From positions 9,855,736 through 9,919,735 of the forward strand of contig JABAKD010000019.1 in the NCBI GenBank assembly GCA_012845835.1: a stretch of DNA of 64,000 nucleotides, in the 5' to 3' direction. The notes below the pieces were generated by a model. It worked only from the letters and a program-made list of their open reading frames with translations, was not told where the DNA came from and ran no database searches. A program made the translations under genes and the position numbers. This DNA comes from Undaria pinnatifida (taxonomy: Eukaryota > Sar > Phaeophyceae > Laminariales > Alariaceae). Below, one piece after another: positions 1-64,000 of this stretch (positions within the stretch are counted from its first letter, which is position 1; each line of letters starts with the position of its first letter).

Positions 1-296
1 GGCACGGTGTCATATCAAAGAGAGTTTTTGTGAAGCGTGCCAGCGCCGGATACGCTTCTTCTTCGGCGTGTGCTCACAACAAAAACTCCAAGCGCGATAG
101 TTTTGTTTCGCACACAGTCTGCACACCGAAGTCATCCATCGGCGTACCAAGCGAAGCCGCGAACGGAAAAGAGTTTCAGTGGTTGTTACACCAGTTATTC
201 CGCCGCACAGGGATGAAACATGTCCACCTTTTCTTGTGCGGTCATCACCAAAACCCGCACGTGGAAAGAAGTAAATACAGAGGACTAAACACCCAC

Positions 297-415
297 CTCC
301 ATGCGTTTGGCGAGCATCCTGAACTGCAGCGAGCCGGTGTTTGGTGGGGCGCAGAACAGCAGCGAGTGCTCTACATTCACGATCGTCTCCGATTCATGCA
401 GCCACTGTCCCCTGC
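297..415 (-). CDS. Possible internal exon, sulfotransferase-like
   Basis: An open stretch ends on the minus strand at a good splice donor (GTGGGT at 296-291) and has a plausible CAG acceptor near 415. It reads ...GQWLHESETIVNVEHS followed by LLFCAPPNTGSLQFRMLAKR. The hydrophobic strand followed by PPNTGSLQFRML resembles the PAPS-binding P-loop of carbohydrate sulfotransferases (P-K-x-G-S/T type), although the usual Lys is Asn here. Such enzymes move sulfate from PAPS to polysaccharides in the Golgi. Only about 40 residues are visible and no partner exon is certain. Minus-strand exon candidates at 2389-2618 and 5811-5914 could belong to the same intron-rich gene, but that is inference. Confidence 0.3.
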
Positions 416-2388
416 TTGACCGGGAGCACATTCGTACAACAGCGGAGTCATCCCACGCTAGTAACGATAGGAGTTGGACTTTTTGGGGGCAGGCGTTTGT
501 GACCGGGGGATTGAGCTCCTCAAGTGTAAAACCACTGTCTGATATGTTAATTCTACGAGTACGACTGCTTTAGGAGTAGCGCATAAGGTTCCACGAACGA
601 TTAAATTCAACGTCATGGTTCGGGTGAGGTGTTGAGCTCCTCAGCACGTTGTTAGCTCAGAAACGTCAGCTGCACACCTAGCGCGGGATGACAAAGCGAA
701 TCAAAGGGCGGGCGTAGTACAGGGGACGGGGGGTAGGGCAGGACGCGAACGGGTACCAATGCTAATGTTTATCGTATATAACTCCCGCATTGACAACGTC
801 CTAATTCCCTTGCTCGGTACGCTTCGCCTCTTGTACACGATGTCGTTAAGCGGAACGCTTTCCTGCATATGACATTCTGTGACGGGGCATATCGCTTGTT
901 TAGTGCGGCCGTGCGGGTGGGGGTGAACAAAAGCAGCACGGAAACGGACAGCGCATCGGCGTTACTTCTTCTCAAGGGCCGAGCCTGCCTGCCAGCCAGC
1001 CCAACGCAGTACGAGACTTAACACTGCCACAACGGCGCTCTGTCAGGAAAAGATGTTTCGCTGGAAGTCCTACACATTGAAGGCGGAGTATAACGAAATA
1101 ACTTGATCTCGTTCGGCTCGAGGCCTAGTTTGGCTCGCTTAGTACAACGCGCCGATCTTCTCTCTAGCGAGAGCAGACATCAACACCACTTCTTGCGTGC
1201 GGCTGTCGTCTGGAAAAATAATGCCAATCAAACCCGACGACGTATGAAAACCGAATCTTATAACCGGAAATGTATATGAGGCAAGTATAACCCTCCCACT
1301 GTTGCGCTGCCCTTTCGAGATAGCAGGACGATCGAGGAGCAGCGACACGTCTTCACGTAGACCGATATAGAATCATGTCTGAACACGGGGTTTCTTACCT
1401 TTTGTCTTCCGGGGGGGGAAACTGCGCCGCCGTTCTCAGAGAGATCCTATGTGGAGACACCCCTCCCGAAGGGCAGCGCCACAGGCCCCCATCACCCAAG
1501 GTCGCCTGCACCTGAGGGCGCAATCGATCATAAGTTTGGGTCCGAATCAGGAAAATAAACAAAACGACAAACCACGTGCAAATATGCACATGGCGCGCTG
1601 ATCGACCCTCGCACAACACGGTGACCACCTCCCAACCATCGACGAGCTCTACCTCACGCCAAAGCTAGTATTTTCGATCTGCGAAAGCTTAAATGGGAGG
1701 ACAGGGGCTAAACTCGGGCAACGGTACGTCTTTCTCGAGTGCTATACTCCGTACACGAGGACTATACCTTTCTGTTATACTGTCTACTGCTGCTGTGCAT
1801 ATTGGGCTGGACCGACCGCTTCCGGAAAGGAAAAGAGGTGGGCGTTACACGAAGAGGGTGGAACGGGGCTCTCTACGCTGTGCCCACCATGCTTTCTTTA
1901 TTCGCAGCGAGGCCTTACGCCGCGAAACGGTGGAAGCACAGTACGCGATAGGAGGCAGCGCAGTATCTGGGGGAGGTCCGATACGCGAGGATAATCCTAC
2001 GCGCTTCTCACGAGGAAGAAAAACGATACCACAAACATATCGTATCGTGCGCACGCCTGCACCGATGCTTAAGCGGGATACCCATAGTAAGCAACTATCG
2101 TGTGGCGTCTGTGTTATTTGCAGGGGTTTTCACGGATTGGATCACGTCTCGCGGGTCGGATCGCATCATGGTGACCCGTCTCGTTTCGTGATATTTGGAA
2201 CGCTGCTGACCCGACCGGACCCGAAGGGTGAGGTTTCGAACACCTCCTGACTAAACCGGACGCGACCCGCAAGATTTTGAAAACATCTCGACCCAACCCG
2301 TGGGCCAAGTAATGACCCGTGAGCAGTTTTGGTTGTTATTTCTGGGCCCTTTTCAGCAGCGGGCACAATATTTAACTCCAACGCATAC
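416..2388. other. Unique flank, no gene recognised
   Basis: I see no recognisable gene, RNA or repeat family here. Several short open frames exist on both strands, but none has family motifs or good splice signals. It may be intronic if the flanking exon candidates form one gene. Confidence 0.4.
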
Positions 2389-2618
2389 CTCTTGAAGAAA
2401 TCTTGATGCCGTTCCGTGGAAAGGCTCCATGTCGGTAACGTTCGGTCCGGTGGATACTCCGTACAAGATCGAGGATTGGGCTCGTACGAGGCCGTCGCGG
2501 AGTGTTGCCAGTTGCTCGTCCGATCTGTCAACATCCCGTGCGCGTTTGCGTCCGATATTTTCACCGAAACGACAATCGAGTGGTATTTCAAGTGCAACTT
2601 GGAAGACGTTTTGACCGG
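2389..2618 (-). CDS. Possible internal exon of unknown function
   Basis: The minus-strand frame is open and ends at a strong donor, CTTCAAGAG followed by GTATGC (donor at 2388-2383). A possible acceptor (GAAAATAG) lies at about 2619. The reading is charged and non-repetitive, with segments such as CRFGENIGRKRARDVDRSDE and ILYGVSTGPNVTDMEPFHGT. I recognise no domain. The overlapping plus-strand frames are shorter and lack splice sites. It could be an upstream exon of the sulfotransferase-like exon at 297-415, or chance. Confidence 0.3.
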
Positions 2619-2946
2619 CTATTTTCATCCCTCCACACCCACTGTCGGCCATACACCTATTGGTATTCATGCAGACGCAGTAGAGTAAAGGGATGTACCG
2701 TATAGCAGAGAGAAAACTGAGTCGTGCGTGCACTCTCATGGTGGGGCGGCGATGATATTTCACCAGCTGAAGTCGAGTAGAGTAGGGTGAAGTCGAATAG
2801 TTCGTGCATACTCATGGTGGGGCGGCAATGCTCTTGTACCAGATGACTACACGAATCCTAAACAAACATTGGCTGGCCTCTGTACTGGCCTAGGGGTCAA
2901 TAAACACTGATAGGTCCATCATCAAACCGGCTGCTAGGACAGGTCA

Positions 2947-2960
2947 TTCAATCAAAAACA

Positions 2961-2994
<34 letters not shown>

Positions 2995-3070
2995 GCAATC
3001 ATGCAATCAAACAATCAATCAATCCATCTATCCATCCATCAACCAATCAATCAATAAGTCAATGAATCAA
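2947..3070. repeat. AATC/ATCC tetranucleotide microsatellite
   Basis: Imperfect tandem AATC units, drifting to ATCC in the middle, run for about 120 bases. It is a simple-sequence repeat seen directly. Confidence 0.9.
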
Positions 3071-3783
3071 AAGGTCACCCACTGGATGGGTCAGTTAGCA
3101 ATCCCACCAACCAATCGCCAAACCCATGGACCTACGACCCAACGACCCTCTCACAAACCAGTCAGCTGAAAGCAAAAATCACCTGGAAGACAGATTCTCA
3201 ACCAGGGCCGCCACTTGTCGAGTGGTGCCGAAGGTTCCCTCCTCCGCCACCACGGAGAAGTCTGAATAGTTCAGCCCAGTCCTTGCGTGATCGATCACAA
3301 AAACGACAACGGGCGGCAGCGATAGTCAATCACTGTACGTCTCTGGCAAACTACCAACCCACGTGGGGTATAGCAGTTGTTTTTGCCTGTTGTTGAGTGG
3401 TTCCCGTGTAAGTCTATTTCCCGTTTCGCTTCTGGTCCGGGGTCACACTATACCGTGGGCCTCCTTATTTTCTTCGTTCGATTCCCCGGGTCGCCTACGA
3501 TTTCCCAGTGATTATGGACTTGCGTCCGACACATTTCCAGCCTGATCCACCTGCGGAATTGGCGTCGGTGCAACAGCTCACCACCCGCCTTAACACAGCA
3601 GCAACGGCAGCGGGCAATCGGCCCATGAAATCCCGATATTTCGCCCGACCGGATCCTTACCGGCGGCGCCGAAAGGAGAAATATAAGCTAGAGGCGGGGA
3701 GGGAGGGGAGGGAGTGTGACTGGGGGTCGTGCGACAACAACTTTCAGTGCAGATGCGGGAGCGCCTACCAAGAGGTTTGCGTA

Positions 3784-3803
3784 GGGGGGGGGGGGGGGGG
3801 GGG
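3784..3803 (+). repeat. Poly-G run of 20
   Basis: Twenty consecutive G residues. Similar homopolymer G/C runs recur through the window, mostly inside R1 repeats, and are probably G-quadruplex-prone. Confidence 0.9.
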
Positions 3804-4257
3804 TCTTGTGCGGAGGTTCTGCTACCGGGGTGGTGAGGACTGAGGAGTGTTAGCCAATCAATGCCGGTCCGATCGATACAATGTGCAACGGAACGGAACA
3901 ATCGATTGCAAACCCCGTCAAAATGATGTGCGACCGTGAGGGCTCAAAACAGCGAGCACGACACGCCTCATAGTGCTGCGGTACTCTGTAGCTGCAGATG
4001 CCAAAAGTCCTTCGGATGATAAGAGTCGGCGCCGCAAAACAACGACGGGTGACGATGACAGCAAGGCACAACCAAACAAGCGGTATTGTAGCATTATACC
4101 TCCATTTTCTCAACCGAGTTTAGGCCGCTCAAGACGGACTGTTAGGCGCATATACGGTGTGGAAGCAGCGTAACAAACGAGTACACGCGGCGGTGACTCA
4201 ACGCAACAGCTTGACTTAAATCGAAACCGAAATGTACTAAAGCGGTAGCTACTCACG

Positions 4258-4443
4258 CGAATGTGTCTGACTCGGGGTGTGACCCCCGTACTAACCCCTA
4301 CACGGGACACCCCACTAATCCTAAGTGTGACCCCTCTACTAGCCCTACACGGGACCGCCTACTAATCTAGACGTACCCCACCTACTAACGCTGAACGTGA
4401 CCCCACTACCGTAGCCGACGCGTGCTACGGTAGAGGGTGCACC
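4258..4443. repeat. Degenerate tandem repeat ending in a hairpin
   Basis: Units built on GTGACCCC...CTACTAACCCCTACACGGGAC repeat imperfectly about five times from 4275. The block ends in a perfect inverted repeat, arms CTACCGTAGC and GCTACGGTAG (4416-4425 and 4434-4443) around an 8-base loop. Function unknown. Confidence 0.7.
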
Positions 4444-5810
4444 ACGTTTTTTCTGAGGCTCGTCGATTAGGGAGGTTAAGACGTGGCATTCTTAACCCAA
4501 AGCCTGATTTGGACAAGAACAAAACCGCTACCGGATGAAAAATCCCATGGCTTAGGCACACAACGAGAATCATGCAAACCAAATGGCCTATTTCTGGCGG
4601 TTTTGGGCTAAGTGGAGCACCGTCAACCAGAAACCATTTTTGACGAAAAAGGCTACCTCTGTCGTAGCACGCGTCAGCCTAGGTTGCATCCGCTAGCTGG
4701 CGCCTCCAACGGCATCTGCTAGTAGACTACGGTGGCGACCTTTACGACAACCCCGCTCCGCCCGACTCCATTCCCCAATTTCTGCGTCAAGCCGAAAAAC
4801 ACAGACAACCGAGAACCCAAAAGGCGTTGGAGGTAGCTGCAGCAACTTTGGAAGATCTTTGTCGTGGGCTTACCGCACGAAGGGTAGGGCCTTGACTTCT
4901 TCAGTGGTCATTACCGGAATGCAGCCGGCCGATACGGCGTCGAAGATTCGACGACTCGAAACCGTGTCCCCTCTCGGGCAAAAGCAAAACCTGCTTTGAA
5001 AAAATAATCACGTAGAAACAACGCTTGAATTCCGCACCACTGTTCAGGGGCCACCCTTTCGACCCGCGTTTGGAGCTGCGCGAGGGACAAGGGGCGATAC
5101 AATAGGGCAAAAACTATGCCTGCTTTCAGCGCAATCGGTGCAGGGAGCGATACAGCAAGAGCAGCTGGCGACGCAGAGGGAAAAAATGAAAAAAATGAAA
5201 ACTGTTGTTGGTGATAACTCAGCACGATCGGCTCGACATTTCAAGTCACAACACCACTCAGCCACAACATGTTAGTTGGTTATGCAACACCATGCGCTAG
5301 ACTACCCAGACAAAACCAGTGGCTTGAGTGGCCTACTGGATAGTGCCGTAAAACCAACATACTCGAATTAATCGGGGTGATTAAGCAATCACTGCAGCGG
5401 GAGACAAACGTCCCTTCGGCCTCAACACGGACAACGATGTAGAAAAAGGCCCTTTATCGCGTGAAACTAAACGAGGTGGAAAACACACAAAACCAACGGG
5501 CAGAGCCTACACCAAGTAACACCACACCGTTGAGCAACAAACACTACGTATTTCAACGGATCAAGATCTCTAATATTAATCACATCAAGAAACAATGAGC
5601 CCACAAAACGATATCGAAATAAAACCCAACCTAAACCTACCCAAACGCTCAGCACAGACAAATACAACGCCTGCTTCCATGTTTCGAAGGGCTCAGATGT
5701 CGAGGCGATCCTTGCGTTCGACCGTGGGCGCCCTCCAGTCCCAACCCCCCTCATGCGTGCGTCATTCACGTCTGCCTGACTCTGCATCCTGCGCCATTCA
5801 GTGCGCTAAC

Positions 5811-5914
5811 CTGCTGCGGGCCATGTTGTCTGCGAAGACCAATGGACCCTCATTCCAGACCCCGCCGTTGTCCCCCAGCTCAATGAGGCTGTTCGGCGAC
5901 ATGTATTTCACGAC
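5811..5914 (-). CDS. Possible 104-bp internal exon, unknown function
   Basis: On the minus strand, acceptor CTCCAG (ending 5915) is followed by an open frame reading VVKYMSPNSLIELGDNGG, then VWNEGPLVFADNMARSR. It ends at donor GTTAGC (5810-5805). The composition looks like globular protein and both splice signals are present. I do not recognise a family. Confidence 0.35.
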
Positions 5915-6274
5915 CTGGAGACCAGACGTCGTTGGATCGTAACCACGACCATCCAACCCACCAGCCAACCAATCATCCAGTCAGGCAGCGCAGCGTTTCG
6001 TAGAACCGCACAACAAGAAATATAAAAGAAACAGAGTTAGTGGTCGGTTTCTGAACAGTTTAGTGAGCGGACAATAGCCATCCATCCCCTCCCGTGCGTG
6101 ATTGAGGAGCCGGTTCTTGAGTGCAGGTGTGGCAATTTCTCATGCGGTATTGCCGTTCCTTTGGGTCAGCACTCTAATCTGCGGTAACACGCGCTTATCG
6201 CTGGTTCAAAAACGAGTTGTTCGAAGTGTGTGGCTCGGAAAAATCATTGCAGGAGGGTAACTTCAAGTGTCGAG
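5915..6274. other. Gap before the palindrome
   Basis: I see no gene or repeat family. The left arm of the palindrome begins at or before 6275. Its true outer edge cannot be fixed, because the matching right-arm sequence would lie beyond base 64000. Confidence 0.4.
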
Positions 6275-6339
6275 TTTTCGTGCAATTTAGAGTCTAGGAC
6301 GTAAGAAATGTCGTGTAAACGCTATGGTACCTGGTATAT

Positions 6340-6432
6340 ACATACGATAAAAGTATCACACACAGCTTGCAAAGATGCTTTTCCACGAAATCTCCGATCT
6401 CACAGCCATTCATTGCTGAAGTGTGTTTCTTG
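6340..6432 (+). repeat. Degenerate R1 tail (mirrored at 63843-63935)
   Basis: Contains the R1 3' core in decayed form: AGTATCACACACAGCTTGCAAAGATG, a decayed TTCGACGAAATCTTCGATCTC segment and a GTGTGTTT ending. It has no body upstream. Confidence 0.6.
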
Positions 6433-6639
6433 TTTGGAACATGTACGAAGACACCTTTTCGCTTGTTCGACCTATATACATCCATGTTCCATGTTACAGA
6501 ACCCCTGAAACACGGAGAGAGCTCCACTGTTCTTAACACCTATGTTTAATAGCTCGGAAAAAAACTATTGTCGGTCATTTCAGTGTCCTGCGCATAGTAT
6601 GCTGGGCTACTGTACACGTTTCTGCGACTAATGCTTGTC

Positions 6640-7323
6640 AAGTTTTTTATACGCCGCATCCCAATTATTACCGTCGTGAGAATAGATGTGTGGATCGTAC
6701 TGCACGCCAATAACGCAGCAACTGTCTCAAAGTCGGCGAAGGGCTTTGCTAATACGGCGTCAGTCATTGTGACCGTCTTCGAAGTATCAGGCCTCGTGTG
6801 TTCTACATTAGTACGGACACCATGTTGCTGCAAGCACGGGACCAGACATCCCAGGCTCCAAAGTTCGTCATCGAATAGCAGGGCAACGGTAAAAACAGAC
6901 GCTGCAATTCATGTACTTGGCGCCTTTATCCCCAAAAATGCTGACCTCATGGCTGAGATCAATCGACGGCCCCGACTCATGAGGACATGCTGCAGATGGT
7001 TAGGTCCAGATCTGTACGATAGAACGACCGCCCCGCTCAACCAGAAAGTCCGCATGCTCAAGGCCGGGGTGATCAAGAACCTGTTGTTGTACGGGTGCGT
7101 GGTGTGCACGCTTGCCGCGCAGAATCATGCCAAGTTCCGATCACCACACCACAAAGTGTTCCGCCGAATCGTTTTCTTTCAGCGTCGTATTGACCACATC
7201 AATCTCGCGTACGTCAAAGCCCTCAAGAAGATGACATCCGAGAGTATCGAAACGACCATCTGTAAATGGGACGTTCTTCGTCGTGGCGGCAATGACACAG
7301 CAGAACGAGGGACTGTTACCTAA
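6640..7323 (+). pseudogene. Decayed LINE reverse-transcriptase fragment
   Basis: The frame aligns along its length with the better-kept LINE reverse transcriptase at 18768-19797. Corresponding segments include HANNAATVSKSAKG (for YADDAGIVSRSAEG), FIPKNADLMAEINRRPRL, LNQKVRMLKAGVIKNLLLYG and SIETTICKWDVLRRGG. The catalytic YADD box has become HANN, so it is inactive. Only the palm-to-C-terminal part remains. The same fragment sits in the other arm at 62952-63635 on the opposite strand. Confidence 0.75.
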
Positions 7324-8019
7324 TCGTGCGATGTTCTCGCCGATAGCCGGTGGGGAGCATCCGGGAACAGGTAGCTCACCGAGGGACTGGCACTTTTGTC
7401 TGGTTGACCTTGCGTTTCTTCGATCTAAACACGGCGCAAAAGGAACATCGTCCGATGCTCTTTGAAGTGGAAAACGTGCTGCGAGTCACTGCATCATAAA
7501 AAGCGAGCACGTGGTACAGTAGGATACTCAGAGAAACCAAATGATTCATGGTCAGGTGGCACCACGAAGAGCCAAAGCAGAGGTATGATTGCCACGCACC
7601 TCGGATGCGTCGCACTCGAAGAAAAGCGGGGGGTTGGGAAACCACGGTCGAAAAAAGCCAGAAGGAGACCGTAGACAGGGTAGCGAGGCACCAAGGCCCC
7701 TACTCGTAGTTGGCAAGACCTCTTTACACAACATTGCTGCGTCTGCCTTGAATCCGATTGACTTTTCTCTTGGTTCGAGAGCCTGTTGCCTGCCCGTGAT
7801 AATGTCTTTGTCGTTGTCGTTGTCGATGCCGTTGTCGTTGCGGTTGCGACTGCTGTTGCTGTTGCTGTTGTTGTTGTTGCTTGCCTCATCCCCTCCGGGG
7901 GGGGGAGCGCCAGCCGATACTGCGATAGTACAACTCCTGGTGTGTTAGTTTTCACTATTTGTAAATGTTTGCCTTTTTTATATCCCTTTCCTTATCCCTC
8001 AATTCCTTTTGTGTATGTT
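7324..8019. repeat. LINE tail debris and TTG/TCG-rich microsatellite
   Basis: Sequence after the LINE fragment includes decayed LINE C-terminal codons around 7655-7690 (compare 25010-25062). A GTTGTC/GTTGCT simple repeat occupies about 7800-7885. Frames reading poly-Leu or poly-Thr across it are repeat artefacts. Confidence 0.6.
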
Positions 8020-8317
8020 TTTTGTATGCTTGGGTATGATACGGATAAGACGACGGTTGAGTATAGTAGGGGTTTCCAGTGATAGGTTGGCGACATGGTA
8101 GTGGGATTTCGGGATGGTGGAATTATTCTGGCTATTTCGCCGTCTTCTCGTTGTTCTTGTTCCACCGAGTGAGCCCTCTTCTCTCCGCGTTGCGTCCAGG
8201 CATGGAGCTGTGTTAATATAATTTATTGATTATGTATTTATCCACGTGCTGCTGACCCACCACCCCACGGCTACTTGTGCAACGGGTAAGCCATCTACGC
8301 TTCGTAGGGATCAACAA
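8020..8317. repeat. Repeat R3, copy 1
   Basis: About 300 bases that recur, clearly diverged, at 17866-18164. Mirrored copies lie in the right arm at about 61958-62255 and 55412-55720. Shared landmarks are GACGGTTGAGTAT, GGCGACATGGTAG, CGTGCTGCTGACCCA and CTTGTGCAACGGGTAAGCC. The two copies per arm predate the arm duplication. Nature unknown. Confidence 0.8.
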
Positions 8318-8451
8318 ACACGATATTTATCGCGTACCGTACGCGGTACTATCCCTGCTCGAAGCAAAGGGTGTTGAACAACAAGAGCCCTACCTGTGAA
8401 AGGGAGCGAACCCGGTGTCTTATTTGAACCACGCCTGAGGGCGACATCAAA

Positions 8452-8888
8452 ATGGTCAATGTGGACGTGAAAGCGTTGGCAGAGCGAGCGAGGATCTCTC
8501 AGCGGGCCAAGATATGGGAGCTGAAAGACCGCTCGCAATCAGAGACCAACTCGAGAAAGAAATCGAGGGTGGCTTCCGCTATGGTTTCCGGACCACATAC
8601 CAGATTTCGGCCGGAGGGGACGAGTTCTACGGAATCGAAGGTTGCATTGGGAAAAGTAAACTCATCACTTGCGAGTACTCCCAAGTACTCTTCGAGCTCT
8701 CCACCTTCTCTCTACAACAAGAGCAAATGCGAGAGATTTCGCAACCACCTCAGATACCAGAGAGGGAAGCGGGCGTGGCTAGATGTGAGTCACAGCTCGT
8801 AATCCCACTAAAGACTGGGAGTGAGAGCATTGCAGAGCAGTCGCAGGAGCAGCAGGAACAGCAGCAGTTCGAGAAGGAGGAAAATTGA
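8452..8888 (+). pseudogene. Gln/Glu-rich gene remnant, copy in left arm
   Basis: Two overlapping frames each look coding. The first starts MVNVDVKALAERARISQRAK. The second continues as IRDQLEKEIEGGFRYGFRTT and ends in a Gln/Glu-rich tail of EQ/QQ runs. The simplest reading is one ancestral protein split by a frameshift near 8525. The mirror copy at 61277-61818 carries the same break, so the damage predates the palindrome. I recognise no family. The tail motif ESQLVIPLKTGSESTA is repeated downstream at 9025-9100, so an internal tandem duplication is likely. Confidence 0.5.
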
Positions 8889-9049
8889 ATGGTGGTTGAG
8901 GCTTGCAGAAATGAGGTGGAATTAGAGACGAGGGGGAAAGAGCAGGAGGAGCTCTTGCAGCTGCCATTGGAGCAGCAGCAGCAGCTGTAAACCCCGGCGG
9001 CACCACCCCCTGTTTGGAAGCCACAGCTCGTAATCCCACTATTAGTACT

Positions 9050-9436
9050 TAGACTGGGAGCGAGAGCACTGCACAGCAGCAGCCGCAGGAGCAGCAGCAG
9101 CAGTTTAAGACGGAGATACGAAGCGTAGTGATTGACGCGTGTAAAGCGAAGGTGAAGTTTGAGACGGGGGAGAAGGGGTGGCTCGACGATTTGGTTGTGA
9201 AAACAAATTACGAGCCGCATCTGTCATGCTTTGTGCGAGCGCCGGCTTCTGAGCCCATGACCTATGGACTCGTTCCGGGATCGGCACAAGGTGGCTGGTC
9301 GCGTTGGAGGACGCTGGGCGTGGGACGCACGGACACCCAGGCGGTGAGTCCTTCCCACCGTTTGCACCAGACTAAGGCACCAATCAGGCCATGTCATGTA
9401 GACTTTTTTCCGCACCAATCAGGTCATGTCATGTAG
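9050..9436 (+). pseudogene. Second half of the Gln/Glu-rich remnant
   Basis: After a CAG-rich stretch (9075-9105) the frame reads IRSVVIDACKAKVKFETG and EKGWLDDLVVKTNYEPHLSC before running into non-coding sequence. Both arms keep it (mirror 60831-61215) with a few substitutions. It may be the 3' part of the remnant at 8452-8888. Function unknown. Confidence 0.4.
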
Positions 9437-9548
9437 GCTTTTCTCCGTCTGTATCGTTGTCTTCATTCTAGAGTAATACAGCAGGTAGTGCACGGTTGCT
9501 GTGTGAAAAAGACATCACATGACCTGCCGCGATATATGATACTGCTAA

Positions 9549-9738
9549 ACAGACTGACTAAAATCATCCTGTTGACCCTGATAGCTACACTGTAGCTGTA
9601 AGGGGAGTCGCCGACCTATATCCTTAATGAGGACACACAACTCGTAATGCGCGCGATCGGAGTATCACACACAGCTTGCAAAGATGAGTTTCGACGAAAT
9701 CTTCGATCTCACAGCTGGAGTGTATTTTAATTTTTATA
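9549..9738 (+). mobile_element. R1 retroposon, 190 bp, with 15-bp target duplication
   Basis: The insert is flanked by perfect copies of ATATGATACTGCTAA (9534-9548 and 9739-9753). The right arm has one copy of that sequence and no insert (60711-60726). The insert begins ACAGACTGACTAAAATC and ends GGAGTGTATTTTAATTTTTATA, and is practically identical to the end of the R1 element at 48778-48964. Long target duplication plus a 5'-truncated body is the signature of target-primed reverse transcription. Confidence 0.9.
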
Positions 9739-9766
9739 ATATGATACTGCTAACTACAAGGGCTCC

Positions 9767-9798
9767 GCATGGGCGCCGGCATTCGCCGGCGCCCATGC
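9767..9798. repeat. Perfect 14-bp GC-rich hairpin
   Basis: Arms GCATGGGCGCCGGC and GCCGGCGCCCATGC flank a 4-base loop ATTC. It lies 10 bases inside the edge of the left-arm-only insertion, directly after GGGCTCC. Confidence 0.9.
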
Positions 9799-10580
9799 CT
9801 CGGGTAGGGGAGGGCAGCACTTCGACAACTTAAGGTGTAGCTGTCCGATTTGGCATGCATTGAACTTTAAAGTAATGCCAAGAAGTTAATACGAACATGG
9901 GATTATAAAAGTCATGATTTGACAGAAAAAAAACGTAATATTATACAACAAAGAAGGCAAGGATAGGCGAAACACACTATGTTAAATGCGCCGTCAAGTA
10001 AACGTTGGCGTCTATCAAACAAAAATACCGAAAATAGTATTATTGAGAACCTGCGTCGCCTCTAGGCGAAACGAAAGAGGCCTTGGCATTAATGAAGAGA
10101 CTGCACTGCTGTCCCCGTGGCAATGGAGGTTCGAAGTCGACAGGATGCAAAGTCGGTTTGCATCAAACGTCGGCATGGGGCCATGTCAGCCGGCGAGGTT
10201 TTGGAAGAAGATTACTTTGTGTGTTACGTGAAGGCTGTCGCATTGATTGGTCTGCGTGGTTGCGGGCGAGGAGAAGAACGAAGAAGAGGGGGGCGATCTC
10301 TCGTTGCGTCGGCGTTGTCTAAGATAGGTGCGGGGGTGGCTTTGCTCGTACGGGAGGTTGGCGTAGCGCTTCTTCTCTGTTTTTTCTCGAGAAGGCGGGA
10401 TATGTGTGTCTGCTATCTTTGCTTCGTGGGTGCTTTCACGTTGTCGAAATCGGACGCGTCCCCTCAATACATAATATCCGGAGTGTCTCTACCATGACGA
10501 CTGCTGATGGTGCCGTGCGTATTTCCCAGAGACTGGAGTATTATTTACTGGTAGAAATATCATATACCTTTCTTTGCAAC

Positions 10581-10915
10581 ATTTTTTTTTCTTCATCCCA
10601 TTTATCATCCCCGCACCATTCTCGCGCTCCCTGCCAGTAGTAACTCAGATCCGGGGTCACATAGCGGGCCCTCCTCCTCCCTCCCAACTTCGGCACGTGC
10701 CTTCATTTTTACCGCGAGCAGAATCGAGCATTTTCTTCCCTCGTCGACTCGCGTCGAATTGTACCTAGCAGGCGCTCTCAGCAGTTGATCTCTTTTTTTG
10801 ATTGCATTTTTGCAAGTAAAGTCAAATTTCATCGTGGTGGGTGTCGAACTCAAGGAGAACCAAACGTTGTAGGTAATCGAGGCTAAAACCACTAGACCAC
10901 CGGGGCGGCCGGCTG
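10581..10915 (-). mobile_element. tRNA-derived SINE with A and B boxes
   Basis: On the minus strand the head contains a perfect tRNA A box TGGTCTAGTGG (10899-10889). A B box GAGTTCGACAC follows at 10851-10841. The body has CGACGAGGGAAGAA and GGGCCCGCTATGTGACCCC, and it ends in an A-rich tail (T run at 10581-10591 on plus). Internal RNA polymerase III promoters make SINEs self-contained for transcription; movement depends on a LINE. Related bodies occur at 18300-18605, 25695-25915, 26868-27000, 27355-27510, 34550-34830, 47180-47405 and 54970-55280. Confidence 0.8.
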
Positions 10916-11028
10916 ACAATTGATTAAAACGAAACAGGATCTTTGCATAGGGTTCAAAATCGTGTTGGCAGAAAAACCAAATTTGCAGGACGCAGCTGAA
11001 AGGTCAAGAAACAGGCAATATTTCAGTT

Positions 11029-11405
11029 GTTGTTGTCCTCACATTAACTCGCACAATCCAGTCCGTGGTCACAGGACTGGTTCCAGTCACTCTGGAGCAG
11101 AGGGCTACCCTAGGGAAAAACACAAACAACCCAAGGTGGTACACGCGTAAATCACAGCTGACGCAATTCATGCCTCCACCAGAAACATATTAAAGTGAGA
11201 TCGGGAGTCAGTATACGATGTGCCAGGTCCATACCGGTGCATACGTCTCATTACTCGCGCCTGGGAAACCGACTACTAATATACCGCTTGCCACCCGAGA
11301 AAGACTACCCCGTATATCACACGTAGTATCTATCACTACGCATACGCACAACAGACGCAATTCAATTGGAAAGAAGAAACAAAGAACAAAGAAGAGAAAG
11401 GGAAT
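11029..11405 (-). repeat. R2b repeat (LINE 3'-end-like), partial
   Basis: Shares CTCACATTAACTCGCA, GTCCGTGGTCAC, TCTGGAGC and later ATTCATGCCTCCACCAGAAACAT with copies at 13637-14115, 29105-29590 and 59415-59890. Read on minus it ends GAGTTAATGTGAG, like the R2 3' end. Confidence 0.65.
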
Positions 11406-11410
11406 GAAAT

Positions 11411-11813
11411 GTGTGTGTGTGTGTTCTTCACATTAAACCGTTCTTCTACTCGTCGACATCCAGCACACCCAGTGTCCGTACTGATTCTTCACCCTAGAAA
11501 GATCAGCTCTGTGGTCACAAGCCACGACACGGAGATAATGCATCGTAATGCATTCGACAACGCAATGTCATGCCCTAGTACTGGGTACGACAGGCACAAC
11601 ATACATACGTCAGCAACAGAAATACATTGGAAGAGAGAAATACGAAATAAACAAAAACAAAAACAAAAACAAAAAACAAAAAAAACAAAATAAGAAAACA
11701 AATAAAAACAAAGATAAAAATAAAACAAAAAATGAAACAAACAAAATGAAGGGGAAATCGAAGAAACAACCCAACCGCAAAGGAGAGCCAAAGCTCGGAA
11801 AAGAAACATAATA
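11411..11813 (-). mobile_element. R2 LINE 3' end with CA tail
   Basis: On minus this is an A/T-rich 3' UTR running into CTGTGGTCACA reversed-strand landmarks, GGTGTGCTGGATGTCGACG, GGTTTAATGTGAAGAACAC and a (CA)n tail at 11411-11424. It matches 22398-22800 and 25200-25592 almost base for base. Confidence 0.8.
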
Positions 11814-13136
11814 AATGGGTGCATGGGGCCAAGAAAAAGAAAATAATAATAAATTTCGGGGGGTCTACTGGCGAGGCTGCCACCAGAACGGGATGTCACA
11901 TGTCACGCGGTCTTTCGACAGTCTACAGCAGTAGTACTACGAACGATCTCCGATACACCCACCGAAGCACGGACTACCGGCCAATTACGCGATCGACAGC
12001 TGGCCGTGGTTGTCACGTGTCTCTGTGTTGGGGGCCCCTGCCCTGCCTCTCGTTGGCTCTTGAGAGTGATGCGTGTACGACAAAACTTGCCTACGAACGG
12101 CACTCGCACTGCACTTTGAGCTATTTGCTGTAGTTCTGGTTGCTACTTGTTGCTTCATTATTTGCTAGACGTTTCGCCCTTCAGCTACTGCTGCTACACC
12201 TGCTGTTTTGCTCTTGCCAATGTCGTCAATTGGCGTTCATGCTCGTCGTACATATTGCTGTTCTCACCGAGTACGTACGGGTTTCCTCGTACCTCAACCG
12301 TACGACGACGAGCTCAAAACAGAAGGGAGGTGACATGAAATGGCATGGATAATGGCCACATAGAAGCGAGCACAGCGGGATAGTTCGCTGCGAATCAACC
12401 GCATTCGTTCATGCCTACAGCAGAGGCTGGCTGGAGTGTCAGCGGCCGTGCTGAAGCCAGGGCCACAGGCCGAAGAGACGGCTCTACCTGCTTCGTTTTG
12501 TCTCGAAATTCTGTTACGTGAAAGTATCATGATTTGGGAGTTATTTTGTCACGAAACGTCTTGCCGTCGGTAATTTGTGTCACGAAGTTGTTGGATATCG
12601 TCGGTAAGTTGTGTCACCTTTCAGCTGGCGAAACGAGCACAAACAAAAGCAAAAAAAATCCGAGCAAGAAACCAAACGAACTAGTAAAAAAGTACAGCAA
12701 AGAATCTAACGCTCGAGAGTACGCCACCGCAAAATTCCAAACATTATCACGTACCGTTTGGAAATGATGCAAATTTTGTAAATCATTCAGGCGTTGCAGC
12801 CATTAAGATTCAACAATTTTTCCGGATTTTCTCCTCGACACTCGCTCGTCTCGCTCGGCACCCGTCCGCGTTCACGTCGATGTGCGGAACGGACACGGCA
12901 GGGCGAGGGGCGTTGAACCGCACCCCGAAGGCGGCGCTCAAACCAAGCCATATTCGACCGAGAATTCCAGTTCCGCGAATCGCATACTTTGGCCGAGACA
13001 AAAAACTCCTGACTAAAGTCCATGACACCAAGGAATGACTCGATATTCAAGGAATGAATTTATATATATTTATTTAGCAGCAGGGTATATGACTGACGTA
13101 GCTATGACATGTGATTTTTTGCGGCTGAGACGATCA

Positions 13137-13430
13137 TTTTCGCATTGTTTGCAGAGAAGATTTAGTTGCTCGCGTTAATTCGCGGTAAATCATAGCAAAG
13201 GGCAGAGTAGCTTGGGCAGAGGGACGGGCAGGATAAATGATTGTGCCTGTCCCCCAGCCCCTCTTGCTCCAACCACCAGCAACTGTGATTGCTCGAAATA
13301 TGATAGATCTGCTGATCAACAGGTTACCAGCACAGGATGCTGGATGCTTGACGGGTTGAAAATCGTTGATGTCAGCAGTAGCTAGCGTTTGCTCGCGACA
13401 GCCCATTTTTCTGTCGTATGTACAACAGTT
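13137..13430 (-). other. Open frame conserved in both arms
   Basis: A 90-codon frame (MGCREQTLATADINDFQPVK...) is kept with scattered substitutions in the mirror at 60367-60622. It has no recognisable domain. Conservation alone is not evidence of function, because the whole arm is duplicated. Confidence 0.25.
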
Positions 13431-13636
13431 TGGTAGTTGAATTCATTTTAAATCAACCGTTTTCCCTCACACCAAAGAGGGAAGGAATTGAGAACGAATT
13501 TGCCATCTCCGAAACATAACATTTGATATGTGTTTTGTGCCGTGCATTTTCCTAAAAAAACGCCTGGTACGATATATGTCATCCGGTTTTGCAGATATAA
13601 TGGTGACGGTTGACGATTGTAAGGGAATTGTTGTTG

Positions 13637-14115
13637 TTGTTCTCACATTAACTCGCATAATCAAGTCCGTGGTCACGGGGCAGGCTCCAGTCACTCAGGA
13701 GCTGAGGAATACCCCAGGGAAAAAACACAAATATACCAAAGGTGGGACACGCATATATCACAGCTAACAAAATTTATGCCCCTGCCAAAAACATATACAA
13801 AGTGAAATCGGGAGTCAGCCTGGTCCATACTGATGCATACGTCTCACTTATCGCGCCTGGAAAAACCGACTATACTTTGCTTGCCCCACCCAGGAAAAAC
13901 TACCACGCATATATTACACGTAGTACGTATCACTACGCATATGCATGCCAGACGCAAGTCAAGTAGAAAAAAGAAACGGAAAAAAGATACAAAGAGAAAG
14001 GAAGGGAAAGGAAAGGAAAGAAAAGGATAGAAAAGAAACCGAAAAAGGGAAGGAAAGAAAAGAAAAGACAAGAAAGCAAAAAAGACAAGTCAAGAAGAGG
14101 AAGCAAGGAAAGGAA
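13637..14115 (-). repeat. R2b repeat with purine-rich tract
   Basis: Begins CTCACATTAACTCGCATAATC and runs through ATCGGGAGTCAG and CTCACTTATCGCGCCTGG into a long AAAGGAAAGG tract (13975-14115). It is mirrored at 59415-59890 and a third copy is at 29105-29590 in the spacer. Protein-like frames across the tract are low-complexity artefacts. Confidence 0.75.
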
Positions 14116-14284
14116 AAGATGAAAAACGTTCTACTAGCAGGCCCTAAAAACTTACAAAAGGACGGCATTGGGCTCACAGAGGGTATCAAGTGCATCAATG
14201 GCACTGGGAAGAGAACGTAACAAGGCGAAGCAGTCACGGCGGCATCACGCTAACTTGTGACGGCCATTGGAAGTTTCACAAATT

Positions 14285-15562
14285 TCAAGACGATGATGGC
14301 CAGACCCAGACCCAGACTTCAGTCTCTTGAGCACGACGCGCCCCCTCCGCCCCCCCCCCCTTCCCCCTCCCCCGCTCTCTCCCTCCCCCCTCCCCCCGGC
14401 CGCTTAGAGATGCCGATGGTGAATGGCGCTGCCGCGGCCTTTGCGCGTCGATCTGCAACTTGGCGTCTCTCCGTCTCATGCCATTCCCGTATGAACAACT
14501 CGGCTCCCTCCTCGAGTCGTCGAGCCATCTGCTGGCGTTCTGAGCAGCCATTCGCCACCCTTTAAATTTCACAACCTGATACCGACATATCTTTCTTCAG
14601 ATGAGCCTTCCAGTCCTTCTCTTGCCCCCCTGAGTAGCCCTTACACCAAACAAGCTCCCTAAACGTCACCCTCTGTGGCAGACGCTCCTCCCCCATACGT
14701 GCTACGAATCCTGCAGACAATATCCTCTGTTTGCGCACTATCTCCTCTATGCTATTGGAAACTGTCTTGGAAAGCGCGTCGTCGTACGATAGGGTGTGGT
14801 CGTCGCGCTTCCGGTTCCGTCATCCGAGGCATCGGAGGAGCATGGAGTGGTGAACCCGTCGTAACCTGCCATAGTCAGGCTTGTTCGAGTTCTATGTCAT
14901 GCAACCGTAGAGTAGTATAACGATCATCTCGGCTTTCGGCAACCGCACCTTCAACCGTAATCACACACCCGGGCGATCATAGATTTCCATCTTGTATCGC
15001 TGCAAACACGCCCATGCCCTCTGAAGACGCGGCGTTGTTTGAATGCTAAGGTGTCTGTTTGCGGTGATAGCCCCGCCCAAGTACACAAACTCGATTGTTT
15101 GTATGCCTGGCCGGCTGCATTGATTGAACGACGCCTTCCCCCCACCCTTCGTTTGCAGACACATGGTCTCTATTTTTGCCTCGGAGACCGTGCGCCCGAA
15201 CGCCGAGCACGCAGTTACGATCACCGTCATCATCTTTTCAGCCCTTTCGATGATCGCGATACGATGCCCGCATCGTCAGCGCACAGAATACACCATATTA
15301 TCTGCACCTCCACCTCCTTCCCCCTCCGCCGGTCGACTTTGCCTGTGCGTGAAGTGCCCTCTTTTTCGCCTTTCTTTCGTTGGAGCTGCACCATGTTATC
15401 CGTGATGGCTGCATCAGCGAGGAAGTGGTTCTTCGCCACACGCAGTACCGCCGTGAAGAACATGTTGAACAGCAGAGGCGCGAGCACGCATCCTTGCCTG
15501 AGACCTTGCCTGGTTAGAACCAGTAGTGTAATATTCACAGTATGCACGAGAGATGATGCCAC
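14285..15562 (-). pseudogene. LINE reverse-transcriptase remnant (type B), left arm
   Basis: On minus the broken frames read, in order, TRQGLRQGCVLAPLLFNMFF (RT fingers/palm), DAAITDNMVQLQRKKGEKEG, CADDAGIVSRSSKGL, then INAAGQAYKQSS, RLQRAWACLQRYKMEIYD and a C-terminal part with MANGCSERQQMARRLEEGAE. The catalytic box is CADD, with the Tyr lost; the right-arm copy still has YADD. Several frameshifts break it. The sequence ends in a G-rich stretch encoding SKRPGG. Confidence 0.8.
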
Positions 15563-17865
15563 ATACTACGTGGTATTTTGCAGTTTGGTCGTCTTTTACA
15601 TTGCGGGCTACTTCCAGAATAGCTGGTTGTCAATCTCAAGGGCGATATAGCATAGTGCGGCACACGAAATGAAAAAACCGGTAGTAAGGAAATATAGTGT
15701 GAGGAAAAATAGTATCACTCACGTGATATGAGGCAATATGTGGTGGGAATATAGGCATGTGTTTTTCTTGTTAAACTGGATATTCCACCCTGCTCTTGTC
15801 CTGGTTATGCCTGCTGTGGTATGAATATGATATTGCATTCTGACTCGCTTTGCTTGACTAATGTAATTTGGATTATATCAAGCCCCCTTTTGTTAGATCG
15901 CCCCCTCAACGCCCCCCGCTATTGTCATGCGCGTGTGCAGATTGTTATGGTAAGCGGTATCTGTACGCCGGACCCAAAATAATGAGCAGGTGGAATGGGG
16001 TAGATGATAAGGTTTTTATAGTTCACAGGTGCTCAAACATTTTATGTACGTAGCATACGAGCATTTTGGGCACAGAAGAAAGTGGCCAATATACTTGCGT
16101 TAGTTATGGAGTACCTGATACCGTATCCTATATACTCGTTTTAGTCAAGGTTGACAAACAGTTTAAAGGGTCGTGTTCTCTTTATCGGGGTAGCTTATCA
16201 AGTAGCAGCATGAAATAACACTCTTGCAGCACGGTGATACTACGTGTCGCTCTTCCGAGAAGGAACATGCGGAATAACTTGACCCTCGATACAACAACCT
16301 CGTCACGTGTAACGAGAAGTTTGCGCCCTGACTTATCGGTACTCTGAAACATAAAGAAGCACGAGGTTGAATTCGTGCTATACCGGCATCAAACAGTTGT
16401 CGAGTCAACTCTGCAATATAGTGACTTATTGCGGGATTTGATAGATTTTAGCGGGGTTTGCGGTGAATGGTGATATATGCGCTAGTTCGGGTAGGAGAAA
16501 CCCGCTTGAGGGAGGTCTCAAACTCGACGAGTTCTGAGTCTGAACGCGAGGGCGACTGGTCTTTTTCGCGAGCTGGTCGGATGCTTGATGTGGCTTGCTA
16601 ACCAGACACGTCCGGACAATGCGAACGCTTTGAGAGCACACGAATTCACCTCGAAAGGTACACTGGAAGCCTGCAGAGGGTATTTTCCCTTCATCGGTAT
16701 TTTATGATGAAACATTTTTATTGAAAAATGGTACAATACCTCATGATTTAGTACGCTAGATTCGATGTTTCTACAGTTTAATAATTATATTTGACATTTT
16801 AATTTCCATTTCAGTGGTGAATCAGGGACGGTGGATAATACGGAGTATATTATGAGCTGCAAGTATGAGATTTTTGGGACTTGGGGACGGCAACGGTTTG
16901 GGTAAACTACCCGAGGTCATCCCTGCGTAAACATTCTATGTTTTTCTCAACTAACCCAGTAATGAGACCCAGCTGAGCCAAATCGTTTAGTTTATATTCT
17001 GCCTGAAGGGGTCACGCCCACATATTACCGCTTGTGCGGAGTAGTATTCGCTTGGCCACTTAAGGAGACTAAGGCTCGTCAAAAATTTTCAAAAATTGTA
17101 GCGTCAGCTGTGAGTACGACCGATTTAATTTGGAGAAAGGTCTCAAACTCGATGAGTTCGATACGTTTGAACCCGAGGGCGACTAAGTTTTTCGGGAGCT
17201 GATTGAAACTTTGACGTTTCTCGATTCAGGGAATTTTCTTGAGGATTCTGCAAATATTGGCTCGAGTTTGGTACTTTTAGAAGTGCATGGTATTTTATGC
17301 GGCAAATACCGGTTTCTTGAATTTTGAATTAGTACTTTTTCACGATTGCGTTGTCTAGTATGGCAGTATTTTGCTCTGGATTTGAGCATTTGGAATCTGA
17401 ATGGATTTTTAGTATGTACCCAGCCAGGGGACATTGTATATAATTCGAAAGGGAGGTTTGATATTTCTGTCCGATCACACTTGTAGGCAACCTTATTCTA
17501 TGGAGCTGACAACCGTTTTATATAGAAAGATGAGTGCTGAGTATAGGGCCGATCTTTGAGTTTTTGGATTTTGGAATTTCGATTTCAGATTTGAGTTTTT
17601 GGTCTATGGATTTGGGATTTGGGTTTTTGTTTTTGGAGTTAGGATTTTGCGACCAAGATCTCAGGTTCGCAAAGATTGATGTTGGATACTGTCTCTGGAT
17701 TGTATCCCTAGATTTATGGAGCTCTTTTCAAGGACAATGGTATTGCAATCTTTCGTTCTGTTCATATTATTATTGACCGTATTTTTCATTGAATCGTTTT
17801 ACCCTGATGATATGACAGTATAGCATCATGACGTATTATTTACGAAGCAGAGGGGCTGTTGATTG
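15563..17865. other. Arm sequence without recognised genes
   Basis: Fairly AT-rich sequence shared by both arms. It includes decayed duplicated segments: CTCAAACTCGA(C/T)GAGTTC with GAGGGCGACT occurs at about 16530 and 17140. A GATTTGGG/ATTTTGG simple stretch lies at 17560-17650. No gene recognised. Confidence 0.5.
16649..16693. repeat. 45-bp segment missing from right arm
   Basis: The segment is bounded by TTCA repeats (16645-16648 and 16690-16693). The right arm keeps a single TTCA at the junction near 56905. This fits a microhomology deletion in the right arm. Confidence 0.7.
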
Positions 17866-18164
17866 CATGCTTGGATATTATACGGACATGCCGACGGTTG
17901 AGTATGGTACGGGCTTCCAGTGATAGATTGGCGACATGGTAGCGGGATTTAGGGAATAGTGGAAATTTTCTGGCTGTCTCGCCGTCACTTCTTGTTGTTA
18001 TTGTTCTACCGAGTGCGCCCTCTTCTCTCCACGTTGCGCCCCCGCATGGAGCTGTCTTAATAATATGTTGATGACGCAGTTATCTACGTGCTGCTGACCC
18101 ACTAAACCGTGGCTGCTTGTGCAACGGGTAAGCCCTCTACGCTTCGTGGCATCAACAAACAGTG
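17866..18164. repeat. Repeat R3, copy 2
   Basis: Diverged second copy of the 8020-8317 repeat, in the same orientation. It is mirrored at about 55412-55720. Confidence 0.75.
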
Positions 18165-18299
18165 TCCGTTTTAGTTCGTCCTTGGGGGGTATGGAGGCGA
18201 TGATGGCGGCACTTTTTACATGCATGCTTAAGTCATCATATTTTACTTTCCGGCTCAACTCGTAACAGATTTTACCCTCAGCGACCTTCTGGACAAGCT

Positions 18300-18605
18300 C
18301 CGGCCACAGATGTCTTCCCCCCTCCCCCCCGGGTACGCGCCTTCACTTGTAACGGGCATAGAGTTCAACATTCCTGGTTTTCAGCTTGTTATGCTGGTCG
18401 ACTTCATCGAAGTTTTGTTAACTCACGCTTTCGCTCTTTCTCCGCGATATATGACAGTCATTTTTAAGCAAGAAAGGTCCTCAGGAGCACGAGTATCACT
18501 CGGGATGATTCGAACCCGCGTCATCAACTTTACTCGTACGGACGATATTCACTTGCTACAGAGCAGAGCCGCTGCAACATTCTAACTACGCTAGGCGTAA
18601 TCAAG
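18300..18605 (-). mobile_element. SINE-like element with B box
   Basis: On minus a B-box-like GGGTTCGAATCATCC lies at 18517-18503. A weaker tRNA-like head runs toward 18605 and the SINE body with GTTGAACTCTATGCCCGTTAC follows. The body matches 34550-34830. Mirrored at about 54970-55280. Confidence 0.6.
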
Positions 18606-18767
18606 GACTACGGCAAGGACGTATATTGTCATTCTTTCTCTTTCATGTAATTTTCGCCGCTGCGGCGCCGTTTTGGTACATTTTAATGAGAACCCAGACA
18701 TTTTGAGGGGCGTGGTTCACCTCGAGGAGGACATCGGGGAGGGCGGTGTGGAGGTTGAACCACTAGC

Positions 18768-19797
18768 ATGTGTGCGCAGGTGAGAACCCGGCGTATGGTG
18801 TACGCCGACGATGCAGGCATTGTGTCTAGGTCGGCGGAAGGCATTGCGAAGATGATGGCGGTCATGGTGACGGTTTTTGAATCAGCAGGCCTCACCGTGT
18901 CCGAAAACAAACGCAGAAATGGTGCTGCGCACACCCAATCAGGCACTCCGTACCTCACCGCTCGTCGTCGAAGCAGCGGGCCAGATATATATGCAGACGA
19001 TGAAATTGCTGTACATGAGCGGTCTTATCGACGCAAGCACTGACAATATGCCAAAAATCAAACGACGGATCCGACTCGCGCAGGTATGCTACGACCGGTT
19101 CAAGCGTGGGCCGTACGGTATGGAGGATGCCCGGTTCAGACTCAAGGTGCGCCTGCCAAAGACCGAGGTGGTGAAGATCCTGCTGTACGGAATTGCGAGC
19201 TAGGCCCTTGGCCCGGAGCACTTCACTGAGTTCCGAACCGCACGCCACAGCTCCCTCCTAATGGTCATTGGATTCCAGCACCGACATCGCACCGACCACC
19301 TCATGCCGTACGTCAAAGCTGTCAAGAAGGCACAATGTAAGGGCGTTGAGACGACCATCCGCGAACGACGCCTCCTCTTTGCAGGAGCCGTACAACGGAC
19401 GACAAATGAGCGGCTGACTCATCGTGTCATGTTCGGGACAATGGCTGGTGGGGAGATCCCGGGACCAGGCCGACCAGAAAAGAACCGGGCCCAATGTCTA
19501 GCAGACATCAGGGCATTTCAGGTCACCGAGGGGTCCACCGATGATAGCTCCCCTTTGCTGTTCGGAATAGAGATGGTGCTATGGCCAAAGGCGGCTAAGA
19601 AGAGTGAGAACTGGCACCGGGGGGTCGTCGACGCGGCGGACCGCTTCGTGACGAGATGGCACAGGGGCGACGCGGAGAAGAGCTGGCTACGCCACGCGGC
19701 AGTGGACGCCAAGAAAGAGCACAACAAGGGGAAAACGTGGGGGGGGGGGGGGGGGGGTACTGATACCTACAATAGCTGTCGACGAATGCAAAAATGA
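18768..19797 (+). pseudogene. LINE reverse-transcriptase C-terminal half (type A), left arm
   Basis: The frames begin at the catalytic region RMVYADDAGIVSRSAEGIAK (YADD intact). They continue through KIKRRIRLAQVCYDRFKRGP, RLKVRLPKTEVVKILLYGIA, an in-frame TAG at 19201-19203, SLLMVIGFQHRHRTDHLMPY, ETTIRERRLLFAGAVQR and MFGTMAGGEIPGPGRPEKNR. This is the palm, thumb and C-terminal domain of an APE-type LINE ORF2. There is at least one frameshift near 18920, and the 5' two thirds is missing. The right-arm copy (53771-54808) reads through as one 345-codon frame. Confidence 0.85.
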
Positions 19798-19935
19798 AAC
19801 GTAAGAACGTGTAGCAAGGTAAATAAGTAGAGCGTGGGGGGGGGGGGGGGTACTGATACCTACAACAGCTGTCGACGAATGCAAAAATGAAACCATAGAA
19901 CGTGTAGCAAGGTAAATAAGCAGAGCGTGTGCTAC
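19738..19935 (+). repeat. 93-bp tandem duplication with poly-G
   Basis: Two adjacent copies of poly-G followed by TACTGATACCTACAA, GCTGTCGACGAATGCAAAAA and GTGTAGCAAGGTAAATAAG. The right arm has one copy (53730-53825), giving a 93-base jump in the mirror offset. Confidence 0.85.
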
Positions 19936-20004
19936 TACTATAATATACCATATATACCCCGCACGACCGCCTAGACCCAGCACCGCCCGTACAGCAACCC
20001 CCTA

Positions 20005-20815
20005 CATATACGCGCGATCAGAAGATCACACACAAGTTGCTAAGGTCAGTGTCGACCAAGTACTTGATCTCATAGCTGGAGTGTATTTTAATGTTGTATG
20101 TGACCTAAACCTCTTGAAAACCCTGTTTTTTCTTTTTTCTTTCTCCTCGCTCTCTCTTGCTCAACGCCCACCCTAAGATCGAAATCGGCCAGCGTAATAA
20201 GCACTTCCACCCCCTGGATATCGCCTCATTATCTTTTTAGAGCCGTCCATGCCGCTGCTGCAATGCCCCCCCCTCCCCCGCCCCCAACGTCCCCTCCTTC
20301 CCCACCACCCGCACCATCGCCTAGACCTAGCACCACGCGTTTAGCAAACCCCTCATCTATACGACCTAACCCCCCCGCCCCCGCCCCCCTCTCCCCCCGC
20401 CACATCCCCCCCCCCCACAAGAAGGATTTATATTTTCCACTCAAAAATTGAGCTGCCCCACCCGCCCCCCACCCCGACTTCCCCCTTCCCGCCCCCCTTT
20501 TGATCTAAATCAGGCCCCCACGTCCTTACAAACTCCGCCCTTCCCTCACCGGCTATTCGACTTACATGATTCACTTGATGAACTGATGCATTTCCTTCCA
20601 CAGCTGTCAGATTTTGTCCCCCTCAGAAAGGGGTTTTGTAGTTTCCGCGCACAGACTGCCTAACATCACCCTGTTGACCCTGATAGCTACACTGTAGTTG
20701 CAAGGGGAGTCGCCGACCACAACCCGTAATACGCGCGATCGGAGTATCACACACAGCTTGCAAAGATGAGCTTTCGACAAAATATTTGATCTCACAGCTG
20801 GAGTGTATTTCATTT
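20005..20815 (+). mobile_element. R1 retroposon, tail plus C-rich full body
   Basis: An R1 tail (ending AGCTGGAGTGTATTTTAATG near 20095) runs directly into an R1 body: GTGACCTAAACCTC, poly-C tracts, CACCCCCTGGATATCGCCTC and ATTTTGTCCCCCTCAGAAAG. A second tail ends at about 20812. Head-to-tail joining of R1 units recurs at 47753-48964. Mirrored at about 52825-53655. Confidence 0.75.
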
Positions 20816-20859
20816 TTTATAACATTATTATAGTTTATACTATAGCCCTGACCCTCCTA

Positions 20860-21420
20860 CAGTGAGTGATATATTTTGCTTTTGTGTTGATTTTTTCTTT
20901 GAGTTCAATGGAGGAAGCACGAAAGCGGCAGCAGTGACACTCTTGTTGTCTTGCTTGCTTGCTTCGGCCTCTTGTTTTTGCCTTGTTTCCCTCTTTGTTC
21001 CCTTATTACCCCTCCATACCGGCCCTATGCCGGTGTTTTCCTCTTCTTTGTGTTGTTTTCGTCCGTGTAACAGTAGTTATCTGTTCCTCTTCAGCACGTC
21101 TGCTGTTATTCTTGGAGTCTTTCTGGGCTCCTTGCATCATATTCTTCAGGACTCCTGTTGTTTGTTACTGCTTTTAATGGTCTGGCTTGTTTGTTGTGTT
21201 TCGGTACCCCGGTACGCTAGCATTTCACTCGGCTTACTTTGATTAATTGCGGTTGTTTTTCGTTTCCTTTTACTTTTTCACAGTCAGTGACCACACCATT
21301 TGTATCTTTCTAGAATGGGGAATCAGCACTTACACTGAGTCTACTGATGCCGTGGGGTGGAAATACCGGTTCAACGTGAAGAAAACCCACAGTATAGATG
21401 CGGGTGATACAACTTCCGTG
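20860..21420 (+). repeat. R2-type LINE 3' region
   Basis: T-rich 3' UTR-like sequence ends with GTGACCACACC, CTAGAATGGGGAATCAGCAC, GGTTCAACGTGAAGAAAACC, the R2 3' landmarks. Mirrored at 52255-52776. Frames such as MSDIFCFCVDFFFEFNGG are T-rich repeat frames, not a gene. Confidence 0.65.
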
Positions 21421-21429
21421 CGCAGAACA

Positions 21430-21612
21430 AGTTTGAACGTCTTCGTCTTGTTGACCCTGGCATTAGCACGGGGGTCACCGGTCTGCATCCTTCACGAGGA
21501 TATACACACGCCGTAACAAGCGCGACCGGAGTATCACACGCAGCTTGCAAAGCTGAATTTTGGTCAACAAACTTTTTTGGTCGATCCCGCATCTGAAGTG
21601 TATTTTATCATT
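21430..21612 (+). mobile_element. R1 tail, diverged subtype
   Basis: GTTGACCCTGGCATTAGCAC, GACCGGAGTATCACACGCAG and a GGTCAACAAACTTTTTTGGTC version of the core, ending GAAGTGTATTTTATC. Mirrored at 52030-52200; the spacer copy at 29595-29690 is the same subtype. Confidence 0.65.
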
Positions 21613-22397
21613 TTCAAAATATAGGCGGAACACAACACTACAACACGATCTACTCTGGACTGTAGTATTATAAGTACGAGTACAACCGCTATATTTGGGA
21701 TATATGTGTTACTTGTGACTGTCTCGTCGTGTAGTTTGCGTCCCAAGAGCTCGTCTCTCTATGAAACATCAGCTCGGACACTGGTTGTGCTGGGATATGA
21801 AGAACACACACAAGGGACGTGCAGGCATCTCCGTCGTCAGACCTCGTGAGCACGAGACAGGCCATGCGGCAATGTTTCTGTTTCCATGCATACTTGTAGT
21901 ACATATAGCTTTGCAGTCACGGTTACCTGATACCTGGTACAGTTTAAGGGGGCTCAGTTTGGGCGAAGTACATGTTCAAGAGAGGCACAAGTTGCTTGGC
22001 ACATGTCGCGCTTCAAGGTGAGAACCCCGAAACCCTCGAACCCTCTCTCAATCCGAGCGAATCCAGTGTTATGTCGTTCGTTAATGTTCGAGATGTTGCG
22101 CACTTCTGGCCATGAAGAGTTCGTTATATTACGCGTTTAGTGCAACTTTGCTAAACAGCCTATTTGGTATATGTCGTACTACTGACTGCAGTATTAGTCA
22201 GGACGTTAGCAAAGTCAAACCATCAATATGTAGGATGAACGACTTCATTGTTCGCGTTGTTCGCTGTAGAAAACACTACTGCTGTGCATATAATCAATTG
22301 CATACTATGATTCCTCGTGAGGTATAGCATTTATCTTACTAATGGTCGCTTGCGAAGTCTATGTTCCGAATACCATACGTTCTACCATTATTACTGT
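21613..22397. other. Arm sequence with an R2 tail, otherwise unrecognised
   Basis: An R2 3' end lies at about 21735-21815 (AGCTCGTCTCTCTATGAAAC, GTGCTGGGATATGAAGAACA). The rest, mirrored at 51200-52020, contains no gene I recognise. Confidence 0.5.
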
Positions 22398-23286
22398 GTG
22401 TGTGTGTTCTTCACATTAAACCGTTCTTCTACTCGTCGACATCCAGCACACCCAGTGTCCGTACTGATTCTTCACCCTAGAAAGATCAGCTCTGTGGTCA
22501 CAAGCTACGACACAGAGATAATGCATCGTAATGCATTCGACAACGCAATGTCATGCCCTAGTACTGGGTACGACAGGCACAACATACATACGTCAGCAAC
22601 AGAAATACATTGGAAGAGAGAAATACGAAATAAACAAAAACGAAAACAAAAACAAAAAACAAAAACAAAATAAGAAAACAAATAAAAACAAAGATAAAAA
22701 TAAAACAAAAAATGAAACAAACAAAATGAAGGGGAAATCGAAGACACAACCCAACCGGAAAGGAGAGCCAAAGCTCGGAAAAGAAACATAATAAAATGAA
22801 ATAAAATAAAGTAAAGTAAAACCAAAATAAGATAATCCGAACACGAGCCAAAAACCTGGACACGCAAGGAGGGAACAAAGGGGAAAAAAATACCCCAGAA
22901 AAAGACGAAAAGTGCTATGTACCTACTAGTCGGCCTGGTACCTTGCTACCCTGTCTGCCATCTCCTTCCTGCCTTCGTCCACCGCGGTCTCCCTTCTATT
23001 CCTCCTGTTGCCCCCCCTGCCCCCATTCCCGTGGACGGCTTTCCTTCTACTCCTCCTGTTTCCCCCCCTCCCCCCTTTGTGTTCTTCTCATTAAACCAAA
23101 ATACCTTGTAAAAGAGAGAAACAACGAAAGAAACCAAGACAAAATAAATAAATAAATAAATAAATAAATAAAAGGGGAGCCAAAGCTCGGGAGATAGAAA
23201 CATACCCCGAGCATGAGCCAAAATGGACATGCAAGGGGGAACAAAAAAGGGAAAAAAATACCCCGGAAAAAAGAAACAAGTAAAAG
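22398..23286 (-). mobile_element. Chimeric LINE 3' end, 889 bp, left arm only
   Basis: Flanked by ACTGT at 22393-22397 and 23287-23291; the right arm has one ACTGT at the same place (about 51207-51212) and no insert. On minus it begins with one LINE 3' UTR ending GGTTTAATGAGAAGAACAC (about 23080-23100). It continues with LINE C-terminal codons in a G-rich stretch, then a second 3' UTR and the (CA)n tail. So it is two LINE ends in series, moved as one unit. Confidence 0.8.
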
Positions 23287-24168
23287 ACTGTACATAGTTC
23301 TTAATATTATACGAAAACCTCTATTGCATCAAGTAGAGAGATTAGTGTAGTAGATAGATCTACTCCACCTGGCACACCCCGACGCCGATATACGCCGATT
23401 GGGTGGTTTCGTCTGCCTTGCTGCCCAATGTTTGCCTAATTTTGTGCCGTGTCTTGAGTGCAAAGAATGACAAAATGCGGACACCGCTGTCAAACAAAAC
23501 AGTAGTCTAAGCAGGTGACATACCATGCGGGGAGTGTTCTTCATATTAACCCGACATTTTCACCCATCTAAATCCAGCACATACAACCAGCGGCCGTGCT
23601 GATGTCTCATACAGAGACAAGCCCCATAGCCACAAACCACGAGACTGAGGTACGCATTGCGAACACAGCAGTACGCGTAACACAACACCACAACACTCAC
23701 GAACAAGACCAGCGATGCTTCCAGCGGCTCCCGTCAGCGCTCATCCAGGGGGCCAGATGTCGTGTTCCTGTTTTCTCTCTGTCTTGCTAATAGTGCCCAA
23801 GGGTGTGTCGGTTTTTTTTATTCGGGGACCCTTGGTAGTGCCTTACTTTTTATTTTCCATCCCCGCTGGCCTCTATTGCGGGATCTCCTACTGTATTTCT
23901 CTTCGTGATATTTGCACCAGCTATATACGTCAGCATTCGCTTATTTTGCTTACCAGGTGTGTTTATGGCCCGGGTTGTTTTATGTGTGTGTGTGTGTGTT
24001 CTCGTACCCTGCCCGCCAGCATTTCACTTGTTCTTGGTTACCCTGATGAATTATATATATATTTTTTCCGTCTCACAGTTGTCACAGCAGTAATCTGTGA
24101 CCAAATTGTTGGCATCTCTCCATGAAATGGGATGAAGAATCAGCACCCACACTGACTGGGTGTACTGA
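23287..24168. repeat. Arm sequence with R2 3' ends
   Basis: Contains an R2 3' end on minus at 23525-23640 and another on plus at 23980-24168 (GTGACCAAATTGTTGGCATC, GGATGAAGAATCAGCACCC). In the right arm the same tract is broken by TE2 and by an R1 element. No intact gene. Confidence 0.6.
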
Positions 24169-25592
24169 ATACTCTCGTACCGTTCTCCTTCGGCCTGCCC
24201 CGTCCTTGGGGTGGGCCGAGGAAGCCCGCGAGGACCTGCAGCGGTCTAGCGGCAGTCACACGGGCATCGAGCCTCGGGCTGGGTAGAGAGGGAACCTTGC
24301 GCGGTCTGGCTAGTGAACTGCTCACTCTAAGGACCGCGTGGGGTGGTGGTGATGGGTTTTCTTTTTAACCCCGACGCCGAGGAGTTCATCCCCGGGGCAG
24401 GACGGGTACATCACCACAGCAGAGAGCGCAGCGTGGGCAGCTTGGGGAGTGGAGAGGCTGGCCACCGCGTGGGTACGCGTGCACGACAGGAAGGATGGGA
24501 GTGTCGGCGTTGGCTGGGACGGCTGCACCCAGCCAGCGGAAACCAAGGCGCGAACCGGGCTACGAAACGGAGAGCCACAATCATCACATTAATAGAGAGA
24601 AAAAAGAAACAACAGAAACAGAAACGGAGGGGGGACGAGCCCCTCGTCGGCTGGCTGAGAAAGCAGCACGCGAGACTCGTAAGAGACGGAAGGCGGCACT
24701 TGTGGCGGTAGCGACCTACAACGTGCGTACCCTGGCCGTAAAGGGGAAGAACGGGTATGGGCATGACGAGCGTGTACTGGCGAAAGGCCAGCAACTCGGC
24801 TGTGACTTCATTGGCCTGCAGGAAACTCGACGGCCCGGCAACACGAGATTCAGTGCAGCTGGTTACCATGTTTTTTGCTCAGGTATTTTGGCTTAATGAG
24901 AAGAACACAAAGGGGGGAGGGGGGGGAAACAGGAGGAGTAGAAGGAAAGCCGTCCAAGGGAATGGGGGCAGGGGGGGCAACAGGAGGAATAGAAGGGAGA
25001 CCGCGGTGGACGAAGGCAGGAAGGAGATGGCAGACAGGGTAGCAAGGTACCAGGCCGACTAGTAAGTACATAGCACTTTTCGTCTTTTTCTGGGGTATTT
25101 TTTCCCCTTTGTTCCCTCCTTCCGTGTCCAGGTTTTTGGCTCGTGTTCGGATTATCTTATTTTGGTTTTACTTTACTTTATTTCATTTCATTTTATTGTG
25201 TTTCTTTTCCGAGCTTTGGCTCTCCTTTCCGGTTGGGTTGTTCCTTCGATTTTCCCTTCATTTTGTTTGTTTCATTTTTTGTTTATTTTTATCTTTGTTT
25301 TTATTTGTTTTCTTATTTTGTTTTTGTTTTTTGTTTTTGTTTTTGTTTTTGTTTATTTCGTATTACTCTCTTCCAATGTATTTCTGTTGCTGACGTATGT
25401 ATGTTGTGCCTGTCGTACCCAGTACTAGGGCATGACATTGCGTTGTCGAATGCATTACGATGCATTATCTCTGTGTCGTAGCTTGTGACCACAGAGCTGA
25501 TCTTTCTAGGGTGAAGAATCAGTACGGACACTGGGTGTGCTGGATGTCGACGAGTAGAAGAACGGTTTAATGTGAAGGACACACACACACAC
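24169..25592 (+). mobile_element. Internally deleted LINE with CA tail, left arm only
   Basis: Flanked by ACTGA (24164-24168 and 25593-25597) with an empty site in the right arm (about 47502-47510). It has a GC-rich 5' UTR, an endonuclease N-terminus (24690-24880), a deletion junction near 24885, LINE C-terminal codons ending EMADRVARYQAD-stop (25062), a long T-rich 3' UTR and GGTTTAATGTGAAGGACAC followed by a (CA)n tail. Both termini survive while most of ORF2 is gone, so it is a non-autonomous derivative. Confidence 0.85.
24495..24896 (+). pseudogene. LINE AP-endonuclease domain, N-terminal part
   Basis: The frame reads a basic region, then VAVATYNVRTLAVKGKNGYG and GCDFIGLQETRRPGNTRFSA, AAGYHVFCSG, and stops at the deletion junction. 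TYNVRTL and GLQETR carry the Asn and Glu of the APE-type endonuclease that nicks target DNA in LINE retrotransposition. The His/Asp catalytic residues further on and all of the reverse transcriptase are deleted, so it cannot be active. It is probably the 5' end of the same LINE type whose RT remnants lie in both arms. Confidence 0.8.
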
Positions 25593-25694
25593 ACTGATCT
25601 CATTGGCTAAATAGAATTGTGACGAAAACTCACAGCACAGGCAGGCTACAGCAGTGGGCATCGCATGTACAAGGCGGCTGCCCGCTTTCGCACA

Positions 25695-25915
25695 GTTTTG
25701 GGTACACGTTGTTCAACCCCAGTGCTGCACAATTCGACGACAGTCGACGAGGGAAGAAGATGCTGAAATACTCTCGCGATAAAAAGAAGGCACGTACCGT
25801 AATGGGGAGGGGGGAGAAGGGCCCGCTATGTAACCCCAGATTTGAGCTACTACTGAGAGGAGGCGCGCGAGCAATGGGAGGATAACAAATGGGACAAGAA
25901 AGAAAAAAAAAAAAA
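25695..25915 (+). mobile_element. SINE body, left arm
   Basis: CGACGAGGGAAGAAGATGCT, TACTCTCGCGATAAAAAGAA, GGGCCCGCTATGTAACCCC and an A-rich tail match the SINE at 10581-10915, without a clear tRNA head. Mirrored at 47180-47405. Confidence 0.7.
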
Positions 25916-26308
25916 CGGATCCACCAGCCAAACTACTACTACTATCGAACCGTCGGATCCACAAGATTTCATGTGTGTTCTTTACATTAAATTCATAATT
26001 CCACCCATCTGTATATATGTATTTTCAATCACATCTATTAATAGCAGTATAGAGTATCCGCGGCGACGCTGCTGGAGCAGAGGGGGGAGAAAGAGACGAG
26101 CTCTGTGGTCAGACTACACCCATCCATGTGTAATGCTGTTGTTACCTATTTATGCGTACGTATGAATCATAACTAAACTGGTTGTGTGATACTAGTGCGT
26201 TCATTTTCATTTTTTTGGTATCTTCCTTCATGTTTACCCGTGTTTGTTTTTTTCGTTTTCTGCATTTCGTAGTAGTAGTGTTGTTGGCCTTTCTCCCCTG
26301 CAAGTTGT
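25916..26308. other. Inner left-arm sequence
   Basis: T-rich sequence shared with 46773-47180 in reverse. It contains an R2-like GTGTGTTCTTTACATTAAATTC. No gene recognised. Confidence 0.5.
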
Positions 26309-26635
26309 CAGGTGCGTGTACGTTTTTTTTTGTTTGTTTTTTTCATCTTCCGGTGGATGGGGAAAAATAAAGCTCAAGCTCACCACACTTCCACGTATTT
26401 TCATACGCGTCTTGTTTCCATTTAACTCAATTGCTTTCGCAACCCAACGCTAGCTGGCGCACCCTTCGGATCCCACTGTCTGTAGTGATAGCGTGAGCTG
26501 ACCTTATCAGTGGTCCTCGTTATAAACCCGGCAGCGCAAGGTATAGTTGTATACGGATGCCTGTGTATGTCGACCCGGTCTGTCCCCTGAGCGTCAGGTT
26601 CGGTGGAGATAGCCACCCGGAATGTCATCTAGTGT
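26309..26635. repeat. Repeat R4 at inner end of left arm
   Basis: Landmarks are CACGTATTTTCATACGCGTC, CAACGCTAGCTGGCGCACCC and GGTTCGGTGGAGATAGCCAC. The reverse complement is at 37868-38156 and a partial copy at 30815-30925. This is where the palindrome ends and the unique spacer begins. Confidence 0.8.
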
Positions 26636-28990
26636 ACGTTCCGCTTTCGTACGGGTATCCAATGGGTATGGAATTGCATGAACTACGATCACCTTGCTGC
26701 ATTTTGATGTACCACTATGTATATGCTTCGAGACGCCGGCTAGCAAGTGAAGCGAACCAAGCAAACATTACAGATCGATGGTTTCATTATGCAGCGGTCT
26801 GGGAATCGCTTCAATTAATTCATACACACCGTCTCCGCGAGCATCCACCCAAAGCAACGGTACAGTTCGATGCGAGTCGACGAGACAAGGGAAGAAATAT
26901 TCATAGCTGGAATCTTCTCGCGATAAAACGGAAGGCATACCGTAGTCTGTGGAGAGAAATAAGCCTACTTAGTGGCCCCGAATATACTTCACGTCTGGGT
27001 CTAAGGGTTACAGATAGTGTTGTTCTTTGACTACACAAAATCAGTTTACTGCTCTTTTATCAGAAAACGCGAAGATAGTACGAGTATGGGAGGGATTTGA
27101 GCATAAAAAACAAAAAAAGTGTCGCCCGGTCGCCCCATCGCCCCGGTGGTGTGTATGTATGTGTAGACTAGTGGTTATACGCTGGGATATTGACAGGCCC
27201 ACGCCCATATATGTGGCCGATCTGCTGTTCCGACGTTTCAGGGGGGAAGAGTGTTATAAGGCTTAGTTTGGGTAAGCTATAATAGTATTGGTTGACATTT
27301 TGCAAGTGGTCAAACCGACGAATGAATACGTATCAAATCAGACACGACGTGCAGCGTGGATTAAATGCGAGTCGACGGGGAAGAAAGAGTTGAATTACTA
27401 TTCTCGTCATAAAAATAAGACAGTCCGATGAAAAAACTAAGGCACGCACGTGCCGTAGTGGTGTCAGGGGGAAGACGAGCCTGCTTGGTGACCCTATCAC
27501 TCCTGTGTGCGCAGGTGAGAGCCAGCTGATATGAAAGCTACGCCATGGATATGGTGAGGTGAAATCAGCTGGCTGGTAGTGTTTACTACTCTGGCAGACT
27601 TTGATTTTAGGTGGGGGTTTTGAACAAGAAGAGGGATCGGGGGGGGGGGGACACTTCAATATGTGCGCGGAAACTATAAATCCTTACTTATGGGAGACAA
27701 ATCTGACGGTTGTTCTTGTAACAAGAAAACATCCCTTTATATCACCTGCCTGGTATTGTTTATTACTCTAGAAGATTTGATGTTAGATGGCCACGAAAAT
27801 ATAATGAGGTGCCATCAGCCGGCTGGTAGTGTTTGCTACTTTGTTTGGCAGATTTTGATTTTATTAGGTGGGGCGTTGGAACAAGAGGGATCGGAGGGGG
27901 CGGCTGGTGGGACACTTTAATATGCGCGCGCGGAAACTATACATCCCTAAAAAGGGGACAAATCTGACGGTTGTAGCAAGAAGACATCCCTATATGTCAC
28001 CTGCTTGGTATTGTTTTTTGTTCTAGAAGATTTGATGTTAGGTGTGGTATGCAACACAATCTTTAGGTGTGGTAAACAACGTCTCAAGTCTCAAGTATAT
28101 AGGGCCCGTGTACGGCTCATGCTTGCAGTGACCCCCGTTCTAACACGTCGACGTCGACTCTTCGGAGGAATCGACCCATCCTGGAATTTATTGTTTGCTG
28201 CAGTCCTGATTAACATTCAATCAAACAGCATACTTTTCTTGAACTTTGGAGGAAGTCGTTCCGTGGTTTTCACGATATAAATTCCGTAGCCGCAAAAAAA
28301 AAAAACGAGATTCTCGCGATTTTGGGCTAAGGAGCATTCCGACTTTCCCCAACCCCTTTACACCTAAGTGAGCTAACATTTGTGGCCTGCGGGTGCTCCA
28401 CCCGGATTTGATCACAGAGGCTAACTGGATTAAAAAAAAAAAATCGGCTATTCGGCGACACGCACCTTTGATCATTCAGTGTTAATTGGTTACAAGCTTC
28501 GATCTGTTGGAGTGCAGGGGTCTGACGTTTTGGTTCCACGCTTTTACAGTTCTTGTATCCCCTGGTTGTGTTTGAGCTGGGCGCTCGAAGAGCTTTAGGA
28601 TCATGTGTGCACCGCCCGACGCCTGACGCAGAACGTCAGATCTCACTCGCCGGTCTTCTTTTTATCGATGCAGGTGTGTAAGTGTGCCTTTGCAATACAT
28701 CAAGAGCAAAAGAGAGATCGCTTCGTCCAGGAACAGTAGCGATCGACGTCCACTGCATGTTCCGTCATGACTCGACAGCACTAACAATCCGAGCATCTGG
28801 CCTAGGCTAGACCTCCGCTGGCCTGCAACTTATACAGGGAGTGCACAGGACCTTACGCATGAACCTGGTAGACCCAAGGAACTCACTCCAAAAGTTGACT
28901 CACACTACAACACTTATTGTTTCGCGCATACTGAACTCCACATATATATGTCTGGTTTTGTCCCCCACAATGTGGGGTTACACAGTTTTT
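26636..28990. repeat. Spacer: SINE and R1 fragments, no gene
   Basis: SINE bodies are at 26868-27000 and 27355-27510. C-rich R1 bodies on minus lie at about 27600-28000 (GGCGGCTGGTGGGACACTT, CGCGGAAACTATACATCCC). In 28000-28990 I recognise nothing beyond short A/T runs at 28293 and 28432. Confidence 0.5.
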
Positions 28991-29690
28991 GTGCCAGGAC
29001 AAGGTTGAACGTCTTAGTCACCATTGAACCTGGCATTATTAGCAGGGGAGTCACCGACCCGTATCCTTCACGAGGGAATACGCACTAGGGTCTCCTATTA
29101 TCACATGTTTTTCTCTCTTCCTTTCCTTACTTCCTCTTCTTGTCTTGTCTTGCTTTTCTTGTCTTTCCTTTCCTTTCCTTTCTTTTTCGTTTTTTCGCTC
29201 TCTTGTCTTTCATTTCCTTTCCTATATCTTCTTTTATTTTCCTGGTTCTTTTTTTTATGTGACTTGGGTCTGTCGTGCGTATGCGTAGTGATAGGCACAA
29301 CGTGAAATATTTACGTGGTAATCTTTCTTGGGTGGCAAGCGATATAGTCGGTTTTTCCAGGCGCGAGTAGTGAGACGTATGCACCAGCATGGACCTGGCA
29401 CAACGTTGGCTGACTCCCGATTTCACTTTTATATGTTTCTGGTGGAGGCATGAATTGCGTCAGCTGTGATATATGCGTATACCACCTTTGGTTTGTTTTT
29501 GTGGTTTTCCCTGGGGTATTCCTCAGCTCCAGAGTGACTGGAGCCTGTCTATGACCACGGACTTGATTATGCGAGTTAATGTGAAAACAACAACACACCC
29601 CGTAACACGCGCGATCGAAGTATCACGCACAGCTTACAAAGCTGAGTTTTGATCAAAAACCGTTTTGGTCAACACTCTCACAGCTGAACA
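28991..29690 (+). repeat. R1 element split by an R2b element
   Basis: An R1 head (TTGAACCTGGCATTATTAGC, GGGGAGTCACCGACC) at 28991-29100 is interrupted by R2b (29105-29590, ending GAGTTAATGTGAAAACAACAA). R1 resumes at 29598-29690 (CGTAACACGCGCGATCGAAG). Confidence 0.6.
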
Positions 29691-30334
29691 AAACTTAAAT
29701 TTGTTCATTTTTTCATACTTATGTAAATATAGCATGCTACAGCAAGCGACAAAACCTTGTATACAAGCCTTGTAATAAATACCTGCCGTGGTAGTACTCG
29801 TATGATCTTATGCGATGACCAGAAAGCACTACTCGTATAGGTAGCATCAAAGTAAAGCCAACATCACGTAATAACAATTTTCCTCCCTTCCACTAAAAAT
29901 TTTATCCTTAAAATATTGGGCATCTGCATGTAACACGCAGGTAGGTAGAATATTTGCTATTATCCACCTCCGTTCCCCGCCACCATCGCCCCCCCCCCCC
30001 TCCCCTAACACACACGCACACACCCCTCCGCCCCACCGAAAATTAAATCTGCTAGGGCGAAACACGCTGCGAGACAGTTGATATCACCTCATTACCGTTC
30101 TAGCCACCACGCCGTAGTTCCAATAATACCCTCCCCACGCCCCCTCCCTCCTCACCACCCGCACCACCGCCTAAACCTAGCACCATACCATGCGTATTTT
30201 ACCTTTCTACGGGGTATACATTTATGCGATCTAAAGCAGTCAAAAATCCCCCTGCCCCCCCCCCCCTCCCCTTTCGAACACTCCCCCCCCTCCCCACGCC
30301 GGTTGTACGATTTACAGGATGTACATGATAAACC
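29691..30334 (+). repeat. C-rich R1 body in spacer
   Basis: From about 29985 there are poly-C tracts, then TTGATATCACCTCATTACCG, CACCACCGCCTAAACCTAGC and CCGGTTGTACGATTTACAGG, as in the R1 bodies at 20220-20560 and 47870-48430. Nothing recognised in 29691-29980. Confidence 0.55.
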
Positions 30335-31026
30335 AAGGATGTGTTCGGTACGGTGCGTACCAAGTCGTACCGGCGGTATATACCGCCGGTATTACCGGTA
30401 CCGAACACTTCGGTAAGTTCGGTATAGCGTCAAAACCGGTACTAGAAACTTCGATAAGTTCGGTACGGCATCAATAACGGTACCGGACAATTCGTTAACT
30501 TCGGTACGACATCAATACCGGTACCGGCGGTGCCGGTGCAGACTTTCGTACCGGTACCGGACGCTTCGATAAGTTCGCTACGATGTCAATACCGGTGCCG
30601 TACATTTCGGTAAGTTCGGTACAACATCGATACCGGTACCCGAAAACTTGGGCAAGTTCGGCACGTCAACACCGGCACCGGACACTTCGATAAGTTCGGT
30701 ACGGCATCAATACCGGTCCCGGACACCTCGGTACGTTCGGTACGCGATAATAATACCGGTACCTGAGGTACCGATGTGCACATACGTACCGGAGCCGGTA
30801 CCGGTATTGGGACAAAAAGCAACTGAGTTTCATCGACACACGACGCGTATGGAAATACGTGAAAGTGTGGTGAGCTTAGGCTCTATTTTTCCCTATCCGC
30901 CGGAGGATGATAAAAAAGAACGGTACAGCATCGATACAGGCACCGGACACTTCGGTAAGATCTGCACAACATCAACCCGGTACCGGACACTTCGGTACGT
31001 TTGGCACGGTATCAACCCGATTCAAC
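30335..31026. repeat. GGTACC-rich minisatellite, block 1
   Basis: Irregular units of about 40-48 bases built on CGGTACCGGACACTTCGRTA, AGTTCGGTACG and CATCAATAC repeat more than ten times. The block is interrupted at 30810-30915 by an R4 fragment. Palindromic GGTACC and ACCGGT sites recur in nearly every unit. Confidence 0.85.
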
Positions 31027-31156
31027 CACATTGTGACTTCATCCCTTGGGGCTTTGGCTCCAGGCAGCACCCCAAGCCACACACACCCCGGTCCCCAATC
31101 ATCTTCCAGTACGATCGGTATACCGAGACTCTAAGCACACATGTGCAAGAGTGCAA

Positions 31157-31487
31157 CTTCCCAGTATGAGGTGGCCTCCAGTGGTGGTGATACCAACGCT
31201 CCTGGTGGCGGATCATCTTTGCCAGCTCCCACACCCATCGGCGTCGGCGGCAGAAGTTATTGACGTGGACGCGGAAAATAAAGTGCTCAGTGCCTGTTAT
31301 GTTGCCTGCTCCTGTGTACAACTCGCTCACGCGCGACGTGTATGAATTACCGGTGGAGACGATCAAAGCCGTGGATGGTTTCCCGGTGCCGGCTGGCTTT
31401 CGGAGGGAAGGGACGCGTGAAGCCTCGTATATGTATTCGATTCGCGTGTACGTCGAAACGATCGACGAGAAGACGGCGCCCAGCTGA
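31157..31487 (+). pseudogene. Coding-like remnant between minisatellite blocks
   Basis: Two frames look protein-like. YEVASSGGDTNAPGGGSSLP at about 31167-31256 ends in a stop. A second frame from the ATG at 31299 reads YNSLTRDVYELPVETIKAVD, then PAGFRREGTREASYMYSIRV and ends YVETIDEKTAPS at 31487. They may be one gene broken by a frameshift near 31250. I do not recognise a family. Confidence 0.3.
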
Positions 31488-31599
31488 TAATCCTTAGGGT
31501 ACCTTACCTTTTAACAGCATATCAAGACTGAGATTGAAAAAGAGAAGAGTATTGAAGAAATAACAACCGATCATATTTCAGTTCAATTATATACCTCCA

Positions 31600-32045
31600 C
31601 TGGTACCCCCGGCCCATACCGGATGTGCTCAGTACATGTACCACCAGTTTATGTCCAGCTTATGTACCTAAGCGCAAGTGTGCGTCCGTACCTTGTCAGC
31701 GGGATATACCGCCGGTACTGCCCGGGATATTTTTTCAAGTGTGTACCGGTACAGGTACCGGTACAAACTTTCGTACCTTTCGTACCGGTACCTTCCGTAA
31801 GCTCGGTATGACATCAATACCGGTATCGGAGACTTCGGCAACTTCGGTAAGTCCGCACCTTGCCGGCGAGATATACCGCCGGTACTGCCGGTATGTGTAT
31901 TCGAGTGTGTGCCGGTACCGGTACCGGTACCGGTACCGGTACCGGTACCGGTACAGACTGTCGTACCGGTACCGGACACTTCGATAAGTTCGGTACGTCA
32001 TCCATACCAGTACCTAGAATACCGATACCGTACCGGACACACCCT
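31600..32045. repeat. GGTACC-rich minisatellite, block 2
   Basis: Same units as block 1. It contains an uninterrupted run of seven CCGGTA hexamers (31912-31954), a fully self-complementary array. Confidence 0.9.
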
Positions 32046-32089
32046 TGTGATAAACTGACGCGTTCTTCCCACAACCGTTAGATTTGTCC

Positions 32090-32495
32090 TCTTAGTGGCT
32101 TATAGCTGCCCAGATTGAGTTGCCCCCCCCTCTACTACCCCGCCCCCCCCCCGTCCCCGGCCCCCACACCTTAAATAATATCCGCCCTCCCCTCACCGGT
32201 GGTACGACTTTCAGGATATATACTTGATAATCTGATGCATTTCCTTCCACGGCTGTTAGATTTTGTCCCCCTCAGAAACGGGTTTTATAGTTTCCGCGCA
32301 AAGATTGATTGACATCACCCCGTTGACACTGGTGCGGGCTACATTGTAGTTCCAAGGGGAGTCGCCGAGCTATATCCTTAATGAGGACACACAACTCGTA
32401 ATACGCGCGATCGGAGTATCACACACAGCTTGCAAAGATGAGTTTCGACAAAATCTTCGATCTCACAGCCGGAGTGTATTTTTATTTTTTAAATA
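32090..32495 (+). mobile_element. R1 element in spacer
   Basis: Contains poly-C tracts, ATTTTGTCCCCCTCAGAAAC, the GTTGACAC...GGGGAGTCGCCGAG block and the tail GGAGTATCACACACAGCTTG ... GCCGGAGTGTATTTTTATTT. Confidence 0.7.
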
Positions 32496-32527
32496 TATAG
32501 TGTAAAATAAATACGAGTCGTATACGC

Positions 32528-32610
32528 TTCGGAACTGTGAGATCGAATATAAGAGTGTAAGATTTCGTCGAAACTCATCTTTCATTGCAAGCTGCGCGTG
32601 ATACCATAAA
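32528..32610 (-). repeat. R1 tail in inverse orientation
   Basis: GGAACTGTGAGATCGAATAT ... ATTTCGTCGAAACTCATCTT ... GCAAGCTGCGCGTGATACC is an R1 tail on minus. It faces the plus-strand tail that ends at 32495, forming a short inverted pair. Confidence 0.6.
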
Positions 32611-33224
32611 ATATACCTCATTACTTGTATAGTTCTAGCCATCCATGCCGTAGCTCTAAATCGCCCGCCCCCCCCACACCCCCCCCCAAACGTCCCCTAC
32701 TTCCCCACCACCCGCACGCACGATCGCTATGGTCTGACCTCTTATGTGGGCATAATTATTGACATAATTGGCTTTAGGGCCATAGGCAAAGCGATAAGTT
32801 AAATTTTGGGCCAAGGGGGGTGGCGAAAAAGGTGATATTTGGGACAATAAGGTGGCACAACAAGCGAAGTGTAGCATCGGGTGCCTATACCTTCCCTATT
32901 TTATTTTAGGCGTTGGGTAGGTTCACAGCTGGGGTAAGGTTCCTAATCGGCGTTGGGAGTCGCGAGCCGCGGCTGATACGTCACACACCAAAAACGGTGG
33001 ACGTTTAGCAGTGGAAATTTGTCGTAATTTGCTTCAAAATTCGTTTTTAAATATTGTCCGCATTCATAACGGAAAAAAATAAGCAAAAAAATAAATGGCG
33101 TCTGGTTGCTAAACCTGTGGCATAATTGGGAAAAAAGTTGGTGCCAACGTTTGCTTATTGGGGCAGTGGCCACCCCGAAAAAAAGGCCACAGAAAAAAAA
33201 CAAAACGCATAATAATGGGTCAGG
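32611..33224. other. Spacer sequence, no gene recognised
   Basis: A C-rich R1-like scrap lies at 32635-32720. The rest has no recognisable repeat or gene. Confidence 0.4.
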
Positions 33225-33432
33225 CCCTAGCACAGATTGGTCAACATTACCCTGTTGACCCTGGCAAAAGCTACACTGTTGTAGTTCCAAGTGGAGTCGC
33301 CGACCTATATCCTCAATGAGGACACACACACCCAGTATTACGCGCGATTGGAGTATCACACACAGCTTGCAAATATGAGTTTCGACAAAATCTTCGATCT
33401 CACAGCTGGAGTGTATTTTTTTTTTTTATAAC
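33225..33432 (+). mobile_element. R1 tail downstream of the GT47 exon
   Basis: ACCCTGTTGACCCTGGCAAA, GGAGTCGCCGACCTATATCC and the core, ending CTGGAGTGTATTTTTTTTT. It lies in what would be the first intron or downstream sequence of the GT47 exon. Confidence 0.75.
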
Positions 33433-33498
33433 AATATATATATACCTGGTACGCATGTATATGTGTACTCCAATCTATATTTGACGATTCTCGCTCAC

Positions 33499-34278
33499 CT
33501 CCAAGTTTTCCCTTTCGGGCCTCCTGCGCGCCGTACCCACGAAAGCAAATGGGATGTCTCTGTTCTCCGCCTCTAGTCCGCCAATCATCTCCGGGGTTGT
33601 CAGGACGCTGCTGGATGTGTACGGCACCGTCACCATCCGCCCGCTGCAACCCCACATCGACCACGTCTCAATTTTCTCGTTGATGCCAACGACCGCACGA
33701 CGCAATAGCATTCGTTGTTCCGCGTTCATCGCTAGTCTGCCGCAGTTGTACCAAGCACACACCACGACGTGATCCGCCCCACCGAATCTGTTGAAGTATG
33801 GGCTCTTCCTCACAAGGTGCATGATGGCCCTGGTCACCCTCTGCGGGTGGTTGACTCCACCACAATACTTGCTCTTGTTTAGGAGCTTGAAACCAAGCAC
33901 GGGGTAAAGGGGAACGAAAAAAACATCCGCTTTCTCCGGATCCAAGACGCGCCATGGGTGCGAAAGGAGTGATTGGTGTAGCCAGATTTCCCCCATATCT
34001 TGTGCCATGTCGGTGCGCTCATCTTGCCACGGAGGCACGCCCGAATGATGATCGCGGTAGCACTGGATCAGTGCCGTGTGATCGAACACCGGGTCGTCGT
34101 AGACATAGACACTCACCCGGTTAGCGTCCTCAACTTCCAGCTTGGGGGCGAATTCGCTCGAGGTCGCAAAACAAGACTCCTGTGACACCAAAATTGCTCC
34201 TGCCAATAGTGCTATCAGAACGGCTCGAAAAGTGAGCGTTTTCTGTGCGCAGTTGCGGCTTCCTCTGCGGACAAGCAT
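33499..34278 (-). CDS. Exostosin-like GT47 glycosyltransferase, first exon only
   Basis: The first ATG in frame is at 34278 and gives 260 codons up to donor GAG/GTGAGC (33498). A short basic N-terminus is followed by a hydrophobic anchor TFRAVLIALLAGAILVS, then VSVYVYDDP, DMGEIWLHQSLLSHPWRVLD, PEKADVFFVPLYPV, SPYFNRFGGADHVVVCAWYN and IPFAFVGTARR. This is the order of the N-terminal exostosin (GT47) domain of type II Golgi glycosyltransferases, which add sugars to polysaccharides or proteoglycans. The C-terminal half, with the SRR...GC.PV donor-site region, is not found down to the palindrome, where R1 and other repeats lie instead. Either the next exon is far away or the gene is truncated. 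Confidence 0.75.
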
Positions 34279-34302
34279 TATACGCGAGGGTTTCAGTGCC
34301 AC

Positions 34303-34549
34303 GCGTACTATCGCTCACAAGTAAGAAGAGATGAGGTTATCTGGCCCTAAAGGCTTCCTGTCGACTGCTGCCGAACAACCTCTAGCAGGTACCTGGTAGT
34401 GCAACACAAGGGATGCCAGAAAAATGCAAGCGGGTGGCAGGGAGGCGGGGAAACACGGGGGATCCTAGTGTGGAGCTGTTGTTGGTGTACGTTCGCTAAT
34501 ATTAAAAAAAAAAAAACAACACTCCATTAAACTATATATATGAATATTT
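34303..34549. other. Upstream region of GT47 exon
   Basis: This would hold the promoter. I see no clear TATA box or other motif. Confidence 0.3.
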
Positions 34550-34830
34550 GTTTTTTTTTTTTTTTTTAGCACACTTTCACTTTCCAGCTTCTGGACAAGC
34601 CGTGGTCACAGGTGTCAACCCTTCTCCTCCCCGGTTCTTGCCTTCAATTTTTATCGCGCATAGGGTTCAGCAATCCCACTGCTCGTCGATTGTTCATCGA
34701 ATGTTGCTGACTCACGCTCTCGCGCTTTCCGCAAGTAGTCAATTTGTGCACAAGAAAAAGTCCCAACGAATTTATACGAGTATGCACTCGGCGGGGCTCG
34801 AACTCACGAAACTGACCTATATATGAATAT
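34550..34830 (-). mobile_element. SINE with B box
   Basis: On minus GAGTTCGAGCCCC (34805-34793) matches the B box, followed by a body with GAACCCTATGCGCGATAAAA and an A-rich tail (T run at 34551-34567). It pairs with the SINE at 18300-18605. Confidence 0.65.
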
Positions 34831-34889
34831 GTGTACCTATGTATGTAGTCTAAAATTATAGCTATTTTTTCTCGGCTGCAGTAGTGTCG

Positions 34890-35470
34890 GTTCAAGTGTA
34901 CTACTACTGCTGTGTGTCTTGTTCTGTCTTCTCTATTGCACCATTATTTCAACGCAACGACATCAGTACACCCATAGCCCGTGCCGATTCATCCTAGAAA
35001 TAAACAATTCTGTGGTCACACAGACGACTGTAAAACAGAGTAAACAAAACAGTCGCAATCCAAAGCAAATGAAACGCTAGCGCACTGGATACGAGAACAC
35101 AACAAGAATCGAGGCAAACAATGAAAAAAAAAAGAGAAAAAAGAAAAAAGAAAAAGAAGAAGAAAATAAAGCAAAACAAACAAACGACAGTTGTTCTGAA
35201 CAATGACATTGTGATGCACGAAGATCGGAAAGAAAATGAAAGGCTGCAATTGCCAGAGGAACACCACACATACCGACGCATATAAATAGACAATAATAAT
35301 AGGTGCACTCCGTACAGTAGTGTATGTTGAGACGAATGTAGGTCCATCGTCCCGGGCGGGGGAGTATCGGACTGCTCGCTTCCGCAAGCCCCAACTACAA
35401 CTGGGAATTCACGGAAAAAAACACAAGCAACCGAGAACAGCTCTCGATTGGATTCAATACCCATAACAAT
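34890..35470 (-). repeat. R2 LINE 3' end
   Basis: On minus: T-rich 3' UTR, CTGTGTGACCACAGAATTG, TTCTAGGATGAATCGGCACG and GGGTGTACTGATGTCG. Frames reading FFFFFLFSLFFF are T-tract artefacts. Related copies are at 37430-37740. Confidence 0.6.
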
Positions 35471-36158
35471 ATGGCCCTACCAATAATAACTAATAATAAG
35501 GCCCTATTAATGATAGTACCACCAGGTGTATGACAAAAAAACTAGATAACGGATACTGAGTACTCGTAAAACTGCTGCTGGTGCTACAATAGGTAGGTGC
35601 GATTTTGTCGGGAAAAACTCATACAGCGTACATTGACGCATAGTCTTAGGTAAGCTTTAGTTACGATGCTCTTGTGCATGTGTAGGCTGTGCTCACGTGC
35701 TCACCTGCCTACTGTCTACTCGTGGAATAAGGGCGATTTGATAGCCGCACCTCACGCTAACAATTCCGTCGTAGTCCTGGTCTAAGCGGGGCGCGCGCGG
35801 CGAACGTCGTGCGATGTCGTAAATAAGGCTCATGTTCGCAATCATTCTGGACTTTTTTCGGTTGCACCAAGATACCACATATATATTCGACTACTGGCCC
35901 GTTTAGGCTGAGCGATAGCTTCAATGATGGCCTCACGCCATCCAAGGTAGTTAGGAGTCAATCTGAGTTGTCTGCCGATAACACAGTGTCGCAAATGAGG
36001 GGCTTATTTGCGACACCGTGTCGCAAATAGCTTATTTGCGACAGGGTCTGAACATTGGTCAGTTGCCCCAAGATACCACCTATCTCCTGGTCTCGAATAC
36101 CGTAATCATGCGAAGGTTGGCACCGGGGTGCGATCGATATTTATGTTTAAATGTTTCT
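35471..36158. repeat. Spacer with TTTGCGACAC palindrome repeats
   Basis: From about 35895 the block GCTGAGCGATAGC..CAATG, TTACGCCAT-like, CAATCTG..TGTCTGCCGA and TTTGCGACAC units recurs at 37220-37362. The perfect palindrome at 36006-36028 has arms ATTTGCGACAC and GTGTCGCAAAT around one C. Nothing recognised in 35471-35890. Confidence 0.6.
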
Positions 36159-36166
36159 ACGTTGTG

Positions 36167-36367
36167 CTGACGTATGTATGTTGTGCCTGTCGTACCCAGT
36201 ACTAGGGCATGACATTGCGTTGTCGAATGCATTACGATGCATTATCTCTGTGTCGTAGCTTGTGACCACAGAGCTGATCTTTCTAGGGTGAAGAATCAGT
36301 ACGGACACTGGGTGTGCTGGATGTCGACGAGTAGAAGAACGGTTTGATGTGAAGAACACACACACAC
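36167..36367 (+). mobile_element. 5'-truncated R2 LINE, 201 bp, with 8-bp target duplication
   Basis: Flanked by ACGTTGTG at 36159-36166 and 36368-36375. It starts CTGACGTATGTATGTTGTGC and ends GAAGAACAC(AC)n, matching the end of the LINE at 24169-25592. A paralogous repeat at 37111-37150 has the site unoccupied. Confidence 0.85.
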
Positions 36368-36375
36368 ACGTTGTG

Positions 36376-37430
36376 TTTTTTATCGCACCCCGGAGCTATC
36401 TCTCCGATGGGTGCCAACCTTCCGATGGGGGTGCGGAAATACAGTTAAATCATGCCGTTCTTCAATTTTGGCGCACCCCCGGTGCGATCTCTCCGATGGG
36501 TGCGCTGCTGAATCGAATTACACCGCGCCGTACTGGGTTTGACCGTAGGTGCCGTTGTCGCTGGCTGGAATGCATAAGGGTATCGGAGTCTGGTGCGTGT
36601 CAACATGGCGTTGGGGTTGGTTGTAGGGCCGAAGCGAGTTTGGTTGCGACATGTTGCAATAGGACGGAGACCGATGCTCCGAAGTAATGCTTTTGCTGAA
36701 ATGTCACGTACACTATGGGTCTGCTGTTCGCTTTATGCTGAACCACTCGATTTCCTCCGTAGTTCCTGTTCTGCCTCGGTTGCACAAGGTAGGTATTGTA
36801 ATATCGTACCACGAGCTGGTTCTGTGATTTGTGAGGTGTACTGGTAGGCGGCATGTACCGGATGATATGTGCTGTGTGATTGGTTTAGAGCATACAAATT
36901 AAACGACTCAAAGCTACCTAAAACGACTTGACCGAAGATGCGTTGGTGAAGTACGTTTGAGAGGAGTGGCGCACTGGTGATATATCATCGGAGTATGAAA
37001 TAATGAGAATATTACCTACCACAGACCCGCTGCGGTGGCCCTCAATTTCTACTCATGTCGGGGAGATCACACCCGGGGGCGATCTCTCCGATGGGGGTGC
37101 GAAAACACGATTAAATGTATCTATGTTGTTGTGTTTTTTATCGCACCCCGGTGCTATCTCTCCGATGGGTGCCAACCTACCGATGGGTGCCAACCTTCGC
37201 ATGATTACGGTACTGGCCCGTTTTGGCTGAGCGATAGCCTCAATGGTAGCCTTACGCCATGCCGACACACCCTTGGTGGTTTGGAGACAATCTGGGGTGC
37301 CTGCCGAAAACGCAGCGTGGTGTCGCAAATAAGGCATATTTGCGACACCGTGTCGCAAATAGCATCAGGCTACCCTTTTATTTTCAAGATATACTCCGAA
37401 GTATGTGCGTATGTACAATTGTAGCGCAAT
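36376..37430. repeat. Tandemly arranged GCACCCCGGTGC-type repeats
   Basis: The segment TTTTTTATCGCACCCCGG followed by TATCTCTCCGATGGGTGCC occurs at 36376-36430 and 37133-37185. Shortened forms lie at 36470-36510 and 37070-37100. The palindrome ATTTGCGACAC-C-GTGTCGCAAAT is at 37338-37360. No gene recognised. Confidence 0.7.
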
Positions 37431-37867
37431 TTTTTCTTGGCTGTGGTAGCGTCGGTTCAAGTGTACTACCACTGCTGTGTGTCTTGTTGTGCTGTCTTCA
37501 TATTACACAATTGTTTCTAGTACACCCAGAGTCCGTGCCGATTCATCCTAGAGATATACCTGGTACAATTCTGGGGTCACACAGACGACGACTGCTGTGA
37601 AACAGACAATTCTGTGGTCACACAGACGACTACTACTGTGAAACATATAATTCTGTGGTTACGCAGACGACTGTAAAACATACAATTCTGTGGTCACACA
37701 GACGACTGTAAAACAGAGAGTAAACAAAACAGTCGCAGCGTAAAGCAAATCGAGGACCAACGCCCGAATGGGTGGGGTGGATCGTAACTGGACCAAGTCC
37801 GGCGGAAGGCCATACCCCATGGCCAGGGGTTTTGTTAGTGGGTGAGCTTGCGCAAGTCCCACCCAAC
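37431..37867 (-). repeat. R2 3' end with local duplications
   Basis: CAATTCTGTGGTCACACAGACGAC-type units repeat three to four times at 37565-37715. They are followed by sequence without recognised features up to the start of the right arm. Confidence 0.55.
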
Positions 37868-38885
37868 CCGGAAAGATGGCATTCCGGGTGGCTATCTCCA
37901 CCGAACCTGACCCTCAGGGGAAAGGCCGGGTCGACATACACACGCATCCGTATACAACGACAAACGGCAGCTTGCGCTGCCGGGGTTGTAACGAAGACCA
38001 CTGATAGGGACAGCTTACGCTATACCTACAATGAGACCCGAAGGGTGCGCCAGCTAGCGTTGGGCTGCGAAAGCAACTGAGTTAAATCGACACACGACGC
38101 GTATGAAAATACGTGGAAGAGTGTGGAGAGCTAAAGTTTTTTTTTCCCCATACGCTCAAGGGTGCACGAAGATTCCAATCCAGCACACTTATGTACCCCC
38201 CCCCCCCCCTACCGAAGGGGCGTTTTTTTTTTTTTTTTCCATTTTTTTTTCAAGCGACAACCCGTTTGACCTGTACTCTTGCTGTGCTCGTAGTAGTTGA
38301 TCTCGTTTTCTGTCCTAGTTTCAGACGTCTGCATGCTTCGCAGAATTGGTTAACAAGTGCCCCATCAAGGCTCCCCGCTATATTCAGGCCACACAATTTG
38401 AACGAAGAGTCAACGTCACAACATGGTGCATTGCGCGTGAAGCACTAGGGATGTACCACGAAGTGAGGGTTCACACCAAAGGAAACAAAACAGTCAACCA
38501 GTAGATAGATGCTTGCCATGATGAACGAAGTACTGTTGCACGCTGAGACTTGTGTAAGAAGAGGTAAAGCTTGAGTGAAGGAGCTCGCCTGAAGCAGACA
38601 CATCGAAGTTGTTGCCGTCGACACGATTTATGGTGCTTGTCGATAAGGACAACTCCCATCTATCATCCCCGCGGCAGCGGGTGCACTGCAAAACACGGCA
38701 GCACGTTGCTTGCCGTACCTCGGCCGTACCAACAACACTTGGAGCCCCTGGGTGAAAGAGTATAACAGCAACGAACAAATTATGTTTGCCTTCTAACGCA
38801 TACCCCCTTCATCACGGGCGATATCTTGTTGACACCCAGTCAATGCGACACCCTACAAGTGTACCGCTGCATGACTCTCATGGGA

Positions 38886-39119
38886 TCAAATGAGAGCGAA
38901 GTGTCTCTTCTTGATACGCGTGCGCCCCCTCGAGCTTACGCTCGGCTGCAGTGTACCCTCCTCCTCCTCGTCGTCCTCCTCCTTCTCCTCCTCGTCCTCC
39001 TCCTTCTCCTCCTCGTCCTCCTCCTTCTCCTCCTCGTCCTCCTCCTTCTCCTCCTCGTCCTCCTCCTTCTCCTCCTCGTCCTCGTCCTCGTCCTCCTCGT
39101 CCTCGTCCTCGTCCTCGTT

Positions 39120-39158
<39 letters not shown>

Positions 39159-42100
39159 CTCCTCTTCTTCCTCCTCTTCCTCCTCCTCCTCCTCCTCCTC
39201 CTCCTCCTCCTCCTCCTCCTCCTCCTCCTCCTCCTCCTCCTCCTCCTCCTCCTCCTCCTCCTCCTCCTCCTCAGAGTCGACAATCTCCTGTTCGTCTAAG
39301 ACTCCGCCGTTCTGTGGCGCTCGTGCACGCTGCTTGCCCTTCCCCCGTTTAGCCATTACGACTGAGGCTCTGAGACTCTTGCTTCTCTTGCCCTTTCTCA
39401 ACATGTTTACCACCTTCGACCTCTCTGTCTCGCCCACATCAAAGCTGGCCTTGAATCTCACCGTGTCAGGATCTGCTTGCCCCATGGCTAGTGAAGCTGC
39501 GTGTTGCTCCCGCACGTGGTGAGACATGCAGCACTTCCACAGCCAACGATTAGGGGTGCAAAACAAACACCAAAGGGGTACGTTGGTACATGGGGTGGCT
39601 GCCGTACTTTTTGCCGCCGCTTTCAGGCCGATCGCAACGACGGTCTTTCGCGAATCCGTCTTCGGTGCTAGCGGGCAGTTGGAATGAATCTAAGATGCAG
39701 CCTTGCCCTTAGTCGGCACGACCACCCACGTCTTGCAGCCATCTCCACCACAGAAGCCGCACGTGTCGCGCTTTTGAAGGTCCTGCGGGATTAGCACCGT
39801 CAACGGACCAAGTCAACGTCTTTTGACGAGATGCACAGGTTGAAACAAAAAACAGTCATACAGTTTCTAAACCGTCGGACGGATCAGGTATTCAGCGTGG
39901 GTGTAACGGCTGTGGCCAATTTTCGCGGGAGTAACCCTAGGAGTTTTTCCGTCAAGACCATAGGCACGACTGCAAAAACCTTTCGCTTTCAGGGCAGACG
40001 AACCTCACCTCGTTCTCGAGGATGTGTCCCGCCATGTGCTGCAGAAGCTTTTTCGGATCCGTCTCCAAGAAGCAAAGTGGACACTCGACCTTCCCGTCAA
40101 CAGATGCTGCCAGAACTTCGCCTGCCCCAAGCGTCTCGCGAGACGTGCAAGTCAGATCGTCATGCAGAGGAAGCGGGTCCTGGTGGCCGCGTGGAGGCTT
40201 GCGTACATCAGGAACGGCCGCCCAGCCCTGGACGTTCTCCACGATTTCTTGCAGCACATTGAGTGTTGTGGTCATCTCGTCCATGCTAAACACGTACGTC
40301 ATCTTGTCCATGTCCATCGTCGGGTCCAGCTCGATGACCAGAGCAACAGAACAACTGTACGAGGTGGTCGTGTGAACTTTTCGATTTGCCCACTCGAACG
40401 TCGAACCAGTGCCCGTCGCAACCAGCTTCATGAGCTTCCCCTTCACCGTCTGTCCTGCTCCTTCGTCTCCTGTTACCGGTGACTCCGACACGACTAGAAC
40501 CCCGACGCAGTACTTCACGGGCTGCTGACGGTCTGCACGGAGTCTGAAAAGCGTTGCAAAGGGAGAGCCTATCTGCAACGTTTTGCCAACGTCGTCTAAG
40601 CTTTTGCTGCCGCGGTCCATGTCTACGCCGGTACGGGTCGTGAAGCCCCGCACACGTGCGAGGCGGTCGCGGGAAGCCGTCCCTGCATGAGATCCCGTGA
40701 ATTCTTTCACAGCTGAGGCCTTGAACACCTGCCACGAAACCCAAAAATCAAGATAAACGTAAGACAACAAGTCATTTATACAAAAAGAAGCCCCATTTTA
40801 GGGTCGCGTCCTTCTGATTTCCCAGGATCTCACACGAAAGCGCAAACGTGAAAACTCGTGTTGCTACAGAGGCAGGCACACGCCACGTACGTGCGCCATT
40901 TCAATAAGTGTCGTTTCCGACACGCATATTGTGCTTCTTGCTCTGGGAAATGGCGACAGGAAATAAAGGTCGAGCGCTCGTTTGGTAAGGCTTACAACAG
41001 GTTTGAACGCACCTTTTTGGCGCCGATTTGCACAAACTTGGAGTGGCGAGGCGGCCCTGAATTTTCCCCTACAGACTCCGTCTCCAACGCTTCTCGAATC
41101 TCAGCGTCGTCACTCTCCCCGTCACCAGCATCCTGACCTTCCGCAGAAAGCGACTGGGTCTCAACACTCGAAGACGCCCCCCGGTCAAGATCTTCCTCGT
41201 CACCACCTCCGGTGTCACCGCCCGAGCGCATCTCTGGCATGTCCGAGTCGGGCCTGCAAGGACACGTGTGGTGAAGGGCGGGGCAGAGACGTGACTTTTT
41301 TTTTCTCTTTGTCATTTCAAGGTAATTCGAAGTACACATCCACACACATCGACCAGAGTCAATCTTGACGCAGACACACGCTTAACATACAGTAGTGCTT
41401 CAAACGGCTCATGACAAATCAGGGAAAATGTGAAACGAACAGCACTTATCCGACTAGCGCACCTACCCGAAAGGGAAGAACATCGTGACGCGCTTTGCCT
41501 CGAGGTGGTCGAAGGTGTCTTGAGTCACGTCGGCGAAGTCGTCGTGTGCCTGAAGAACTCTAAGCGCAGCTCGCCGCCCATCATTCCAGCATTCAACCAC
41601 GTCCAGACCCCGCACGTCGCAGCCTCCGGCTGGTCCAGCTTCCGACCAAGTCTTCACGTTCATGTGGTCGATGGAGTCGTTCAAGCGACGAGACTTCTTT
41701 GCCCAGTTCGGGTGCTTCGCGTAGATCTCCTCGAGCGCGACAGCAGCACCAAGGCGGTCACCAAGTTCCTTCCCGTCGACGTTGCTGGCGTGTATCAGGG
41801 TTCGTACCACCGCAAAGCTATTCTCAAGCGCATCCGTACCGATCTGCCAGAGGTACAGATCCATTGCCGGGCAGTGCTGCTGAACTTTGAGCGCGCAGAA
41901 GTAGATGCCTCGGATGGTAGCCTGCAGGTCGTGGTAGAGCTGGCCCGTCATGAAGGCAGTTCGTCGAGCACGGAAAATGATGAGCAGCAAATGCGACACG
42001 CGCGAAAGCCCTTCCAGAAGTTGTCCCACTGTCTTGGCAGGGTCGCACAAAACAGCGAGAAGGTCTTCTGCGATTGCCGCTTTCACCTTTGTCCGGAGGA

Positions 42101-45100
42101 TAAATCGGCGACACAAAAGGACAAGACGGGGAAATCTGAGCAAGGGTTTGTGCAAGGTTTTTAGTCCAGGACCGTCGCAATCGTTCACGCCCTGAAAGGT
42201 GAAGACGGCGACAAGCCCCGGTGGTGCTCGGCCTGCGCGAAATGAGCTATGTATGTCATCCCATAATTTTTCGCCTACTCATCCATCAGCCTCTCGTGTA
42301 GAATATTACACATGGACGAGTGCTAAGACGAGGCTCTGTGTCTGCGAGAGATCAACATCTCACCTTTAGGTCGCGGTGCAATGCTGCCAGCCCCGGCTTC
42401 GTGGCCAACTCGTTTACCCTGTCCTGATCAGCGTTCGCAACTTCAACCTGCTTCGCCATCAGCCTCACAGCGAGCCCAACATTCTGCCTGCACCATGAAA
42501 CAAAGACAACCACACGGGAAGGTAAAAAACTACAGAGTTTCAAAATGTCGTCGTGCCTAAGGTCGTACTTGTGACGGGCTAGTTCGTTGTTGTTCATACG
42601 GATGGCATCCAGCACAGCCAACCACACGCGGCGCATGAAAGAACACGTACGCGAAGATGCTGATGAAACCACCAAATGTACAGCAATGATCCTTCTAAAA
42701 ACGTGCTTGTCGTCCACGTTGAACAAGCTGCTGTAAGTCTCTTCCGGCTTGCCGTCGTACCACCGAAAGAGCTCTGGGTAGCTGTCGCGATTTAGCGGAA
42801 GCCCCTCCCCCGAAATCGTGACACCTTTCTGCGAAAGATCTCTCGTTCGATTCGTTTGTCGTTGTGCTTCATGTCAAACCTCTGCACCACGCCGCAGATG
42901 CTAGTGTTCGAGTCGATGAGCTTCAAAGGGGCCAATTGCGTGGACTTCACAGCAGAAGTAAAGTCGAAGAGCATCGGCCGCCGAACCCCATCCCCGTCCG
43001 AAGCCAACAGCACGATCGATCCAATGGTGCCCGCGAACCGGTCCTCCCACACCTCCAGTATCTGGTGTTGACGAAGGAGGTATAAAAACATAGCGACTGG
43101 TCGTCAATGATGCAAAGGTACGGCCCACAGGTGCAGCGAGGTACCAAAAAGTTCAACATCAACCTTAGATTGCCTAGGAGTAAGAGCTAGCAAATTGATT
43201 TTACACACTCGGCCGTTGTTCATGTTATTTGTTGAAGATACACTTCCGTTGTTGGAGTTGGAATGCCGTTGAAAGGGAAACGGGGCCTAGACCCGCACCA
43301 GAACGGTGCAGCACAAATCTTGCTTACCGTCTTCAGAACCCGCATCTGCTGTTGAGGATTAGGTGCCTTACAGCTGGCAAAAGCCGCCACTGGTATGGCG
43401 TGGTGCGGACGACGCCCAAGAGCCATAGCGGCGATGACAGTGTGCTCGCTGCCGATGTGCGAATGTCCCTCGCCGAGGTTCTTCGACAAGTTTTCGAGGT
43501 TGGAGAGGCCGCCGAACTTCGTGTTCTCGATGGAAGTATGCTGTACGCACAAACCCAAAATCTGGGGGGCAACAAAAACGAAAAGAACACAGTCCGCACG
43601 TTGGATGGGTTGCTTCTCCTGAAGGAATAACTTGATCGGAAACCCTTGCAATCCTTACTCGCGGCGTAAACCTTGATCACCAGAAACACAACATGTTCAA
43701 CGTAGCCAGCACTACCGAAAGTGCATGCGACGACAGCACACAAAACTTCCAACCACCTACCTCGTCCGTCGGACCATTATAGCGTGCACGTTGGTCGGTC
43801 GCGATCTCGTCGATCTGAAGAATGATCACTCTCTTCTCGCCCTCGTACAGCCCCGCAAAGCGCTGTAGATTCGCAGTTATGGCTGCGATCAGGCACTTTC
43901 GCTCGAGCGATGCACAGACCACGAACTTCATCTGAAACAGGCAGAACGACATCGTTGCCGGAAGGACCAGAGAACTTGCGTTAGGTGTAGTACCAATAGC
44001 AACAAACACTTGAGGAACAGGTGAGAAACAATTGAGAGACGCCATGACTTCTGATGCGACCAAACGATGAGTTCTACTTCGCGCGAGAGCGATCTAGCTA
44101 GTTCCACTCACCGAAGGTGCGGCGATCTTCGCGTACACCGCCGTTGCTCCCGGAAAACCTGCTGCTTGGTGTAAAGCGTGCAGCATTGCTTGTCCTCCGA
44201 GCCGCATCGCGAGAATCGCCAGGTCAAAATCGTCCTCACTGTAGCCCTTCGCCTTGTAGGTACCACCCACTGCCTGCTTTAGTCTGTGCAGAATAGCGTT
44301 CATCGACAACCCGTCTCTCCGGGCCTGGCCCATCAGTCTTCTCACGCCACCCACATCGTGGTCCGCTAAGTAAAAAAACATGCTCTTGGCGAGTGCTACC
44401 CGACGATGAGAGGTGGCGCATTTCCTGACCTGGTTCAGGGTATAAAGCTTCTGCACTTCAAATCTCCCCTTCCACCTTTCGGAGCGGTTTCTTTTCTGGT
44501 ACGGAGTCAAGAAGTCGATAGCCAGCCTGTTCAGCCCGTCGTCTTCTGCTTCCAGCGCCGATCTCTGAACCAAAGCTGAATACAGACGGCACAGCGGTAG
44601 AGCAAACAAGCAGCAGCTAGTGTGTGAGCGAACACGTGTGATGGAGCGACGTTAAATACGCCCAGCATGAACCACGTCGCGTGCCGACTCGAATTCAATG
44701 GCCATCACTACCCTAGTTTGAAGACTCGAACTGACTCTCACGTCTGTAGGCCTTGCCGTACTTGATTTCCGTGCACGGGCGGCATGTTTGTCCCGGCTGT
44801 TCCACCGTCACGGTACAACCTGGACTGAAGATGCCGCGGGACGTGGTCGCCAACGCGTGGAGGGCTATGCGATTTTTGCGCACCCGCACTTCCCAAGCCA
44901 CTACCGTTGCCTGGCTGCCGATGCCATGCACAGTCAGAGGGTAGTGTTGAAGAACAGGCTCCCGGACTTCCGGAGCTGTCCCTACACAGCAGTGGGGAGT
45001 TTCAACACTTGGTGTGTTGGTGGAGCCTCGCCTATCTTCAGCGCCAGAATGCATGTCGTCATCCTCGCCCCACTCGCCCAAAATCCCCTCAAGCCCGCCC

Positions 45101-46537
45101 GACTCTTCATCCATACGTTCCCCAGCATCACTACCAACCTCGTAACCATCTGCACCGCCCGCCTGAAGCACCTCAACTTCATCGTCTTGGTCTACATGGC
45201 TACTGCTGTCCGCATCCCTCGTTGAACTCGCAACTGCCACGGGCTTGAAAAAGGAAACGAGCGAGCGCTGTTTCGCGGCATCCACGGCGTCCCTGCCAAC
45301 GTAAACAACGGACATTCCTTGGTAGCTTAGTTTATGCCGAGAGATTCAAGGTGAACGTCGTCATGCAGCACTTGTGGAGCAACATCATTTGTTTCGCGGA
45401 TGCCACGTACACGCACAACTACTCCTGTAGCATTAGGAGGGCACTACTTTCGAAGCTGCGCAAAATGCTAGCTTGGCCGACTGCTGTGGTGATGAGCTAC
45501 GAGCGCTCTGAACGCACACTGGATCAATATCCTAACATCTCAAAAACTGTCCTCACTTGTGGTATTTCGAGTCTAAGTGCGATGTCACATGTTGCTCCCT
45601 CCACATGCGTGCATCGGATCCGAGAACTTTGGAACACTTCGTGCAGACCCACTTGCCGCCGATCTTCTTCGCGATCTTTGCCACTGGCAACGCTGATCTG
45701 CACTCGTATTCATGGGAAGGTCGTTGTTGGAGAGCGGGGGACACGGGTCGGGTCAGAGAAGGGGCCGGTGGAGCCTGTCATATTTCTACCTCCGTAGCCA
45801 CATCAGTGGACACGACAAGCCAGCAGCACCGCCCGAAAGGGCGACAGACCGCATCCAACGTCGATGTACCAACTGCCTGTACTAGTACGAATACTCCTTT
45901 GTAGTCAAGACAAGGTCAGGACACTCGTACAAAATGATAAGGCAATCTTTGCGCCAGGAAAAAAAATTAGAATTTTCTCGCGCAGCATGTACGCGATCGA
46001 TCTACTGTAAGGTTAGATCCACCAAGTATCCCCCTAAACTCGCTGCTGTTGCTACCTTGCCACTCCTGCTGCCTCTCCAGACTGTCTGACTACGTGACAT
46101 CGTCGAGTGTTCTGCGTTGTCTCCCAATGGCTGTACCAGGCACTCCTCTCTCCCAAACACTACCACCTAACTGGTACAGCAGTACCTGCCAACCTGCTGC
46201 TGTAAGGATGCTGTTCATGTTTGCGTGTCCTCGTTACAAGACGGATTTTTCCGGCGAGTCAGGTGTACGGGACAAAACACACAAGCCTTGGACAAGCTAA
46301 GGTTAGAAGCTCACTTGCAGTCCTCGTCACTCACTCTCTGTGCCTTTCTGAAGCCTCGTGCTGTCGTGCCTTCTCCGCGTCCACGCTTGAACCGTCGCCG
46401 AAGTTGTACCCGCACGCGCAAACGTACGCGGAGCCGTCGAACTTCTTCGGACAAACACCCTCCAGCCATGCCTTCTTGTCGAAGGGATCCGCCAATGGCT
46501 CTGGCCGGTCTCCCCTGGAGCTAGCACTCGTACTCAT
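38886..46537 (-). pseudogene. TE1 transposase-like gene, 11 exons, two disabling lesions
   Basis: Exons on minus: 46537-46335, 45697-45557, 45292-44742, 44575-44112, 43931-43761, 43561-43328, 43061-42364, 42086-41467, 41253-41013, 40728-40009, 39782-38886. All ten introns are GT-AG and phase-consistent, giving about 1,645 codons. In order it has two Cys/His fingers (CACGYNF..., WVCTKC...H), an acidic region, TCRPC, then QIDEIATDQR, ASDGDGVRR and QIGTDALENSFAVVRTL. It ends with CPLC...H...H, CGFCGGDGC, PCTNVPLWCLFC...H...H, a Glu/Asp tract and GRTRIKKRHF. The acidic motifs are DDE/D catalytic candidates (inference). A GA insertion at about 42838-42841 shifts the frame, and exon 7 is 2 bases over a multiple of three. 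TAG at 39690-39692 stops the last exon. From memory it resembles an uncharacterised family abundant in agaricomycete fungi. Confidence 0.85.
38955..39272. repeat. Coding TCC/TCG microsatellite (Glu/Asp tract)
   Basis: Over 300 bases of TCCTCC/TCGTCC repeats within the last TE1 exon encode a run of more than 35 Glu, preceded or followed by Asp-Glu alternation. The plus-strand poly-Ser and poly-Pro frames are antisense artefacts. Confidence 0.9.
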
Positions 46538-46772
46538 GAACTACGAGCCTCCTCTCTTGCTCCTCTCTATCGCTCTCTGTGTATCTACGGTACGCAGCAG
46601 CTCATGCTGCAGCACACGGTGTATTTTATATGAGAATTAGTGTAGGAAGGTTTATATAGAAGTTTGTGTGGCGTCGACACGGGGGGGATGGGTGCCTGGT
46701 ACCCTCCCCCCCGTCATAATAAAAAAATAGGACATACGAGGTGTCGAAGAATTTTTTTTCCGTGCACCCTTG

Positions 46773-47752
46773 ACACACCTGACAACTTGCAGGGGAGAAA
46801 GGCCAATAACACTACTACTACGAAATGCAGACAACGAAAAAAACAAAACACGGGTAAACATAGAGGAAGATACCAAAAAAATGAAAATGAACGCACTAGT
46901 ATCACACAACCAGTGTCAGGTATCATTCATACGTACGCATAAATAGGTAACAACAGCATTACACATGGATGGGTGTAGTCTGACCACAGAGCTCGTCTCT
47001 TTCTCCCCCCTCTGCTCCAGCAGCTAGAAGGAGGCGTCGCCGCGGACACTCTATACTACCATTAATGGATGTGCTTGAAAATTTACAGATGGGTGGAATT
47101 ATGAATTTAATGTAAAGAACCACACATGGAATCTTGTGGATCCGACGGTTCGGTAGTGGTAGTGGTGTGGCTGGTGGATCCATTTTTTTTTCTTTTTTTC
47201 TTATTATCCCATTTGTTATCCTCCCATTGCTCGCGCGCCTCCTCTCAGTAGTAGCTCAAATCTGGGGTTACATAGCGGGCCCTTCTCCCCCCTCCCCACT
47301 ACGGAACGTGCCTTCTTTTTATCGCGAGAGTAATTCAGCATCTTCTTCCCTCGTCGACTGTCGTCGAATTGTGCAGCACTGGGGTTGAACAACGTGCACA
47401 CAAAACTGTGCGAAAGCGGGCAGCCGCCTTGTACATGCGATGCCCACTGCTGTAGCCTGCCTGTGCTGTGTGTTGTCGTCACAATTCTTTTTAGCCAACG
47501 AGATCAGTACACCCAGTCAGTGTGGGTGCGGATTTTTCATCCCATTTAATAGAGAGATGCCAACAATTTGGTCACAGACTACTGCTGTGACAACTGTGAG
47601 ACGGAAAAAAAATATATATATATAATTCATCAAGGTAACTAAGAACAAGTGAAATGCTGGCGGGCAGGGTACGAGAACACACACACATAAAACAACCCGG
47701 GCCATAAACACACCTGGTAAGCAAAATAAGCGAATGCCGACATATATAGCTG
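46773..47752. repeat. Inner right arm: SINE and R2
   Basis: Mirrors 23925-26308 without the left-only LINE. It includes the SINE body on minus (47180-47405) and an R2 3' end (47510-47690). Confidence 0.65.
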
Positions 47753-48527
47753 CCGAAGTGTATTCGAATATTATTTGTGACCTAAACCTCCTAAAAATCC
47801 CCCCCCCCCCCCTCTTGCTCTCCCTTACTCAAACGCCCCACCAAATATCAAAATCCGCCACATTAACAAACACTTCACGCATAGGATATCACCTCATTAT
47901 CTTTCGAGAGCCATCCATGCCGCTGTGTTTCCCCCCCCCCCCCCCCTCCAACGCCCCTTCTTTCCCGACCACCTGCACGATCATGTAGACCTAGCACCAC
48001 GCGTATAACAAGCTGATACATATCTTTGATCTCACAGCCGAATTGTATTTGAATATTATTTGTGACCTAAACCTCCTCAAAAACCTCCCCCCCCCCCCCC
48101 CTCTTGCTCTCCCTTACTCAAACGCCCCACCAAATATCGAAATCCGCCACATTAATAAACACTTCACGCACAGGATATCACCTCATTATCTTTCGAGAGC
48201 CATCCATGCCGCTGTGTCCCCCCCCCCCCCCGCCTCGAACGCCCCTTTCTTCCCCATCACCCGCACCTTCGCCTAGACCTAGCACCACACGTATAACAAA
48301 CCCCTCACCTAAAGCCCTTTCCCCCCCCCCCCCCCGCCCCCCGCCCCCACCCCCCACCCTCCCCCCCCAACCCATCCCAACCCCACCCCCTCGAACACTC
48401 CACCCTCTCTTTACTCACTGATTGTACGACTTACCCCAGAATATACACGATAAACTGATGTATTATTTCCAAAAATGTCACATTTGTCCCCTCGAAATAA
48501 TGTATAGTTTCCAGGCACATATCGAGT

Positions 48528-48568
<41 letters not shown>

Positions 48569-48964
48569 CCCCCAATAATATACTGGTGCCAAAACCGTCA
48601 GATTTATCCCCTCGAAAGGATTTATAGCTTACATGCACAAATTGCCCCTTTCCCCCCCCCCCCCCCCCGCCCCCCTCCAAACCCGCTCGCTTTTGATCAA
48701 AACCAGGCCCCCCCTTTGCCTTCACAGCTGTCAGATTTTGTCCCCCTCAGAAACGGGTTTTATAGTTTCCGCGCACAGACTGACTAAAATCATCCTGTTG
48801 ACCCTGATAGCTACACTGTAGCTGTAAGGGGAGTCGCCGACCTATATCCTTAATGAGGACACACAACTCGTAATGCGCGCGATCGGAGTATCACACACAG
48901 CTTGCAAAGATGAGTTTCGACGAAATCTTCGATCTCACAGCTGGAGTGTATTTTAATTTTTATA
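47753..48964 (+). mobile_element. R1 retroposon, 1.2 kb, right arm only, 9-bp target duplication
   Basis: Flanked by ATATAGCTG at 47744-47752 and 48965-48973. The left arm has one copy (about 23919-23930) and no insert. It holds two R1 bodies head to tail, many poly-C tracts, then the R1 tail with GTTGACCCTGATAGCTACAC and AGCTGGAGTGTATTTTAATT. There is no coding potential and no poly-A. Confidence 0.85.
48530..48567 (+). repeat. 38-base poly-C run
   Basis: Thirty-eight consecutive C residues inside the R1 element; the longest homopolymer in the window. Confidence 0.9.
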
Positions 48965-49096
48965 ATATAGCTGGTGCAAATAACACGAAGAGGAATACAG
49001 TAGGAGATCCCGCGATACAGGCCAGCGGGGATGGAAAATAAAAAGTAAGGCACTACCAAGGGTCCCCGAATAAAAAAAAACCGACACACCCTTGGG

Positions 49097-50698
49097 CAAG
49101 GGCACTCCAAAAAAAAATCCGTAACCCTATGTCCCTTTTTTTTTCATTTTGGACCGGCCGGGGGGGGGCTCTCAGTACACTAATTCCTACATAAAATCCA
49201 AGCAACACTAATTCCCATACTAAAAAATTGATTTGTTATTAGACTTTGGGTGCTGGCGGATCTGGCGGCAGAGAAGATAAGGTCAGCTAAGAGTCCGGAT
49301 ATAGGTAAACGCAGGTGGGAGTCCAGTTACACTGCCATGGTCCAATCGCCTCAACAACTCTGAAATCGGCACTTAAGGGTACGACGAGTTCACCGTGTAC
49401 CAATGCGCCGCTGAAATGCATACTCTGCCACGACCACTGGGAGTGGAAATACTCTATGAAAAGCCATGTGGACGCACTGCACGCCGGAGACATCATGATG
49501 AGGAAGGAAGACGCGGCTGGCCGAGCGTTTCTCGAAAGCATCATCGTCAGCGAAGATGAGAAGAAAGCTGTGAGCGCAAGCCTACAAAAGGATCTGAAAC
49601 GAACGGCTAGAGCACGTGGCGGTGCTGGAACAACCACGGTGGTAATTCGTGGGAAAGGCGAGGGGAGAGCCAAAGGTGGGAAGGGCAGCAAAAGTCCCGT
49701 CGACGACTCCAGCGATACGAGCGAAGGTAGCGACGGTGATAGCGACAACGAGGACGGAGACGAGGATGAGGGCGAGGGAGAGGACGAGGAGGACGAAGAC
49801 GACGAGGAGGGAAACGAAGAGGAGAGGGCGGCCGGTGAGGCCGCCGGGGGGGCGGCAGGGGGGCCTGCCCTTTCGGTACCCAGTCGGTTTATGAAAAGGA
49901 AAAAACGGAGGTACGGGCAAGGAGAATCGGAGGAGGAAGAAGAGGAGGAGGAGGAGGAGGAGGAGGAGGAGGAGGAGGAGGAGGAGGACATAGAACAAGA
50001 GGGAGGGGGGGCAGCCGGGGAGAGGACCGGGGGGGTTGCCTCTAAAGTAATTTCGGGAGTAAGTAGGGCCGGTCGGGTTAGGATTCAAAAAAGGCGTTTC
50101 GAACAAGTAGAGTGAGACAGACGCGGAATAATAGTGCAGCCCTGCCGGGGGTGGGGAGAGGGAAGGTCACTTGCGGCGAAACGCCGGAATGTTTCCGCGT
50201 CTGCACGCAGCGACTGTATGTAACGGCCGAACTTGGCAAGGGAGAGTTGCAAGCTTGAGGCCGGAGGCGGGGAGCAAGGGGATGAAGTACTACTAGTCTA
50301 CAGCAATCGTCATCGCAATTGTCTGTGGCTCACGTTACTTGCAAGTCGGGCATTCTAAACTCATGCTGGGTGTAGCGTTGTGTGACGAGGATTTCTAGGT
50401 AAATTAATGTGGAAAGCAAGCGACAAAGTATCGACAACACTTGACAACACCGAACAATATTTGACAAAACAGGGCAACAACCAACAACAACAGCCCGAAA
50501 GCACGACGTAGTTTGTTGTGTTTGTTTAATTGCTCTGGATATGTCGTTGCGACAATGCATGGGTGCTATCTTGCTGACCAACCATCGACAACAAGCCTAA
50601 AATCAAAGTTACTTTCCGAAAAAAAAAACTTTTTTTTCAGACGGCTGACCCGGGGGGGGGGGACATAGAGTCCGGATTTTTTTTTTGGAGTGCCCTTG
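49097..50698 (+). mobile_element. TE2: 1.6-kb non-autonomous DNA transposon with 7-bp target duplication
   Basis: The ends are perfect inverted repeats CAAGGGCACTCC (49097-49108 and, reversed, 50687-50698), extending imperfectly through poly-A/T, ATCCG and CTATGTCCC. CCTTGGG flanks both sides (49090-49096 and 50699-50705). The left arm has the site once, unoccupied, near 23800. It encodes only the last exon of a TE1-like gene, so it must rely on another source of transposase. Confidence 0.92.
49303..50115 (+). pseudogene. TE2 orphan last exon of TE1-like transposase
   Basis: After a possible acceptor at about 49308 (AACGCAG) the frame reads VGVQLHCHGPIAST, SSPCTNAPLKCILC, WEWKYSMKSHVDALH, a Ser/Asp/Glu-rich region, a GAG-encoded Glu run (49929-49988) and GRVRIQKRRFEQVE-stop at 50115. 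TE1 has PCTNVPLWCLFC, WLWKCCMSHHVREQH, an acidic tract and GRTRIKKRHF-stop in the same order. Upstream exons are absent. The finger is C-x2-C-x12-H-x4-H. The frame is intact, but it cannot encode a full protein. Confidence 0.8.
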
Positions 50699-50705
50699 CC
50701 TTGGG

Positions 50706-52824
50706 CACTATTAGTAAGGCAGAGAGAAAACAGGAACACGACATCTGCCCCCCTGGATGAGCGCTGACGGGAGCCGCTGGAAGCATCGCTAGTCTTGTTC
50801 GTGAGTGTTGTGGTGTTGTGTTACGCGTACTGCTGTGTTCGCAATGCGTACCTCAGTCTCGTGGTTTGTGGCCATGGAGCTTGTCTCTGTATGAGACATC
50901 AGCACGGCCGCTGGTTGTGCTGGATTTAGATGGGTGGAAACGTCGGGTTAATATTATGAAGAACACTCCCCGCATGGTATGTCACCTGCTTAGACTACTG
51001 TTTTGCTTGACAGCGGTGTCCGCATTTTGTCATTCTTTGTACTCAAGACACGGCACAAAATTAAGCAAACATTGGGCAGCAAGGCAGACGAAACCACCCA
51101 ATCGGCGTATATCGGCGTCGGGGTGTGCCAGGTGGAGTAGATCAATCTACTACACTAATCTCTCTACTTGATGTAATAGAGGTTTCCGTATAATATTAAG
51201 AACTCTGTACAGTAATAATAGTAGACCGTGTGGTATTCGGAACATAGGCTTCGCGAGCGACCATTAGTATGATAAATGCTATACCTCACGAGGAATCATA
51301 ATATGCAATTGATTATATGCACAGCAGTAGTGTTTTCTACAGCGAACAACGCGAACAATGAAGTCGTTCATCCTACATATTGATGGTTTGCTTAACTTTG
51401 CTAACGTCCTGACTATTACTACATACAGTCAGTAGCACGACATATACTAAATAGGTCTGTTTAGCAAAGTTGCACTAAATGCGTAATATAACGAACTCTT
51501 CATGGCCAGAAGTGCGCAACATCTCGAACATTAACGAACGACATTGCACTGGATTCGCTCGGGTTGGGAGAGGGTTCGAGGGTTTCGGGGTTCTCACCTT
51601 GAAGCGCGACATGTGCCAAGCAACTTGTGCCTCTCTTAAACATGTACTTGGCTTAAACTGAGCCCAAATAACTGTACCAGGTATCAGGTAACCATGACTG
51701 CAGAGCTATATGTACTATGCATGGAAACAGAAACATTGCCGCATGGCCTGTCGTGTGCTCACGAGGTCTGACGACGGAGATGCCTGCACGTCCCCTGCGT
51801 GTGTTCTTTATATCATATCTTCCCACCCATCTTTCACTTCCAGCACAACCAGTGTCCGAGCTGATGTTTCATAGAGAGGCGAGCTCTTCGGACGCAAACT
51901 ACACGAACGAGACAGTTACAAGTAACATATATATCCCAAATATAGCGGTTGTACTCGTACTTATTATACTCCAGTCCAGAGTAGATATCGTGTTGTAGTG
52001 TTGTGTTCCGCCTATATTTTTAAAATGATAAAATTCACTTCAGCTGCGAGATCGACCAAAAAAGTTTGTTGACCAAAATTCAGCTTTGCAAGCTGCGTGT
52101 GATACTCCGGTCGCGCTTTTTATGGCGTGTGTATATCCTCGTGAAGGATGCAGACCGGTGACCCCCGTGCTAATGCCAGGGTCAACAGGACTCAAGACGT
52201 TCAACCTTGTTCTGCGCACTGAAGTTGTAACACCCGCATCTATACTGTGGGTTTTCTTCACGTTGAACCGTTATTTCCACCCCACGGCATCAGTAAACTC
52301 AGTATCAGTGCTGATTTCCCATCCTAGAGAGATACAAATTATTTGGTCACCGACTGTGAGAAAGTAAAAGGAACGAAAAACAATCGCAATTAATCAAGGT
52401 AAACCGAGTGAAATGCTAGCGTACCGGGTTCCGGAACACAACGAACAAGCCAGACCGTTAAAAGCAGTAAAAAACGACAGGAGTCCTGAAGAATGTGATG
52501 CAAGGAGACCAGAAAGACTCCAAGAATAACAGCAGACGTGCTGAAGAGGAACAGATAACTACTGTTACACGGACGAAAACAACACAAAGAAGAGGAAACC
52601 ACCGGCATAGGGCCGGTACGGAGGGGTAATAAGGGAACAAAGAGGGAAACAAGGCAAAAACAAGAGGCCGAAGCAAGAAAGCACGACAACAAGAACAGTG
52701 TCACTGCTGCCGCTTTCGTGCTTCCTCCATTGAACTCAAAGAAAAAATCAACACAAAAGCAAAATATACCACTCACTGTAGGGGGGTCAGGGCTATAGTA
52801 TAAACTGGAAAAATGTTATAAAAA
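50706..52824. repeat. Right-arm counterpart of 20860-23800
   Basis: R2 3' ends lie at 50860-50965 (+), 51805-51895 (-) and 52255-52776 (-), with a diverged R1 tail at 52030-52200 (-). The left-arm LINE insertion is absent. No intact gene. Confidence 0.6.
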
Positions 52825-53655
52825 ATGAAATACACTCCAGCTGTGAGATCAAATATTTTGTCGAAAACTCATCTTTGCAAGCTGTGCGTGATACTCCGAT
52901 CGCGCGTATTACGGGTTGTGTGTCCTCGTTAAGGATTTAGGTCGGCGACTCCCCTTACAACTACAGTGTAGCTATCAGGGTCAACAGGGTGATGTTAGGC
53001 AGTCTGTGCGCGGAAACTATAAAACCCCTTTCTAAGGGGGACAAAATCTGACAGCTGTGGAAGGAAATGCATCAGTTTATCAAGTGCATCATGCAAGTCG
53101 AATAACCGGTGAGGGGAGGGCGGAGTTTGTAAGGACGTGGGGGCCTGATTTTGATCAAAAGGGGGGCGGGAAGGGGGGAGTCGGGGGGGGGGACGGGTGG
53201 GGCAGCTCAATTCGTGCGTGGAAACTATAAATCCTTCTTGTCGGGGGGGGGGGGGATGTGGCGGGGGGAGAGGGGGGCGGGGGCGGGGGGGTTAGGTCGT
53301 ATAGATGAGGGGTTTGCTAAACGCGTGGTGCTAGGTCCAGGCGATGGTGCGGGTGGTGGGGAAGGAGGGGACGTTGGGGGCGGGGGAGGGGGGGGCATTG
53401 CAGCAGCGGCATGGACGGCTCTGAAAAGATAATGAGGCGATATCCAGGGGGTGGAAGTGCTTATTACGCTGGCCGATTTCGATATTAGGTTGGGCGTTGA
53501 GCAAGAGAGAGCGAGGAGAAAGAAAAAAGGAAAAAAAGGGTTTTCAAGAGGTTTAGGTCACATACAATATTAAATACACTCCAGCTATGAGATCAAGTAC
53601 TTGGTCGACACTGACGTTCGCAACATTGTGTGTGATCTTCTGATCGCGCGTATAT
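52825..53655 (-). mobile_element. R1 retroposon, mirror of 20005-20815
   Basis: G-rich on plus; same R1 tail, CCCCCTCAGAAAG-type block and second tail in reverse. Confidence 0.7.
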
Positions 53656-53770
53656 GTAGGGGGTTGCTATACGGGCGGTGCTGGGTCTAGGCGGTCGTGC
53701 GGGGTATATATGGTATATTATAGTAGTAGCACACGCTCTACTTTTTTACCTTGCTACACGTTCTTACGTT

Positions 53771-54808
53771 TCATTTTTGCTTTCGTCGACAGCTGTTGTA
53801 GGTATCAGTACCCCCCCCCCCCCCCAACGTTTTCCCCTTGTTGTGCTCTTTCTTGGCGTCCACTGCCGCGTGGCGTAGCCAGCTCTTTTCCGCGTCGCCC
53901 CTGTGCCATCTCGTCACGAAGCGGTCCGCCGCGTCGACGACCCCCCGGTGCCAGTTCTCACTCTTCTTAGCCGCCTTTGGCCATAGCACCATCTCTATTC
54001 CGAACAGCAAAGGGGATCTATCATCGGTGGACCTCTCGGTGACCTGAAATGCCCTGATGTCTGCTAGACATTGGGCCCGGTTCTTTTCTGGTCGGCCTGG
54101 TCCCGGGATCTCCCCACCAGCCATTGTCCCGAACATGACACGATGAGTCAGCCGCTCATTTGTCGTCCGTTGTACTGCTCCCCCAAAGATGAGGCGTCGT
54201 TCGCGGATGGTCGTCTCAACGCTCTTACATTGTGCCTTCTTGACAGCTTTGACGTACGGCATGAGGTGGTCGGTGCAATGTCGGTGCTGGAATCCAATGA
54301 CCATTAGGAGGGAGCTGTGGCGTGCGGTTCGGAACTCAGTGAAGTGCTCCGGGCCAAGGGCCTGAGTCGCAATTCCGTACAGCAGGATCTTCACCACCTC
54401 GGTCTTTGGCAGGCGCACCTTGAGTCTGAACCGGGCATCCTCCATACCGTACGGCCCACGCTTGAACCGGTCGTAGCATACCTGCGCGAGTCGGATCCGT
54501 CGTTTGATTTTTGGCATATTGTCAGTGCTTGCGTCGATAAGACCGCATATGTACAGCAATTTCATCGTCTGCATATATATATATATATATCTGGCCAGCT
54601 GCTTCAACGACGAGCGTTCGGGTACGGAGTGCCTGATTGGGTGTGCGCAGCACCATTTTCGCCGTTTGTTTTCGGACACGGTAAGGCCTGCTGATTCAAA
54701 AACGGTCACCATGACCGCCATCATCTTCGCAATGCCTTCCGCCGACCTAGACACAATGCCTGCATCGTCGGCGTACACCATACGCCAGGCTCTCACCTGC
54801 GCACACAT
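53771..54808 (-). pseudogene. LINE reverse-transcriptase C-terminal half (type A), right arm
   Basis: One open frame of 345 codons, longer than the left-arm copy. RMVYADDAGIVSRSAEGIAK is near its start, followed by LKVRLPKTEVVKILLYGIAT, QALGPEHFTEFRTARHSSLL, ETTIRERRLIFGGAVQR and EIPGPGRPEKNRAQCLADIR. The left-arm TAG after YGIAS is a sense codon here. The frame is cut at YADD, so fingers and endonuclease are missing; it is a truncated LINE, not an enzyme. A short TA repeat near 54570 adds YIYIY. Confidence 0.85.
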
Positions 54809-54965
54809 GCTAGTGGTTCAACCTCCACACTGTCCTCCCCGAGGTCCTCCTCGAGGTGAACCATGCCCCTCAAAATGTCTGGGTTCACATTAAAATGTAC
54901 CAAAACGGCGCCGCAGCGGCGAAAATTACATGGAAGAGAAAGGATGACAATTTACGTCCTTGCCG

Positions 54966-57900
54966 TAGTCCTTGATTACGCCTAACGTAGTTAGAATGTT
55001 GCAGCGGCTCTGCTCTGTAGCAAGTGAATATCGTCCGTACGAGTAAAGTTGATGACGCGGGTTCGAATCATCCCGAGTGATACTCGTGCTCCTGAGGACT
55101 TTTCTTGCTTAAAAATGAATATCATATATAGCGGAGAAAGAGCGGAAGCGTGAGTTAGCAAAACTTCGATGAAGTCGACCAGCATAACAAGCTGAAAACC
55201 AGGAATGTTGAACTCTATGCCCGTTACAAGTGAAGGCGCGTACCCGGGGGGGAGGGGGGAAGACATCTGTGGCCGGAGCTTGTCCAGAAGGTCGCTGAGG
55301 GTAAAATCTGTTACGAGTTGAGCCGGAAAGTAAAATATGATGACTTAAGCATGCATGTAAAAAGTGCCGCCATCATCGCCTCCATACCCCCCAAGGACGA
55401 ACTAAAACGGACACTGTTTGTTGAACACTACGAAGCGTGGAGGGCTTACCCGTTGCACATGCAGCCGTGGTTTAGTGGGTCAGCAGCACGTAAAAAACTG
55501 CGTCATCAACATATTTTTAAGACAGCTCCATGCCGGGGCGCAACGTGGAGAGAAGAGGGCGCACTCGGTAGAACAATAACAACGAGAAGTGACGGCGAAA
55601 CAGCCAGAAAATTTCCAACATCCCTAAATCCCGCTACCATGTCGCCAATCTATCACTGGAAGCCTCTACTATACTCAACCGTCGGCAAATCCGTATCAAA
55701 TCCAAGCATGCAATGAACAGCCTCTCTGCTTCGTAAATAATACGTCATGATGCTATACTGTCATATCATCAGAGTAAAACGATTCAATGAAAAATACGGT
55801 CAATTAAAATCCTCTCAGTACTAATGTGCAAAGAACGAAAGATTGCAATACCATTGTCCTTGAAAAGAGCTCCATAAATCTAGGGATACAATCCAGAGAT
55901 AGTATCCAACATCAATCTTCGCGAACCTGAAATCTTGGTCGCAAAATCCTAACTCCAAAAATAAAAACCCAAATCCCAAATCCATAGACGAAAAACTCAA
56001 ATCTGAAATCCAAATTCCAAAAAAATCCGAAAACTCAGAAATCGGCCCTATACTCAGCACTCATCTTTCTATATAAAACGGTTGTCAGCTCCATAGAATA
56101 AGGTTGCCTACAAGTGTGATCGGACAGCAATATCAAACCTCCCTTTCGAATTATAAACAATGTCCCCTGGCTGGGTACATGCTGAAAATCCATTCAGATT
56201 CCAAATGCTCAAATCCAGAGCAAAATACTGCCATACTAGACAACGCAATCGTGAAAAAGTACTAATTCAAAATGCAAGAAACCGGTATTTGCCGCCTAAA
56301 ATACCATCCACTCCTAAAAGTACCAAACTCTAGCCAATATTTGCAGAATCCTCAAGAAAATTCCCTGAATCAAGAAACGTCAAAGTTTCAATCAGCTCCC
56401 GAAAAACTTAGTCGCCCTCGGGTTCAAACGTATCGAACTCATCGAGTCTGAGACCTTTCTCCAAATTAAATCGGTCGTACTCACAGCTGACGCCACAATT
56501 TTTGAAAAAAATTGACGAGCCTTAGTCTCCTTAAGTGGCCAAGCGAATGCTACTCCGCACAAGCGGTAATATGTGGGCGTGACCCCTTCTGGCAGAATAT
56601 AAACTAAACGATTTGGCTCAGCTGGGTCTCATTACTGGGCTAGTTGAGAAACCCATAGAATGTTTACGCAGGGATGACCTCGGGTAGTTTACCAAAACCG
56701 TTGCCGTCCCCAAGTCCCGAAAATCTCATACTTGCAGCTCATAATATACTCCGTATTATCCACCGTCCCCGATTCACCACTGAAATGGAAATGAAAATGT
56801 CAAATATAATTATTAAACTGTAGAAACATCGAATCTAGCGTACTAAATCATGAGGTATTGTACCATTTTTCAATAAAAATGTTTCATCATAAAATACCGA
56901 TGAATTCGTGTGCTCTCAAAGCGTTCGCATTGTCCGGACGTGTCTGGTTAGCAAGCCACATCAAGCATCCAACCAGCTCGCGAAAAAGACCAGTCGCCCT
57001 CGCGTTCAGACTCAGAACTCGTCGAATTTGAGACCTCCCTCGAGCGGGTTTCTCCTACCCGAACTAGCGCATATATCACCATTCACCGCAAACCCCGCTA
57101 AAATCTATCAAATCCCGCAATAAGTCACTCTATTGCAGAGTTGGACTCGAAAACTGTTTGATGCCGGTATAGCACGAATTCAACCTCGTGCTTCTTTATG
57201 TTTCAGAGTACCGATAAGTCAGGGCGCAAACTTCTCGTTACACGTGACGAGGTTGTTGTATCGAGGGTCAAGTTATTCCGCATGTTCCTTCTCGGAAGAG
57301 CGACACGTAGTATCACCGTGCTGCAAGAGTGTTAGTTCATGCTGCTACTTGATAAGCTACCCCGATAAAGAGAACACGACCCTTTAAACTGTTTGTCAAC
57401 CTTGACTAAAACGAGTATATAGGATACGGTATCAGGTACTCCATAACTAACGCAAGTATATTGGCCACTTTCTTCTGTGCCCAAAATGCTCGTATGCTAC
57501 GTACATAAAATGTTTGAGCACCTGTGAACTATAAAAACCTCATCTACCCCATTCCACCTGCTCATTATTTTGGGTCCGGCGTACAGATACCGCTTACCAT
57601 AACAATCTGCACACGCGCATGACAAGAGCGGGGGCGTTGAGGGGGCGATCTAACAAAAGGGGGCTTGATATAATCCAAATTACATTAGTCAAGCAAAGCG
57701 AGTCAGAATGCAATATCATATTCATACCACAGCAGGCATAACCAGGACAAGAGCAGGGTGGAATATCCAGTTTAACAAGAAAAACACATGCCTATATTCC
57801 CACCACACATTGCCTCATATCACGTGAGTGATACTATATTTCCTCACACTATATTTCCTTACTACCGGTTTTTTCATTTCGTGTGCCGCACTATGCTATA

Positions 57901-57983
57901 TCGCCCTTGAGATTGACAACCAGCTATTCTGGAAGTAGCCCGCAATGTATAAGACGACCAAACTGCAAAGTACCACGTAGTAT
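54966..57983. other. Right-arm counterpart of 15563-18610
   Basis: Contains the SINE with B box GGGTTCGAATCATCC (about 55061-55075, +), R3 (about 55412-55720) and AT-rich sequence. A frame at 55318-55716 (MSRKVKYDDLSMHVKSAAII...) spans the R3 copy. It is open here and broken in the left arm; I do not recognise it. Confidence 0.5.
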
Positions 57984-59247
57984 GTGGCATCATCTCTCGT
58001 GCATACTCTGAATATTACACTACTGGTACTAACCAGGCAAGGCCTCAGGCAAGGATGCGTGCTCGCGCCTCTGCTGTTCAACATGTTTTTCACGGCGGTA
58101 CTGCGTGTGGCCGAGAACCACTTCCTCGCTGATGCAGCCATCACGGACAACATGGTGCAGCTCCAACGAAAGAAATACGAAAAAGAGGGACTTCACGCAC
58201 AGGCAAAGTTGACCGGCGGAGGGGGAAGGAGGTGGAGGTGCAGATAATATGGTGTATTCTGTACGCTGACGATGCGGGCATCATATCGCGATCATCGAAA
58301 GGGCTGGAGAGAATGATGACGGTGATCGTAACTGCGTGCTCGGCGTTCGGGCGCACGGTCTCCAAGGCAAAAACAGAGATCATGTGTCTGCACGAAGAGC
58401 GGGGGGAAGGCGTCGTTCAATCAATGCAGCCGGCCAGGTATACAAGCAATCGAGTTTGTGTACTTGGGCAGGGCTATCACCGCAGACAGACACCTTAGCA
58501 TTCAAACAACGCCGCGTCTTCAGAGGGCATGGGCGTGCTTGCAGCGATACAAGATGGAAATCTATGATCGCCCGGGTGTGTGATTACGGTTGAAGGTGCG
58601 GTTGCCGAAAGCCGAGATGATCGTTATACTACTCTACGGTTGCATGACATAGAACCCGAACAAGTCTGACTATGGCAGGTTACGACGGGTTCACCACTCC
58701 ATGCTTCTCCGATGCCTCGGATGACGGAACCGGAAGCGCGACGACCACACCCTATCGTACGACGACGCGCTTTCCAAGACAGTTTCCAATAGCATAGAGG
58801 AGATAGCCCGCAAACAGAGGATATTGTCTGCAGGATTCGTAGCACGTATGGGGGAGGAGCGTCTGCCACAGAGGGTGACGTTTAGGGAGCTTGTTTGGTG
58901 TATGGGCTACTCAGGGGGGCAAGAGAAGGACTGGACGGCTCATCTGAAGGAGGATATGTCGGTCTTTGGTTGTGAAATTGAAAGAGTGGCGAATGGCTGC
59001 TCAGATGGCTCGACGACTCGAGGAGGGAGCCGAGTTGTTCATACGGGAATGGCATGAGACGGAGAGACGCAAAGTTGCAGATCGACGCGCAAAGGCCGCG
59101 GCAGCGCCATTCACCATCGGCATTTCTAAGCGGCCGGGGGGAGGGGGGAGGGGGATAGGGGGGAAGCGGGAAGGGGGGCGGGCGGAGGGGGCGCGTCGTG
59201 CTCAAGAGACTGAAGTCTGGGTCTGGGTCTGGCCATCATCGTCTTGA
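57984..59247 (+). pseudogene. LINE reverse-transcriptase remnant (type B), right arm
   Basis: Mirror of 14285-15562. In order it reads TRQGLRQGCVLAPLLFNMFF, WCILYADDAGIISRSSKGLE (YADD intact), RVFRGHGRACSDTRWKSMIA in a shifted frame, SAGFVARMGEERLPQRVTF and RRLEEGAELFIREWHETERR. At least three frameshifts separate these, so it is inactive. YADD here against CADD in the left arm shows independent decay after the duplication. Confidence 0.8.
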
Positions 59248-59414
59248 AATTTGTGGACCTTCCAATGGCCGTCATAAGTTAGCGTAATGCCGCCGTGGCT
59301 GCTTCGCCTTGTTACGTTCTCTTCCCAGTGCCATTGATGCACTTGATACCCTCTGTGAGCCCAATGCCGTCCTTTTGTCAGTTTTTAGGGCCTGCTAGTA
59401 GAACGCTTTTCATC

Positions 59415-59890
59415 TTTTCCTTTCCTTGCTTCCTCTTCTTGTTTTGTCTTTTCTTGCTTTCTTGTCTTTTCTTTTCTTTCCTTCCCTTTTTCGGTTTCTT
59501 TTCTATTCTTTTCTTTCCTTTACTTTTCCTTCCTTTCTCTTTGTATCTTTTTTTCGTTTCTTTTTTCTACTTGACTTGCGTCTGACATGCATATGCGTAG
59601 TGATACGTACGTGTAATATATACGTCGTAGTCTTTCCTGGGTGGCAAGCGAGGTATAGTCGGTTTTTCCAGGCGCGATAAGTGAGACGTATGCATCAGTA
59701 TGGACCAGACTGACTCCCGATTTCACTTTGTATATGTTTTTGGCGGGGGCATGAATTTTGTTAGCTGTGATATATGCGTGTCCCACCTTTGGTATATTTG
59801 TGTTTTTTCCCTGGGGTATTCCTCAGCTCCTGAGTGACTGAAGCCTGCCCTGTGACCACGGACTTGATTATGCGAGTAATGTGAGAACAA
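59415..59890 (+). repeat. R2b repeat, mirror of 13637-14115
   Basis: Pyrimidine-rich tract followed by GAGACGTATGCATCAGTATG and a tail ending GCGAGTAATGTGAGAACAAC. Confidence 0.7.
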
Positions 59891-59993
59891 CAACAACAAT
59901 TCCCCTACAGCCGTCAACCGTCACCATTATATCTGCGAAACCGGATGACATATATCGTACCAGGCGTTTCTTTAGGAAAATGCACGGCACAAT

Positions 59994-60245
59994 CTACGGT
60001 AGCCCCCCCAATTTTTCTCTAACCAAATCGCCGGTTTTGAAAGCAGCCCACGGCCGTGAAGACTCCTGAATACGGTGCCCTTCGCCACCCCGACGTCATC
60101 GATCGATAGTCCTCCGCGAACAAGAACATATGTGAAGAAATACTTTTCATAGCATCCTTCCTCGTATCGAGCAGCCACGAAACGTTCGTTAAAGAAAATC
60201 TCTGCTTTTGGAGGGGGGCTATCGTAGAAACGGTCACCGATATCA
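59994..60245. other. Segment of about 250 bp present only in right arm
   Basis: In the left arm, GCACGGCACAAAACACATATCAAATG (reverse of about 13525-13550) replaces this whole segment. No terminal repeats or target duplication are seen, so it is more likely a deletion in the left arm. Two short minus-strand frames in it are unrecognised. Confidence 0.6.
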
Positions 60246-60366
60246 AATGTTATGTTTCGGAGATGGTGAATTCGTTCTCAATTCCTTCCCTCTTTGGTGT
60301 GAGGGAAAACAGTTGATTTAAAATGATTTTAACTACCAAACTGTTGTACATACGACAGACAGAAAA

Positions 60367-62158
60367 ATGGGCTGTCGCAAGCAAACGCTACGAAGCTACT
60401 GCTGACATCATCGATTTTCAACCCGTCAAGCATCCAGCATCCTGTGCTGGTAACCTGTTGATCAAGAGAGCTATCATATCACGAGCAATCACAGTTGCTG
60501 GTGGTTGGAGCAAGAGGGGCTGGGGGACAGGCACAATCATTTATCCTGCCCGTCCCTCTGCACAGGCTACTCTGCCCTTTGCTATGATTTACCGCGAATT
60601 AACGCTAGCAAATAAGTCTTAACCGTGAAGAATGCGAAAGAAACCTATCGTTTCAGCCGCAAAGAATAACATGTCATCGCTACGACAGTCAAATACCCTG
60701 CTGCTCAATAGTTAGCAGTATCATATATCGCGACAGGTCATGTGATGTTTTTTCACACAGCAACCGTCCACTACCTGCTGTATTACTCTAGAATGAAGAC
60801 AAAGATACAGAGGGAAAAAAGTCTACCAGGTACATGACATGACCTGATTGGTGCGGAAAAAAGTCTACATGACATGGCCTGGTTGGTGCCTCAGTCTGGT
60901 GCAAACAGTGGGAGAGATTCACCGTCTGGGTGTCCGTGCGTCCCACGCCCAGCGTCCTCCAACGCAACCAGCCACCTTGTGTCGATCCCGGAACGAGTCC
61001 ATAAGTCAATGGGCTCAGAAGCCGGCGCTCCCACGAAGCACGACAGATGAGGCTCGTAATTTAGTTTCACAACCAAATCGTCGAGCCACCCCTTCTCCCC
61101 CGTCTCAAACTTCACCTTCGCTTTACACGCGTCAATCACTACGCTTCGTGTCTCCGTCTTAAACTTCTGCTGCTGCTCCTGCGGCTGCGGCTGTGCAGTG
61201 CTCTCGCTCCCAGTCTAAGTATTAATAGTGCGATTACGAGCTGTGACTTCCAAACAGGGGGTGGTGCCGCCGGGGTTTACAGCTGCTGCTGCTGCTCCAA
61301 TGGCAGCTGCAAGAGCTCCTCCTGCTCTTTCCCCCTCGTCTCTAATTCCACCTCATCTCCGCAAGCCTCAACCCCCATCCAATTTTCCTCCGTCTCGAAC
61401 TGCTGCTGTTCCTGCTGCTCCTGCGACTGCTGCTGTGCAGTGCTCTCACTCCCAGTCTTTAGTGGGATTACGAGCTGTGACTCACATCTAGCCACGCCCG
61501 CTTCCCTCTCTGGTATCTGAGGTAGTTGCGAAATCTCTCGCATTTGCTCTTGTTGTAGAGAGAAGCTGGAGAGCTCGAAGAGTACTTGGGAGTACTCGCA
61601 AGTGATGAGTTTACTTTCCTCAATGCAACCTTCGATTTCGTAGAACTCGTCCCCTCCGGCCGAAATCTGGTATGTGGTCCGGAAACCGTAGCGGAAACCA
61701 CCCTCGATTTCTTTCTCGAGTTGGTCTCTGATTGCGAGCGGTCTTTCAGCTCCCATAACTTGGCCCGCTGAGAGATCCTCGCTCTCTCTGCCAACGCTTT
61801 CACGTCCACATTGACCATTATGATGTCGCCCTCAGGCGTGGTTCAAATAAGACACCCGGCTCGCTCCCTTTCACAGGTAGGGCTCTTGTTGTGCAACACC
61901 CTTTGCTTCGAGCAGGGATAGTACCGCGTACGGTACGCGATAATTATCGTTTTTGTTGATCCCTACGAAGCGTAGATGGCTTACCCGTTGCACAAGTAGC
62001 CGTGGGGTGGCGGGTCAGCAGCACGTGGATAAATACATAATCAATAAATTATATTAACACAGCTCCATGCCTGGGCGCAACGTGGAGAGAAGAGGGCTCA
62101 CTCGGTAGAACAACAACAACAACGAGAAGTGACGGCGAAATAGCCAGAATAATTCCAA
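60367..62158. pseudogene. Right-arm counterpart of the Gln/Glu-rich remnant region
   Basis: The mirrored remnant frames are at 61277-61818 and 60831-61215 on minus, with several substitutions (SAMVSG to SATVSG, KVALGK to KVALRK) and the same frameshift. The conserved open frame is at 60367-60622 (+). The 3.5 kb inserted in the left arm is absent here (junction at 60711). Confidence 0.55.
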
Positions 62159-64000
62159 CATCCCGAAATCCCACCACCATGTCGCCAACCTATCACTGGA
62201 AACCCCTACTATACTCAACCGTCGTCTTATCCGTATCATACCCAAGCATACAAAAAACATACACAAAAGGAATTGAGGGATAAGGAAAGGGATATAAAAA
62301 AGGCAAACATTTACAAATAGTGAAAACTAACACACCAGGAGTTGTACTATCGCAGTATCGGCTGGCGCTCCCCCCCCCGGAGGGGATGAGGCAAGCAACA
62401 ACAACAACAGCAACAGCAACAGCAGTCGCAACCGCAACGACAACGGCATCGACAACGACAACGACAAAGACATTATCACGGGCAGGCAACAGGCTCTCGA
62501 ACCAAGAGAAAAGTCAATCGGATTCAAGGCAGACGCAGCAATGTTGTGTAAAGAGGTCTTGCCAACTACGAGTAGGGGCCTTGGTGCCTCGCTACCCTGT
62601 CTACGGTCTCCTTCTGGCTTTTTTCGACCGTGGTTTCCCAACCCCCCGCTTTTCTTCGAGTGCGACGCATCCGAGGTGCGTGGCAATCATACCTCTGCTT
62701 TGGCTCTTCGTGGTGCCACCTGACCATGAATCATTTGGTTTCTCTGAGTATCCTACTGTACCACGTGCTCGCTTTTTATGATGCAGTGACTCGCAGCACG
62801 TTTTCCACTTCAAAGAGCATCGGACGATGTTCCTTTTGCGCCGTGTTTAGATCGAAGAAACGCAAGGTCAACCAGACAAAAGTGCCAGTTCCTCGGTGAG
62901 CTACCTGTTCCCGGATGCTCCCCACCGGCTATCGGCGAGAACATCGCACGATTAGGTAACAGTCCCTCGTTCTGCTGTGTCATTGCCGCCACGACGAAGA
63001 ACGTCCCATTTACAGATGGTCGTTTCGATACTCTCGGATGTCATCTTCTTGAGGGCTTTGACGTACGCGAGATTGATGTGGTCAATACGACGCTGAAAGA
63101 AAACGATTCGGCGGAACACTTTGTGGTGTGGTGATCGGAACTTGGCATGATTCTGCGCGGCAAGCGTGCACACCACGCACCCGTACAACAACAGGTTCTT
63201 GATCACCCCGGCCTTGAGCATGCGGACTTTCTGGTTGAGCGGGGCGGTCGTTCTATCGTACAGATCTGGACCTAACCATCTGCAGCATGTCCTCATGAGT
63301 CGGGGCCGTCGATTGATCTCAGCCATGAGGTCAGCATTTTTGGGGATAAAGGCGCCAAGTACATGAATTGCAGCGTCTGTTTTTACCGTTGCCCTGCTAT
63401 TCGATGACGAACTTTGGAGCCTGGGATGTCTGGTCCCGTGCTTGCAGCAACATGGTGTCCGTACTAATGTAGAACACACGAGGCCTGATACTTCGAAGAC
63501 GGTCACAATGACTGACGCCGTATTAGCAAAGCCCTTCGCCGACTTTGAGACAGTTGCTGCGTTATTGGCGTGCAGTACGATCCACACATCTATTCTCACG
63601 ACGGTAATAATTGGGATGCGGCGTATAAAAAACTTGACAAGCATTAGTCGCAGAAACGTGTACAGTAGCCCAGCATACTATGCGCAGGACACTGAAATGA
63701 CCGACAATAGTTTTTTTCCGAGCTATTAAACATAGGTGTTAAGAACAGTGGAGCTCTCTCCGTGTTTCAGGGGTTCTGTAACATGGAACATGGATGTATA
63801 TAGGTCGAACAAGCGAAAAGGTGTCTTCGTACATGTTCCAAACAAGAAACACACTTCAGCAATGAATGGCTGTGAGATCGGAGATTTCGTGGAAAAGCAT
63901 CTTTGCAAGCTGTGTGTGATACTTTTATCGTATGTATATACCAGGTACCATAGCGTTTACACGACATTTCTTACGTCCTAGACTCTAAATTGCACGAAAA
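62159..64000 (-). repeat. Near-identical outer segment of right arm
   Basis: Exact mirror of 6275-8116, including the decayed LINE RT (62952-63635, minus), the GTT-type microsatellite and the R1 tail (63843-63935). It runs off the window end. Confidence 0.85.

Follow-up and report, generated by a model that had tools for sequence, protein, structure and literature searches.

A 64,000-nucleotide stretch of the brown alga Undaria pinnatifida (contig JABAKD010000019.1; "the window" below) carries an element, TE1, that we confirm to be a real cut-and-paste DNA transposon, and whose transposase, judging from its sequence, is very probably a relative of the P-element superfamily from a lineage without THAP. 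Few eukaryotic transposons are better known than P elements. The transposases of their superfamily are described as binding DNA through a THAP domain (PMC4168063). We call TE1 P-like rather than a strict P element because it has no THAP domain, carries other zinc fingers at both protein ends and differs in the spacing of its D-D-E residues. The assignment is based on paired terminal inverted repeats (TIRs), 7-bp target-site duplications (TSDs) found elsewhere among the copies, one arm of a duplication that has no TE1, a multi-exon gene under selection and five sequence blocks that occur in the same order as in P transposase.

Ends, insertion site and copies of TE1

The element, its ends and the corresponding empty place are as follows.

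38157..46772, minus (gene strand): TE1, the whole putatively P-like DNA transposon, 8616 bp (TIRs, empty site in the other arm, homologous copies)
38157..38168, plus: terminal inverted repeat CAAGGGTGCACG, at the gene's 3' end (28 genomic sites of this end)
46761..46772, minus: terminal inverted repeat CAAGGGTGCACG, at the gene's 5' end (inverted-repeat match)
26300..26370, plus: matching place in the other arm, without TE1 (arm comparison)

The window is a long inverted duplication of about 17-20 kb per arm (6275-26630 against 37874-38156 plus 46773-64000), in which the long arm blocks, 6275-26317 and 46773-64000, are 91-98% identical and the shorter block beside TE1 86%. The arms are separated by a spacer of about 11 kb, and TE1 interrupts one of them near its inner end. 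The spacer also holds an ORF (33478-34314, minus strand) that matches the Exostosin GT47 glycosyltransferase family (E 2.9e-17). Short tandem and inverted repeats cluster in it at about 30390-32014. Another ORF of the window (53774-54817, minus strand) resembles reverse transcriptase weakly and below threshold (E 0.0048), possibly as part of a decayed retroelement. In the genome EsV-1-7 repeats are very numerous, all 150 scored candidates out of 2157 being matches, and no match was found in 14 control genomes, those named being prokaryotes; this domain is reported to have proliferated in brown algae and to be otherwise mostly known from giant viruses (PMC12477816). The repeats by themselves would thus point to a brown alga as host. 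A RuBisCO search aimed at typing the plastid had no match in this assembly.

An earlier note on this DNA, made from the sequence alone, had described terminal repeats and presence in one arm, and both were borne out. The two ends form an inverted match over 12 of 12 bp. The right-arm match ends exactly at the right end of TE1 (46772/46773), and the left arm runs uninterrupted past the insertion point into the homologue of the other flank of TE1, to about 37874, at 86% identity. Since the left arm is continuous through the insertion point, TE1 was either inserted in one arm or cleanly lost from the other. The flanks of the window copy match at four of seven bases, the three differences being of the transition type, and therefore no clean TSD can be claimed for this particular copy.

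The 12-mer CAAGGGTGCACG occurs at 107 sites (45+62) in the 511-Mb genome, against 24 (10+14) for a reversed control. None of the eight single 12-mer matches that we inspected (L001-L008) continues like a TE1 end, so that the 12-mer alone is no proof of a copy. Longer patterns gave a clearer separation: a 30-bp left-end pattern, with up to three mismatches, had 28 genomic matches and a 37-bp right-end pattern had 10, both against none in the control. The genome search for CAAGGGTGCACG-ended copies that had been proposed as a check thus did recover them, and 17 two-ended copies, the window copy included, were examined for target-site duplications. Eight of the 17 have a perfect 7-bp TSD (L030, L031, L032, L033, L039, L058, L059 and L063, the last once a one-base insertion in its end is allowed for, without which shift it scores 1/7), and these eight sequences all differ from each other. 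In three further copies six of the seven bases agree (L029, L041, L061), and in the remaining six the TSD is poor (L060 with 5/7, the window copy with 4/7, and L034, L040, L062 and L064 with 1 to 3 of 7).

The coding region between the first and second candidate catalytic D (D1-D2) is found, whole or in part, at no fewer than nine loci, which fall into two subfamilies: A, with five coding loci (the window, L029, L039, L040 and L041), and B, with four (L042-L045). Two subfamily-B copies start with CAAGGGCGCAC and one finishes in its complement. Many other copies are internally deleted, for example to about 0.63, 1.8-2.1, 4.2 or 5.2 kb, and share both ends with the full-length element. One internal deletion junction is common to five copies of about 0.63 kb; L030 and L063 have junctions in common (L033 on one side only), as do, separately, L031, L032 and L064, and L039 has a deletion junction of its own. 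Identical deletions recurring at different sites show that the deleted forms were themselves mobilised. One copy, L034 (G000:C38:6560527-6565678), is chimeric, its middle part being inverted and duplicated and its 5' end beginning like a 3' end, a structure as after aberrant gap repair. The mobility that the earlier note had asserted is thus substantiated by the empty arm, the 7-bp TSDs at other copies and the deleted copies.

The transposase gene and selection on it

The gene lies on the minus strand in 13 pieces and a continuation of the last, listed here in the order of transcription with the comparison on which each rests.

46335..46537, minus: exon 1, with the start codon and the first Cys/His motif (46337-46453); counterparts at other loci
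45557..45697, minus: exon 2, with a second, CxxC...H finger-like motif (45559-45651); counterparts, and a weak Pfam zf-UBP match (E=0.0017, below cut-off)
44742..45292, minus: exon 3, acidic linker with a CxxC motif; counterparts at other loci
44112..44575, minus: exon 4, in which 44133-44243 corresponds to residues 157-193 of P transposase; ungapped score 33.0 there, against 0.8 at the next best place
43761..43931, minus: exon 5, with the candidate first catalytic D (IILQIDEI, block 43779-43832); P D230 ranks first among 559 windows
43328..43561, minus: exon 6, between the first and second D; counterparts, and a weak Pfam TNP-like_RNaseH_N match in L040 that spans it
42826..43061, minus: exon 7, first piece, with the candidate second D (ASDGDG, 42966-43019) and DxxH (FDMKH, in 42852-42896), and a frameshift at its 3' edge; block comparison
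42703..42825, minus: exon 7, second piece (piece 8); contiguous with the first piece in six of the seven other copies compared
42364..42483, minus: exon 8 (piece 9); counterparts at other loci
41467..42191, minus: exon 9 (piece 10), the rest of the insertion region and the candidate catalytic E (GTDALENSF, block 41793-41846); P E531 ranks first among 559 windows
41013..41253, minus: exon 10 (piece 11), acidic linker; counterparts at other loci
40009..40728, minus: exon 11 (piece 12), C-terminal domain with a C2H2-like finger at its end (40021-40083); counterparts
39690..39782, minus: exon 12, first piece (piece 13), with a CGFCGGxGC motif, ending in a stop unique to the window copy among nine compared; copy comparison
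38886..39689, minus: exon 12, continuation, with a CTNVPLxCxFC...H motif, a variable acidic tract, a conserved basic tail and the stop (about 38886); copy comparison

All introns are GT-AG, the weakest donor being the one after 42703 (GTTTTT), except between pieces 7 and 8, where there is a frameshift and no intron. All the pieces recur at several other loci, with L039 and L045 lacking some parts. The window copy is broken twice, by the frameshift at about 42825 in exon 7 and by a premature stop at 39690-39692 in exon 12. In six of the seven other copies compared pieces 7 and 8 are a single exon (the exception, L043, is itself disrupted there), and at all eight other loci compared piece 13 reads past the stop of the window copy, although L043 and L044 have stops elsewhere nearby. 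Judged from these other copies, the gene would therefore have 12 exons, predicted to encode a transposase of about 1600 residues. A coherent gene had been proposed earlier with 11 exons; the gene is confirmed, and the proposed number of exons is close to the 12 counted here.

Cys/His motifs at both ends of the protein, also proposed from the sequence, were found again in exons 1 and 2 and in the C2H2-like finger of piece 12 and the Cys-rich C-terminus. The acidic tract, whose combination with such fingers had been called unusual, is real, but this C-terminal tract (38940-39275) is coded by a GAG/GAC microsatellite and varies in length among the four subfamily-A copies compared.

Between the subfamilies (four A copies against L042, L043 and L044; 1052-1161 codons) dS is 1.03-1.13 and dN/dS 0.23-0.29. 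Within subfamily A dN/dS is 0.70-0.88 at a dS of 0.018-0.033, and within subfamily B it is 0.45, 0.47 and 0.85. Since dN/dS is low between the subfamilies and higher within them, the protein was selected while the lineages diverged and the individual copies drifted afterwards; that is, purifying selection acted between the TE1 subfamilies.

Probable relation to the P superfamily

Profile searches, proposed earlier as a way of checking the protein, answered in part. The one transposase family among the Pfam matches listed for TE1 and its relatives is TNP-like_RNaseH_N, the P-type RNase-H domain, with E-values of 0.03 for the window copy, 0.036 for L029 and 0.027 for L040, and scores of 15.0, 14.8 and 15.2 bits, all below the curated cut-off of 24.6. 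It was not among the matches for the two subfamily-B copies scanned, nor for any of the five alignment members scanned, though shorter pieces of L029 and L040 matched. A sequence search of the PDB returned no relative (there was one chance-like glutathione transferase, E 1.1), a profile search of the PDB was empty, and neither Pfam nor PDB gave a significant full-length match to the TE1 protein. AlphaFold models of exon 9 (piece 10) and of L044 pieces 6-8 with one intron were of low confidence (pLDDT 43 and 31). The weak Pfam names ATR1_WY, zf-UBP and p25-alpha were set aside as chance or generic. Nothing significant was found for TE1 in PHROGs (best E 0.16), and scans of IMG/VR viral contigs with two to six short patterns, for the core, the C-terminal module, the D1-D2 region and P itself, had no match. 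The PF21787 profile had no match in the alga's own genome or in the 14 control genomes and is thus uninformative, and no KDZ family was among those listed in Pfam scans of TE1 and its copies at E up to 10.

Because the plain searches were nearly silent, we compared blocks of the TE1 family, averaged over five copies, directly with Drosophila P transposase, whose sequence was checked against PDB 6p5a_A; P and Hermes were the sole two transposases so compared. The first-D and E blocks each rank first among 559 windows of P, at D230 and E531, respectively, and, depending on window size (552-559 windows), the second-D block ranks 3-10 at D303 and the DxxH block 2-6 at D339. No other of the 44,854 ordered D,D,D,E quadruples in P scores as high as the true catalytic set. 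A 37-residue pre-catalytic segment, just before the first D, scores 33.0 at P 157-193, with the next best place at 0.8. As an ordered chain the five blocks score 86.9 against Drosophila P (the summed score at the true P sites is 86.15), and none of 1500 shuffles of P scored as high (mean 31.6, sd 9.1, highest 73.8). Against Hermes, a hAT transposase, the chain scores 32.5, and 268 of 500 Hermes shuffles did as well. The pre-catalytic block was chosen after hhalign had pointed there and the DxxH block after the P signature of PMC8230255, i.e. both with P in view, whereas the three acidic motifs (QIDEIATDQR, ASDGDG and GTDALENSF) had been named in the earlier note independently of P. These three, suspected there of forming a D-D-E core, are conserved, stand in the right order and align with P transposase; the DxxH motif and the pre-catalytic segment, which had gone unmentioned, also align in order with P. 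A whole-profile hhalign comparison of the TE1 family with P was not significant (E 0.3, with 67 of 200 shuffles as high), although its single aligned stretch is in the right register. That the protein has no obvious match among the standard superfamilies, as the earlier note had it, is not upheld, given the five ordered blocks and the weak P-type RNase-H match.

With P/1360/Galileo TE1 shares the order and sequence of the pre-catalytic, first-D, second-D, D(2)H and E blocks, the comparison being with P. Between D(2)H and E lies an insertion of 220 residues in TE1 and 192 in P, where the P superfamily has its GTP-binding insertion. The 7-bp TSDs are in common with Galileo, a member of the superfamily described as having 7- or 8-bp TSDs (PMC4168063; PMC2775673), and many internally deleted copies are a feature of the P superfamily as well. 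The D1-D2, D2-DxxH and D2-E distances, in contrast, are 116, 41 and 261 in TE1, as against 73, 36 and 228 given for P (PMC8230255) and 88, 34 and 227 for Galileo (PMC4168063). TE1 further departs from the superfamily in its size (about 1600 residues, 12 exons, 12-bp TIRs) and in having, instead of THAP, two other N-terminal zinc-finger motifs and a Cys-rich C-terminus with an acidic tract. No THAP domain appeared when Pfam was run on ten pieces of the window and on the two joined pieces, which take in exon 1, and the THAP C2CH pattern, present in P, is absent from the first ~130 residues of TE1. Among the matches listed in the open-access literature, none describes a P element from a brown alga.

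If the assignment is right, zinc fingers at one terminus of the protein, or at both, would bind the TIRs or the adjacent internal DNA, and the predicted RNase-H-like DDE core, with its insertion of roughly 220 residues before the E, would cut the ends, probably by the P mechanism. The excised element would then be joined to a new site at a stagger of 7 bp. Copies with deletions may be moved in trans by transposase from full-length ones, and the window copy, whose reading frame is interrupted and whose ends are intact, would be a broken passenger.

Alternative classifications and implications

One may also consider that TE1 represents a superfamily of its own, which shares with P, hAT, Dada and MuDR only the DDE/DxxH architecture. 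The silence of Pfam and PDB over the full length, the missing THAP, the wide D-D spacing and the different zinc modules would all fit such a view. We nevertheless think it unlikely, as the five-block order is found with P and fails with Hermes, these two being the only superfamilies so compared, and the pre-catalytic segment matches P at a single place. With hAT, represented by Hermes, TE1 does have in common a DDE core with a C/DxxH motif and a similar E block (rank 2, 6 and 4 of about 600 at three window sizes), whereas the D1, D2 and DxxH blocks find no match there (ranks 40 to 263), and the TSDs are of 7 bp rather than the approximately 8 bp given for hAT (PMC3706591).

The most serious rival, although we regard it as improbable, is that TE1 is a Dada transposon, a superfamily known from Ectocarpus with similar proteins and TSDs. 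Dada has been reported from Ectocarpus and Laccaria (PMC3706591), and the Ectocarpus library lists one family with 15 copies (PMC12477816). Its published description, with 6-7-bp TSDs, a DxxH motif and a very long protein that is coded by many exons and has terminal zinc fingers, would suit TE1 in each of these respects (PMC3706591). According to the same source, however, Dada-U6 and Dada-U1 target RNA genes and have no terminal inverted repeats, whereas TE1 has 12/12-bp TIRs; Dada-U6_DR has the shorter spacing D68D176E, against D116D261E in TE1; and in the Laccaria and Ectocarpus Dada elements an exonuclease occupies the interval from the second D to DxxH, where TE1 has just 41 residues (PMC3706591). 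Dada families with known targets are described as sitting in one kind of RNA gene (PMC3706591), whereas the eight perfect TSDs of TE1 all differ, a diversity that argues against a fixed target. None of nine copy loci, with at least 300 bases of flank at each end, had an Rfam or tRNA match, although such a search could miss a gene that the element had cut in two. The comparison with Dada being one of published descriptions, these differences lower its probability without removing it.

That TE1 is a gene family of the host, lying among many repeats and with ends inverted by chance, for which one might cite the lack of a clean TSD at the window copy, has a negligible probability in view of the 28 sites of one end, the TSDs elsewhere, the deleted derivatives with both ends and the empty arm; the TSDs and the empty arm refute both the host-gene and the chance-TIR readings.

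Returning to a P-related transposase, we tentatively suggest, as a possibility that we would not yet favour, that TE1 represents a separate lineage without THAP, sister to the P superfamily, in brown algae and possibly also in mushrooms, agaricomycete proteins presumably agreeing with TE1 in block order and in the CTNVP...C..C ending. If this were true, the P-type catalytic core would be older and more widespread than the THAP-bearing animal elements, and THAP would have been acquired later. A brown-algal element that joins a P-like core to a different DNA-binding architecture would help to separate the ancestral parts of the P machinery. The curated Ectocarpus table has 51 DNA/Unknown families and no P row (PMC12477816), and TE1 may provide a name for some brown-algal DNA transposons that have so far gone unclassified.
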